A stretch of DNA of 64,000 nt from Entrophospora sp. SA101. Lineage: Eukaryota; Glomeromycota; Glomeromycetes; Entrophosporales; Entrophosporaceae. The first letter of the stretch is position 1. Every line of letters begins with the position of its first letter. Under the pieces are notes generated by a model. The model searched no databases. It saw nothing but the letters and a program-made list of their open reading frames with translations, and was not told where the DNA came from. Below are positions 1-64,000 of this stretch, one piece after another. The position numbers were made by a program, and so were the translations under genes. The stretch spans positions 91,175 to 155,174 of the forward strand of contig CAUDNR010003557.1 of the NCBI GenBank assembly GCA_958430865.1. Reading direction: 5' to 3'.

Positions 1-1497
1 GGACAATTAAAAAGTCAACGAAATCTACTAATTAGATTGATAATTGATACATTAAAAGATGCTGGTGTATTTGAAGATGAAAATAATTCTGAACTACACA
101 CGCGACTCCAATCGTCACCATCGCAGCAGCAGCAGCAGCAGCAATGGAAAAAATATCAATCAAAACTTTATGAATTTAAAATGATTTTAAACTATGTCAC
201 AGAAAATGATGACAAAGAATTAATATTTGTAATTTATGATGAATTTTTAAAATCAAATACTATTCAAAAACTTTTTGATCAACCAACACCATCCCTCCAA
301 GAATATTTAAAATCATCAATGAATGAGAGCCTAACTTCGATTCATGTATTAAAAAAAACAAAAGCATTAAGCAAATTTTGTATTATTCACCATCAATATA
401 TCGAGGCAGCTGAGGTTCTGATTCGATTAGCCGAAACAACAACATATGAAAAATTGAAATTACATGAGCGAACATCATATTTAATTAAAGCGAGACAACA
501 AATTATAAACGCGATTGAACTGTATGGTAGTCGGGGCGATGAGAATAGTATCAAGTTAAACGATTTATTAGAAAGATACTGGGTAAAATTAAGTACAGCA
601 CATATACAAAGTGATATTTTAAAGATAATATCAGGGATACCAGAGAATGATTACAACACCAAAGCAAGGTCCTTAAATAAACCAACAAAAAAACAAACAA
701 TCAAAATTCTGGAGCAAGAATTGATTGATGGAGAAAAATTGTTATACGATTTTGTTTTACCGTATGAATTGTTTGAACAAGAATTGGAATTGATACGTTT
801 GATTGATAAAACACCGAGTCCCGCGGTGTTGGAAAAAATATGGAGAAAAATTATGGAGAATGCAGTAAATGTTGCCTATGCAACTGGATCTTTGGAGCCA
901 ATATCTATAAAAATAATAGAAGCCGGTAAAAGGTTTTATCCACATGATCAATATTTATTTTCTTTAAGTACTATAACAAGATTATTATCACTTTACATAA
1001 TCTCTAATTATCATCAACAATTGCTTCTACAACATTATCAACAACAACAATATTACCACCATCATAATCAGCAGCAACAGCAACAGCAACAACAACAACA
1101 ACAGCAACAACAACAACAACAACAAAGTCAAGGAACACATGAATTAGTATTTAATGATGGTTATATTACAAATTTATTTAGAGAAATTAATATTAAATAC
1201 AGTGAGATATTTATGAATTATGAATGTTTATTTGAATATAGAATTGATCCATTCGATTCTGAGGAAGGATTGAAATTATTGTTGGACGAGATAGTATATT
1301 TGCTTTATAAATGGATAGATGATAAGGTGGAAAGTAAAGATATGGATATTAGGAAGATGCTTCAATTGATTTCAAAATATGAACACGCAGCTAGCAGTTA
1401 TCATCGAATATTTCAACAGGATTTGTCATTCAAATTTTTAGATATTCAACAAAAACTTGAAAATATAGAAATGAAGAGTTATTTGTATACTAGTTGA
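1..1497 (+). CDS. Nucleoporin Nup155/Nup170-type, C-terminal part (5' end outside window)
   Basis: This is the C-terminal half of a large non-FG nucleoporin of the inner ring of the nuclear pore complex. The frame is open from base 1, so the first methionine of the frame is not the real start and the gene runs in from the left. The family pattern is visible in order: an 'AAEVLIRLAE' helix followed by 'KLHERTSYLIKA', then 'LEQELIDGEKLLYDF', then 'PSPAVLEKIWRKIMENA', then 'ISIKIIEAGKRFYP', ending in an 'RIDPFDSEEGLKLLLDEI' segment. This order matches metazoan and fungal Nup155 C-termini. A poly-Gln tract of about 20 residues (about 1070-1125) lies in a predicted inter-helix loop, and a shorter Gln run (about 121-142) lies near the left edge. 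No intron is needed in this part. Stop TGA at 1495-1497. It is convergent with the SUMO protease gene, with a 365-bp gap. Confidence 0.85.
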   Translation, partial: GQLKSQRNLLIRLIIDTLKDAGVFEDENNSELHTRLQSSPSQQQQQQQWKKYQSKLYEFKMILNYVTENDDKELIFVIYDEFLKSNTIQKLFDQPTPSLQEYLKSSMNESLTSIHVLKKTKALSKFCIIHHQYIEAAEVLIRLAETTTYEKLKLHERTSYLIKARQQIINAIELYGSRGDENSIKLNDLLERYWVKLSTAHIQSDILKIISGIPENDYNTKARSLNKPTKKQTIKILEQELIDGEKLLYDFVLPYELFEQELELIRLIDKTPSPAVLEKIWRKIMENAVNVAYATGSLEPISIKIIEAGKRFYPHDQYLFSLSTITRLLSLYIISNYHQQLLLQHYQQQQYYHHHNQQQQQQQQQQQQQQQQQQQSQGTHELVFNDGYITNLFREINIKYSEIFMNYECLFEYRIDPFDSEEGLKLLLDEIVYLLYKWIDDKVESKDMDIRKMLQLISKYEHAASSYHRIFQQDLSFKFLDIQQKLENIEMKSYLYTS

Positions 1498-1862
1498 TTT
1501 TTGGTGTGGCTGGCTACATATTTATTGTAAATAGATTGGTTTTATAAAACTTATTAGAATTTATATAGAAGTCAGTAAAATAATAATAATAATAGTCAAA
1601 AATCTTAAATAAATAAATGAATTGATATATATATAAATTTATTTATATTTTGATTATGTTAAAAAAAAATTAAATTAAAAATTTAGAATAATCCTCTTCA
1701 TATATCATAAATTTTTCCCTTAATATTTTTTTAAATTAAATTTATAAATATACATTCCATGTCTATTTTAAATCTGCCTTAATATCATCACAAATGTTAT
1801 TATAATAATATTATTATCATCACCATAATCATTATTAATCCAAAAATGAATAAATTATTGCT
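1498..1862. other. Intergenic 3'-3' gap
   Basis: AT-rich spacer between two convergent genes. It has short AT microsatellite runs (for example around 1628-1640) and no open frame or repeat of note. It must hold both 3' UTRs. Confidence 0.5.
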
Positions 1863-2188
1863 TCAATCATTTTCTTGGTCAGAATCTTTAACACACAAAA
1901 TACTTTTTGATAATATTTTTTCTGCCATTAAAATTCTAAATTCTCTGATTTTTTGTTCATCAAATGCCTCCTCAATAATAGTCTCATCATCTATACCATC
2001 TGATAATAATTTAGCAAACATACAAACAAAAACACCACATGAATGATCATCTATCTGTGGTCCGTTGTTTCTCGTATTAATAAATTGATTTTTAAATGAC
2101 CATCGATCTTTTATACAATCACCATTATTCTTGTTATTGTCATTATTATCATCGTTGCTATTATCATCATTACTACTATTACTGTTGC

Positions 2189-2224
<36 letters not shown>

Positions 2225-3324
2225 ATCGATGTTGAAATTCATCTTTTAAATATTGTTTAAGATTATGACCAACTGTTTTAATATGTCTGTTACCCAAAGA
2301 ATCCCACAATTCAATTCTTCTTTCTCTGATTTTAATAACAGCAAGAATCCAATGTGAATCATTAACGTTTATTGGGACATATATAAATTGTTTACTAAAA
2401 ATATCAATTTTTTTTGTCCATCTAATAACATTAGAATACGAATACACATTATCTTTCATCAACATTACATAAAAATATGTTGAAAATGCATGAATATTGC
2501 TTTCATATTCAGAATTGAGTATGGTGAAATATGCATTAATATGATCACACGATAACCATTCACATTTGTTAACAAGATCTTTCAATTGTTGTTGCGTTAA
2601 AGATTGTGAACCTATAAAAAGTTCTTCGGCATTTTCTTTCCTAAGGTAGGCCTGTAAACTTTTGCTTTTACCTAATTTACCATTTCTTTCCGGTGATTGG
2701 AAATATGGCGATTGCGATGATGTTTGTCTTCGATCTGCTCTTTGTAAACGTCGTAGTTTTGGTGGTGGTTCTAGTAAATAATCATCTAGTCCGTATGGAA
2801 GAGTTTCCATTTCCTGCTGGTGTTCATACACCTCTTCGTCCTCATTTTGTTGTTTATCAAATTTTAATCGTTTTTCTGGTCTGTGGAGCGATGATGGCGG
2901 TGATGATGGCGATGGTGATAATATTATTGGTTTATTGTTACTGATACGTTTCCTTGTTAATCTTGAAGAAACTATTTTATTTATAAGTAGCATAGAATTA
3001 CAATTATAATTATGTTAAAAAGTAAATTAATTTATACAAATTATAACTTTATATCTTTATTTTTGTCATGTACTTGTATTTTTTGGTGGGCAAGATCTTT
3101 GACTAAAAATGAAATTAAGAATGTAAGTTTCTTTGCCATGTTAAAATTATATGATAATTGTTATATATATGTATGTATGTATGTATTACATTATTTTTCA
3201 ATATTTACCTTTTTCTCTCTTCGAATTCATTTTCATTGAAATCAAATACATCTACAGAACAAACAACTTCTTCAACATTATTATCAACATTTATAACCGC
3301 AAGATTAGTTGACGTCGAGTCCAT
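1863..3324 (-). CDS. Ulp1-like SUMO protease (peptidase C48), 3 exons, about 417 aa
   Basis: A cysteine protease that matures SUMO or removes it from targets. Proposed exons, minus strand: 3209-3324, 3074-3102, 1863-2971 (phases 2 then 1; introns of 106 and 102 bp with GTAAAT/GTACAT donors). The methionine at 2993 that begins the longest single frame lies inside the second intron; joining the upstream exons gives a start at 3324 (MDSTSTNL...) in frame with the body. The C48 triad is visible: His in 'NDSHWILAVI' (about residue 255), Asp in 'ELWDSLG' (about 272), oxyanion Gln in 'GPQIDDHS' (about 354) and Cys in 'HSCGVFVC' (about 360). An Asn/Ser/Asp-rich insert coded by repeated AAT/AAC separates the Asp and Gln/Cys blocks. 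The N-terminal 150 residues are Ser/Pro-rich and probably disordered. Which of Ulp1, Ulp2 or SENP8-like deneddylase it is cannot be decided from this; Ulp1-like is the best guess. Confidence 0.82.
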
Positions 3325-4861
3325 TTTTGTAAAATGTTTGTAATCTATTGAATTATTATTATCAAATTGTTTCTTTGTTAGTCAACGCGTCCGTAAAATA
3401 TTTAATTAGTTACACGAATTAATATCATTATTTTTTTTTTTTGTTTTTTTTACAATTGGAAAATTTTCCAAAGAACTTTACTGATATGTTACACCTTTTG
3501 CCTGCGCCACACTCCCCGCATATTGAAACAGCAATGACGTAATGACATAATAATAACAGACTGACAATTTTATGTTCCATAATGAATTATTACTATTACC
3601 CTGTCTATAATAATAATGGGATTCCCCTTATAATGGACATTTTTTCGTAATTATAAATAGTAAGTCAAATAATCCGTTAGTTATAGAGAGTGCGAACTGT
3701 ACAATTTCTAATACTAAGACATTGAAATTTTACAACTCCTAATTAGTAGTAAATTTGTAGACCTTGTTTTCACCAACATGTAAAGAAGACAGCGAGCAAC
3801 ATAATTATGCAAAAAAATAATATAGTTTTTTTGCTTCCTCGTACCTTTACTTTAAATTAATTGTTACGCAGATCAATTCTCAATAATCACATTCGATCGA
3901 CAAAGAAATCGATTGATTGTTCATTAAAGAGAAATTTAATTATAAAAAATTGAATCGGGGACAAAAAGGGGACAAAAAGGAAATTCGTTATTATTATTAT
4001 TATAGAGAAATTTTACTTAGTGTTCGTTATAATAATAAATATTTTAGTATCTGCAAATTTTGGGAGATGACAAAATATCGAAATAATATTGTTAATATAT
4101 AGGACACCTAATAGAAAAACTGAAATTAATTACATTATTGATGATGATGATATAGATTTTTAATAAAATACTATATGTTTTAATAATGAATGAAATGATA
4201 CCTTTCAGTATTTTACATACTTTATATGCGAAATCAATAACGTACCTTTTCAGTATGTTACAATTTTGAGATGATGAAATTAATTCAGAAGCAAGGATTA
4301 TAGGTAGAAAAAAGTATTTAATTTAATAAAGTTGAAAGAAAATATGATATGAAGGGAAATCAGAATATTATCAATAGAGAACTTGTAGAATAAATTGTTT
4401 TGATTTCAATAATGATTTAGATTCCACTATTCCCAATCTTGCACTAAATTAGAAAATTTCAATAATGTTTAAATTCATCATTTATGACAGGATTAAGATG
4501 AACCAAAACGAAAGCGAATTGTGTTACTTTAAGCTTGTCTTTTTCCCATAATCAATCTAACCAATTTTAATATTTATTATGTCTCATAAAATTGGGCGTC
4601 ATATATATATCTTGGTCACAATTTATGTTCATTGGCAAAATACCTTTATGCACTTTTCAATAAAAATTATATTTATCAAAGATAGATAATACCGGAAAAG
4701 AATATGCTTGGGATCAAGATTTAATTCTAAGATAATCATTTATATACATATTTATAGTACTAATTAAGTAAATAAAAAATGTTTTTGGATAATGCAAAAA
4801 AAAAAAAAATTTAAATAATAAAAATAAAATTTTACATTTAATGATAAAAAAATGTCTGTCG
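3325..4861. other. Intergenic, upstream of the SUMO protease gene
   Basis: AT-rich with no convincing coding frame. It contains a 12-bp palindrome GGAAAATTTTCC (about 3459-3470), several homopolymer tracts and two 'TACCTTTTCAGTATGTTACA'-like direct copies near 4200 and 4240. The left part (3325-3700) is the likely promoter of the protease gene. Confidence 0.4.
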
Positions 4862-6030
4862 TTAAGAAGTTTCAATGACATCCAACATAACCATACAACC
4901 TAAAAGTAACAAAACTTCAAGTGCTCTATGTTCTTTAACATCTAACCAAGCTTCTTTAAAAATAGTTAATTCTCCAATAGCATTTCTATCATTACTATCA
5001 TTAGAATTTGATGAGTTTCTTGATAAAGTTGCAATTTTTATTTTATTTTTTTTAGGAGATGGAGAAATTACACTACTGCTAAATGATAAAAATTTTGGAG
5101 TAGTAGTATTTGGAGAAGGAGATATATCATATTCTACTAATTCGCATACTAAATCACAATCCTTTGCTCCCAATTGGGCTGGTTTCCATCTATAATCCTT
5201 TCCTTCAAAATCAAAATGCCAAGTATTACTAAACGCACCTGTTCTTCTTAATTCTGCTTCTAGAAAAAATGCTTTGCTTCTTATGGTTATTATTGGTTCT
5301 CCTACTAATGATATACGTTTTGCTTCACCTATTATTAATTCATTATATACTTGTTTCAATACACAATGATATAGTGGTGAATTACTGATACTTTTTGAAT
5401 ATATTGTATAAAAAATAGGTTCATTATCTTCTACTTTCCCATCTTCGTTTTTGGTTTTTATTATTTCCTCATTATCATTATCATTATTGTCTATTTTATC
5501 GTTATTATCATTGTTAATACTATCATCGTGGTTGTTGTTGTTGTCATTTTCTTCATCAATTTCTTTGATACTATCATGTATTATCATGTTATCTTTTGGT
5601 ATAGAAAATGGATATAAAACTTCAACCTCACCAGAGAAAGGTGAAGCACGAGCTAAATGATATGTTAACGAATCTGTGAATACATCTTTGTCAAAGATAT
5701 TTAAATTATATTGACTGTTACGATTACTAGTATCAGCGCAATTTAGCCTAGAATAAGTAGTAGAAGCTTGAAATGTTGGGTTAATTGTAGTAGTTGTAGC
5801 TGTAGAAGGAGTTGTAGAAATGGTTGCTGTTGTTCCTGCTATTTTAAATCATTATTATGTGTTCGCCTAATAATTCATTTATTTAATGATAATTATTTAT
5901 ATTTACCTTTAGTATTTATGTCATCCTCAGTGCTAAAACTTGTCGACTCCTCTTCAGTAAACGATTTGTGAGAGGGTACCTGCCCTTGATTGACTTGATT
6001 TTTAACAGTTTTTGAAAATAATTTATTCAT
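4862..6030 (-). CDS. Hypothetical protein, probable tubby/LURP-like fold, 2 exons, about 366 aa
   Basis: Proposed exons: 5907-6030 (MNKLFSKTVKNQ...) and 4862-5838, joined in phase 1 across a 68-bp intron (GTAAAT...ATAG). The single-frame methionine at 5587 is internal: the frame stays open upstream to the acceptor and fuses cleanly with the first exon. The first 160 residues are Thr/Ser/Asn/Asp-rich and low in complexity. The conserved-looking part is C-terminal: 'AKRISLVGEPIITIRS', then 'NTWHFDFEGKDYRWKPAQLG', then 'CELVEYD', 'KIKIATLSR' and 'IGELTIFKEAW', ending in a hydrophobic helix 'LEVLLLLGCMVMLDVIE'. This order of paired beta-hairpins ('FEG..YRWKP', 'IA.L', 'G.L.I') followed by a buried helix is typical of fungal tubby-like C-terminal barrels of unknown function. 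The fold assignment is inference. No enzyme motif is seen. Confidence 0.68.
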
Positions 6031-6183
6031 TTTAGAAGAAACGAAAATTAAGTTGGTGAAACGGAATCAGCGCACAAAATTTTCTTGTGGAAATTTTTTC
6101 TAATGATCGTCGGAAATAATAAAATTAAAAATATTTTACCGGAAAAATTAAATGAAAATCATAATCATAATCAGGTAATTCGG

Positions 6184-6259
6184 ACATTTTCCGAAAGGCA
6201 AAACCTTTATCCACGCACAATGACAAATGGATAAAGGGTTTTCCTGTTCGGAAAATACC
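6184..6259. repeat. Foldback inverted repeat (about 31-bp arms)
   Basis: The left arm (6184-6213) and right arm (6228-6259) are imperfect reverse complements built on ATTTTCCGAA and CCTTTATCCA, around a 14-base loop. It lies about 150 bp upstream of the start of the tubby-like gene, so it could be a small MITE remnant or fold in the 5' region. No target duplication was resolved. Confidence 0.55.
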
Positions 6260-6778
6260 TTTTATGCGCTGAATGGAACTATACATTTCAGGATTGTGTA
6301 ATTGTCAATACATAATGAATGAAACGGGTGTTACAAAAAAAAAAAAGGAGTTTTACAAAAACAAAAAAGGCGAAACACTTTTGCCGAAACAAATTTTTTA
6401 CTAAAATATAATTTTTGGGAAGCATGAAATAAAAAGATTTTTACCTTTAATTCGTACACGTAGATCTGTACAGATTTAATAATTATAATTAGCTCCTATC
6501 CTAAAGTTGGAAGGATGGTTGCGATCATTGTTGTCATTCTGGTTATTTTTAATTAATTATTAATTAACGAAAGAATACAACTCAATTAAATCCGTGCAAT
6601 ATTTGACGATAATACTATATCTCTTAGAAAATTGTTTCGTAAAATTGATTACGTTGTATATAAACTTTGATCATTGATCATTAACAGTTATTACACTTAT
6701 CCTGAAAGCGCTCCAATTTTTTAAAACGTTCAAAGGTTGTATTTATAGTAACAATAAAATATATCATTTAATTAAATC

Positions 6779-6975
6779 AAGCCTTTTTCAAAAACGTGGG
6801 GAAACACTTTCCCACCATAAACAATTCATTATTGTCAAAGGAATCAATCAAGCTTTTTTTGAAAATGTAAAGAAGGTAGGTACATTATTGATAATATTAA
6901 ACAGCTATGACTTTTTTGAAAATGTGAAGAAAATACTTTCCAGCCACTAAAAAGGCACAATAATTATTGTTGCTC
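6779..6975. repeat. Degenerate tandem repeat, about 3 units of about 65 bp
   Basis: Three successive copies begin with 'GCCTTTTTCAAAAACGTG' (6781), 'GCTTTTTTTGAAAATGTA' (6851) and 'GACTTTTTTGAAAATGTG' (6908). Each is followed by an AAGAAAATACTTTCC-like segment and an ATTATTGT-rich tail. The units have diverged strongly. Function unknown. Confidence 0.45.
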
Positions 6976-7049
6976 AAAATAATAATCGTAATAATAATAA
7001 TAATAATAAAATAATGTGTTATATTTTTGTTGCCAAAACAAACTTCCTC

Positions 7050-7190
7050 TTCAGGATGCATTTGATCTGACTGTTCATAAAACTCAAGGATTGACCATGA
7101 CATATATGTTTACTGAAGGGCGAGTGTATGTTGCATTGAGTGTAAACTGCAAATCCTTGATTTTGATTAAAAATTTTCTAGGGCTGTTTT
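7050..7190 (+). pseudogene. PIF1-like helicase remnant (Helitron-type), C-terminal motifs only
   Basis: A plus-strand reading gives 'AFDLTVHKTQGLTM' followed by 'FTEGRVYVALS' and 'KSLILIKNF'. These are the last two helicase motifs of the PIF1/RecD superfamily ('A.ALTIHKSQG', then 'GQ.YVALSR'), with about 10-15 residues deleted between them and the terminal Arg of the second motif changed. No upstream Walker motifs are present, so this is a scrap of a larger gene. In this kind of genome the usual source is a Helitron rolling-circle transposon; the source is inference, the motif match is direct. Confidence 0.6.
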
Positions 7191-8161
7191 AGAAGAGTAT
7201 AAAATATTAGATGCTACGGGTATTGATGGTTGCAAAACTTACAACGTTATAAAAGAAAATATAATTTATATTGTTTGAATACTTGTGTGGTTATTACACG
7301 AATTCACAGCAACCTCTTGTTAAAAATTTTTATAAAAAAAAATTCTGTATCATTAAAGCTTTCAACGAATATTTTCTTGTATTCAAAGGAATTCTCTGAA
7401 TAAAGCTATTAACATCCAAAAACGCTATTAAGTTTTCTTCAAGTTGAGATTACTTTCCCACGTTGCTTGATAAGTGTGATAAAATAGATGTAAAATACTC
7501 TAATCTTATTAGCATAGTGGACACTGTTGCAGATCACAAAAAAATGATCAACATAACATATGTTATGGTGAAAGTTCTTGCAAAAGTTTGATTATAAAAG
7601 TGTGAGATAATTTTGATCTTGCTGATGATCTGGACTTAGAGAGGTTACAGCTATATTCTAGTGAAGTTTCAGAAGCAACTGGGTCTGTGTAACAGTCTGC
7701 CCATTATACAAATCACTGTTGCACAAAATGAGTGTCCATTATGCTTACATAAACTGGATATTAATGTCCAAATTTTTAACAGAATCATTTTTGTCAGCAT
7801 TTTCACAATTGTTATTGAAATATTTTTGGATGTAACTTGGAGTGGAGACATCGTTATTCCATTAGATTTTATTAGAAAAATCTAGGGATAATTTTTGGAT
7901 TTCTTTATCCTTTATTTTAAAGTCCTTGATACTCTCTTTAGTTAAATTCAATATTCCCCAGTATGTAGGACTAAAAATTAGCGAATGAATATATTAATGA
8001 GTATGAAAGGATCATGCTTTAAGACAATAACACTAGACTTATGTCAGCACTTTATGTGCATTTGGTATTTGTTTTTGGTATTTACAAAATAATTCAATAA
8101 TATTTGGATCAATGATCCCCTATTATTAATAAAACAATGAGTTTATTTAAACATGCATTCA
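7191..8161. other. No intact gene; decayed sequence downstream of the helicase scrap
   Basis: Only short stop-ridden frames are present. The first 100 bp ('AVLEEYKILDATGIDG' in the helicase frame) may still belong to the helicase C-terminus. Nothing else was recognised. Confidence 0.35.
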
Positions 8162-9040
8162 TTAAACATTTATATCAATCTTTACCTCAGAAATTCTATC
8201 ATCAGTGTTTTTTGATGGTAATGGAACTTCATCTGATAATAAAGCTTCATCAACATTTTCAATGATAGATTCTTCATTAGATCCATTAAGATTAAGTAAA
8301 AATTCAGCACTTTCTTGCATTTCATTATCAAATATTACACTGCTTTCTTGTTTTCTTTTTCTTTCTGATGTATTTTCAACATTAGTACTAGTATCGCAAA
8401 AATCTTTTTCTGACTCTGCCACATTTCCCTCCAAATCATAAACATTCATTGTTGGACAAGGTGTATAATCATTCAACCCATTATTTTTGTCTGATTCTAA
8501 TTTTTGAGTTATGAACTAAATATATGATGACCATATTAAAACAGATTATATCTAAAGAGCCCAGATGCAGTATGCTAAGAACCATAATACTCACATCTCT
8601 ATACTCAGAATTACTTATCTGTACTTTAATAGTTTTATCTTCCATGACACTTAATCCAACATTTGTATCATATAAAATATATGATAATATATGTTTGTTA
8701 GTATTTGTTTGCATCATTATAAACAAACTTATGCTACTCGCTTGTCCAAATTTTAGTTCTTCAGCAAAAAATTTTTTATTTCATTCTGATTTCTGATTGA
8801 TGGATTAAGATTTTTAAAAATTTTTTGAACCTTATTCTTTGCAGATTTAAGGTGGTTCTTTTGTTGAATTTTTTTTGTATAAAGCAGATCTCAATGAATC
8901 TATAAATTCTTCAAAACATTCATCAGTTAAATTGATCAATCCGCAACATAACGCATTATATTTATCAAACTCCAGCTAGTGTAATCTGTTTCTTCTAAAT
9001 GTTTAGAACAAATAGTCAAAATCCATCCTATTTAAAAAAA
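8162..9040 (-). pseudogene. Frameshifted unknown gene, at least 2 exons
   Basis: A coding-like track on the minus strand can be followed from about 9035 ('WILTICSKHLEETDYTSW') through 'EFDKYNALCCGLINLTDECF', 'HLKSAKNKVQKIFKNLNP' and 'FFAEELKFGQASS' to the stop at 8162. It needs frame changes at about 8974 (TGGAGTTT), at an A8 run near 8867 and at a T6 run near 8770. Further down, a normal intron (GTGAGT donor about 8600, TTTAG acceptor about 8521) keeps the frame in phase 0 between 'VQISNSEYRD' and 'FITQKLESDKNN'. The C-terminus is acidic and Ser/Glu-rich with a basic 'SERKRKQE' patch. I do not recognise the family. Intron retention with several homopolymer indels suggests a recently dead gene or, less likely, sequence errors. 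Confidence 0.4.
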
Positions 9041-9107
9041 AGTTAACACCAGATATGAAAGAGGAATGAAAAAATCTGGCTAAGAATAACGTTTTCTGGT
9101 GAAGAAG

Positions 9108-9420
9108 CTTAGGAGTAGGCTATAAAGAAACAATCCCCATAAAGGATTATATCAATAAAAGAGTATCCATGTCTTCTCACCAAGCATTGGCTGTAGGAGT
9201 CACCAAGCATATTAAATATGTGGTTAAGCGCATACAGACGTAGGAAACATTATACTGAATATACTAGAAACAAGCCCCTGGAGTAGGCTACAAAGAAGCA
9301 GTTCCTTGCAGGATCACGTCAATGAGAGTATCCACAAAACTTGTTCTAAACAGCGGACGCAAGGGTCACAAAACATTGTTTTGCTACGCTATACGGACAC
9401 TGGATATTATGAATCCAGAT
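9108..9420. repeat. Divergent direct duplication, two units of about 160 bp
   Basis: Unit 1 (about 9108-9271) and unit 2 (about 9272-9420) share the blocks GGAGTAGGCTA.AAAGAA, GAGTATCCA, GTCAC.AA and an ATTATACTGAAT/ATTATGAAT ending, in the same order. They have diverged too far for a simple microsatellite. They lie beside the helicase and pseudogene scraps, so a transposon origin is likely. Confidence 0.5.
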
Positions 9421-10327
9421 ATTAATATAAGATATGTAACATTTTTCATACTTTCCTTATTTAATTACATTCGATTTGAACAGTAACAAGCCCGGGATTT
9501 TTTTTTGTGGAATTCATAACGTAGCAGGCATTCAATTTTAAGAAATGATCGGCATTGGGTTCACAAAATAAACATAAACAGTACTAATTATAATAGAAAG
9601 CCTAGATTCCGTTTAATAAATAAAACATTTTTATTTATTTATTTAAATTAAATTATTTTTCTATTGTAAAAAGCTAAAGACATTAATCATATATATTTTT
9701 TTTATACTGATTTATTAATTATTTTATATAGGGTATAATTCTATACATCAATTAATATTAAGAAGATAGCAAGTAGGAGTTTTAATAATCAACTATTAAA
9801 TTTTGATTTGGTAATACCAATGTTCACTTTGTCTGGTTTTGTTGCAGCATGCCCCACATATGGATTGATGTTTTCACTGAAATATCATTATTATATATAT
9901 TGAAAGTGATCCTTGTCATGTACCTCTCTTATATCTTCATTTTAAAGAAAAGACTAATCATTTAACAATAAATACAAAACAGCATATATATTTCCTTCTG
10001 ATATTTTTTTATCCTTGATAGTTAGTTGTGTAACAGCTCACCATTGATTGATTGTTTAATAACAAATACGTGTAAAAAATTAAAATTCTATATGGGTTCC
10101 AATTGTTATCATGAACTGTGAGTAATTATAATTTTTGATAATCGCAGGAACAATGCATTTTTTTTTCAGAAATAAAAACCAAAAAAATAACAAAGGAGAG
10201 ATGCAAATTTTATAATTAAATTTTTTTTATAATAGTGATATATAGTTGTAAATCAATTATAATAAATAAATAAATAAAAATATACAAATAAGCATATAAA
10301 AATTTTTTGCCAAATGTTTTTTATCAC
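9421..10327. other. Intergenic, downstream of ATG2
   Basis: AT-rich with no gene seen. There is a TATTTATTTAAATTAAATTA-type low-complexity stretch around 9620-9660 and a run of AAATA units near 10260. It includes the ATG2 3' UTR. Confidence 0.4.
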
Positions 10328-13300
10328 TTATACTTTTTTTGTCGTTTTATATTTCTGTCAAAATTGAAAAAATTTAATATATTTAATGAATTAAAATTTG
10401 ACAACAAAAAAAATCAACAACACTTACATCCTCCATTTGTGGTCTTTTGGTTGGATCCATGGTGCTTGTTAATCCAAGTAATGTTTTAGAAACTGCTTCG
10501 GATGCACCAATCATTGGCTTTAGCACTGCTACAGGAACTGCCCTGATAACAGCTTTAACTGTTCCTTGAGTTCCTGTTTTCTCATATACTTCCATTGGTA
10601 CTGCAAATATTGTGTGAGTTGCTGCTCCGATATTCTGTCTTAAACTTTTATAGGCAGCTTCAATTCCTAATAATTATAACAATAAATAATCACGTTATAT
10701 TATATATTTAATGTTCAATTATAAAAGTAAACTAATGATATTCAAAATACCTTCATTTAAATCAGCTGGTGGATTGGCATATTTACTTATAAGTTCTTTA
10801 TCATCATCCTCTTCTTCACTATTATCCTCCAGATCTTCACTAACATTTCTATTGTTTGTTCTTGGCTGTGTTTCAAAAGAAAGAATCTCATCTGCATGTT
10901 CCAGTAAAATCTGTGTGCCAACTGCAAGTTTTGTTCCAAATTTAATAGCCTCCATAGTTGTAGCTCTTGCAAATGATTGTGTACCTTTCTGAAGACCTTG
11001 ATTAATGAAAAGTAATCAGTGAATTTGCAAATTAATAACAAAAAAATCAAAATCATCATCATTATTAATATCATTGTTAACATCACTCTAAAAAGTCACA
11101 AACCTCGGATTATTCTACCATCTTTCTTATATTGTTCAATTGGCAAAAGAATAAGATCAGCAACACCAGATCCTATGTTAACTAATGATCGTATTGGGGT
11201 AACACCAGATACAAAACTTGGAACCTGTGTATTTTTTATATGTGGTAACCATGCTGCTCCTAACTCTTCAAATAGTCGTTGCCAACCTTTGACCTGGTAA
11301 AATTAGTAGGGTTTATAATATAAATTTTATAATTAAATTTTTAAAATAACAATGACAATATTTATTTTCTAAAAAAAAAAAAAATGACCTACTCCTGTTA
11401 ATTTAACAGATCTTAATGTCATTTCCGCTGCTTCAAAATGGAAAAAGTTCATTAATTCTACTAGATTTCCTCCTTTCAAATTAGTATAATCAATATGTTT
11501 TGGTTTATAATCTATTTTCATAACAATAGGTTGAATTTCGAAATATTCTAAAAATTATAATTATATAAATATGTCATTAATTAACCATAATATTTTATAA
11601 ATTTTTCTAAATTAACTAATTATTGAAATAAAAATAAAAACATACGAAAATATGTATCATCTTCAACTTGATTTATATTTATTGTGTTGTCTTTGTATGA
11701 AAAAAATCCAATTGAAAAATTAAGAGCATCTTGATCTATATAAAATCTAAGTGGCAACAATTGTAACTATATAAAAAAGGATCAGAAAAAATTTTCAATA
11801 TTTTTTTTAAAGAAATTTTCTATTCAAATCTTAATCTTGACAATGTCTCAAACACAAACCTTTATTCGAAATTCCTCTGCAGGTTCTGAAGGTATTGAAC
11901 GAATACTATTTAATTCAAATCTTATCATGTTTGATTTGCTTTCTCTAGGTTTTGTATCTTTGTCTGGATGCATTTGTGTTAAGAATTTATGCCATGCTGA
12001 AGTTTTAATATTATCAATAATCTCAATATCTTGAACAAGTAACAACAATCGAAAAGCTATTACATCATTAGCAGGAAAAATATCAAATTCCAAATTTATT
12101 TTGTCAAGCTTTATATCGAGTTTACTTTTTCTTGAGCTATTAATTCTTTGTTTGTTTGTTTGGCTAGAAGACATTTTATTAGTTACACCACCAACAGCAG
12201 CAGAAGAAGAATTTGTAATTGATTCTGGTCGTTTATTTGAATAATAATTAATGTTGTTAATGTTGTTGGTTTCACTTATTGAAGGACCTATTCCCCCTTT
12301 TGATATGCTTTCTGTAGTTTCTATGGGATTTGTTGGTGCCTTCTCGAGATTAAAGTCTAGAATTTGATCTTTTGTGTGCTTCCAATCATATCCATCATAT
12401 AATTTCCATATAACATTAAAATCGTTTAATTTTATTCTTGTTAAAGATTTTGGAAATCTATAAAATTAGGAGGAAAAAGGCATGAATATTAAACAAATAA
12501 ATAATAATTTAAATAGATTAATAAAATCATTACTCTTGATTGATATTTTCAAGTTCATTTGCAGTTGGCACAGAGAAATGGTCATCTTCAAAATTTAAAC
12601 ATTCATTATCAGAATCTAAATGTTTATTATCAGAATCTGAACTAATATCATCATCAAATGTAATATCAGGCTTGATATTTTTTTTTTTATCCGGCTTGGA
12701 AGAAACTAGAAATACATATAAATATATATAAATTTCAAGAAATAATTATTGATAGTAAAATAAAATAAATGTTAGTTATTACTACCTTCATTAGCATCAT
12801 CCATTATGATTTTCTCATAGTCTTCTTTATCATCTTCTTCTGTGCCATAAAATTTTTCATCAAACTCCAAATTAGAATTTGATATTTCAGGATTTGATGA
12901 ATTTATCTCCAGGGGGGTAAAGACATCCTCTTCAATAATTTTTTTAAGTGCTAAATAATTAAAAGCAAATTAATATTATAGAAATAGAAATATAAGACAT
13001 TTATGTTTAAATAATTACCATCAAGATTTATATCTTTTCGATGAAATCTTTCTTTTCGATTAAGTGGAACTCTGATAATTTGTCATTTTTTAAAAATAAA
13101 ATAATCATAAATCACAAATATATAAAGCGAATAAATATATTGATGGATGTTTTCTTTTTACATACTTTGTTTCAGATGTACCATTCTTTGATGTAATGTT
13201 AGTCATTAAAGCAATTAAAGTTTGAAATGCATCTGCACATGTCTCTATTATAAGATTTTCATTTGTAAGTTCAAGCTATAGTTTTATTGAAGTTAGATGT

Positions 13301-16300
13301 TTATAAATATTTAATCAATCGATAATTAATGATAATTAAAATTAATTAATTACCTCAAAGTGTGGATATATTTCACCTTTATTTGTTCGAAGTAATATTT
13401 CAGCAAAATCTAAAGAGGCTGTTTTAACAAATCCTAATGACTTTATTTTTGTGCAAAAAATTTTAATTTATTAATTTATTGATTTGTGTAAGTGAAAGGA
13501 CCATATATAACCTTAGAATTATTTGCTCACCTTCCAATATTTTTTAACGCTCACAGATTCAGCAGAAAATCTATTATAAGGTTTATTATTGTTGAGCGAT
13601 TTAACATCATCAATAAGCATTAAATCCATTCTTTGAACAATAAATTTGCAAGAAAACATAGGCGAATCAGGATTAATATTACTACACAACTAATAATATT
13701 ATAATTAATGTTTGTGTGATATTTTTAATTTGAGATTTAAAAAATGTTTTCTAATCCTCTGAATTTTTTTTACCTTAACACAATCAATTGCGAAGACTAC
13801 CCTTGCTGGAAATTTTTCAGGCTGATAGATAATAGAACAATCTCTGACAATAACAGATAGTTTAGTGAATTGACTGGGAATTTCAATAGAAGTTAACTGA
13901 AAAATAAAATAAAATAAATTTTATCATTATTTAATTAATAAACACATAATATAATGTAATACAATGCAAATACCATTTCTGGTTCCTGTAAAAATTCTAT
14001 TAGATCTCCAGTCCATTTAGGATCTTTGGTAAAACTCAAAGTTATACCATTAACAAATAATGACATATCTGTTTCTTTCACATTTGATTCATCATCTTCA
14101 TCATCAAGTGATAAATGCATAATTATTGAAATCATTGGTCGAGTATTTTTATGCTAATAATTATAATCAATGATGGCAAAAAAAGTTATATTATTTACAA
14201 ATATGATAAATAATTAAAATAAATAATTTGAATTTACTTTAAAATCCTCGCTTAAAGTTCTACTAAATATCAGTTCGTCATTCTGATCCAAAAATGAGAA
14301 TTGATCATTATCTAAAACAATATAAGTATCATTCTGCATCCAATAATAATATATATTTATATTAAGTCATATATAAATCAAATATAAATGTCAATGAATA
14401 AAAATAAAAATGAAAGAAATTTACATACTTTGCCTTCGTGTTTAAGAGCTGCAAAAAATCTAAAATCATTCATAATAAATTTATATGAATTCATTTTATC
14501 ATATTGAGCTGTTGTTTTATCTGACTGGCACAACAATGAAATTTCAACTAATAATATGTATACACCCAGATAAATTAGCCTCCAGAGAACATATCAATTA
14601 ATAAATTTAGTTAAAACAATTATAAATATCATTCTACAAACCATTTGTCATGGATACAACAAGAGATGCCAAGCTTGGTTTTAAGGATACATTGGTATCA
14701 CTGCGAGCTCCAATAAATTCAGACTCAAGTTTTCTTCTCATATCAAAATCATCCAAATCGTACATACTTGATCCATAAGGCAATTCATTGTTTTCTAATC
14801 TACTGTTATTATTATTCCTAAATTGTGTGTTAAAAGTTGATTTGATATGATCACTATTATAAGATGCTACAACTTCATCATCATTCACAGAAATGTTTGG
14901 TTGCCATATTGATAAATCATTAAATAAGATTTGGAGTCTATCAAATTGTGTTTTGTTCATTTGAACACGAGTTTTAGGAAAAATACAAGTAATTACAAAT
15001 ATCTATAAATATAAAAAATATATATTAAACTTAATATAATATAAAAAAGGTGATTTCCTAGATAGATAAATAAATTATTTTTTACTCACTGAACTTTCAA
15101 TAATTCTTTGTTTGAACATCAAAATCTCCTCTTCTTCATTTTCAGTTGGCCAAGTTGCTCTATCCTCACCTTCAAAAGATGTAAATGTTTGTGAAAAGGG
15201 TGATCGAATTCCACTTGAGATAAATGTCAATCTACTAGTAATTTCACTAGTTGGACGATAAGATATTTCTACATTTAAAAGTGTTTTTGCTGATTGATTA
15301 TGATTAAGTGGTTGTATAGATGGATTCACATTAAGAAAGCATCTAGCTTCTTTTTCTATCATTGTTCAAAAAAAGATTTATAAAAATTAAATTAATTTAA
15401 AACTAATTAAATTGGTCGATCAATTAATTAATTAATTAATTAAGAATACCATCATATTTTTTCAAAAAAACTTTTATTCCATGACATTCAATTTTAATTT
15501 TGTCTTGTTGTTGTTCATAATTCTTCAAATACAATTCATCGTGTTGTTGTGATATAAGACTTGAAGATTGTGAATCAATATTTTGAAGACTACTATCTGT
15601 ATAAAGATCAACATTTATTATATCTGCAATAAGCAAATCTGAATGTAAACTAAAATAATTTGTAACATCTAATTCATTTGTTCCACTCATATCCGGACAA
15701 TTTAGCATGATTCTTATTAAATTACACTTTAAACTTAAACGTGATGTTTGCAAACTTTTATTCTAAAAAGATGTATGTATATATATATATATATTAATGA
15801 TGATAAATAGGTTTTCTATACAATTGGAAAAAAAAAACTGACCTCTTTTAGCCTTTGAGTATCCAAGTCATCTATTATATGTTGACTTGTTGAATGTTCT
15901 GAATAAGTTGTCTTTGATGAAATTTCTTCTCGAGAATACATAACATTAGAGTTACCGCTTAAAACCATTATATATCTTTCCAATCTATCAATTATTCTTA
16001 AATCCAAATGTAATTGAATTGGTTGTAAATTTACTTTGATATCATTAACAACAAGATTTTGAGATATTTGTGTAGACGCCAATGAACCTAAAAGCGAGAA
16101 AATCAAAATGCTTTAGTGTTATCAATTAAAAATATGTTATTAAGCATTTAATATATATGTATAGGTATATATATAAAATATGTAATTAAAAATACAATAA
16201 TTATACATATAAATACCTCCTGATGTATAATTATTTATACCAATTTTTATTTGAATCGCTTTGTTGTCAAAATTTCTTCCACTAGTTTCAAATGATGCAG

Positions 16301-18862
16301 CACTAGAACTTGAACCCTTGAAGCTATTGGCTTTATATTTAGCATTCTTTGTTGCTGGGTTTTCATTAACAACAAATTTTGGAAAATCTATTGTCTCAAG
16401 ATCATAAGAGTTCAAAAGATTTTGATCGAAAGATAATATGGGATTATAAATATCAAAATTGGGTAGAATATACTCGGGACTTGATGTATTGGTTTCCGGT
16501 TTAGAATTCTCTCCTTGTTTAGGATGATTTTTATTCAGCCACTCCGATATTGATAGGTTGGATAAAGATAAATTCACGTAAACATCTAAACCTTCTTCAC
16601 CTTCTGCAATTTTTGGTAGATTAGAAGAATGACTACCACCTGTAATACTACCACTACGTTTTCTACTAAAAAAAACATCGGATTCATGGATTTGAATATT
16701 ACAAGAAAAATCACCGATATCAACTTTTAAATGATCGCAATTAAGTATTTCTGGTACCCCTGTATCAAAAAATTTCCGATCAGGTATGCAATCAAGTAGA
16801 GGATCCTGATATAGGAAAAAAAGTTCAAATTTAGAAATTTTCATTTTTATATCAAACATATTTGAAGTTGTGATGTTACTGTTATTATTATAGTTATTGT
16901 TACTATTATTATTATTATTACTATTATTAATATTATCAAGATCCTCTAAAATGTAATCAGAATGTTCATCGTAATTAGGTTGCATAGGTTTGTAATAATT
17001 TTTCTTATCATAGTTTTGGTGATGCTGGTGATTATGATGTGGGTTATTATGTGTACTAGTTCTATTAATATCTGATAATTTATTTTCAACCATTTGATTT
17101 TTTTTAAGTACATTCTCGCTAAAATCATCATCACTTTCCATACTACCAGAAGATCTTGTATCCGAAGCATATTTACTTTTACCTAAAATGTTCAATAAAT
17201 CTAATATTAAAGCTAAGTGACCTGGTGTCATCATAGTTGCCACTGATTGAATAAATCCTTCAATGTCCAAAGATTGTGTGACACTTGCTTGTTTTTTAGC
17301 TTCTTGCGAATAATAAAATGAAGATGTGTCATTGTTCAAATCCATTTGAACTGAAAAAGGAGCATTTGGTCGCAATCTAATTCGAATCCAATTTTCTTTC
17401 TCTGAACAAGAAAGAATCATGGCTTCGTATGGCTTTTCTTCATTATCATGACAATCATCTTTTTCTAAAAAATTACGTGATTTTGTATAATTTGATGTAC
17501 TATCATATTCGTCATCATCATTGTCATTATTATTAGGTAATCTATCTGAATTCAAAGTTGATGGTTGATTCAGTTTATTCGAAACGTTAAATGGCGCTTC
17601 TCTCAACCAAATATTAAACCCATCAATTGTCACTGATTTTATTGTTTCTTTTTGATCAGGAGGCAAAGTAACGCTGGCAGAACTATTATTGTTGTCAGTG
17701 TTGTTTGATGTATTTTTGGAATGGCTTGAACCGGGTGTATCGTCACAAAATGATATGTTAGGTATTTCCAGATCAAAATAATAATCCTTTGTTATCTCAG
17801 GATCGGATGACAAGTTAAAATTGGGAGAAATGTTGGATTGATGATGAATTCTAATGCAAGAATTTTTAAGTACTATTTTAACATTTGATAATAATTTATC
17901 AATCAATCTTGCCAAAATTTGAACACCTTCAATACTACTTTCAGAATGTAGAGATGATTGTTGAGGTAAAGTGTCAGATTGGTCCATGTTATTATTAGTA
18001 TTATGATCTTGATTATCAGAAGGATATCCTGAACTGCTATGAAAAGAATTATAAATGGAATTTCGAAGCTCTTCATCCTCGTCAGGATATATTTCACGAA
18101 AAAAATCCCCAGCGATAATGATTGATGATGATATATGAGAATCTTCTGGTGTAGTTTTAGCTACAATATTTTATATTTTATGTATAGATACATATATATG
18201 TAAATATGTAAATATGTAATAATTGAAAATCCAAGAAAATGATATTTTATATCCAATAAATAAAAATAAAAAAAATTTCATTTCTTTATTATATTTTTTT
18301 CTTTTTATTATTTTAAATTTTTTTCTTGTATTGTTTATAATAAAAACATAAATTGATCCATTTATAATTATAATATGGGCCAATTTATTAAAACAATAAT
18401 TTTTACCATTTCTTGGTTTAACATATTCTGGAACAACTGTTAGTTGTAAATTATGCATCTCCAATACAACATCACCATTCCATATATTCTTCCATGGAAT
18501 ATCAGCTACAATGCCACCTATTCGACCTTCAGTCACTACAACTGGTAAATCTGTAAGAAGATCATTTATTACCTATAATTATAAAATATATACATACGCA
18601 TATTAATGTAAATATTTAAGAGTTCCATAAATATATTAGAAAAAAAAAAATAAAAGACAAATACCTCTACATTAAGTTGCAACTCCTTTAAGTGAACAAC
18701 ACCATTACCCAACAACTGAACCTCAAGGTTATCGAGATCTAGTTCTTCTGCTAAAAAATGACCTAAAGCTCGTTTTATTAAAAATTTTAGTAGTCTTTTT
18801 TGTATTGTTACCGGTATTGCAATGCTCAAGCCCCAATTGCTGAAAGACCATCCTTTATACAT
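10328..18862 (-). CDS. ATG2: Autophagy-related protein 2 (ATG2), 24 exons, about 2110 aa
   Basis: A rod-shaped lipid-transfer protein linking the ER to the growing autophagosome membrane, working with ATG9 and ATG18/WIPI. Exons, minus strand: 18665-18862, 18407-18572, 16217-18160, 15843-16087, 15450-15762, 15090-15355, 14642-15002, 14429-14547, 14238-14333, 13974-14153, 13774-13896, 13531-13689, 13354-13440, 13166-13275, 13019-13071, 12786-12950, 12534-12705, 11860-12457, 11646-11766, 11393-11547, 11104-11293, 10751-10996, 10428-10666, 10328-10354. All phases agree and the exons sum to 6333 bp. The N-terminal chorein domain is clear ('IPVTIQKRLLKFLIKRALG', 'ELDLDNLEVQLLG', then 'DLPVVVTEGRIGGI'). 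The C-terminal ATG2 domain is clear ('LPLRFYIDQDALNF', 'MKIDYKPKHIDYTNL', 'ELMNFFHFEAAEMTLRSVKL', 'RSLVNIGSGVADLILLPIEQ', 'KDGRIIRGLQKGTQSFARAT'). The last exon codes only KYKTTKKV. Linkers are Asn/Ser-rich. Length fits the family. Confidence 0.93.
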
Positions 18863-19560
18863 TTTTTTTATTTTATTTTATTTTATTTTAGCAAGTTATT
18901 ATTTTTATAATGATTGTTGCACCCAAAATTGACTACTACGCACAATTACACACCTCCATCACCTGATTTTGGATGACTTTAATTGGTTTTTTTTTGTTTT
19001 AAAACAATGACTTTATTATTACTTATTTTTGGTAATTTATCTATAAAAGGGAATCTGCAATTTCACGAAAATGGTTGCGTTGTATAATTGATCAGTCAAT
19101 ATGGCATGTTGATGTTGAAGAAATTAATCTCGAATGGATTTGTTTTTCTTTCTTTCCAAGGTCATAAAACTTTTCTACTTCCAGAACCTTCCGTTTTTTT
19201 CTTGCTGTGTTGAGAACAACATGAATCCAACAATTATTTACAAGAAAAATAAGAAAAAACCAATATTAATATATATACATTTGTCGTCGTAATGCATGTA
19301 AAGTTTGCACCCGTAATGTAAAATTACGCTATTACGGTGTTGCAACAAATACAATTTGGAAAGTCATAATTTACGATGTTGCAACTAACCGCAATGTTGT
19401 AATATTTGCTATAAATATTTACGTAATGTTACATTCAAATAAAAAGTAGATCACGATCTTACTTTTCAATATCTTTTCTTCCGCGAGTATGTTTTATGCA
19501 TTTTAAAACCATTTCTTTTTCGTATTTTTCATATAATATAATTAAAGATGAATTTTGCTA
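18863..19560. other. Intergenic, upstream of ATG2
   Basis: Probable ATG2 promoter and 5' UTR. It holds a (TTTTA)n run at about 18872-18892 and, at 19300-19400, several TACGGTGTTGCAAC/TACGATGTTGCAAC copies that look like a decayed short repeat. No gene seen. Confidence 0.4.
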
Positions 19561-19579
19561 CTGATAACAAGAAACAAAC

Positions 19580-19730
19580 ATGGTCCAAAATATAATGAAA
19601 TATTTTATACGTGGAGCCATCTTGGCAATGGAAATTACCAACCTACGTGTAAGTTATGTTTGTCATTTTTTAAAGATGCCCGACCGTATCAAATGTTTTA
19701 TAATAATAAGATTTTTGAGACAATATAAAT
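19580..19730 (+). pseudogene. BED-finger-like fragment of a hAT-type transposase
   Basis: One frame reads 'KYNEIFYTWSHLGN', then 'QPTCKLCLSFFKDARPYQM', then a stop. The 'W.H....ATCK.C' spacing resembles the first half of a BED zinc finger at the N-terminus of hAT transposases; the second half with the His pair is gone. Short and decayed, so tentative. Confidence 0.3.
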
Positions 19731-20024
19731 AGAAATTGGTCTAACTGCATTGTGATTATGTTGCAACACTATGTGTAGTTTTTATGTAATATATAAAGTT
19801 GCAACTTTTGATATTAATATTTGATTACGGAGGGCAAACTTAAATGTATGTCATCTCTATATTGAGATAAAACCGTTATATTTTAAGAACTATTGCCTTT
19901 TCTATCAATTAATGATGGATGGCTGTATAAACAGGGATCTTGGCAAATAATAAACCATTACTTTTTCGATCAATTAATGAGAGGGATTTTAATATTAGTA
20001 TTAGCAAACTATTACTTTTACATA

Positions 20025-20199
20025 CAGTCACACCTCTTTTATATCCCCACCCATTTATATCCCCTCTTAATCTTATCCTCATTTATATCCCACATTTGAA
20101 CAGTTAAAAATGTCCTTATTCTATATATTTCTAATATATATCCCACAAAATTTGAAAAAAACGCATGGAAAAAAGGGGGGTATAAAAGAGGTAAGACTG
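20025..20199. mobile_element. MITE, 175 bp, Tc1/mariner-pogo type TIRs, TA target duplication
   Basis: The ends are CAGTCACACCTCTTTTATAT on the left and the reverse complement of CAGTCTTACCTCTTTTATAC on the right, flanked on both sides by TA (20023-20024 and 20200-20201). The 5'-CAGTC terminus and TA duplication are those of pogo/Tigger-like elements. There is no coding capacity, so it would depend on a transposase in trans. Confidence 0.8.
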
Positions 20200-21149
20200 T
20201 AATTACATAATAATAAAAAAACAAATTAAAATTGCGAATTGATGATTGATTGATTTCGTGATTAATTTCACACACACATATATTAATCGGAAAATACTTT
20301 TTTACAAAACAAATAAACAAAAAAGTTTGTTGAAAAATAGTGTTTTTAATTTATTACTTTTTGTACAGTTATATTCTTATTTGCAAAATCGTATAAATTT
20401 TTATTGAAAATTTTATGCAATCTTCTGACTCACCACCACAACCAGCTTCTTCGAATGTAAAAAGGTATAAGCCATTCTGGGATTAATTCACTCAAAAACT
20501 CACAAATTGGTGTTGGTTACCCTTAAAAACTAGTAGCGAATTACTGTGCCCAAGTCAATGGAATGACTCTTTAAAAAGACTAGCTTCTTGGTTCATGGAT
20601 TATAGTTAAACCACAAATACCTAGAGATTTAAATAATTTTCCCTTTTACCAGATAGAGCACGGAAGAATTTTAAAGATGTAATTTCTTCTATAAATGAGA
20701 ATTTAACTTCTTCTTTGTCTTCTTTTAAAGTTGAATATGTTACTGCTTCATCTTCGACCTCCTCTTCCAAAAAGCCTCCAGTAGGAAAATTATGACTTTA
20801 CTCTAATTTGGAAGAAAAAAACAAAATATTAAAATGGATTGGTATCACGCGCTGGATGTACAACCAATGCCTAGCTGCAATTAATCATGATATAAAAACA
20901 CAAAAATAGAAAGAAAATATTTACGTGAAAACTATTGCTGATCATCTAAAGACATCAAAAATTTTAACTAAACTTTAAAATGTATAAGCTCAATGACCAT
21001 GCAAGATAAAAAAGAAAACTCTCTATAGTTTTATTCTATAAGACATAAGGAAAGATGCAATAGGGTGTTTTTTTAAATTTTATTAAAATTAAAAGAGTTA
21101 TAATGGTTTAAAGTTTGTCATTTTTACTATTAAAAAAAAATTTTTCACC

Positions 21150-21690
21150 ACTGATCATTACTCTATTTAAAGAATATTTTCACGATATAAAGAAGTGCTA
21201 CGTGATATTTGTGACTCGTGAAATTACACTAAAACAGATTCGGGAACTCTTCTACGAGAGTGATACTTTTTAACTGCAAAAATAGCAGCTTTACCAGAAA
21301 GCCCCATCCTATAGGCACTCGTAACCTATAACATCTTCTTGCAAAATTACGAATTTTACAGAGAAAAATAGAATTAAGAGCCAATGACACAGTTTTTTGT
21401 AAACCTTCTCAAGATTCTAATTTTGTAGTTAAAGATAAATCTCTCCAGTCATCATCAGGTTCAATGTATTCATAGATTGACTCTTCGATTTCTAATCCAG
21501 GTTCATTTACATCTAATTCATTCAAAATGTTTGTGTCAATCTGAGATTCATTTTCAAACACCTCCTTATCAATATATTCATCTGTAATGGGTTTAATAGT
21601 TTCTTTCATTTTTTTAGTTTCACAAGCTTTTGTAAATGCTAATTTCTTTTATTCTGTTTAGGCATTTTAACAAAAAAAAAAATAAAGAAA
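21150..21690 (-). pseudogene. Transposase-type ORF fragment inserted antisense in the Fanzor relic
   Basis: The minus strand begins 'MPKQNKRN' (21672), needs one frame change, then gives 'LAFTKACETKKMKETI', an acidic Glu/Asp-rich segment, 'DDDWRDLSLTTKLES' (stop at about 21409), and in other frames 'NSIFLCKIRNFARRCYR' and 'GLSGKAAIFAVKKYHSRRR'. The start 'MPKQNKRK..' and the 'GL.GKAA.FAVKKY.SHRR.P' block recur in transposon proteins of this fungal group as I remember them; that is recognition, not a search result. It separates the N-terminal and RuvC parts of the Fanzor relic, so it inserted later. Confidence 0.5.
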
Positions 21691-22352
21691 TAGATTTGAG
21701 TTAAAAATCGCGTTCCATAAAAGGAATGATTTTCATAGAAAATTTCACCAATTGACGCAACATTTGATGTGTTTAGATGATTGGCATCATACTAGTCTTG
21801 ACATGCATTATTACATTAGGGATGTAGCAATGATGGACTTTTTAAAAATTATATTGCTTTAAAAATTCAGATCTAAAAAGAATAAATTGCATTCTATCAA
21901 GAGAATGAGGAAGAAACCATTATTCATTTCTCAAAGATATTGATGCAAGTGAGAAATAGCTGAAATAAATAATGACCTTTGTCTCACTGAATTGTCTTGG
22001 CGAATCCTATTTGTGTATTCCCAAACCATGCTGATAACCAAGGTCCTAGATTTTCAGCGGTTGAAGAGAATAATAGAGGCACTAGCATCATTTCTCTTGA
22101 TCCAGTAGTGAAAACCTTCATGACAAGCTATAACTCAAGTGGTGAGGTTACAGAATGGGGTATTAGTAGAATATATCAATTGTGCTTGCATTATGATAGA
22201 ATCCGAGGTGAAAGGGATTCTATTCATGACCAAGCAAATAAGTGTAGGAAGTATAAGCTCCCGTCAGTGCATACTCTGTATCCACAAGAAAATTCGTAAT
22301 CTTGTGGATGAATGTCATCAAAGATTACCAGGATGGTTCTTTGAAAACCACT

Positions 22353-22506
22353 ATCATCAGGAAAATAAATCTTACGTAAACCTACATAGGGTTCAGAATT
22401 GGCCAGCATTATGTTGATATTTTGGTAATTCTGTTAACATTTCCGCATAATGCTGGTCAGTTTTAAATCCTGTGTAGGTTTACATGAGATTTATTTTCCT
22501 GATGAT
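22353..22506. mobile_element. Palindromic MITE, 154 bp, inserted in the Fanzor RuvC-II region
   Basis: The arms 22353-22425 and 22434-22506 are about 73-bp imperfect reverse complements, starting ATCATCAGGAAAATAAATCT and continuing through GTAAACCTACA and ACCAGCATTATG around an 8-bp centre. The insertion splits the Fanzor frame between 'FFENHY' and 'LPEFKT'. It is close to a perfect foldback, which suggests a younger age than its host gene. Confidence 0.75.
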
Positions 22507-23159
22507 GTGGCTTCCTGAGTTTAAAACATAAGACATAGTTAAAAATGCGGTTCTAGAAAAATCTACTCTAAAATTCTAAGACCTGGTCACATTACCATTT
22601 TCGCCAATATTTGCTCCACAAATCCTGCGAGTACCTTTGGTTCAAGGTTGTCATCTGCACTGAGAAATACACTAGCAAACATGCAGATGTTGTGGATATG
22701 TTCAAAGATCTTTGGTTGTACATCTTATAAATCTGCCATTAATAGATATGCAAATAGAGCTTGTAATATACTTTTGAAGTATATTACAGAAAAACAACAA
22801 GAGTCGTTTGCAACAGTGGGGCTTGCACCTAAGACACCTTATTGTGGGCTGTCTACATAGGACTTGTCTTTAGAATTAGTATAGGTTCAATGTAAGATAT
22901 TTTTTTTTAAAGGAATTAATTAATTGTGTAATAAAAACATGCGATATTAAAATTATGAGGCTTGTTCCAATATATAAAATTTCCTATGCGATTTTAAATA
23001 AATCCCAGTATTCTAGATTGGATTTTCCCCAAAGTATGGTCAAACCTCATTTCAACTGATCTAAGGGACCACCCACCTATTACTATTACTATTACTGTAT
23101 AGTCATCAATTATTTTGAATACTATGATTCTATTTTCTTTTTCAATGATTTTAAAGCTT

Positions 23160-23600
23160 TTAATTCATATTGTTTGGTTCAAGAAAATTAAAAGCAGTTT
23201 CAAAAGCTTTTACAACTTCATTTATTATTAGAACATTAGGAATGGTTGTACTACTTGTATTACCCACAATAACATTTTCTCCTCCAATTTGCTCAAGAAT
23301 TTCCTTTTTGGATGGCATTTCATTAATCTCCTCACCATCAATTGATATATATTTCTCTGCTGCTAATGCTGAACTGAAACTTAATCTATCAATTAAATTA
23401 TCAACATCATCTCTTTGACCATTTATATTTTGTATTAATGTTGTTGCATCTCCAACTTGTTCTTCATAATCTAAAGGAATAATACCAGAGAATTATTTTT
23501 AAAACCATCATTATATTATAGTGCATGCCATCTAAAGACATCAAATGCTTCATTGTACTGCCAAATCTTCAAATCCCAAATAGCAGATATTCTTCAGTGT
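23160..23600 (-). pseudogene. Tigger/pogo-like (DDE_1) transposase, C-terminal fragment
   Basis: The minus strand is open from about 23490 to a stop at 23160-23162: 'GIIPLDYEEQVGDATTL', 'LSFSSALAAEKYISIDGEEI', 'SKKEILEQIGGEN' and 'INEVVKAFETAFNFLE'. The acidic 'A..Y...D.E....P....I' tail followed by a helix of the 'A......FL' type is the C-terminal pattern of Tigger/CENP-B-like transposases after the DDE domain. Upstream (23500-23600) the frame is broken. The catalytic domain is absent. Confidence 0.5.
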
Positions 23601-24020
23601 CACAGGATTATAAAATCACATGACTCAATCATTACGAGTTTGAGTATTCAAATTACATTGAAAGAATATTCAATTCGTTATCTGATTTATTTTAAATGCA
23701 GAGTTTGCTTATTTTGTCTTGGCTTTTTTTTAATTGTAAGAATGTAAATTTCTTAATAATGTATTGTATTGAATTTAAGAGAAAAAAAAATATTGCTTCA
23801 CATTTTACCAAATTCGCCAAATGTGATGAAATTAACAACAATATCAATTTCATGTAAAGAAATGTTTATAATTATTATTAATGGTATATTATTTAGAGGT
23901 GTGTAAAGAATTTATTATTATTATAATTGGAAAAACAGGCACACTTTGATGTGGAGGAATATTTACATAGTTATGCATGATGAAATTAATTACATTATCC
24001 ATTGTAAAAAAAATAATACA

Positions 24021-24522
24021 TTAATTTAACTTAATATATTTTATGAAAAAGTTTTCAAGACTATCTTCAATTGCATCCATTCCTCTTTTTCCACAATCAC
24101 AATTACTTTTATTACCATTGTTATTTACAGTGGGTGATTTTGATTTTGGTTCATTATTTGGTTCACTAACTGGTAATTCTTGATTATTATTATTGGTTTG
24201 TTGTGGTAAAAATGATTCTAAACTATCATTGGACAGCAGTTCATTTGTTGATTTTGTATCGTTGTTGTCTAATTGTCCTTTTGGTAATTCTAACCTTGTA
24301 TCATGGTTGTGTAATGGCCCTTGTATCATGGTTGTGAATTTCATTTGATGGTGATGCTGAAGGTGATGATGACAAATGTGATTCATTTGATGGATTATCA
24401 TCATTTATTGATGACAATGGTAAAGATGGTGACATTGATGTTGTTGATTTTACCAATACTTTTCCTGAGTTGACCTGATATGTTTGGTAATAACAAAACA
24501 CCACAATAAGCATAATGGACAT
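24021..24522 (-). pseudogene. Small secreted-type protein gene broken by a 25-bp duplication
   Basis: The first frame starts at 24522 (MSIMLIVVFCYYQTYQ...), a plausible signal peptide, and runs through Ser/Pro/Asn-rich sequence to 'NEIHNHDTRAIT' before a stop. A second frame resumes at a repeated 'HNHDTR' and continues 'LELPKGQLDNNDTK' to a Cys-containing end, 'CDCGKRGMDAIEDSLE', with stop at 24021. The switch lies exactly at two copies of CCTTGTATCATGGTTGTG (24294-24311 and 24319-24336; offset 25). Removing one 25-base unit would join the frames. Function unknown; small Cys-containing secreted proteins are often called candidate effectors, but nothing here shows that. It could be an allele-specific break or an assembly error. 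Confidence 0.55.
24294..24343. repeat. 25-bp tandem duplication
   Basis: Two adjacent direct copies, offset 25 bases (first 24294-24318, second starting 24319), sharing CCTTGTATCATGGTTGTG without mismatch. The unit is not a multiple of three, so it shifts the reading frame of the surrounding secreted-type ORF. Confidence 0.85.
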
Positions 24523-24792
24523 CCTATTCTTGGAATTTCATTGGTTAAATTTTGTGACAATCAAATCCGAAATATCACACAAAACAAATTTCTGATTTGT
24601 TGCGAAAAATTAAAAATAGAAATAGTCATGGCCGATCAGAGATCACAAAAAAACATTCGGCCGGTTCATTAATTTTTAACAGTAATAGTAATAATTTTAT
24701 ATATATAGGACTTGTAGTTTGAAGTTAAAATCAAAATTAAATTGAATTTTAACATCAAATTTTAACAATCAAATCAAATTTTAATTGCCAAA

Positions 24793-24924
24793 ATGAATGC
24801 AAATAATGGTCCATGCAAAGTTAGAGGTTGTGATAAAAATGATCCTGATAAATATAAATTTAAGAAATTTACTGAATATGCTAAAAGAAAGGCTTATGTA
24901 ATTGCACGAAGATTAAAAAACTAA
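24793..24924 (+). CDS. Short ORF, 43 aa, with a C...C zinc-knuckle-like start
   Basis: MNANNGPCKVRGCDK... followed by a Lys/Arg-rich helix ending 'VIARRLKN'. The 'C.V.GC' opening resembles the N-terminus of transposon-associated proteins in this group, so it may be a truncated element ORF and not a gene. No partner exon was found downstream. Confidence 0.25.
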   Translation: MNANNGPCKVRGCDKNDPDKYKFKKFTEYAKRKAYVIARRLKN

Positions 24925-27029
24925 CCACCATTCTTTTCGCCGGGGACTGTAAATTGCTTTTTTGACTCAAATCTTCTTGCAGAAGGTTCAATTAAGTGAC
25001 CAAAATGTTCATTATGAAATGTAGATTATTTTTTATGGGATCAGTTACAGTTTGATTCTACTTTTTTTTTATTAGTACTGACTGTCACAATTACAAATAA
25101 GAGTTTGTTTTCGTATGTCATTTCTCAAATTTTTGCTTAAATCCTTGTTGTTGCGCTCATTGTTTAATATACCTGATACTAACTTTCCTAGTTGGGAAAT
25201 GCATACTATCATCCAGTTTTGTAATCATTCTGATTCTTCTCGGTAACATTGCTATCTTCAGAAATGTTCTCTAAAATGTGATGGTTGATATAAATTCGCT
25301 TTCACTTCTTTCAGAATCACTTGAAAAGTCAATTTATTCATGATTAATACAAAGTTTTTAAGGACTAAAATTTATTAAAAAAGGGGTTTTTTTTGTGATA
25401 TTAAAAATCTTGAACAAAATCTAATTTCCCATATTATTAAACCTTGTGCCTAATCAACTGTTATCAATTATTTTTAAATATGACAATAATTTACTTCAAT
25501 AGGCAGTAAATCTAGCCCATAATGTGAATGTGGCTTTATTTCATCTATTGGAACAAGATTTTACATTTAAAGTGGGACGTTTTGTCGTTTTAAATTTCTA
25601 TAAAAATAATTAGAACCCGATTCAAGATTCTAGCTATTAATTAATTTTCTTTATGACTATTCACATTTGACTATTTAAAATGCATGTCGTTTATCACGAA
25701 TTACGAATTTTTTTTAAAAAAATAATAATAAAAGAATCGGCTAACTCTTTTTTTAGCCAATTTTTTTTACTTTTGATCAAAATTCATTTATTCACAAAAA
25801 TTTAAAGTCAAGATTCTTTCAATCATCATTAGACAATTCTCTGCAAATGGAAAACAAGGGGATTTTTTTAAACTTTAGACTGTTTATAGAATATCAAACA
25901 ATTTTTTCCTCCTTATTTAACATAAAAAATGGGGTTATCATTGATATTCTCAAATGCAATGCTATTGTCCTTATTCACTCTAACCATTACGTTGTCATTA
26001 TTTCATTTTTTATTAGATCATATCATCAAATCATTCCTACAAACTCATTTATTATATGTACAATGTATGTGAGTACACACTATTATTATGAAAAGAATAA
26101 TGAATAAAATGAAATAATTATGAAAGAAGACACTTCCTTCCTGAATACACCAATCTTTAATACTAACCGAGATGAGTTATGGAGATTTGATTGTTTTTTT
26201 AAAAAAAATTTTTTTTTTGATAATAAAGTTGGTAAATTATTGATGTGAAATGATAATGTTGTTGCGACGCCTATCATTGTTTTTTTGTAATAATTATTAT
26301 TATTAAAATTTGTTATAATGTTTCAATCTTGATTTCATCCTTCCCTAAAAATTCAGTTTATAAAAATTTGTTGACAGGCTTTTACAATTTGCCTTTTGTC
26401 ATTTGGCATTTGCATTCAACAAAATTCCAATTTACAATCAGCTATATAGGATATTTCAGATTGCTAGAGACTTTCTTTTTTTTTTTAAAAAAAAAAAAAG
26501 CAGAAGTTTGGATTTTCCAAATATTTATATCGGGTAAAAAGTTTTCTATTCCGAATTTATAATTTTTTTTCACACCTTTATTAATAATCGTTAATAAATA
26601 ATGACAAGTTCATATTTTTAGCTTCTTAGTGGCTTAAATCTAGTTGCGGCTATGACTAGAAATTGGAGGCAATTTATTTTTGTAAGAATCATCATCAGGC
26701 GAGGATTGTCAATTTAGCAATCATTGTTTGTTTGGTTTAATGGTGTAATATTTTAATATAATTTAAAAATAAAGTACAAAAAAATTATTTTTATGTTTTT
26801 TAATCTATAAAGAGAAGCCTTGCATCTCATTTTTTCATTATGCAAACAGGGTTCGGTTTTTTCACCGATTATAAAATCCTTATATTAGAGATTATTATTG
26901 AGTAAAAAGACTCAAAAAAAAAAAAAAAAAAAACAGCTTGTAGCTCGATTTTTCTAGTAACAGATCCCAAATAATAAATTGCAAGAATTATTCTTTTTTA
27001 CAAGCTATAGCCTGTAAATATATATATAA
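24925..27029. other. Intergenic, decayed AT-rich sequence
   Basis: Long homopolymers (for example A/T runs at 26190-26220, 26480-26500 and 26915-26935) and short stop-flanked ORFs (25847-26107, 26329-26562) without recognisable motifs. I see no gene, RNA or clear repeat. Confidence 0.4.
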
Positions 27030-28502
27030 TCATCTTTTCTTTCCAGATATTCTAGATGATTAAAAAAAAATTTTTAGTATTAGTAAACATGGAATAAAAA
27101 AATACTAAGAAGAAGAGAGGAATGAGTGTTTACCTAAAATTTTTTATATAAGGTTTATACTTAATATTTTCTACAGCACATTGTTCAATCATTTCATTAT
27201 ACTCTTCTAAACTAACTCCGATAAATGATGAGATATAAGGTCCAGCAGTTTCTAGTGACCCAACTATAGTTGTTCTTAACTACACAATTAAATGATGTAA
27301 TATAATAATGATCATTTTATTGCCATCATAAAAGATTTATTATTTATTAGCATCACCACCATAAAATAACATATTTACCACTTCACCAGTCATACCATCA
27401 CCACCTAATGGAAAATTCCTTGCTTGATTACTAATTTCAACCATTTTATCAGAATTCATTAATTTTTGTTCAATAGATTCACGGATTGATCCATCTATAT
27501 TACACGATTTGTATAATTTCATGACTATAATTTAATTGATAATTTGTTAGAGCTTATTAAGAAATAGTATTAAACAGTTTATTAAATGGTTATTTACATC
27601 CAGCCATATATCTTTTCCCCACTGGACCCAAGCCATATGGCATGACTTCATTTTCCTAATAATAATAATGAATAACAAAGTTAATAATATAAACATATTT
27701 CTTTATCACATCATTATTATGTTTATTAATAATTACCACAAATTCAATCCAACCACCAGGTTTAGTTATACGTATCAGTTCATCTATTACAAAAGACCAT
27801 TGATCAATTTTTAATGACTGTGTCATATGTTTTTGATGAACAAAATCAAAAGTGTCATCTGGAAATGGTAAACCATCAAGTATGTTATGTCTAATTACTG
27901 CTAAATTTTCTGGTAATTCTTTTTTAGAATCATTCAAATCAATCACTATATCAATTCCAACAAATGATGACTTTGGAAATTCTTCTGCCATAAATATTAA
28001 CCAAGTTGCAGGTCCACATCTGAGAAAACAATTATAATTAATTCATGATTATTAGATTGTCATAGGAGAAGTTTGATGAATCAATCAACTTACCCAATGT
28101 CTATTACAGATGCACCACCATTCTTTAATGTTTCTTTCACAGGAGAAGAAAATTTACCATTCCATATATGCTGTGATAAAACTTCTACAGTTTCCATTAT
28201 AGACATTGACTATAAAATAATAGAAAGTTTTAGAAAGTTGTAGGAAATTAATAATTAATTAACTTATAATTTACCTTATCATCAACAGGCAAGAATTCAC
28301 AAGATTCTTCGATATTATTAAATTTTCTACCATCAATAATTTTAAAATTCTCAATTGTGAAATCATCAAAATCGTCATCATTTTCTTCTTTGTTATTGTA
28401 AAATAATATTTTTTTTTCCTTCTTATTACAATAATTTTCTAATGGATGCGAATTTTTACGATTTATTGATGGTCTACCAACAAGATGATGATGCAATGAC
28501 AT
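27030..28502 (-). CDS. SAM-dependent class I methyltransferase, copy A, 7 exons, about 332 aa
   Basis: Exons, minus strand: 28275-28502, 28094-28209, 27737-28019, 27598-27655, 27379-27524, 27134-27279, 27030-27051 (228, 116, 283, 58, 146, 146, 22 bp; sum 999). SAM-binding motif I is 'ASVIDIGCGPATW', split by an intron between the two Gly codons (about residue 113). The acidic end of strand 2 is 'FVGIDI', motif II is 'LDGLPFPDDTFDFVHQKHM', and motif III is 'ELIRITKPGGWIEFV'. This is the UbiE/Methyltransf_25 type. The N-terminal 70 residues are charged and low in complexity (Asn/Lys/Asp), start MSLHHHLVGRPSINRK, and show no targeting signal. The substrate is unknown; a C-terminal helical cap ('YISSFIGVSLEEYNEMIEQ') shared by all four copies probably sets specificity. 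Intact in every exon. Confidence 0.88.
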
Positions 28503-30235
28503 TATTTTGAATTTTAAATTTTTTAATTATATAAATAAAATAAAAATGATTTTTTTTTAAAGATCCACGATAAAATTTTTATCGAAAAATTATGCCTTAT
28601 TACTTTATATAATAATAATAAATAATTATTCAATTAACATTCTAAACAATTACACAAGAGCAAAAGAGATCATTTTAATATTTTAATATCAATAAACTCA
28701 TTCAAGTATTTAGACCGATCTCCAAATGGGGAAATAAAAAAATAATTTTTCTTCAGAAAGAACTAATTTTTTTATTGGTAAGCTAAATAAATATATTTAA
28801 TATATATAACTAGTTTATAATTAATGTATAAATTTATAATGCTTATTCTATTTTTTCTGTATCATCATCAACAACGATCGACAACATCATAGTATTATTT
28901 TTTTTTCATCGTCTATCGAGATAATAATAATGAATATTATATTCATATGCAAGAACGCTATCAATTAGACTTTCATCCATTAAAAGAAAAGACAAGTCTA
29001 ATTCATTACCAAGACTAAGTTTTTTTGTCCGTCGAATTACTTCGTTAATATTAAGGTTGAAGAAATCATATATTCCAACACTATTTTGTTAAACTGACGT
29101 CGAGAATTTAAATCTAACAATCAATAAAAGAAACACTGAACAAGTTCTACTTATTACGCTCGGTGCGTAAAATCAATCGGTGAACGTGCACGTTCTAACC
29201 AAATATGTAAATTGTACACTGATTTTTTGTTAATTCAATGGCTTCTTTTTAACAAGATTATCATCATATTTATTTATTTGTTATGTAATCAGTTCCCGTA
29301 ATTGCATAATATCATTCAATTTTTTTTTGACTGATTACGAATAATTTTATAATATGCCGATCATTACTTATTACCAAGAACTTTAAATGTTAAAATGAAT
29401 TCATTAGTTTGCATGAAAATGAAAACTTTTACTGTGATTGCAAAAAGAAACTTACAAAAAACTACATATAATATCTATATCAGGAAAAAAATTAAAATAT
29501 ACGGCATCAATAAATTATATTTACCTGTATGCAATTCTTTTGTCTAATGAAAGAACATTAAAATTACTTGTTAAATTGATATAATGATAATGTTTGCTCA
29601 TTTAACACACTCGCTATTGGTTAATGACACGCCACTGTGACGAAGCATAATAATATTCATACCTTCTTTTTAAATGAAATATTGTATGAGTCATTATAAT
29701 TGTACTTTCTAGTGTTCCTTTTTTTTGGCGGTTGAGTTATTGTAACAAAATAAATAGAAAAAAAACAAATGTAATTTATTCGAATTTTTGAAAACATACG
29801 TTTCTCATCTAATTTCCGGATTACTTTGGTATTACACCTAAGCTCCTTATTGATATGCATTCCAAATGATTTTTGGGCAGGAAACATTTTAAAGATAGAT
29901 GATCGGGTAATGATTTTTATTTGTTGCTAGATCTTAATTATTATAGCAATTCAAGGAAAGCTTGCAGAGGTAAGGAATGATTTAGGTTATGCTTGGCTAT
30001 GAATAAATAATCAAGCACCTTGATTGAGTAACATTGATCATAATTACACACAGACCATCTTGGAGAGTATATACATTTATAGAATATGATCAATAATTGG
30101 ACTACTCAGATGACAATTTATTCTTGTAGAAAAATGCATTATCAGATGATGATTAGTAATTAAAACAAAAAAAAAAAAATAATAAATTGTAAATTTATTT
30201 TTCTGTAAGTTATAATCTAAGTAAATATGTATATA
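28503..30235. other. Intergenic between methyltransferase copies A and B
   Basis: Copy A promoter side at the left, copy B 3' side at the right. About 28887-28997 resembles 32893-33003 upstream of copy B (shared TATTATATTCAT, GCAAGAAC and GACTTTCATC-type blocks), so the duplication included flanking DNA. A 76-codon minus-strand ORF (29657-29887) has no recognisable motif. Nothing else seen. Confidence 0.4.
28887..28997. repeat. Duplicated upstream flank of methyltransferase copies A and B
   Basis: This block and 32893-33003 share ordered similarity (ATAATAATAAT, TATATTCAT, CAAGAA.(A/C)CTATCA, TTTCATC.ATTAAA). They lie about 400 bp and 1.2 kb upstream of the two start codons, indicating duplication of a segment larger than the genes. 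Confidence 0.5.
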
Positions 30236-31661
30236 TCATCCTTTTTTCCCACACATTCTAGATGATTAAATATATTTTTAGTATTGGTAAACGTGGAATA
30301 AAAAAATAGCAAAAAGAGGGAATGATTATTTACCTAAAATTTTTTATATAAGGTTTATACTTAAGGTTTTCTACAGCACATTGTTCAATTATATCATTAT
30401 ATTCTTCTAAACTAACTCCAATAAATGTTGAGATATATGGTCCTGCATTTTCTAGTGACCCAACTATAGTTGTTCTCACCTAAATAATTAAATGATGCAA
30501 TGTAATAATGTTTATTTATAAAATATTTATTAGCATCAACACCATAAAATAACATATTTACCATTTCGCCAGCCATACCATCACCACCTAATGGAAAATT
30601 CCTTGCTTGATCAGTAATTTCGATTATTTCATCAGCATTTATTAATTTTTGTTCAATAGATTCACGGATTATTCCATCTATATTACATGATTCATAGAAT
30701 TTCATGACTATAATTTAATTGATAATTTGTTAGAACTTATTAAGAAATAGTATTAAACAGTTTATTAAATGGTTATTTACATCCAACCATATATCTTTTC
30801 CCCACTGGACCCAAGCCATATGGCATGACTTCATTTTCCTAATAATAATAATGAATAACAAATTTAATAATATAAACATATTTCTTTATCACATCATTAT
30901 TATGTTTATTAATAATTACCACAAATTCAATCCAACCACCAGGTTTAGTTATACGTATCAGTTCATCAATTACAAAAGACCATTGATCAATTGTTAGTGA
31001 CTGTGTCATATGTTTTTGATGAACAAAATCAAAAGTGTCATCTGGAAATGGTAAACCATCAAGTATATCATGCCTAATTAATGCTAAATTCCCTGGTAAT
31101 TCTTTCTTAGAATCATTCAAATCAATCACTATATCAATCCCAACAAATGTTGATTTTGGAAATTCTTCTGCCATAAACGTTAACCAAGTTGCAGGTCCAC
31201 ATCTGAGAAAACAATTATAATTAATTCATGATTATTAGATTGATGATTCAATTAAAATCAATCAATTTACCCAATGTCTATTACAGTTGCACCACCATTC
31301 TTTAATCTTTCTTTCACAGGAGAAGAAAATTTACCATTCCATAAATATTGTGATAAAATTTCTGCAGTTTCCATTATAGACATTGACTATAAAATAATAG
31401 AAAGTTTTAGAAAGTTGTAGGAAATTAATAATTAAGTAACTTATAATTTACCTTATCATCAACAGGAAATAATTCATAAAATTCCTCAATGTGATCAAAT
31501 TTTTTATCATCACTGATTTTATAATTCTCAAAATTATCAAAACCATCATCCTCTTCTTCTTTGTTATTGTAAAAAATTTTTTTCCCCTTCTTATTATAAA
31601 ATGGATGCGAAATTTTACGATTTATTGATGGTCTACCAACAAAATGACGATGCAATGACAT
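30236..31661 (-). CDS. SAM-dependent class I methyltransferase, copy B, 7 exons, about 326 aa
   Basis: Tandem paralogue of copy A, same strand, about 1.7 kb away. Exons: 31452-31661, 31271-31386, 30920-31202, 30781-30838, 30562-30707, 30334-30479, 30236-30257 (210, 116, 283, 58, 146, 146, 22 bp). Five of the seven exon lengths other than the first are identical to copy A in order, and even the intron sequences are nearly identical between exons 3 and 5, so the duplication is recent. Motif I 'ATVIDIGCGPATW', 'FVGIDI', 'LDGLPFPDDTFDFVHQ' and 'ITKPGGWIEF' are intact. The N-terminal charged tail is shorter than in copy A. The final exon codes only a short basic end (RMCGKKG). No inactivating change seen. 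Confidence 0.88.
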
Positions 31662-33015
31662 TGTTTTTAATTTTGGATTTTAAAATTTTTAATTAAATAA
31701 AATAAATAAAATAAAAATGTTTTTTTTTTTTTAAGATTGGATTTTAAAAATTTTAGTTTTTATATTAAGACTGAAACGTCCAATGTCCCGAAATTCGATT
31801 TTCGCGTACAAACTGTGCTAATCAAATTTGGGGATTTATATGCAGATTTTTGCAAATCAACTTTTATATAAAAATTTTTGTAGTGTGATCTCTATTTTTC
31901 TAGTCTCGGTGACTGGTCTTTTTAGGAACAAAAACCGGTTAAAGACTGGTTAAATAGTATTTTGAATGTGGATTGCATATTAATGTATGAAAATAATAAA
32001 TAAACTTTGGAAAATAAATTGCACGCATGGTTTCGTTTGACTTATTATATCTATTAAGCATCATTTTACTATTGGATTTTATTTGAATCCATACAAAATC
32101 GTTTTAACTGTTTGTGGTTTCAATCTGTGGGATGAAATTGTTGGACCTGCAATTGGAAATTAATTATTTTTTTATTATAATCTTTGTTTATTTAAAAAAA
32201 TTGCCTACAATGATGAATAGATGATAAATTCAAGTATTTGAAAAAGAGCTTTGGACCTTTATATTATTATTATTATGTAATGAATATAAAAAGCAACAAT
32301 AACTTTTAGAATGTGTAATTAACGAAAACTTGGCATTGCCGATAAGATGAATAAAAATTTGGCCAAATTTAGAATAAAACTGGTGCACAAGCAATATTTT
32401 GTACAAAATTTCTTAGTCCCAAAATTTCGCTGTATAACTAGTACAAATTTAGAAACTATCTCAAAAAATTAAAAAAATTTGATTGGTGTGTAATGTTACA
32501 CCCGGACATTGAATTTTCTATATACACTGTGCACGCACCATAATAATAATAATATTTAATCGGGGAGAAATTAATTTAAAGTTAATGTATTAATATTAAT
32601 ATAGTTATGATGATCCTTTGGATTTTTGTTAGAAAATCAGAAAGAGGCAAATCAATATTAATTATTAATATCCAATGATTCGCATATGACCTTTGCATGC
32701 ATGCATGAAAAACTGTCGTCTCACCGCATATATTTTTTTTTCGTGTGGTTTTTTCTGATTGGAAAAATTTTTTTACTTTGAGAGCGTAGAAATAATTGTT
32801 TCCGCAGCAAGCTCTTTCATTCATAAACGGATTATCAATCAATGACTATTCACAAGTGTTCTGTATTATTCTTCAACAACAAAGTCATATTATCTTCGCC
32901 ACCTATCAAGATAGCTTTATCATAATAATAATAAATATAATAAATATTATTTATATTCATCGGCAAGAATACTATCAGCTAGATTTCATCTATTAAAGAG
33001 ACCTTACAAAAGGTT
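31662..33015. other. Intergenic, upstream of methyltransferase copy B
   Basis: AT-rich. It holds the duplicated flank at 32893-33003, and at 31770-31930 and 32340-32560 two stretches of somewhat higher complexity (CCGAAATTCGATTTTCGCG; TGTTACACCCGGACATTG) that look like transposon scraps but were not identified. Confidence 0.35.
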
Positions 33016-33299
33016 TAGATACTTAAAATACACTCAAAACATACCTTATATATATACACCTAAAATACAACCAAAACACATTTAAAATATACCGGTGGAA
33101 AAAATAAGAATATTTAAGTGAATTTTAAGTACATTGTAAGTGTATGAAATTATACTTAAAAATAACTTTTCAACATACTTTTCAACATACTTAAAATATA
33201 CTTGGTTTTTTCCCAGGTATGTTTCTAGTATGATGTTTCAAGTATTTTTAGAAAATTCATGTACATTTTAAGTATATTTCGAGAGCACTTCAGTATCTA
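33016..33299. repeat. AT-rich MITE-like element with imperfect inverted ends
   Basis: The left end TAGATACTTAAAATACACTC and the right end (reverse complement TAGATACTGAAGTGCTCTCG) form short imperfect TIRs. The interior repeats ATACTTAAAATATACTT-like words in both orientations. No coding frame, and no target duplication resolved. Confidence 0.45.
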
Positions 33300-36195
33300 T
33301 GGTGCAAAACCAATTTATTACCAGACAAAGTTTTTGACAAAATATTCCTATTTGCGCACTATTATGAAATGAAATCAATCAACCAATGAATAAAACGAAA
33401 CAATTAAGTTTGTGCCTGATCACACAAACTCAAAATAGATGGTACTACTAATATTAATCGACTCATCTCAAATTTCTTCGTCTAATATTAATTGACATGA
33501 GAAATTTAAATCAACCAATCAATAAATGAAATTTTGAACTAAATAATTCTTGGATATTACTTGCAGAACTATGCACTTTTGGGAAGCTATTTGACATTGT
33601 GACATGCTGGTAAAATTTTTTAGTAAAAATTAGCTGGATTTATATGGTTTTCAATACATTTATTTACAAATGGACAAACTTTTGTGTAGGGGATAATTCG
33701 ATAAATACCCAATTTGTATATAATGCGTTTTAATGGCATCTTGATTTTCCATAATGGCAGTAAGTAGGCATGCAAGTTTCTTCAAACCGTTGTGACGTAA
33801 AGCAGAAATGATTAATGAATTTGCAAATTCTCACAACATGAAGGCATACCAAAAATATTATTTTCATGAATTTTTTGCTTTCTAATCTTGACATAATTAC
33901 AATATGCTTTTAACTGATGAATAGTTGTGAACTTTTATATTACCTTTTATAAAAAATTGATTTATTCAAGCAAATTCATTGATGAATCTCTATTGTTGTG
34001 ATTATTGCTACTACTAACATTACAATGCTATCTTTAAACAAACTCATTACACTTTAAGGCTTCTTCACAATTTGTACCTTTTTGTCAAAAGTTGTCAAAT
34101 AGTGTTCCAACCAAATAAATATCACATCTTTTACTATATATATTCCATTTGATACGTCCCGAGTGCTCATAATTTGTTACAACCATTTCTTTTTATATGC
34201 CAAGATTAGTGTTTCCGTTCATTGACCCCCTTTTTAAATAAATAAAAATTATAATACATCTGTTGGCTTTCAGTAATGGATGAATTTCGAATAGTATAGA
34301 TATTTCGAACAACCATAAAGAAAAGTCACAAATATCTGTTTGCTTTTTAATTCTAACTATAAATTTTTTAATAAATATTGGATATGCTAGTTTGAATCAT
34401 CTAATTACAAAATATTTACTTTTACTTCTCATTTGGTTGAAGAATACCATGTACATGTAATAAATGAAATATAAGTTGCCATCCGTCAAGAAAGATTTTA
34501 AATTGAAGTTCATTAACAAACAAAATGTATAGAGTAAAAAGAGATATATTCGTGTGAATAATTGCAGGCAAGGTCTTAAATATTTCGAATTATTAATATT
34601 ATTCGAAGTGAATATTCCAATATCACTTTTATTTTCGATCTGAACCTCTAGCCAAGATATTATTCCAACTAATGTCGTAGTGAGCCAATTTATACAGTGT
34701 AAATTAGAATTAACTTGCATGTAATACTGAAATAGATGAAACATATCTTTTGATTGAGAAAATTTTCAAAGCATTAAGTGCTGTCTACATAATTTATTAT
34801 CATTTGTTGGTTTGTATGATGACAAATCGGTGTAAGAATTACTGCATAATAATAAAATTTTCCATCTAAGAGTAGATTCTTGTATTAATCCGAAACTGAA
34901 CTTTATTCCCACCAAAACCCTTCTTATATGAACTTTAATTTCTATTTACATGGTATAGTCCATGTGGATAATTAGTTTCAAAATGCCAACAGTTTTGAAA
35001 GATTGTTAACAGTTTCAAAAGTGTTAATGTCATTGTATAATTTATTTTCATGTATTTTGACCAGACCGAATTTCAGATCAATATCAGGTTTCTTTAAAAT
35101 TTGGGTCTGTTCGGAGCCTCACACTTGTATATGTTTATTTTCAAAGATTAATCAAACAAGAACATCATCTCATCAAATATTTTCCTTTACTAGAATTCAA
35201 GTAAATTAAAATAAATTAATTATTACAACAGTAATTATATCTTACACAATTGTAGGAAGTTAGCGCACAATATATTTGCTTATTCTACATTAAACCCGGA
35301 AGGATAGTCATCTCACCTATGGAAGATCAAAATCATCACAGTTCCAAATGTGTAACAAAAGTGAGAGAATTTCCCGAAGTTGAATTGAATCATAATTCTA
35401 GGTCTGTGATTAATGAAGAACCACCAGTATCATCTTTTTGGCGAAGAATATTACTACTATTAATAATGTTTAGTTCGTGCTATTGTAAACTTTCGAATAA
35501 ACAATAATGAGGAGTTTCATCTTACATATATTGATTGCAATACAAACACGAAACTATTATGATGTTTAACATTACCTTTTAAGCTAAAAAAAGTTAAATA
35601 TTTAATTTAATTGATACTAGTGCTATATTTTTAAGTAAACACTATCTCATTTGAATACTGTGCAACTTTTTAATGCAAAAATCCTATCTAGTCATTTATT
35701 CACATATCTTTGTATACAATCGCAAGGCCACATTCACATCTTTTCAATATTCATAAACTTATTATAAAAAGTACATTGAAGATACCTATAGTGCTTTAGG
35801 TTGTGCTCTCAACTAATTCATCAATTGTTTCATTACATTGTGTGGATCACATGCTTGAAATCAGTAATATGTCGTATTCTTTCATACAAAATTTATCATT
35901 ATTATTAACATCACAAATTATTTTCAATTTTCAAACGATACTATGATGGATAATCCGCAGAAAATCGACCGATCCAATTAAACGCCTTACTGGTCCCACT
36001 TAAACTCTTTTTTTTATAGGGAAGATGGATACTCAATATGCCTTGGTAAAAAATTTCATTAAATGCAAACTGGCAACAACAAATCTGGAAAAATCAAAAA
36101 TGAGATCCTGTGTGGCGAGCGGCTGCGGCCATCCAGCCCGTAACAAAAAACGTTACACGATTTAAAAAAATCGAGTTTTTCCAATTAATAAAATA
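33300..36195. other. Intergenic; only weak ORFs
   Basis: A 115-codon minus-strand frame (34397-34744) with Leu/Ile-rich sequence and a 62-codon plus-strand frame (35319-35507, MEDQNHHSSKCV..., ending in a hydrophobic helix IRLLLLLIM-like and a short Cys-containing tail) are the only notable ORFs. Neither matches a family I know, and neither has clear splice partners. A GC-richer patch (36108-36150, GTGGCGAGCGGCTGCGGCC) lies just 5' of BET4 and may belong to its promoter or 5' UTR. Confidence 0.35.
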
Positions 36196-37904
36196 ATGGT
36201 ATTTTTTTATATAATTTATTTTTTAAAAAATATTTAAAAAGACAGATAATTCGATTTAAAATTATATTTTTTTTTTTATTAGCATGGTCGTAGACGAGTA
36301 AAACCATCAGCAGAAATTGAAAGGATTAGAAGAGAAAAAGAAGCAAATAAAATCAAAGAATATAATGAATTAGTAAAGAAATGCTTTGATAAGGTTGATA
36401 TTTTTTTTTCTTTGTAATTAAAAGAGATTATTAAATTAACAATTATTTTTATTTATTAATAGAGAGATAAATTAGAATATGATCAAGATGCAATAAATAT
36501 AACAACTATGATCTTATCACAAAATCCAGATTTTTATAGCATTTGGAATTTTAGAAGAACAATATTGTTAAAAGGAGTATTTGTTAGCTGGTAACTATAA
36601 TTATAATTATAATTATAATTATAATTATAATGTTAATAGTAATTGTTTTGTTTTGGACAGTACAAATGAAGAAATACAAAAACATTTAGAATCAGAGTTA
36701 GGATTCTTACAAGAAATCTTTCAATTAAATCCAAAATCTTACTGGATATTTAATCATCGTAGATGGTGTCTTGAAACAATGTCAAATCCTAATTGGGAGA
36801 GAGAGTTGAAAATTGTTGGTCGAATTCTTGATATGGATTCAAGAAATTGTAAGTAATTAATTATAAAAGTGATAATAATAATATCATCTAATATTTAATA
36901 TAATACATGTTTGAATAGTTCATGGATGGGATTATAGAAGATACGTCACATCAAAATTATCATCTACAGTTGATGATTCCAAGTCAATCATCGAATCAGA
37001 ATTTGATTTTACCACAGTGAAAATAAATCAAAATTTTTCCAATTACTCAGCATGGCATCAGAGAAGCAAGCTTTTACCACTTTTGATTGAAGAAAGGAAT
37101 TACAATTCAGAAGAAATCAAAACATTTATTGATAAAGGTAATAATTGATTAGTAATAATTAACATTATTATTGGTATATACATATATATATATTGATTAA
37201 TTTATAAAAATAATTTGAAAAGAATTTGATCTGGTCAAGTCAGCATTTTATACAGATCCAGATGACCAAAGTGCTTGGTTATATTATTGGTGGTTGGTTG
37301 GCGGAGGTTAGGATCTTTATCATTGCAACTATTGTTATTATTTTTATTACAACTATGATTAATGCTGTTATATAAATTTTAGAAATTAAGACTACTTCAA
37401 GTTTTGATGGTTCAAAAGATCCAATTCAAAATGAATCATCATCGTCATCACCATCAACATCTTTAAAATTAATTACATTATCAAATTTAGAAAAAATTAA
37501 ATTATTGGAGCGTGAAATATTATCAATAAGAGAATTATTAGAAATTGAACCAAATAGCAAATGCAAGTAAAATATTTAATAATAATGTTCAAGACCGTTA
37601 TTTATAGACATTTGTAAATAAATATTTACATTTGTATTTTATTTTTAGGGTGTTTACAAACCTTAGCAAATTTTTTACGTGAATTAAAGTGTATTTCAAA
37701 TATGAATTCAGAAGAATCACATAATAATGATACTGAAATAATAAATATATGTGATAAATTGATATCTATTGATAGTCTTAGAGAGAAAAGATTTCAAGAT
37801 TTACGTATGTAATAATTTAATTATCATATAACTTAAAATTATTTTATTTGGGTATTAACTATCATTTGATTTATTCTAATTACTTAGGATCAAAAGTAAA
37901 ATAA
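36196..37904 (+). CDS. BET4: Rab geranylgeranyltransferase (GGTase-II) alpha subunit, 9 exons, about 361 aa
   Basis: Alpha subunit of the heterodimer that attaches geranylgeranyl groups to C-terminal Cys of Rab GTPases presented by REP. Exons: 36196-36198, 36283-36393, 36463-36590, 36661-36848, 36919-37137, 37223-37306, 37383-37562, 37649-37804, 37888-37904 (sum 1086). The protein starts MHGRRRVKPSAE, like animal and yeast orthologues (MHGR..VK). Prenyltransferase-alpha repeats are visible: 'NPDFYSIWNFRRTIL', 'NPKSYWIFNHRRWCLE', 'NFHGWDYRRYV', 'NFSNYSAWHQRSKLLP', 'DPDDQSAWLYYWWLVG'. The C-terminal 'ELLEIEPNSKWCLQTLANFL' and 'DLRSK' also match. The first coding exon is the ATG alone, directly followed by the GTATTT donor. 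The intron after 37562 uses GCAAGT (GC-AG); only this restores 'SKWCLQ'. An intron holds a (TATAAT)n run (36597-36630). Confidence 0.92.
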
Positions 37905-37910
37905 ATACTA

Positions 37911-38071
37911 CTACTGTAACCTTGCAGCAACACATCTATCAATACCTCTAGAATCTTTCCAAACTTCATACCATCTGAAACCATTTTTATTCAATTCATC
38001 AATAATTTTAGTAACCTGATGTTTTCCACCAATTTCCATCACAAGTTGAGGTAATAATAATTCACCATCAC

Positions 38072-38128
<57 letters not shown>

Positions 38129-39073
38129 CATCATCATCATCATCATCATTATTATCATCACTATTTATCAATAATTTGCTAGCCAAATAAATTATTTTAT
38201 TATGAAATTGAGTTCCTTGGTCATCTGCCACTAGAGCAATTTTATCTTCCCACAATTTTACATCCGGAATTAAATCCTCATATTCTTCATAAGTTATATA
38301 TGGTGGATTGCTAACTATCAAATTAAATCCTAGTCCATTAAGACTTTTTTCTTTCACAAATCTTTTAATCTTTTCGTCTTCATCATTTAAAATATCTAAT
38401 TTAGAAAAATCAACAAAATTTTTCAATTGTTGTTGTTGTCGAAGGTTTAAATTTGCGAGCTCCAACGCTTCAACTGACAAATCAATTCCATAAACTTTAC
38501 ATGTATTATCTGGTAAATTAGATGCCAATGCTAATGCAATACATCCTGATCCTGTACAAATATCAAGAATCTCTATTTGTTTTCCTTCTGCTCTATCCAA
38601 ATAACCATTTCTATTAATATCGTTATTGTTCTTGATTCCTTTTTGATTTTTTGAGAATATTCTTGAATTTATTTTTGTTATTAGTCTGTTTGTCCATTCT
38701 TCTGTTTCCCATCTACTCTCGACATATTTATATATATATTAAAAAACTTTCTTTAAGTGCAAAAATAAGCAACTAAAAAAAAAAAATCCAACCTTGGAAT
38801 TAAAACTGGTGGTTTTGTAATTATTTCTAAATCACAAAATGGTTGTGTGCCAAGAATATATTGTAATGGTTTATATTTTTCTACTCGATCATTAACCATC
38901 AATGCTATAGTTTGTTTTTCCTTTTCATCAAGTTGTTGAATATTATTGCAATTATAATAATTATTTTTTGTTTGATTTAACACATGTTGAGTAATCCATC
39001 GTAACTCTTGTTTTGCTTGACTTACATTATTGTCGCATACTTTTAATAATCGACGAATAAAATAAGATTGCAT
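37911..39073 (-). CDS. MTQ1: HemK/PrmC-type release-factor glutamine methyltransferase, 2 exons, about 360 aa
   Basis: Transfers a methyl group from SAM to the Gln of the GGQ motif of peptide-chain release factors; the fungal protein of this type (Mtq1) acts in mitochondria. Exons: 38793-39073 and 37911-38712, joined in phase 2 across an 80-bp intron. The N-terminal helical domain shows 'YKPLQYILGTQPFCDLEI' and 'PVLIPRWETEEW' (family 'PL.YI.G...F', 'LIPRPETE'). The SAM site is 'ILDICTGSGCIALALA' and 'YGIDLSVEALELA'; the catalytic NPPY motif is in 'LIVSNPPYITYEEY'. The C-terminal 'ARLQ' follows 'DSRGIDRCVA' as in PrmC. A run of about 20 Asn plus an Asp tract (38070-38150) sits in a loop before 'LVMEIGGKHQ'. 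The stop is 6 bp from the BET4 stop on the other strand. MYS-type import sequence is not obvious, so the mitochondrial site is inferred. Confidence 0.9.
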
Positions 39074-41309
39074 AATTAAAAAATTTACACACGTGATTGG
39101 GTGTTAAAAGATCATTCATTAAGCTTTTACATACAGGAATTCTAAAGAATATTTTGGGATCAAAATCTCCATATTGTTACCTATCATTATTCTCTCCATC
39201 TAGTTGTTTAAGACGTGGCATTATTCATAGAATTGATGGAGATTTTTAAATGACCAAGACTCCGGAAATAGAACAGCTACAGTTAAAATAAAAGATGTTA
39301 AGTTTATAGAAACTGTTTTTGATGTAATTACGAGTTTTTTTTTTAAAGCATATTGACCCAATAACAAAGTTACTATAGCACACAGTTTGGTATTTATTAG
39401 AGTTCCCATGCCGGGAACCAATGGCAACACGCTGGGCACTAGTGCTATTGCCCAAGTGCCCGTCTTTTTTTTATTTGGCACCGATGCTTCTACCCTGTGA
39501 CATTGCCTGCCCGCTGGATATTTTTATGAGCTTATGACATTTTTAGTATACTTTTGCAAAATGGGGAGATAAATAGTTTAAATAGAACTCTGTTATATAA
39601 TAAAATATTTATAAATTACAGGACACTTACAAATGAGACTTAAATTTCGCTACCTTTGTGTCCACCTATTCCACTTTCGTGTTTACATTCCACATTTGTG
39701 TTCGCATTTCACTATTGTGTTTGCTTTCTGATGGAATATTTGACAACAATATATTATGACGACTCTATTTCAAATAACTCACTAGAGAATAGTATCACAA
39801 AAAAGATAATAATCATATAGTACCAAAGAAACATTGGATAAATGTGTTGCATGATAATCAAAATGTTTGGCAATGTCTGCATCGTTGAAAGAAACAATAC
39901 TCGAACAATACTAGCAAAGCACATTTTAAAAAATATGTGCATTCATGGCTTAAAAGAAATTTAGAAAAAATCTAGTCCTAACGATCTGCCAGAAACAAAG
40001 TAGTATACTTTAATAAATCGTATTTCTTAACCGAAATAAAGTAATATTTCTTTGCTAGTTAAAATACTGTTTGTATAAACATGTAATAGGTTCTATGTCA
40101 GGCACCATTGTCACCGTGCCAGAGCCAATGCCCACCCAAGTACCCAGCTTTTTTTTATTAGGAACCGGTGCCCATGCCCAAAATTTTAAAACTATTGCTT
40201 AACATTGAAAGCAATTAAAATAACTTTTATACCAATAGGAACCTCTGTTTCAGCTTTCTTTTAATGTTTTTATTCAACTATTACTGAGAAACCAATAAAA
40301 ATAAATTTCCGGTTTTTTTTGCAACACACTGAGCTAAAATCTGTAAATTTAGAAATCTCTTCTAATGAAGATTTTCTTCAATTAATTTTGACAAGTGAGA
40401 TTTACCTAATAAAACAATTTACATAATTAATTACAGTTATTTATTACTATTATCAAGTATGCATGTACATTATCTGGATCTTCACCAACTTTAATTATTA
40501 ATGTTGTGTCAGATGAATCTGAAATACCATATCTATTTAATGATTCATTTATTATTATTATTATAATAAATACACATGAAGAATTTATGCATTACATTAT
40601 TTGTAGTTGGAGAAAGGTTATATACAATTTCTGAATGGACATTATGAATGAGTTTTTAATAATCCGAGATTTTCATCACTATTATTAATTGAAATTTATA
40701 TTGGTTTCATAAACATATGACTCCATAACATATAAATAAATAAATACCACTTTAGTATTAACATAATTTAATTATGAATCATGAGATAATAATCTTTTTT
40801 GGAAATTCTGTTGAATTTTTGACATTATTAAATAATGAAATATGGATTAAGCTCCGGTTTGGATAAAGTTTAGTATTAGTATAAAATCATTATTAATACG
40901 GATATTTATTAATATTAAATATCCAAATTTACTGGTATGCTTCACTAAATTCATGTTTCAAAGAAAATTTTATATATCATATAAAAATCACATGATTTTT
41001 AAAAGCTTATAACTCGACTATATAGAATTGGTCAGATAAACACTTGATGCTCCCTTATTAAGCTTTAAAGATGGTCAAATTATGTGTTATCGTGGGGTAC
41101 CAACATGCGACGGGTTTAAAAAATATGTATTTTTCAATACCGATCAAATGAATCAAGATATCAAATTTCGTCACTCTTAACTCATCAAAAAAAAAAAAAA
41201 GTTTCTCCTGAGCTTATAAAAAATCATATTAAATCTATACGCATGCCATATAATTTTCTTTATTTTTCAAAATAAAAAATCCTTCAAAAATAATATCTTT
41301 CTCTGGAAA
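39074..41309. other. Intergenic between MTQ1 and the Clp1/BTB-like gene
   Basis: The MTQ1 upstream region contains an E-box-like CACGTG (about 39091). Two related GC-richer blocks, 39405-39500 and 40098-40185, share GCCCAAGT(G/A)CCC, a T8-9 run and GGCACCG/GAACCGGTGC words; they look like two copies of one dispersed repeat about 690 bp apart. The rest is AT-rich with no gene seen. Confidence 0.45.
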
Positions 41310-42437
41310 ATGGAATATTCCGATAGAAGTCAAAATCCATTTTTTTCATCATCTGCGACATTTGAGTCTGATGATTTATGTTCACCAAAAATCGAATTAA
41401 ATATTAATGATGATCATTCTCCTTCCACACCATCAAGTTCACCAGTACTTTCAGATTCCTTAGAATCCTTTTCGTCAACTCCAACTTCGGATTTCTCGTC
41501 ATCATTGTACACTGGATTTTCCTCTTTATCCTTAACATCATCACCTTGCTCCAATTCTTCCAATTCGCCCTTTACCAATTCTAAAGAGAAAGAGGAGTTG
41601 AGCGGAATAATTATGTCTAAATATCTTCAATTTATCAATCAAAAATTATCGTTGCCAAGTGATCGTATCACAGATATTATTGAAGTAGATTTTCCAAGAG
41701 ACTTATCGATACCAATGTTTTATCAATTACTTAGTCAGATGAATACAATTGGTGTACAAATATTTAAACAATGTACAATTCTCAAATTTGTCAGTTTTGC
41801 TGAATGGAATAATTGTCATCTTAATAATAACTTTATTAGTAATAATTTTAGCAACACGAATGAAAATTCTTCTGGAAATAAGATATATTTATGGGAATTG
41901 ATGGATCATATTAATAACGATAATAATAATCATTATAATTATTGTCTACAACGTCAACATCAATTCGAAAATTCACTTCCAGCAGCTTCCACTTCATCGT
42001 CATCAAAGTATAATAATTTGGAGATGATTGGATATGGTAATTATTTGTCATGCCAGAGCGAATTGTTTTCAAAGATATTTTATCATATTTCATCATCAAT
42101 ATTCCATTGTCCAATTCGGTCCAACAAATATTATTTAACAAGAGTCACAATTCCAATTCCATCAATTTCCACCATTGAACTAATAATCAATTGGTTGTAT
42201 ACTCATAACGATCAAATCTGGTTATCGGCCATGAATAAAAATAATTTCGAAGAGGTAATTACTTTTATGTGGATTGTGTAAAAATTTTTCAAATTAATTA
42301 AATTTAATTTTTTTACCAAAAAAATAAAAAATAAAAAAAAAATATAGATTTGTAAGAATGTCATTTTCCTTGGATTAGGAGATGAGGCATTGAAAGTATT
42401 AGAAATCTTTCTAAGTGAAAATATCAATATGTTATGA
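41310..42437 (+). CDS. Clp1-like / BTB-like hypothetical protein, 2 exons, about 344 aa
   Basis: Exons: 41310-42254 and 42348-42437 (phase 0; 93-bp intron GTAATT...TATAG). Without the second exon the frame reads through the donor to a stop at 42279-42281; with it the protein ends 'EEICKNVIFLGLGDEALKV'. The first 95 residues are Ser/Thr/Pro-rich and likely disordered. The middle has 'DFPRDLSIPMFYQLLSQM', then Asn-rich loops. The C-terminal part, 'TRVTIPIPSISTIELIINWL' followed by 'YTHNDQIWL', resembles the C-terminal region of BTB proteins and of basidiomycete Clampless-1 (Clp1) proteins ('.S...L..WLY..D'). Clp1-like is a tentative reading; no catalytic motif is seen. Presence of an expressed protein is well supported by codon structure. 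Confidence 0.65.
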
Positions 42438-42592
42438 ATAATAATAATAATAATAATAATTATTATTATTCGATCAATTAACACTTTAAAAATTAAATTG
42501 TATAATATAAATATAATAGCTTGCTTCTGAATAAAAATACAAAATGGCATAACAATGTTTTAACATGTTTTCTAAACAATTGGTTGCCATTT

Positions 42593-42793
42593 TCAATAAA
42601 TTAATGAGTTCTTGTCGAAACATAACCTATTAAAAAAATTAGTCAGATGTGAAACCTCCTGAAACTCCTTTTGTAGGTTTTTACTTTTGGCTTGGGCTTG
42701 ATAACCTTTAATGAGTTGCTGTTTTAATTGTTCCTCGCCTAATTCCTTTTCCAATACTTCCCTAATAAAAGTGCCAATTTTAAAAGTATAGGA
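42593..42793 (-). pseudogene. Fragment resembling a bacterial CopG/MazE-type antitoxin C-terminus
   Basis: An open frame without an ATG reads 'KIGTFIREVLEKELGEEQLK', then 'QQLIKGYQAQAKSKNLQKEF'. The order 'FIRE.LEKEL', then 'L..GY.A.AK.N..I..EF' resembles C-terminal tails of bacterial ribbon-helix-helix antitoxins, and codons such as GCC and CAG are commoner here than in neighbouring DNA. The DNA-binding N-terminus is missing, and no cognate toxin or ATG lies nearby, so it cannot be functional as it stands. It may also be coincidence or part of an unknown fungal repeat. Tentative. Confidence 0.25.
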
Positions 42794-42810
42794 TTAGAGG
42801 TTGGAATCAA

Positions 42811-43123
42811 TCAACTAAAATAGTTGACTAATACTAATTATAATTTAATCGACTAAAATAGTCGACTAAATTTTTTTTTTGGACAACTAATAAACGATTA
42901 TCTTGGTCGACTAAATAGTAATAGTCAACTATTTTAGCTGATTATTTAGTCGACTATTTTAGTTTACTATTACTATTACTATTAAGTCGACTATTTTAGT
43001 TGACTAATTAATCGACTACTAATGCTACTAATACTACTAATACTAATATACTAATACTAATCTAATACTAATACTAATACTAATATACTAATACTAATAC
43101 TAATACTAATACTAATACTAATA
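42811..43123. repeat. TAGTCGACTA-rich repeat array running into an (ACTAAT)n microsatellite
   Basis: From 42811 to 43017 the words AGTCGACTA, GTTGACTA and CTATTTTAGT recur in both orientations (many SalI-type GTCGAC cores). From 43018 to 43123 the sequence is almost pure (ACTAAT)n with ATACTAAT variants. Self-complementary and probably unstable in length. No coding content. Confidence 0.8.
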
Positions 43124-43504
43124 CATGCTAAAACTTTTGTAGGATTTCTTTAAAATCCCGGTTTTTACAAATATATCAGGAAGATGGGGGATTTCTCTAT
43201 TTCCACGTGCTATTGAGCTTTTATTTTTTATCCAAAATTAATAGAAAATACTACTCCAGAATTAGAAACATTCAGAAAATAACGAGAAATGGTCCATAGT
43301 ATAATTCATTTACTAAATAATCTTTAATTTTATCCCAAAATTTTCTAGATGTTCAATTAATAATTTTATGAATCTTGGCATAAAAATAAAAAATAAAGAT
43401 TTTGATTGAATAAAATTTTTTTAAGTAATTGTTGAAAATAAATATTTTTTTTTTTTTAATTTATAATTAGCACAAAAATAAATAAAACGTTTTCTATATA
43501 CCCA

Positions 43505-43572
43505 CAGTCAAATCTCGTTATAACGAATTTTGCGCATTTAATTAGGTTATCGTTATAACGAGGGTTCGACTG
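43505..43572. mobile_element. Minimal 68-bp pogo/Tigger-type foldback (MITE or solo TIR pair)
   Basis: The left end CAGTCAAATCTCGTTATAAC and the right end (reverse complement CAGTCGAACCCTCGTTATAA) match the widespread pogo-like terminus CAGTCGAACCTCGTTATAAC. Only about 20 bp separate the two arms. The right flank is TA; the left flank is CA, so the TA duplication is not intact. Confidence 0.7.
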
Positions 43573-43741
43573 TAGTTCTATTGCCAATCTAAATAATACA
43601 TCACAGATATTATTAATACCAGACTTAATGAGATATAAAATATCAGATTTAATAAGATATAACATTAGATATCAGATTTAATAGATATAATATAATAGAA
43701 ATATAATAATAGCTGATAGTAATAAATTAAAATTAAATTAA

Positions 43742-43773
<32 letters not shown>

Positions 43774-44027
43774 AAATAATGTTCAATATAAATAATATGT
43801 GACTTGAAAAAATCTAAAAAAGTTATTTAATCATAGTCACCAAATACGATAAAATGATAAATTAATTATTCCAAATCATCACCATCAATTTATCAACTAA
43901 TACTATCCATATTATTCACCATCATTATCATCATCATTATTATTATATAATTGGTAAAAATAAAAATATATAGAAGTTCAAAGGAATGACTGGCAACACC
44001 AATACCAATAACAGTAAGAACAAAGAT

Positions 44028-45939
44028 CTAACAAAACTATTATCAAAATAAAAAAAATTAAATTGATTAATATTAACGTTGAATTTTATAAAGGTTATTA
44101 ATTAGATCAATCAATCAAACCATCAATTAAATAATTAAGTGAAATAATCAATTACCTTCCACCTGTTGTTACAGACGACACAGGTAACAAAGGTGGTCAT
44201 TGGTTCATCAGCAGATCTTGTCTAATTATTATTATCAGTGAATAAAAATAATTAATTATAATTTTTTTGATTAATTGATCAACCTTATAAAAGAATTTTT
44301 TTTTTTGGTGTGTACCTGCATCTGATAGTAAGTTGTTTCTCTTTTTCCGCATTTACCACATCTGAACATGTTTGTTTCAGATTTAGGTGGTGCAGCACCA
44401 CGAGCTTTTAAATGATTGTTGTTTTGAATGGCTCTATCACGGGCTCGCATTTCTTCAGATGCCATTTCCTTTTATTTTTGAAAAAAAAAAATTAAATAAA
44501 AGGCCTATACAAGCAATGCAAGTAGATAAAATTTTTAATAATTTAATAATATAATAATTCATACTTACTTCCTTTGACATTGTGCAAAAACGCTCCACTG
44601 TGATAGTACCATCAACTACCCCGTGCCTGAGCTTTGGGTTATTTTTAGCTTTTAAATTAAGTATCAATCCTCTGAGTTTATCACGATATTCTTTAGCTGG
44701 ATTTCCATTATTTTGCTTTAGTACAATGGATTCAATTCGTTCGGATCTGCTTAGGAGAACTTCTGAAGCTATATATGTATTATATTAAAATAATTAAGAT
44801 TAGGATTAACAATCATCACAATTAATAAAAAGTTAAATAATAACCAACTTACATGCCGTAGAATCGAATGCCATGGCATTATACAATAATCCTACACATG
44901 TATTTCTAGTTTTATCGCCAGAGCCTTCATAACTATCAATTTCAATTTCAAATTTTCGTTCTTCGTTTGCGGTGGTGGAAAGTGGCGGCGATGTATCAGT
45001 AGAACTAGTTTTAGTTGGTGTGGATCTTATTGTATTATTTCTTGCTTTCTTTATGAAATTGGTATCATCAGTAGTACTAGTTGGAGAATCAACAGGTGAG
45101 CCGGATGATTCCGATTGTGATATATTTCTTTTTGTTTGTTTTGTAACAACGGTAGTTGTGGTTTTAGTTATGATTTTATTAGTAGTTACTACATTGTCTT
45201 TATTTTTTGATGATAAATTGGTTACAGCAGTTCTAGCTTTTTTTAAGATTTTGATTTCAGCTGTGTTAGAGGAACTATTAGTAGGAGATGGCGTAGTATC
45301 AGTTGGAGAGCCTGTCGATTCATGCTCTGAATGGCTTCTCTTCAATAATTTTTTATTATTGATAGATTTATTGTTTGTATGTGAACTGACAGCGCTTTTA
45401 TTGTCATTGTTAATTTTTGGTTGATTTTTTCCCTTTTCTTCTTCGTACTGGTATTTCCATTTTTTAACAAGCCGTTTTGCTTTAGTTGAAATTTCTTTAT
45501 TTTTATTATTTTTTCCTATTTCAGAAAGAAAAACTCCTATTTTCGTTTCCTATATATTATTATTACAGTTACAATTGATTATTATAAATATATATATATT
45601 TAAATGAACAATAATGTGCATATAAGAGTATACAATGTAATAAATTGATAATATAATGTATACATGAAAAAGCTTATAATATACCTTTAGGAGTTCTTTA
45701 TTATAAACTAATTCTTTATCAAGTCTATTCATAATTTCTAAAGCCTTTAGATAAGCGATAAACGTTAAATAATTGAACGAATCATTAAATTAATCGTTAA
45801 ACCGTAACATGATGTGTCTATTGATGTTATTTATATAATAGTAGTGAATTTGTCAGATGCTTACATCATCTTCTTCTTCTTTATCAAGTACTACTTTTAA
45901 ATCTTCTTTAATTTTGTTTACTTCTTCGGCGTTCAACAT
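44028..45939 (-). CDS. DST1: Transcription elongation factor TFIIS, 7 exons, about 419 aa
   Basis: Rescues backtracked RNA polymerase II by stimulating transcript cleavage in the polymerase active site. Exons: 45865-45939, 45685-45744, 45549 down to 44853, 44768 down to 44569, 44468 down to 44316, 44221 down to 44156, and a 9-bp last exon 44036-44028 coding Phe-Cys-stop (sum 1260). The N-terminal domain I ends near 'AKRLVKKWKYQY'. A long Ser/Thr/Asn-rich linker follows. Central domain II includes 'FDSTASSEVLLSRSERIES' and 'YRDKLRGLILNLKAKNNPKL'. The C-terminal zinc ribbon is 'CGKCGKRETTYYQMQTRSAD' with the catalytic acidic pair in 'RSADEP', then 'TCVVCNNRWKFC'. The last exon is so short that most predictors would miss it, but 'RWKFC' at the C-terminus is conserved in the family. 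All splice phases agree. Confidence 0.93.
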
Positions 45940-46980
45940 GGTTTTTTGTCTAATTATTAATAGTAAAGAAAATATTAATATTTAATATCAAAGAATGTAA
46001 AATGGCAACAAAAGTGAACATTATGTCACAAATAAATTTCAGGGTTCAAAAATTTAGCAAATTAATATTAATATTAATAATGTTAATATTAATTCGCAGG
46101 GGCACATTTACTAATGATTAAATTGTTATTATTATTATTATGTTACATACATTAATTTATGCAGAACAGAAAAAATGGCAAAAAACATGGAAATCCAAAA
46201 AAAATTTTTTTATTTAATAAAAGTTTAGAGAGAAAGCTATAGAAGTAGTCGCCATTTTAAAGGTTTAGGTTAAATATTTTATATCTACGCCGATTGTTTT
46301 CCGTGTTGTTGTTACTATGTTTCTATAATTTTTTTCTAAATAAAACTACTCTTTTAGCATACACTATGATATAAGTGCGCTCGTTTATGAACTATGTGAA
46401 CTTCCATATTGAAAGGGTTATTGCTTTGCTGAAAATGATCATAATGAAATAACACCACATAAAATAATAGGTTTTTTTTGTTTAATATGTTTGAAATTTG
46501 TGGTGTAGTCGCCATTTTGAAAATAAGAAACTTACTATGTTATCCTAGCCCTGCCCGATCTTATATATATATAAAATTTCTTGGTTGATAAATGACATCA
46601 CAACCGTGCTACCCAAATTTTGAGTAATAATAGTCAACAAATTTAAATGTATAAATGGGCACGTTGCAAAAAACCAGACAAAAGTGAACGTTTGTATTAT
46701 CAAGGATTTCAGGGATCAAAATTTAGTCATTATCGTCAATTAATATTAAGCAAATCGATATTGTGCATTAATCCATTGAATGAATGATATGTATAATATG
46801 ATGATTGTAAAATAGTAATTTTATATATTAATATCACGGGAAATCAATAAATAAATCGTAAAAGTTGCACGCAAATAAAATCGGAAAAACTGATCAAGTA
46901 TTCAAACCAGTCCAATTTCATATTTTTATTTAATCATCAATAAAATAATTGACTCACGGAAAATATCTCAAACAACAGAT
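45940..46980. other. Intergenic, upstream of TFIIS, with short dispersed repeats
   Basis: A motif of about 50 bp (AAAGTGAAC...TATTA.CAAGRATTTCAGGGATCAAAATTTAGTCAT) occurs at 46681-46731, again at 62430-62480, and as a degraded copy at 46010-46060 next to the TFIIS start. GTAGTCGCCATTTT occurs twice, near 46244 and 46505. No gene seen. Confidence 0.45.
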
Positions 46981-47145
46981 ACCTTTAATTCTTAGATTTA
47001 ATTTAAACGAAGGAATTTAAATGATTGGATCACTTTAGAAAATAATTCTACACAGAAGGTTCAAGTAATACATTTAATTAGAATAAATTAGAATTTCAAA
47101 AAAATCGGAGAACTAGATGATAGAACCTTTAGCATGTATAAATAA
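46981..47145 (-). repeat. Dispersed repeat, about 165 bp, inverted copy at 62166-62330
   Basis: Reads as the reverse complement of 62166-62330 with few differences (shared GGAATTTAAATGATTGGATC, TCAAGTAATACATTTAATTA and GAACTAGATGATAGAACCTTT). Each copy also has the AAAGTGAAC motif within about 250 bp but in a different relative orientation. Probably part of a transposon or a conserved terminal region; no coding frame. Confidence 0.75.
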
Positions 47146-47389
47146 CGTTGTAATTTTCTTAACTTCATGTATGATCATCAATATCATCATAATCATTAAT
47201 ATCTTTTTAATCATCATAATAAATAACACTGTCCTTGACCTTGACGAATATTATATTTTCGTAATGTATAACTAACAATAAATACATACTAATCCCGTGC
47301 TTAACCATATTCTCACATTTTATATCCGACACTATATTATTATTATTTTACTATATTACCAGGGGGGCGCCTTTGGTAAGTGCAGTTGT

Positions 47390-47720
47390 ATATATTTCTT
47401 TTAATTTTGTTTTCTTTATTTTTATTTAGCTTAGGCCAACGCCTAAGAGGAGCAAACCCTAACTAGGTACGGTCAGTCCAGGCATTGAACCTAAAATACA
47501 ACAAACAAAGCCCAACCCGATCGCGGCTAAGCAACAATAATAAGAAAGCCTAAAGAACCGAGGCGGATATTTAGGAAAGTAAATATCTTGGGAACGTGCC
47601 GGCTCAGGCAGATAACAGAGAACTGCTAAGAAAACGTTACCGGACGGGAAGTAAAATTAGTGATGTTAGCCGTTTAAAAATTCCTTAGACGGCTAACATC
47701 ACTACCATCAAGTTATGAAA
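47390..47720 (-). mobile_element. GC-richer SINE-like candidate with internal box B-like motif
   Basis: On the minus strand this block, clearly more GC-rich than its surroundings, contains GGTTCAATGCC (47491-47481), an exact match to the tRNA-type Pol III box B consensus GGTTCRANNCC. A weak box A-like TTAGCCGCGATCGGG lies about 40 bases earlier, and the block ends in an A-rich tail (AAATAAAAATAAAGAAAAC, 47430-47405). A 15-bp perfect hairpin lies at its 5' side. The assignment as a SINE is inference from these features; it might instead be the 3' end of a LINE. Confidence 0.35.
47659..47703. repeat. Perfect 15-bp inverted repeat (hairpin), 15-base loop
   Basis: AGTGATGTTAGCCGT at 47659-47673 is followed by its exact reverse complement at 47689-47703. 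The stem is GC-richer than the region. Confidence 0.85.
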
Positions 47721-50509
47721 TTTTTTGTGGTGATGGAATTTATGGAAAGATAAGCAGTATTGCCATCGGACATGGACTGTCCGCCACTTTAAATGCCACG
47801 GAGAAAAATATAAAATATTCTTGTAAATAATGCGAGGGCAGCCATTTGGTCAACCTCGATTATTTTACGTTTATGGCCGAGAGTTTCGAGTTAGTAAGCT
47901 TTTATATTCGATGCTCGTCAATTAATTTATTTTACAAAATTAGACTGCTTACTGCCTCTTTATTGCACCTGAAAGCTTTTGGCGAATCTGTAAGCACAAT
48001 TAACAACGAATTACGATAAATAAAGATGGCCCTTCTACAAAGCAACAATGGCTCGTATAGAGTTCCTTTTTTATTTACTTTACTTTGATTTTTCTTTGGT
48101 AGATTAAAATCAGGCGTACGTTCGCAACAATTACTTTAATATTAACACAATAATCAATACATGATAATGATTTTTGTCAATAACTGTTAGCTCTATGTAT
48201 AGGTGATCAATCAGTAATAACTGTTCACTAATGCTTTTCCGATCAATCTTATCACCTTATGTTTACATTAAACCCGTTTAAAAAAAATTAAACAAAACGT
48301 TTACGCTTAACAAAAACCAACCATCAAACCTTTACTTTATAACAAAGCAAATGACCAAACCATTGCTTTCACCAAGAAAACAACCAAAATCACAAAGTTA
48401 TATACCATTCTGTTAACCAAACAGACAATTCAATCTTACTGTATAATTTCTGACCATAAAAGTGTTTTATGAAAATGTTTATCACCGAACGAATTAATTT
48501 TTAAAAAATATCAAATTTCTGTCTTTACTCTCTCTCTGAATTACCTAGTTTCACCCATTGAAAATAAAATAAAAGACTTATTTTCAATTTTTTCAAATCC
48601 AAAATTGAACCATACTAAAGAAACAGATATATTTACGCGTTTTATAACAATAATATTTTTTTTGTGAATATAAACAACAGGAACTTAAATTGAGGTAAGG
48701 AATTCTGACCAGGCACTACAAGAAAAAATAATAATTTAATTTGCTTATTAAAAGTCTGGAAATTCAAATCAAGTTTGTGAAATACAATCAGATAATGACA
48801 ACTTGTGTATACCTGTTTATGTTATCACGTATTATAAGAAAGACAAATGACCAACAAATACTGAATTTGAATTGTTTTTTTTTGAGAATTGAAATCAAAA
48901 ATAAATATCGAGAGAAAGAAAAATTAAGAATTATTAAAAGGTATACGTAATTATTGTGGTAAAGTCACATATATAGTAAACCATTCTCTTAGAATTACTG
49001 GTATAGTTCAATTATCAAAATTAGGGTTCCAACAAATCAAATTGTGGGCCTTTCTAGACATCGCTTTTTAGCAGGCTTGAGTTCATATCAAGAAATTACA
49101 AAAAATAAATGTTTCATTATCATTGATTCTATTATCAATAACTAACCCACATATAGATTTGAAAGAAAGATCTGGTGAACTAATTGTTTTTATTTGATGT
49201 AACTTTATAGAGATTTTTATTTAAATTGAAATTGCTTTTCAAAAAAAATTTAAAAGGAGTAACAATCATCCAGGAAACCTTAGATATTTTAAAGAAACCT
49301 TTCAAAAAAAAAAAATCAGGTGACAATAAATTATTTGTTGTAGGAAATTTAAATAACCGATAATAATAACAACATGATTCCTATAATCAATATGTATGTT
49401 ACACTAATATCATATGAACTGAATCCATTTGTACACTGTGTGTGCTGATCCCGAAAGCTAAATATTTATCAATTTTTAAAAAACCTGATTATCTTTCAAA
49501 TGATTCAAATTGGGCAACTATTTGCATACAATCATAGTAAACATAGTAATTTAGCTTGAATTTTAAAATGATATATCTCAGGTTCTATGCAACTTAATTG
49601 AAAAATCCAATCGTCAGTTTATAGCTTTGTTTAAGATAAACAAAATGATGATTAGGTCATTTCAAAAAGTTTTCTCTATCTTGCTGAATATCCTTTTTAG
49701 GAAAGGTATTTTTATTGAATGTGTACTTGTGATAGGCACTATACATTATCTAATAAATAAACAAATAAATAACCAAAAAAACCGGTAATTTAAAATCAGG
49801 ACATTTCTTTAGATAATGGATGATCTTTTTTGTTTGGAAACCATTTTTTCTTCCCCTCCTAATTTTTCAGCACTTACTTTACAAAAAAGGACTTGAATTC
49901 CTTTGGTTTACTTTAATATTGCTTCTAATAATATGCTGGATTAATAAAGGTGGTAAAGGCTTAACTTGTGGTTTGTACTACTAGTCCCGGACATATTAAT
50001 ATCAAAAGTCCGGGACACTTAAAGAAATGAGTGATACGTCCGCATGACTAATTGTTGTGTGACATTTTCGGACAGTGTCAATATTAATATATTTGACGGA
50101 CATTTCTTGTGTAAAACACCGAATATTTTAGAAATGATTCTTCGGTTATTTCGGAGATTGAAATTTGTTTAAAAAAATTGGTTTTGAATTATGAGTTTCG
50201 GTGTTCCATTAATAAAATACTAAATATGGACCATTGATGGATAACACGTCAACAACTTTTCAAAAAATGAATTGGCATCTTTAAATACGAAAAACGATGT
50301 TTTTATTATTATTACTATTATGATTTGTTGAATCGAAGATTTTTGTTTGTAAAAACAATAACGAGTTCTAATTGTGCTCGTAATATTTATATTAAACATT
50401 ACACACAACAATAAATGTTTGTCCAACATATCCCATTGTACTAATATTATAGATAAGCAAAATAAAATACGTTTCAATTCTTAAAAATTTAAAAATTTAA
50501 AAAAAAATA
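47721..50509. other. Intergenic, AT-rich
   Basis: No gene recognised. A 69-codon plus-strand ORF (48741-48950) and an 85-codon minus-strand ORF (50220-50477) lack recognisable motifs. TCCCGGAC/GTCCGGGAC occurs as a small inverted pair at 49984-50018. The right end is the promoter side of methyltransferase copy C. Confidence 0.4.
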
Positions 50510-51923
50510 ACGAGCAAAAATCATAAAAATTCACATCCGTTAGAAAAACATTATAATAAGATGAAAGAGAAAGAAAATTATAATAACAAAGAAGAAAAGG
50601 ATGCCGGTTATGATGATTTTAAAATCATTGACGGTAGAAAATTTATTAATGTAGAGGAATCTTGTGCATTCTTGCCTGTTGATCACAGGGTAAATTATAA
50701 GTTGGTTAATTATTAGTTTCCTAAAATTTTTCTAAAAATTTTTATTGTTTCATATAGTCAATGTCTATAATGGAAAAACTTGAAATTATATCACAACATA
50801 TATGGAATGGTAAATTTTCTTCTCCTGTGAAAGAAACATTAGATAATGGTGGTGCATTTGTAATAGATGTTGGGTAAATTGGTTGATTTTAATAATATTT
50901 AATTCAATTCTATGACAATCTAATAATTATAGATCAATTACAATTGTTCTCCCAGATGTGGACCTGCAACTTGGTTAATGTTCATGGCGGAGGAATTTCC
51001 AAAGTCATCATTTGTTGGAATTGATATAGCAATTGATTCAAAAGATTCCAAAAAAGAATTACCAACAAATATAGCAATGATTAAACATAATATACTTGAC
51101 GGTTTACCATTTCCAGATAACACTTTTGATTTTGTTCATCAAAAACATATGTTAACTGCACTAAAAATTGATCAATGGCCTTTTGTAATTGACGAACTGA
51201 TACGTATAACTAAACCTGGTGGTTGGATTGAATTTGTGGTAATTATTAATAAATATAATAATGAAGGTGGACGGATTATATTATGACGTGATAAAGAAAT
51301 ATGTTTGTATTATTAACTTTGTTATTCATATTAGGAATATGAATACTTGCCATATTCCTTTGGTCCATTGGGGAAAAAAATTTTGGCTGGATGTAAATAA
51401 CCATTTAATAAACTGTTTAATATTATTTATCAAGTCATTTAATAAATTTTATCAATTAAATATAGATGTGAAATTATGCCAATCGCATGATATAATAGAT
51501 GGAATTCATGAATTTATTGGAGAAAAATTAACAACTTCTGATGAAATAATTGAAATTAGTCATCGGTCAAAAAATTTTCCATTAGGTGGCATTGGCATAG
51601 CTGGTGAAATGGTAAAATAATATTTTGTTGATAAATTAACATAATGACCAATAGATAATCTTTATATCATTTAATTTTGTAGTACAGACGAAGTATTATT
51701 GATTCAATAGAAACAATTAGACCTTATCTCTCATCAATTATTGGAATTAGTTTAGAAGAATATGATGAAATGATTAAACAATTTGTTTTAGAATGTATCA
51801 AGTATAAATCTTATCTAAAAATTACTAGGTAAATATTTATTAGTATTTCTTTATTCCATGTTTACTAATGCTAAAAAATATATTTAATTATCTAGAATAT
51901 ATGGAAAGACAAAAGCTGATTAA
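50510..51923 (+). CDS. SAM-dependent class I methyltransferase, copy C, 7 exons, ancestral start codon lost
   Basis: Exons: 50510-50689, 50758-50873, 50956-51238, 51335-51392, 51466-51611, 51683-51828, 51896-51923 (180, 116, 283, 58, 146, 146, 28 bp), all open and in phase. The position matching the start of copy D reads ACG (50510-50512). The next in-frame ATG is 50561-50563, which would give about 301 aa lacking 17 residues of the low-complexity tail but keeping the whole catalytic domain. Motif I is 'FVIDVGCGPATW' across the exon 2/3 junction, then 'FVGIDI', 'LDGLPFPDNTFDFVHQKHM' and 'ITKPGGWIEF'. The third exon is full length, unlike copy D. It could be functional from the internal ATG, or be in early decay. 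Confidence 0.75.
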
Positions 51924-53194
51924 ATATATTAACATGATTAGTTGAACTAATTTTAATTGACTTAAGAGAACTAATACCACATTAACATAAAATTTTTAAA
52001 AAATAAAAACATTGCTTTTATTTTTTGTTTAAAGCAGAGAACTTTGGTAAAAAGCCATATTTTATTTGTTTAACAAGCAAAAGTTGGGACTAACATTGGT
52101 TAACTAGTGAGTGTTGACAATGATTGGTAACATTATTTGTTTAATAACCAAAAGATTAGTGTTAATGTAAATGTAAGGCTGTTAAATAAGCTGCTTGTTT
52201 TGTAAATAAATCGCAATCGGCCAGATAAAAATAAACAAGAATCGTAAGTGAATAAAGGAACTTTATAGAGTTTTTGAGCTTTGTAAAAGAGTCATATTTA
52301 TTTATTTACAGTTATCCTACACTATCAAGTGTGCTTATAGATCTGCCGAAACTTTCTATATATGCACAAGAGAGAGGCATTAAGCAAGAACCAATAAACC
52401 AATCAATTGACAAATGTGTATTGTTTGCAATTAACCGACAAGGGTGACCCAAAAGTTAAGCTATAATTGTTAAAAAATTAGTGTTAACAGAAAGGTTACC
52501 TTGCAATATTTTGAGATCCAGAACTGACTGCGAAAAGTCCTATATAGTTTATTATGGTTATTATTTAAATAAGGATTTAGTGTAAAGAGTAAGGTTCTTC
52601 TCTTTTGGCCCTCATTTACTTTTTGAAGATTATTTCAAACTCTTTGGCGATTATTAAATACGAGCCTTTTATTATCTATTTCAATAAAAGTGTAAAGTTG
52701 CAAACAACATAAAAACGTTTAACAATGGAATCGTTCAGAACTAATTTCCGTCTAGGGTGGTAATTAATTATTTCCAGTATTGATACAAGGATCAACTTTT
52801 CAATTATTGCAAAATCATTAACTTTAGAATTGATGCTGAAATTTCACTAAACAATTGACATTTATTTGTTTCGATTAGTGTATGTTGAAAGTATGAGATC
52901 CTAAGCAGATCGCAAAGGACGAACTTCAGAATTTCAAGGCACAAAGCCTGAAATGGTGTAGCTTACGATTCAATGATTCACGGTTATCAAACAAAAATTT
53001 AGATATAGTTATGAATGACTTATTCGACAAATAGAGGAGGGCTAACTTGTGTCAACGTGTTACATACAACCTAGCTCAACAATTTGTTAATTTGCCACTC
53101 TTTCAATAGCAATCATCGAATCATGTTTATTTAAAATTTTTTACAAAGATTTTATTAAACTTTAAAAATAAAAATAAAAATAAAATAAACAGAT
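51924..53194. other. Intergenic between methyltransferase copy C and the GC-richer ORF block
   Basis: Short direct words (GTTAACTAGTGAGTGTT; ATTAGTGTTAA at 52145 and 52478) but no coherent repeat or gene. Base composition becomes less AT-rich toward the right end. Confidence 0.35.
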
Positions 53195-54072
53195 TCAAGA
53201 AGCTTCTTCATCACTGCCACAATCTATATCCCGAACCTCAACATTATCTCCTGTTTCAACGGAAAGATCCTCTCCATCTACATTGGTGCTTTGCCCTTGT
53301 TGTTCGCCTAGTCTATCTATCGCATTGATTGATGTTTCTGATCTTGATACATTAAAAGAAGTAACAAGGCACTTTGTTTGTTTGCTGTTTCTTGTTTGTC
53401 GCATGGTGCTCGTGATGGTCTTTTATTCGACGAGCTGCACGACAGCAAGCTTGACGTTGTTGTTGTTTTATTTGACAGTGCTGAAAATGACAACGATAAC
53501 GTTGATGATTTTTGAGACTTTTTGCTTATGATCAGTAGTTTGAATCTTAACAAACATCATTCTTTCTCTTGTGGGGCTTTGCTTTGCGCTGAACTGGGGT
53601 AAGACCACTCAATCTTGCTATATATAATTTCTTTCCCATGCAGAGCTTGTCTGATACTGAGAAGATTGCCCGCTATTACAGATAACTTTGTTGCTACAGC
53701 TACAGCCGAATTCCTACAATTAAAAACTGTATAGATGCACAGGATCATCAATTTGTTAGACATAATGAAATAGTTTTGCTGACGCTACCCCCCTTTTGCT
53801 TGAATGCGCCAAACAGAGGTACGATTAACAGACCATTTATGTCAGATTCCTCGTTTAAGGCTCTCAAGCCGCTTGAACGACAGCTATCTACGCAAAGAAA
53901 AATATCATTTGACGCACGTTTAATAACACCATTTGAGATACATATTAATAATATACTGTATACAAACAACATCCATCATATAATGAACGACCATAAAAAA
54001 CTTCTTACGAATAATTCAGATCCAACGTTAAGGAACTTTTCAACCATCAACACGACCGCCGAAACGTTTTAA
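53195..54072. other. GC-richer block with overlapping unresolved ORFs on both strands
   Basis: Minus-strand frames 53195-53404 (ending in an acidic 'DCGSDEEAS' tail), 53317-53553 (Ser/Lys-rich), 53557-53763 ('SAVAVATKLSVIAGNLLS...') and 53748-53972 (hydrophobic start, then 'GVIKRASNDIFLCVDSCRSS'), and a plus-strand frame 53776-54072, all overlap. I could not join them with introns that keep phase. Codon variety and GC content are visibly higher than in flanking DNA, which hints at a spliced gene or a foreign or transposon-derived insert. No family was recognised. Confidence 0.3.
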
Positions 54073-55083
54073 AGTTTAACTTTACAATTCTTCATTCTTC
54101 ACTCTTCTGTACATAGTGCCCGTGCAAACCTTCTCGTCACTCGCAGTCTTGACGAATACAACCGATGATAGAATAGAAGTCATTCTTTTAAAAACAATTT
54201 ATTTGCATGATAGTTTATTTTAAAAAAATGTTTTTAAAAAATAAATTCAAAGAAAGTTTCTTAAAAATAAATTTCAAAAATGTGTCGTCAATTAAAAAAT
54301 TATCAGTTTATTATTATTATTTTATTGATCAAGGAGAAAAAAGATGGTTATATATCTCCAATAATAAGCATGGTTGTTGATGATTACCTAACAGTCGTGG
54401 AGGTTTTGTCACCATTATTATCGCGTTATCCTACAACATTATCTTTATTTTAATTTCAATCTAACAAAAGGATAAAAAAAAGATTAAATTTATTATATTA
54501 CAAACGATTAATGGCGGTCATAAATAACATGAAAAATCTCGTTGTATTGTTTTAAAAAAGATTATGATCTTTTATTTGATAATGATAATGAATAATCTAT
54601 TTTTTTATATTTTTAAGAAAAGCATTTATGCATCCAATTAAATTTATTTATTTTTAAAAATTAACAAATCAAATCAACTATTATTACGAGTTATTCTTAA
54701 AAAGACTTGATCAATTTCTTTAAGGAATTAAACCTGATTTTTTTTTTTTTTTTTTGTGGTGACAAAGTAGTTACTTATCTTTTAAAAAGTCTCGAATAGA
54801 AAAATTCGGGGAGTACAAAGAATTGCAATTGCATAGTAATAGTAAGGCAAAGAAACAAGGAATCGAATACAACCCAGTACAACTAACTTAAGAAAAATTG
54901 CATTATTATTATTATTGGTAAAAAAATGAAATCAAACAAATGAAAATCACAATGAAATATGTAGATCAAAGATCAACGAAACGTGCAACCACAATTAATT
55001 ATTAATTTGTTCATTTTGAATAATTAATGTTTTCAAATTTTAAAAGTTAAAAATTAATACTACAAATTAAAAATTAAAAAATA
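54073..55083. other. Intergenic, upstream of methyltransferase copy D
   Basis: AT-rich with a T16-17 run at about 54739-54755. Presumed promoter of copy D near 55000. No gene seen. Confidence 0.4.
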
Positions 55084-56528
55084 ATGGCTAATGAAACTTC
55101 ACATCCGTTAGAAAATCATTATAATAAGATGGAAGAGAACGATAATCATAATAACAAAGAAGAAAAGGACGATGATTATGATGATTTTAAAATTGTTGAT
55201 GGCAGAACATTTATTAATATAAAGGAATCTTGTGCATTTTTGCCTATTGATCACAAGGTAAATTGTAAGTTAATTAATTGTTAACTTCCCAAAACTTTCT
55301 AAAACTTCCTATTATTTATAGTCAATGTCTAAAATGGAAATTTTAGAAGTTATATCACAACATATATGGAATAGTAAATTTTCTCCTCCCGTGAAAGAAA
55401 TATTAGAGAATGGTGGCGCATCTGTAATAGATGTTGGGTAAGTTAAGTTGGTTGATTTTAATTGAGTCACCAAGCTTCTTCTACGACAATCTAATAATTA
55501 TTAATCAAATATAATTGTTCTCCCAGGTGTGGGTCTGCAACTTGGTTAATGTTCATGGCGGAGGAATTTCCAAAGTCATCATTTGTTGGAATTGATATAG
55601 CAAGTTTGAAAGATATCAAAAAAGAATTACCAACAAATATGGCAATAATTAAACATAATATATTTGATGGTCTACCATTTCCAGATGACACTTTTGACTT
55701 TGTTCATCAAAAACATATGTTTACTGCATTAAAAATTGATCAATGGCCTTTTGTAATTGATGAACTGATACGTATAACTAAACCTGGTGGTTGGATTGAA
55801 TTCGTGGTAATTATAATAATGAAAGTGAATGGATTATATTATAGTGTGATAAAGAAAGTATGTTTATATTATTAACTTTGTTATAATTAGGAATATGAAC
55901 AAAGGCCATATTCCTTTGGTCCATTGGGAGAAATTTTTTTTACTGAAGGTAAATAACCATTTAATAAATTATTTAATACTATTTATTAAACCGCTTAATA
56001 AGCTCTAACAAACTATCAATTAAATTATAGTTACAAAACTATGCAAATCACGTGGTATGGATATATCATGTTGTGAATCTATTGAAGAAAAACTAACAAC
56101 TTCTGATAAAATAGTTGAAATTAATCATCAAGCAAAAAAATTTCCATTAAGTGGTCATGGTATGGCTGGTGAAATGGTAAGATATATTATTTTTGTGTGG
56201 TGGTAATTTTAATCAATTAATATAATGGCAAATGGATAATATTTATTATTTTATACTATTTAATTATGTAGCTCAGACAAAATATGTTTGCTTCAATAGA
56301 ACCCATGAGGCCTTATTTCCCATCAATTATTGGAGTTAGTTTAGAAGAGTACGATGAAATGATTAGAAAATTTATTTTAGAAATTATTAAGCATAAAACT
56401 TATCTAAAAAGTTCTAGGTAAATATTTATATTCTCTCTTTCTTTCTTGGTATTTTTTTATTCAATGTTTATTAATACCAAGAAAATAATTATTTATCTAG
56501 AATATATGGAAAGAAAAAGGTTAATTAA
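55084..56528 (+). CDS. SAM-dependent class I methyltransferase, copy D, 7 exons, about 315 aa
   Basis: Exons: 55084-55257, 55322-55437, 55527-55806, 55891-55948, 56031-56176, 56272-56417, 56501-56528 (174, 116, 280, 58, 146, 146, 28 bp; sum 948). It starts MANETSHPLENHYNK. Tandem paralogue of copy C and inverted relative to A and B. Motif I is 'SVIDVGCGSATW', with Ser where the other copies have Pro after CG. The third exon lacks one codon ('ASLKDIKKEL' against 'AIDSKDSKKEL' in copy C). Motifs 'FVGIDI', 'FDGLPFPDDTFDFVHQKHM' and 'ITKPGGWIEF' are intact. The fourth exon ends differently from the others ('FFTEG' instead of 'LAGC/Y'), so the cap helix is diverging. Probably active. Confidence 0.86.
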
Positions 56529-57091
56529 ATATATTAGGGCTGGCTGCGTAACTCAAATGAGCAACTTGGCTAAGCTGACTAAACTATTTAGTTATGTGTT
56601 AAGCAAATTTAGTCAAGACAATTATTACTAAATTAGGCCAACACCTTTACGCGAATTGTGCAAGAGCTCTATAATCGTATTTACTACACTAAACTATGTT
56701 AATTTTTAGATAAAATTATTTTATTCATATATAAAAAAATATCATTCTGTGGTGCAAAAATAATAATAAAACTTTTCGTGCAAAGATTGACAATTAGCAA
56801 TTTAATTAGTAATTTACAAATCTGTGTTTTTTTACATTTTTCTTTCATCACACTTGTAATCGTGAAATTCAAATTAGCCAATCAGAATTTTGTATTCAAA
56901 CACCGCAAATTTTGATTTTCACGCACAACAATTTATTAAAATCTTTTTTATTTTAAATATGCAATGAATATTTTTGAATGCACTAGTTAATATTTTGAGT
57001 CAATTGATCCAATGAAATATAAAAAATGACACTTATTATTTGAAAATATTGTTATGTCCAATTGGACAAAATTTCTAACACTGTTTACTAT
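56529..57091. other. Intergenic
   Basis: 3' side of copy D and left flank of the Tc1 element. AT-rich with no gene or repeat recognised. Confidence 0.4.
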
Positions 57092-57093
57092 TA

Positions 57094-58398
57094 CACACCC
57101 CTACAAAAAGTATCGACTCACTTGATGATCCGCCAAAATAATCGAATAAACAGGTAATACAAATACTCGTTTTTTACTAAGCAAATCGATGTTGTGTATT
57201 AGTAAGAAAATGTTTTTTGAAATGATTATCATAACACTTTAAAATATCACATCGGGCTAATTGTTATTGATAATTTTATGATGTTTAAAAGTCAAATTAA
57301 AATTTTTCGAAAATTTTTCGAAAAAGTAGCACTTAGAGCTATTTTAAGATACAATGTTTTAACACATCTTGGGAACTTAGAAAATGTTGTTCCGTTTGTT
57401 CTCAAATGTATATATATACACGTTCATAATTATTGATCGAATATTCATGGGGCATTAATACAAAACGTAAAAAAAATCGTAATGAATTTTTTATGCAAGA
57501 TGATTATCATTATGCGCGAACAAACTTTAAAGGGCAATTGCGGCTGAAATATCTAACCAAAACTAGATTTTTTTTTAAAAAAAAAAAGATTGAACTTTCA
57601 ATTTGTTATTTCAATTAAAACATCATGACTCAATTAACAGACTTTGAATAATTGGATATTGGGAAGCAGATGAAAGTGTTTGCAACATTGCTGGTGCTCT
57701 CAATCATTCTCGGTCACAAGTAACTCATGCAATAAAAGCATTTAAGATCAAACTACTATTGCTCCCCAAAAAAATACAAATGAATTAATTTCTTATTTAA
57801 TGGATTAATGGGTAAATCTTGATTGTGATTATTTGCAAAAATTAGTAGACAGCATTCCTCAAAGGGTCCAAGCTGTAATTGAATCAAAAGGAAACCCGAC
57901 AAAATATTGAATAAATGAATGAAATATTTATACTTTTTTGATACTTTTGATATAAATTTAATAAAGATTTATTATGTAAAAATAGTATACAAACTGTTGA
58001 TGAAAATTTTTTCATTATTTTTACATTTTGTATTAATGCTCCATGAATATTTGATCAATAATTATGAACGTGTATATATATACATTTGAGAACAAATGGA
58101 ACAACATTTTCTAAGTTTCCAAGATGTGTTAAAACATTGTATCTTAAAATAGCTCTAAGTGCTACTTTTTCGAAAAATTTTCGAAAAATTTTAATTTGAC
58201 TTTTAAACATCATAAAATTATCAATAACAATTAGCCCAATGTGATATTTTAGAGTGTTATGATAATCATTTCAAAAAACATTTTCTTACTAATACACAAC
58301 ATCGATTTGCTTAGTAAAAAAACGAGTATTTGTATTACCCGTTTATTCGATTATTTTGACGGATCATCAAGTGAGTCGATACTTTTTGTAGGGGTGTG
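57094..58398. mobile_element. Tc1/mariner element, about 1.3 kb, with TIRs of about 370 bp
   Basis: The left arm (57094 to about 57465) and right arm (about 58020 to 58398) are near-perfect reverse complements beginning CACACCCCTACAAAAAGTAT and flanked by TA on both sides (57092-57093 and 58399-58400). The arms contain AAAAATTTTCGAAAAATTTT-type internal palindromes. Between them lies a remnant Tc1 transposase. High arm identity suggests recent activity or arm homogenisation. TIRs this long are unusual for Tc1/mariner, where 20-200 bp is typical. Confidence 0.88.
57625..57910 (+). pseudogene. Tc1-type transposase remnant, DDE core deleted
   Basis: It starts MTQLTDFE, shifts frame, then gives the N-terminal helix-turn-helix 'IGYWEADESVCNIAGALNHS' and 'RSQVTHAIKAF'. 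After a gap it resumes with the C-terminal block 'NLDCDYLQKLVDSIPQR' and 'VQAVIESKGNPTKY' plus stop (57908-57910), the standard Tc1 ending ('L..SMP.R..AVI.AKG..T.Y'). The whole catalytic DD(E/D) domain between them is gone, so the element is non-autonomous. Confidence 0.8.
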
Positions 58399-58834
58399 TA
58401 TATAATTGTTGTGCAGAGGGAAATTTGATTTTTTTACTACAGTGCAGGACACCTAATCCCGCAACTTACTGCGCCACGACGACGAATTTTGGGAAAAAAT
58501 TTCCAATCAAAAATGCAATAAAAATTGTTTTGTCATGTGATATTTCCTAGTCATTCCATAAATAGTAAAATCGGCAATAAGAATAAACATTGGGTTACCT
58601 AATATGGATGTGATCATCAACTAAAAATTCAAAAACTTTTATTTTGTTTCAATTTGTTCATTTTTATATATATATAAATCGCGTGTAACGCGACAGTTTT
58701 GGGCTTAACATAGTAAACTTGTGCAACTTTGAGGCTTGATCTCTCCATGTGGTGTAATTAATGCCGATCATTTCTTAAAATTGAATACCCGCTATGTTGG
58801 TCACACCATCATCCATGACTGAATCATAAAATGT
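58399..58834. other. Spacer between the Tc1 element and the LINE fragment
   Basis: Contains ATCCCGCAACTTACTGCGCC and ATCGCGTGTAACGCGACAG, GC-richer words typical of transposon ends, but no open frame. It may be the ruined 5' part of the LINE or its insertion site. Confidence 0.35.
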
Positions 58835-60128
58835 TTGGGCAGACCTCACTCAGCAAAAAAAAATGATATCCCAAAAGCATGGAAAAGCACCAATATTTAC
58901 CCCATTCCAAAACCAAAAGAATGGGAATGTCAACTCAATAATACTCATCCCATTACCCTCCTGGATACTACAAGAAAAGCATCGGTTCATCTTCTTAACA
59001 ACTGTATTGCAAAAATATTCTTAAATAACAGAATTCTCAAAGGCAACCAGTTTGCTGGTTTACCTGGTACCTCAACATTTGAACCCATTCATATTATTAA
59101 TGAAATCATACAAGATGCAAGAGAAATGAAAAATGAAATCTGGATCCTATTCCAAGATTTATCAAAAGCCTATGATCATATGCTAGTTAAAGCTATGGAG
59201 CATCTCAAACTCCCTTCAACATTTATTAATTTAATTTTTAACATATTTACAAACAGAAAAAATAGAATTTTTACAGAAGTAGGTCTCACAAATGAATACA
59301 ATGTGTTAATAGGTATAGATCAGGGAGAAGTTATGTCACCTCTTCTCTGGTGCATTTATTACAACTCACTACTTTGTGAAATTGAATCCAGAGGACTTGG
59401 ATATAACCTAAAACATTCTCATTGTCAAAACATATATATCAAAGATTATAATTTGGACAGCATATGTATTAGTAATATTGGTTTTATGGATGACATAACA
59501 TGGATAACAGAAGAAATTTTGACCATTACAGATGATTTCTATAATTTGAATAGCATAAAAGTCAACAAAGACAAATCTGCTTTACTAAAACATCAACCAG
59601 ATTTTGATGATGACAACAATTCTGTGCAACTACAATTTGGTTTAGAAACTATCAACATACAACCCAACAACTATAAAGAATCAGCACATATCCTAGGTGT
59701 TTGGGTAAATTTAGATGCAGATAGAAGATTTGTCATCCAACAACAATGTAAAGATGAAATAATCCAATTCTGTAATTTAATGAAATCCAAAACAAGCTAC
59801 TGATAAACAAATTTTATACTTGTGGAACATAGTCAACTTTAGAGAGCAATTGTTGCATTTTCAAAAGCTAATTATATTCAAAGAATTTCCATTGATACAT
59901 GATTTTGTTAGACATTGTATCTGGTCAATAATAGTTCATCAACAGCATCTTGAGGGAATGGTTAATAGATTTGATATTAGAACCCATCCCAATATGTGTG
60001 ATTCTAGACTTCAACTTTCAGGCCCCACTTCATTTAATCATGTAATTACAGCAGAAAAATTGACAGTGACCCAAGCAAAAAGAAGGGAGAAAGCTTCTTT
60101 GTCTATAGACTCTCCTGCCATTGAATAA
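58835..60128 (+). mobile_element. LINE-type reverse transcriptase fragment
   Basis: An open frame of 322 codons (58835-59803) has no ATG at its left edge and starts mid-domain: 'IPKAWKSTNIYPIPKPKEW', 'HPITLLDTTRK', 'GNQFAGLPGTSTFEPIHII', motif A 'LFQDLSKAYDHM', motif B 'GIDQGEVMSPLLWCIYYNSL' and motif C 'FMDDITW'. These are non-LTR RT motifs with FMDD in place of the usual (Y/F)ADD. After a stop, a second frame (59820-60128) carries a degraded continuation ('LEGMVNRFDIRTH'). The endonuclease and 5' end are missing, as in a 5'-truncated insertion. The right edge overlaps the end of the coiled-coil ORF on the other strand. Confidence 0.78.
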
Positions 60129-61110
60129 ATTTAGAATAGCTACCAGAACTTAAGATGTGGTTATCAATGTCAATTATAGTTTTAGATTTAGCTAGAGAAT
60201 ATTTAATAGCTGATGCAGCCAAGTTGACTTCAGAAACATATCTTTTGTATCTTGCCCCATAAATTGCATCAACTACTACTGCACACCTAAAAAGTTTTTC
60301 ACCTTCAAGTTGCTCCTTCTCAGTTTCATTTCCTATAAGTGTTTCAACAAATTTAACCACAACTGGATTGCGTTTGGAAAGCCATTCAGAAGGTGAATAT
60401 TTTAAAAGATTGTCCAAAGTAAATCTTTCCTTATTATCTATTAAATTGATGATATCATCATATAATGTTTTACGTTCCTTCCTGGCAATTTCAGTAATAA
60501 TTTCAATTCTTGATTGACAATCATTGAGTTTTACATCCAATCTTTCTTGTAATTTTTTATTTTCTGATAATAATTTTTCCCTATCCAATAATAATCTTTC
60601 ATTATCTGACTCAAGTTCATTTATTTTTTTCATATACTGACTTATAAGATTTACATAATGTATTCTTTGATTTTCCGATTCAAATAATTCATTTTTTATT
60701 TTTGATAATTCTATTGAAAGGTTTATGTGTTCTTGGTCTTGTTCCTCTTTTTGAGTTGCTGCATCTTTATCAATAGTCATTTTAAGTCGTTTTGGTTGGC
60801 CTTCTTCCGAAGAACTAAAAATAAAATTATCTTTCTTTAATTTCTCAAGTAAATGATCATTAGTAACAATTTGATTATAATGTCTCACACAGATGGAATA
60901 ATTATCTAAAGAATTAATTAATGAAAATAATTCAGTAAAATACTTAGCAAATAGTTTTAAACGGTCTTTTACTTTATTCCCTGTTGCATTTTTAACATAT
61001 TTATCAGTATTAGAGGAACATAGCTTCAAATGACTCTCTGGATATTTGTCAACAAGTGCAGCAAATAAGCAGGGTAAATCACTAGCAATAGGTCTTGTCG
61101 TTTTATCCAC
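60103..61110 (-). CDS. Coiled-coil protein of an apparently repeated family, 5' incomplete
   Basis: A 335-codon frame. It begins after a good acceptor (TTTAG, about 61111) with no ATG, so an upstream exon is missing or unrecognised; the first in-frame ATG would be well inside ('KRLKMTIDKD'). The N-terminal 80 residues hold 'HLKLCSS' and 'NYSICVRHYNQIV', a Cys...Cys...His layout that could bind zinc. Residues about 125-210 form a strong coiled coil ('NELESDNERLLLDREKLLSE'). The C-terminal part ('YSPSEWLSKRNPVVVKFVE', 'LAASAIKYSLAKSKTIIDID') looks conserved and family-specific. The ORF ends exactly where the LINE fragment lies on the other strand, so its natural C-terminus may be lost. Probably the N-terminal part of a larger transposon-carried or multicopy gene; function unknown. 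Confidence 0.5.
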   Translation of the reverse strand: MDKTTRPIASDLPCLFAALVDKYPESHLKLCSSNTDKYVKNATGNKVKDRLKLFAKYFTELFSLINSLDNYSICVRHYNQIVTNDHLLEKLKKDNFIFSSSEEGQPKRLKMTIDKDAATQKEEQDQEHINLSIELSKIKNELFESENQRIHYVNLISQYMKKINELESDNERLLLDREKLLSENKKLQERLDVKLNDCQSRIEIITEIARKERKTLYDDIINLIDNKERFTLDNLLKYSPSEWLSKRNPVVVKFVETLIGNETEKEQLEGEKLFRCAVVVDAIYGARYKRYVSEVNLAASAIKYSLAKSKTIIDIDNHILSSGSYSKFIQWQESL

Positions 61111-61627
61111 TAAAGTTCAAAGAGAAAAAAAAAAAAAACTTAAATTTAAACGCGTAGCACTTAAATTTCTTTAAATTTATGTAAAGGCTTACTTTGAACA
61201 AATTAATAGGTTTTTGTAGATTTTTAGTAGATTATGAAAAAGCAAGTTCAATACTGTTTATTTTGATTATTATTATTATAATTTAAAAAAAAAAGATTTT
61301 CAAAAGGCAGCAAAGTATCACATTAACTTGTTCACCACACATATGAATTGATTGACAAAGGAGTTCCAATTTTTCTAGATTTGATTTCCAAATTTGGTAA
61401 TAATCCTGACTGAATTATGGGACAACTGCAATAAGTATGACCTATATATGAATGAGACGTAATATCTTTCTCAAGACTATACAAGTAAATGAAAAACAAA
61501 GTTACATTACAAACTAGAGTGACGAAGAATGGAGATAACCACCATTATTTTAATAAACATTTATTTCTTTCAACTGATTCATTGTGTTTTCTTCTTTTTT
61601 GAATTTGTGTAAGGCATTGTTTTAGAA

Positions 61628-62026
61628 GGTCTGGGCCACTTCACCAACAGGACTAAGGTTTCTGGTCAAAACTGCTTCTATTAGTAGCCGAAATTGCCCA
61701 AATACTTTGGGCAAAAATTATTTTTTTATAAGCCCAAACTACTTTTTGTTATTAGCCAAAATTGGGCGAAATTATTTTAAAGTTGTTTAAGTTAAAACAA
61801 GTTGATTCATATAGTTTTTTAATGTTCATGCTTATAGAAAATGTTGAGAAGCCCAAATTGCCCAAACTAGTTTGGGCTTTGAGAAAACAGTTTGGACCAG
61901 AAACCTTAAACAGGACACTTTATTGACAACACACAGGGTTTAATAAAATGTTAAAATAACACACCATTTGTTGTCAGTGAAGTGTCCTGTCAGTAAAGTG
62001 GTTGTCAATAAAGTGGACGGGACCCA
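61628..62026. repeat. Outer MITE-like element with ACTTTATTGACA-type ends, hosting a second element
   Basis: The right end GTGGACGGGACCC and the left end GGTCTGGGCCACTT are partial reverse complements. Inside the right half, ACAGGACACTTTATTGACAA (61910) pairs with its inverse at 61970-61990, forming a hairpin. The left half is much more decayed. The interior is interrupted by the element at 61656-61906. Confidence 0.45.
61656..61906. mobile_element. Nested MITE, 251 bp, AGGTTTCTGGTC TIRs, TA target duplication
   Basis: AGGTTTCTGGTC at the left is matched by GACCAGAAACCT at the right, with TA on both sides (61654-61655, 61907-61908). Subterminal GCCCAAA(T/C)TA.TTTGGGC palindromes occur near both ends. 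Non-coding. It sits inside the outer element, so it inserted later. Confidence 0.65.
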
Positions 62027-62165
62027 ATTCATTGTTAGAGTTAGATTTATTAATATTATGTAAATATAAATTTGAAGACTACAACAAGGACAATGACAAT
62101 GTTATTTATTAAATTATTATCATGATGATGGAGATGATACATGAAGTTGAGAAAATTACAATATT

Positions 62166-62480
62166 TATTTATACATGTTAAAGGTTCTATCATCTAGTTC
62201 TCTGATTTCTTTGAAATCCTAATTTATCCTAATTAAATGTATTACTTGAACATTCTATTATTTTTAAGTTATTTCTAAAGTGATCCAATCATTTAAATTC
62301 CTTCATTAAACTTAATCTAAGAATTAAAGACAGGCACCCATCTATAGTATATATATATTAAAAAATTTTAATTTCGGAAATTATTAATGTTAATCAAATG
62401 CGTTACAGGACATGAGGGCATACTGCGACAAAGTGAACATTGGTATTACCAAGAATTTCAGGGATCAAAATTTAGTCATT
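62166..62480 (+). repeat. Dispersed repeat copy (partner of 46981-47145) plus AAAGTGAAC motif
   Basis: 62166-62330 is the reverse complement of 46981-47145, and 62430-62480 repeats the motif found at 46681-46731. The two copies are 15 kb apart on opposite strands. Confidence 0.75.
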
Positions 62481-62682
62481 TGTAATGTGATTATAATTAT
62501 TATTATCAGTTTTATAATATCCCATTTGTTATCTTAAGTGATATATAGAATTACCTCTATATAAAAATAGTTAATATGAGACTCATTTACATCAGATCTA
62601 CTATGGAACCCAAGAATTATAGCACCATTAGAAGTATTCTGAAGAAAGAACAAGGTGAAAAAATTGCTCCTTACATTGGGAT

Positions 62683-62940
62683 TCAACTCAGTTGTTTTGT
62701 CAAATAATTGCTTGAAATCCTTTCATAGATTTCCATTTCTTGTGAATATTGTTTATCACTAGTAAGTTTGTCTGATTTATTTTTTAATTGGCTTTTTCTT
62801 GGTTCTATTTTATTGATTATTTGATCAATTTTTTGATTTATAATATAAAATTGATTTTCACAAGTTTTATAGTGAAATAAGAAACCAAGGAAAACTCCAA
62901 TTAACAACTTGCAAAAAAATTCATCATTGAATGTAAGCAT
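62683..62940 (-). CDS. Small ORF, 85 aa, with a hydrophobic segment and a coiled-coil tail
   Basis: MLTFNDEFFCKLLIGVFLGF... has a membrane-like stretch ('KLLIGVFLGFLFHY') followed by Lys/Glu/Ile-rich helix. It is plausible as a small membrane protein but unsupported by any family. An overlapping 34-codon plus-strand frame (62602-62706, MEPKNYSTIRSILKKEQG...) competes with it. Confidence 0.25.
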   Translation of the reverse strand: MLTFNDEFFCKLLIGVFLGFLFHYKTCENQFYIINQKIDQIINKIEPRKSQLKNKSDKLTSDKQYSQEMEIYERISSNYLTKQLS

Positions 62941-63013
62941 TTTTTTTAAAAAAATGTTATTATGGATGAAAATATTTATTATTTTTTTTTTTTAAACCAA
63001 AATAAAATTGTCA

Positions 63014-63652
63014 ATGGTGATTATTAGAAGGATTTGTTATTTAGACCTAGGGATCCAACGTTTTATGATAGTATTCAGTGATGATGATGAATCTAACAAA
63101 TTAGATCTTAAAGTAAAAATTATAGACGTAATTAATATGAATATAATTTATAATTCTTTATTGACTTTTTTAAAGAAAAATCGACTTACTCTTATTTTAA
63201 ATAAGCTCAAAGAATATGATGAACATATACACAAATTAGTTTACGAAATAAATGATGGGATGTTAAATGACGAATTGAAAGAAGACAACTATATAGCAAG
63301 CGGAATACTTTTTATAAAGACCTTGCGAATAAAAATAAGAGACTGTATGGACGTTTAAAAGCAAAAAAACTTGATAATTTACTTCAACCTGTTAAACTCA
63401 AAATCGAACGATTAGATTCTATACAAAATCGGTTTATTATTGCATTTATGAATGATCTAAATACTCAAATACCGGTTGGAACAAATCATAAGTATTATTA
63501 CGAACTTATATTGCTCCTTCTTTCAATGCAAAATATATGGAATTCAATCAATTATCAAGTAGAAGAAATGAAAGTAAGTGGAGAAATGACATGATCTCTC
63601 CGATAATAAGATTTTTGTCATTTGATTCCAGCAAAAAAGTTATCAAGTTAAG
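63014..63652 (+). pseudogene. Hypothetical gene with frameshifts and at least one intron
   Basis: Coding-like segments in changing frames: 'KDLLFRPRDPTFYDSIQ' (63029-63079), 'LDLKVKIIDVINMN' to 'DGMLNDELK' (63100-63280), then 'RQLYSKRNTFYKDLANKN' to 'NIWNSINYQVEEMK' (63283-63570). An intron GTAAGT...TTCCAG (63571-63632) keeps phase 0 into 'QKSYQVK' followed by GTATGT (63654). The frame change at 63279-63283 sits in an A-run (TTGAAAGAAG). Mostly helical, Lys/Leu/Asn-rich; family not recognised. It could be an intact gene with sequence errors. Confidence 0.35.
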
Positions 63653-63654
63653 GT

Positions 63655-64000
63655 ATGTAACAAGTTTTGTAATCGAGGATGTGCAAGTGAGCAGGAGAGA
63701 CCGTTCTGGGAATACAAAATTAACAGGGAGGGACACAAAAATTTAACTCACGCAATTTGTTATTGACCAATTAAAATCGTGAATTTGATAACGTAGAAAT
63801 GAATGTGTTTGATTCATTTTGTCAACAATCACTTCACCAACAATTATTTCGTTAACGAATTTAAGAAGTTGGAAGCAACCACGCGACGAACCATCGAAAC
63901 AGTCTAATAAATTAAATCGTACCACTCGAAAATGTATTTAAAGGGTTGGTTTTCGACTTGGTTGAAGAATAACTCTCTTCCTAACTCTTCTCTTGACCAT
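63655..64000. other. Right edge, no clear gene
   Basis: If the preceding gene is real, its next intron and exons may lie here. Short ORFs on both strands have no motif. The last 100 bp are slightly GC-richer. Confidence 0.3.

Follow-up and report, generated by a model that had tools for sequence, protein, structure and literature searches.

The 64-kb stretch of DNA analysed here (‘the window’, positions 91175-155174 of contig C1485 within a 101.3-Mb assembly of 2123 contigs) very probably carries, at 20415-22860, a Fanzor2-like gene that has decayed neutrally and belongs to a multi-copy family, the live form of which is proposed to have combined a protein with a pseudoknotted omega RNA scaffold. 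As a locus, the relic is ordinary in kind, fungal Fanzors being already known (Saito et al. report Fz2 broadly in fungi; PMC10432273); what is new is the conserved block found at the 3' end of the family's copies. No account of this glomeromycotan branch was found in the open-licence literature, and members of it may sit in the supplementary tables of Saito et al. The features of the relic and its immediate surroundings, in window positions, are the following:

20242..20303, plus strand: degenerate unit of ~50-100 bp tandem repeats (blastn to copy C1684b, 79% over 62 bases)
20415..20935, plus strand: 5' part of the relic, with an ATG at 20415, the N-terminal region, the HTH/wedge start RWMYNQCL (20850) and several in-frame stops (tblastn 61%, 153 columns, E 3e-44)
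20936..21789, minus strand: TIR element inserted in the relic, with a degenerate minus-strand ORF (TIRs of about 26 bp and a probable TA duplication, by eye)
21797..22354, plus strand: middle of the relic, with IRDVAM (21815), KFRSKK (21863), SLDP (RuvC-I, 22093) and KIRNLVDECH (22289) (tblastn and direct reading)
22355..22504, no strand given: palindromic foldback inserted in the relic (window 22345-22513 against its own reverse complement, 78%)
22505..22860, plus strand: 3' part of the relic, with LPEFKT (22511), WSHYHFRQYLLHKSCEY (22584, containing WSHYHFR), the relocated Glu, YTSK (22668), zinc-finger remnants and RuvC-III NRYANRACNIL (block NRACNILLKY at 22753) (tblastn and direct reading)
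22803..22814, plus strand: remnant of a putative reRNA hairpin (GUCG-loop-CGAC in many sister copies)
22818..22829, plus strand: putative reRNA stem-loop, its apical loop CUUGCA (CUUACA in most sisters) forming the 5' strand of the proposed pseudoknot
22875..22897, plus strand: conserved 3' motif ATTAGTATAGGTTCAATGTAAGA, in which UGUAAG (22891-22896) would supply the 3' strand of the pseudoknot
22902..22955, plus strand: AT-rich tail beyond the pseudoknot strand, common to other copies (93% to the C980 tail, query 15-69 of 86)

When the window was read directly, all nine of the TnpB/Fanzor blocks described in a first-pass annotation of this DNA were found between 20415 and 22860, in the order it had given and spread over three frames. 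The reference protein for the relic was a 524-aa open frame from the same genome (locus L006, contig C1299), with residues 15 to 523 of which the relic is collinear, in pieces: tblastn returned a best block at 20469-20912 (E 3e-44), three further blocks at 21846-22028, 22030-22257 and 22265-22354 (joint E 8e-40) and another at 22543-22854 (E 4e-17), all remaining matches in the 64-kb window having E values of 0.14 or worse. Neither a better match to an unrelated family nor a non-collinear arrangement of blocks arose in this comparison, and chance or an unrelated family is ruled out by the collinear blocks. The Pfam check of the relic came out in two parts: TnpB/Fanzor domains are present by way of L006 (PF07282, ‘TNB’, at E 1.7e-14 and PF12323, ‘HTH_OrfB’, at E 2.9e-11, with PF01385 under its cut-off), but six fragments of the relic searched singly gave no meaningful match, so that the tie of the relic to TnpB/Fanzor runs through L006. 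The TNB and HTH_OrfB domains are present in 37/37 aligned relatives, and the superfamily signature (D ... C4 zinc finger ... RD, with TNB PF07282) is found in L006 and in the same 37/37, with remnants only in the relic.

On its left the relic has as neighbour a minus-strand gene at 16143-18170, for which five protein matches were obtained in all. The three that are named are 39-41% identical and come from Funneliformis caledonium (Autophagy-related protein 2), Racocetra fulgida and Cetraspora pellucida. Funneliformis belongs to Glomeromycota, as do Racocetra and Cetraspora; these named matches, at that level of identity, therefore place the host, a relative of the mycorrhizal fungi, in or near Glomeromycota and distant from those genera. 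Collinearity with L006 and a glomeromycotan-like neighbour together support the reading of the relic as a gene of the TnpB/Fanzor family, now dead, that lies in the chromosome of a fungus, as had been proposed from the blocks.

The active site of the relic is partly preserved. The RuvC-I Asp, which had been said to survive, is indeed kept (codon 22099-22101), with DPG changed to DPV. The companion claim for a RuvC-II Glu holds to the extent that the Glu of LPEFKT is present, but this residue is not the catalytic one (E in 17/37 aligned proteins); the Glu that is invariant in 37/37 aligned proteins is E453 (L006 numbering), six residues ahead of the zinc finger, and the codon for the relocated Glu is kept in the relic at 22662-22664 (in CTEKYTSK, 22656). 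Similarly, the reported loss of both Asp residues of the RuvC-III ‘DRD’ is true of the relic, but the first of them is uninformative: L006 itself already reads NRD (D in the other 36 of the 37 aligned proteins), so that only the loss of D488, which is present in 37/37 family proteins and is Tyr in the relic (22747), is telling. The fourth zinc-finger Cys, read directly, has also become Tyr.

The first stop falls at codon 24 after the ATG at 20415, several frame changes follow, and about 15-20 codons beside the first insert are gone (from the tblastn coordinates). Relic and L006 are 86.5% identical over 1339 aligned bases, with substitutions spread evenly over codon positions 1, 2 and 3 (68/51/62) and 50 of the 181 synonymous, against a fraction of 0.267 expected under neutrality; comparison of ten further copies gave synonymous fractions of 0.24-0.36. 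Judged from this even spread and near-neutral synonymous fraction, the relic is a long-dead copy that has decayed neutrally.

Stretches related to the TIR element that interrupts the relic occur elsewhere in the genome at 80-93% identity, and the two sister copies of that element inspected with their flanks (C1106 and C17) lie outside Fanzor sequence. Several sister copies have, ahead of the ORF, tandem repeats of ~50-100 bp like those of which a degenerate unit precedes the relic. A short element whose ends are inverted (CAGTC...CCTCTTTTATA / TATAAAAGAGG...GACTG), seen by eye, occupies about 20022-20206, directly upstream of the relic, and a ~1.4-1.6 kb repeat is present in four window copies (26969-28558, 30177-31729, 50523-51931 and 55091-56536; 78-89% identity), two per orientation. 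At a larger scale, a block of ~14-19 kb that includes the relic stands three times on contig C1485, at spacings of 31.15 and 31.56 kb. In the window it starts somewhere between about 6.5 and 10 kb and ends between 24.4 and 25.5 kb. The three instances are 100% identical over 5521 bases around the relic, 4/14 probes (201 bases each) match the window with unchanged offsets, and the block is either a recent tandem duplication or an assembly artefact. At C878:91987-96271, a further, almost identical copy of window 21616-24400 runs into a copy of 23193-24717 in inverted orientation.

The family is present in many copies, the counts of which are lower bounds in which a single copy may yield several matches. 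A PF07282 profile search of the genome gave 53 matches, some of which are bacterial or belong to a different lineage. A search with the window DNA and its inserts gave at least 89 stretches of similarity (from 40 of 383 candidates scored), and a relative protein (P0002) matched at least 111 times by tblastn (from 89 of 340 candidates scored). Among public proteins, at least 2246 homologues were found at E 1e-5 among 8000 candidates scored, not all of them of this branch, and two of the best 120 relatives carry organism names, Diversispora and Gigaspora. The possibility, raised in the first-pass annotation, of intact copies elsewhere in the genome was not borne out, as no intact full-length gene appears among the 111 tblastn matches listed. 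The best of these, L006, is the sole match listed that runs free of stops across almost all of the protein (1-463 of 479), while C1684:57092-58219 covers residues 1-367 without one. The C1299 sequence upstream of the KPFWDE start of L006 is unrelated to other copies, and the frame has no Met ahead of that start; with its 5' end thus replaced, L006 is not an intact full-length gene. A search for a serine resolvase (PF00239) found no match in this genome, in a survey with a positive control in 10/14 genomes, and since no resolvase domain was found the family is not classed here as IS607-type.

Two further groups of PF07282 or TnpB-related loci were seen in the assembly. One is a second, different lineage of PF07282 relics, possibly Fanzor1 (L052, L057 and L069, on C434, C1720 and C147), ending WNR(D/N).NAARNI...ERPEIF. 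The other comprises bacterial-type TnpB genes (L002, L003 and L004, on C1908, C102 and C366) that are 408-438 aa long under code 4 (TGA = Trp) and at most 139 aa under code 11, with 31-33% GC; their contigs probably represent a mollicute-type endobacterium in the assembly.

Copies of the family share a block that runs from the last codons to just beyond the stop codon, and the search behind the copies for a conserved non-coding guide-RNA region, suggested at the outset, was in this way rewarded with a guide-RNA-like block. A 23-base motif within it, CTTAGTATAGGTTCAATGTAAGA, occurs at 25 places in the genome at ≤3 mismatches (reversed control, 1). Most of these places (21/25) adjoin a Fanzor match, two (on C1181) show Fanzor remnants in alignment only, and the remaining ones have little beyond the 3' end (C1663) or are cut by the contig end (C233). 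Of 34 further 3' flanks, the motif (≤4 mismatches) was present in 6 and absent from 28, many of the latter belonging to another lineage. The fold modelled for the block consists of the GUCG/CGAC hairpin, a GGG-CUUACA-CCC stem-loop, two further stems and a pseudoknot, CUUACA/UGUAAG. It is paired in 92.5% of cells across 22 copies, against 34-42% when slid, as is expected of a model drawn from the same sequences; left out of the 22 were identical rows, C776 (stem-loop deleted), C429 (decayed), C956 (a chance match) and ten motif-less loci. Covariation within the 22 copies is not above shuffles (2 two-sided pairs, shuffled mean 1.5, 235/500 shuffles equally high), folding of the alignment alone is weak (-2.7 versus -0.2, with 3/200 shuffles as low), and Rfam at gathering thresholds gave no match in the window. 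In published descriptions of IS607 TnpB and Fanzor2 reRNAs, the apical loop of a stem-loop pairs with the nucleotides that flank the guide, and such a pseudoknot is described as required for IS607 TnpB activity; the conserved 3' block fits a candidate guide-RNA scaffold of this layout.

An outside comparison bears directly on the proposed pairing. A 3478-base contig in a bacterial bin (L097) encodes a MerR-resolvase, with the PF00239 domain, and a 597-aa Fanzor2 that is 38% identical to L006 in the best segment. Behind its RuvC-III stands GGG-CGTACA-CCC, with TGTACG 168 bases from the start of the stem, within TATAGGTTTAATATGTACGG; the pairing CGUACA/UGUACG there, against CUUACA/UGUAAG here, is a two-sided change by which pairing is kept, and this comparison with one outside sequence supports the predicted pseudoknot. 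In 2000 dinucleotide shuffles of L097, the motif match (11/12) recurred 4 times, the 6-mer alone 58 times and both in register 0 times. The open element itself, at L097:606-2544, is of IS607 type (resolvase plus Fanzor2); its contig is binned as bacterial, and its 34% GC together with the Fanzor2 type suggests a eukaryotic or viral source. No close relatives of L097 were found in viral contigs. The C-terminal tails of relatives also appear to support the block: VG[AST]Y occurs in 8/112 and LGLT in 11/112 (shuffled means 0.12 and 0.25), and these peptides correspond to this genome's block, GTTGGGGCTTACACC, read in two frames. That count covers the 112 of 120 proteins with a recognisable end, at the protein level only, with patterns picked post hoc and tails that are mutually related.

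Several comparisons bear on the type of Fanzor to which the family belongs. The pattern given by Yoon et al. for Fanzors (DPG-x(120-160)-E-x6-C4-x-D; PMC10711439) is found in L006 (residues 308-488). Of the 120 relatives listed, 115 have at least 350 aa, and 102 of these carry the pattern as well; nine fit a form without the Pro, and 12/115 fit neither form. The same pattern appears in 68 of the 80 loci kept, of 280 found, in prokaryote assemblies (75 with cyanobacterial titles), and in only 3/13 loci from viral contigs. When a profile of 37 sequences was compared with solved structures, mimivirus L79 was nearest, at full length (E 7e-43), and bacterial TnpBs were also matched, so that the family appears closer in sequence to TnpB than to Fanzor1, in a library that may lack Fanzor1 chains. 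Mimivirus elements are classed under Fanzor2 by Bao and Jurka (PMC3627910). On the active-site signature, the L79 and TnpB profile matches and cyanobacterial kin such as those of the pro-Fanzors, the family is best filed as Fanzor2-like.

An assignment to Fanzor1, the type best known from early-diverging fungi, has distribution in its favour: Saito et al. describe Fz1 as highly spread in fungi (PMC10432273), and in the table of Bao and Jurka five of nine fungi have Fanzor1 families only, including Rhizopus, Phycomyces and Mucor, with four yeasts having Fanzor2 only (PMC3627910). The family here shares with Fanzor1 (SpuFz1, PpFz1, GtFz1) its standing as a eukaryotic TnpB homologue reported in fungi. 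However, no chain named Fanzor is among the 23 structure matches listed up to E 10, in a library that may lack Fanzor1, whereas L79 and bacterial TnpBs are; HTH_OrfB_IS605, reported for some TnpB and Fanzor2 (PMC3627910), is present; and the complementarity for a pseudoknot is retained, which published Fanzor1 reRNAs are described as having lost. Fanzor1 was rejected on the structure-profile matches and is judged very unlikely. That the relic is instead a bacterial TnpB brought in by contamination of the assembly might be argued from TnpB genes of bacterial type that other contigs carry (of the five loci L001-L005, three have long frames under code 4), but the named relatives of a gene on the relic's own contig are glomeromycotan, decayed copies are scattered over many contigs, and both of the organism-named proteins in the best-120 list come from Diversispora and Gigaspora. 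This explanation is extremely improbable and was rejected on the neighbouring gene and the spread of copies.

The remaining alternative concerns the 3' block alone, which could be a terminus bound by a transposase and no part of an RNA scaffold. In better-kept copies the block does lie close to the 3' end, within-genome covariation says nothing either way, and the scaffold RNA is a prediction. Against this, the changes in L097 affect loop and 3' strand jointly, the ORF runs into the block, which is seen in two reading frames in the tails of relatives, and the layout of the block matches the reRNA pseudoknot described for IS607 TnpB and Fanzor2. A transposase-binding terminus is accordingly considered unlikely, and a candidate scaffold remains the preferred reading of the block.

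The copies continue to resemble one another past the pseudoknot strand, with 88-90 of 90 bases common to six copies (96-99% identity), 83 to one and the first 48 only to two; in an older group of copies about 55 bases are common. Directly behind the strand, GGTTAGTA is exact in 11/22 copies and within one mismatch in 14/22 (it is absent from the window copy), and is often followed by a T-rich run in copies with differing flanks. In IS607 elements the guide is the DNA that adjoins the right end; because ~50-90 nt past the pseudoknot strand are common to copies with different flanks, a flank-derived guide is a poor fit here. The scaffold may continue to the real end of the element, another element may have captured the unit, or the guide may be fixed. 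Should the scaffold end at the pseudoknot as in IS607 TnpB, the tail would by analogy hold an element-encoded, fixed guide in place of one taken from the insertion site, a doubtful proposition with little probability attached to it, which if true would make the protein a homing-type rather than a site-retention nuclease. As a pattern for a genome scan, the would-be guide gave 31 matches at ≤2 mismatches (16 for the reversed control), and 13/15 matches at ≤1 mismatch lie at known Fanzor copies. Terminal inverted repeats were sought at the family's ends in eight copies, three of which had no usable anchor; in the other five (C1012, C527, C1425a, C820 and the window), 5'/3' alignments were no better than shuffles. 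The idea that tail-only copies represent an empty host element was rejected: tail searches gave five places beyond the known Fanzor copies, and of the four inspected, three lie behind Fanzor relics and one could not be judged.

The Fanzor2-like family thus described is nearest to IS607-type Fanzor2 such as mimivirus L79, with which it shares DPG, the relocated Glu, HTH_OrfB, the C4 finger, a full-length profile match and pseudoknot complementarity, but from which it differs in the lack of a detected resolvase domain in this genome, in the common tail past the pseudoknot strand and in its many copies, none of those listed being intact. With Fanzor2* (Fanzor2 carried by eukaryotic transposons other than IS607; Yoon et al. 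2023, PMC10711439) it has in common a Fanzor2-type protein without an IS607 transposase, whereas the cases published there carry TIRs and target duplications, none of which were found in the five copies scored here. Cyanobacterial pro-Fanzor TnpBs are 29-38% identical in the best segment, often over nearly the full length, and mostly share the pattern, but are bacterial and are reported with an IS607 TnpA.

By analogy with published work on Fanzor2 and IS607 TnpB, a live gene of the family would have encoded a protein of ~530 aa, with an N-terminal extension, HTH/wedge, RuvC with DPG and relocated Glu, and a C4 zinc finger. An RNA of hairpins closed by the pseudoknot, transcribed from the end of the ORF and the bases that follow, would have served as a right-end (‘omega’) RNA scaffold, and the complex of protein and RNA may have cut DNA beside a short motif and so aided the persistence of the element. 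The useful part of the finding is the family as a whole: a Fanzor2-type protein spread across an AT-rich fungal genome where no transposase of its original type was found, together with a candidate scaffold that can still be read. This offers material for asking how Fanzor2 changes outside IS607 elements and where the guide would then come from.
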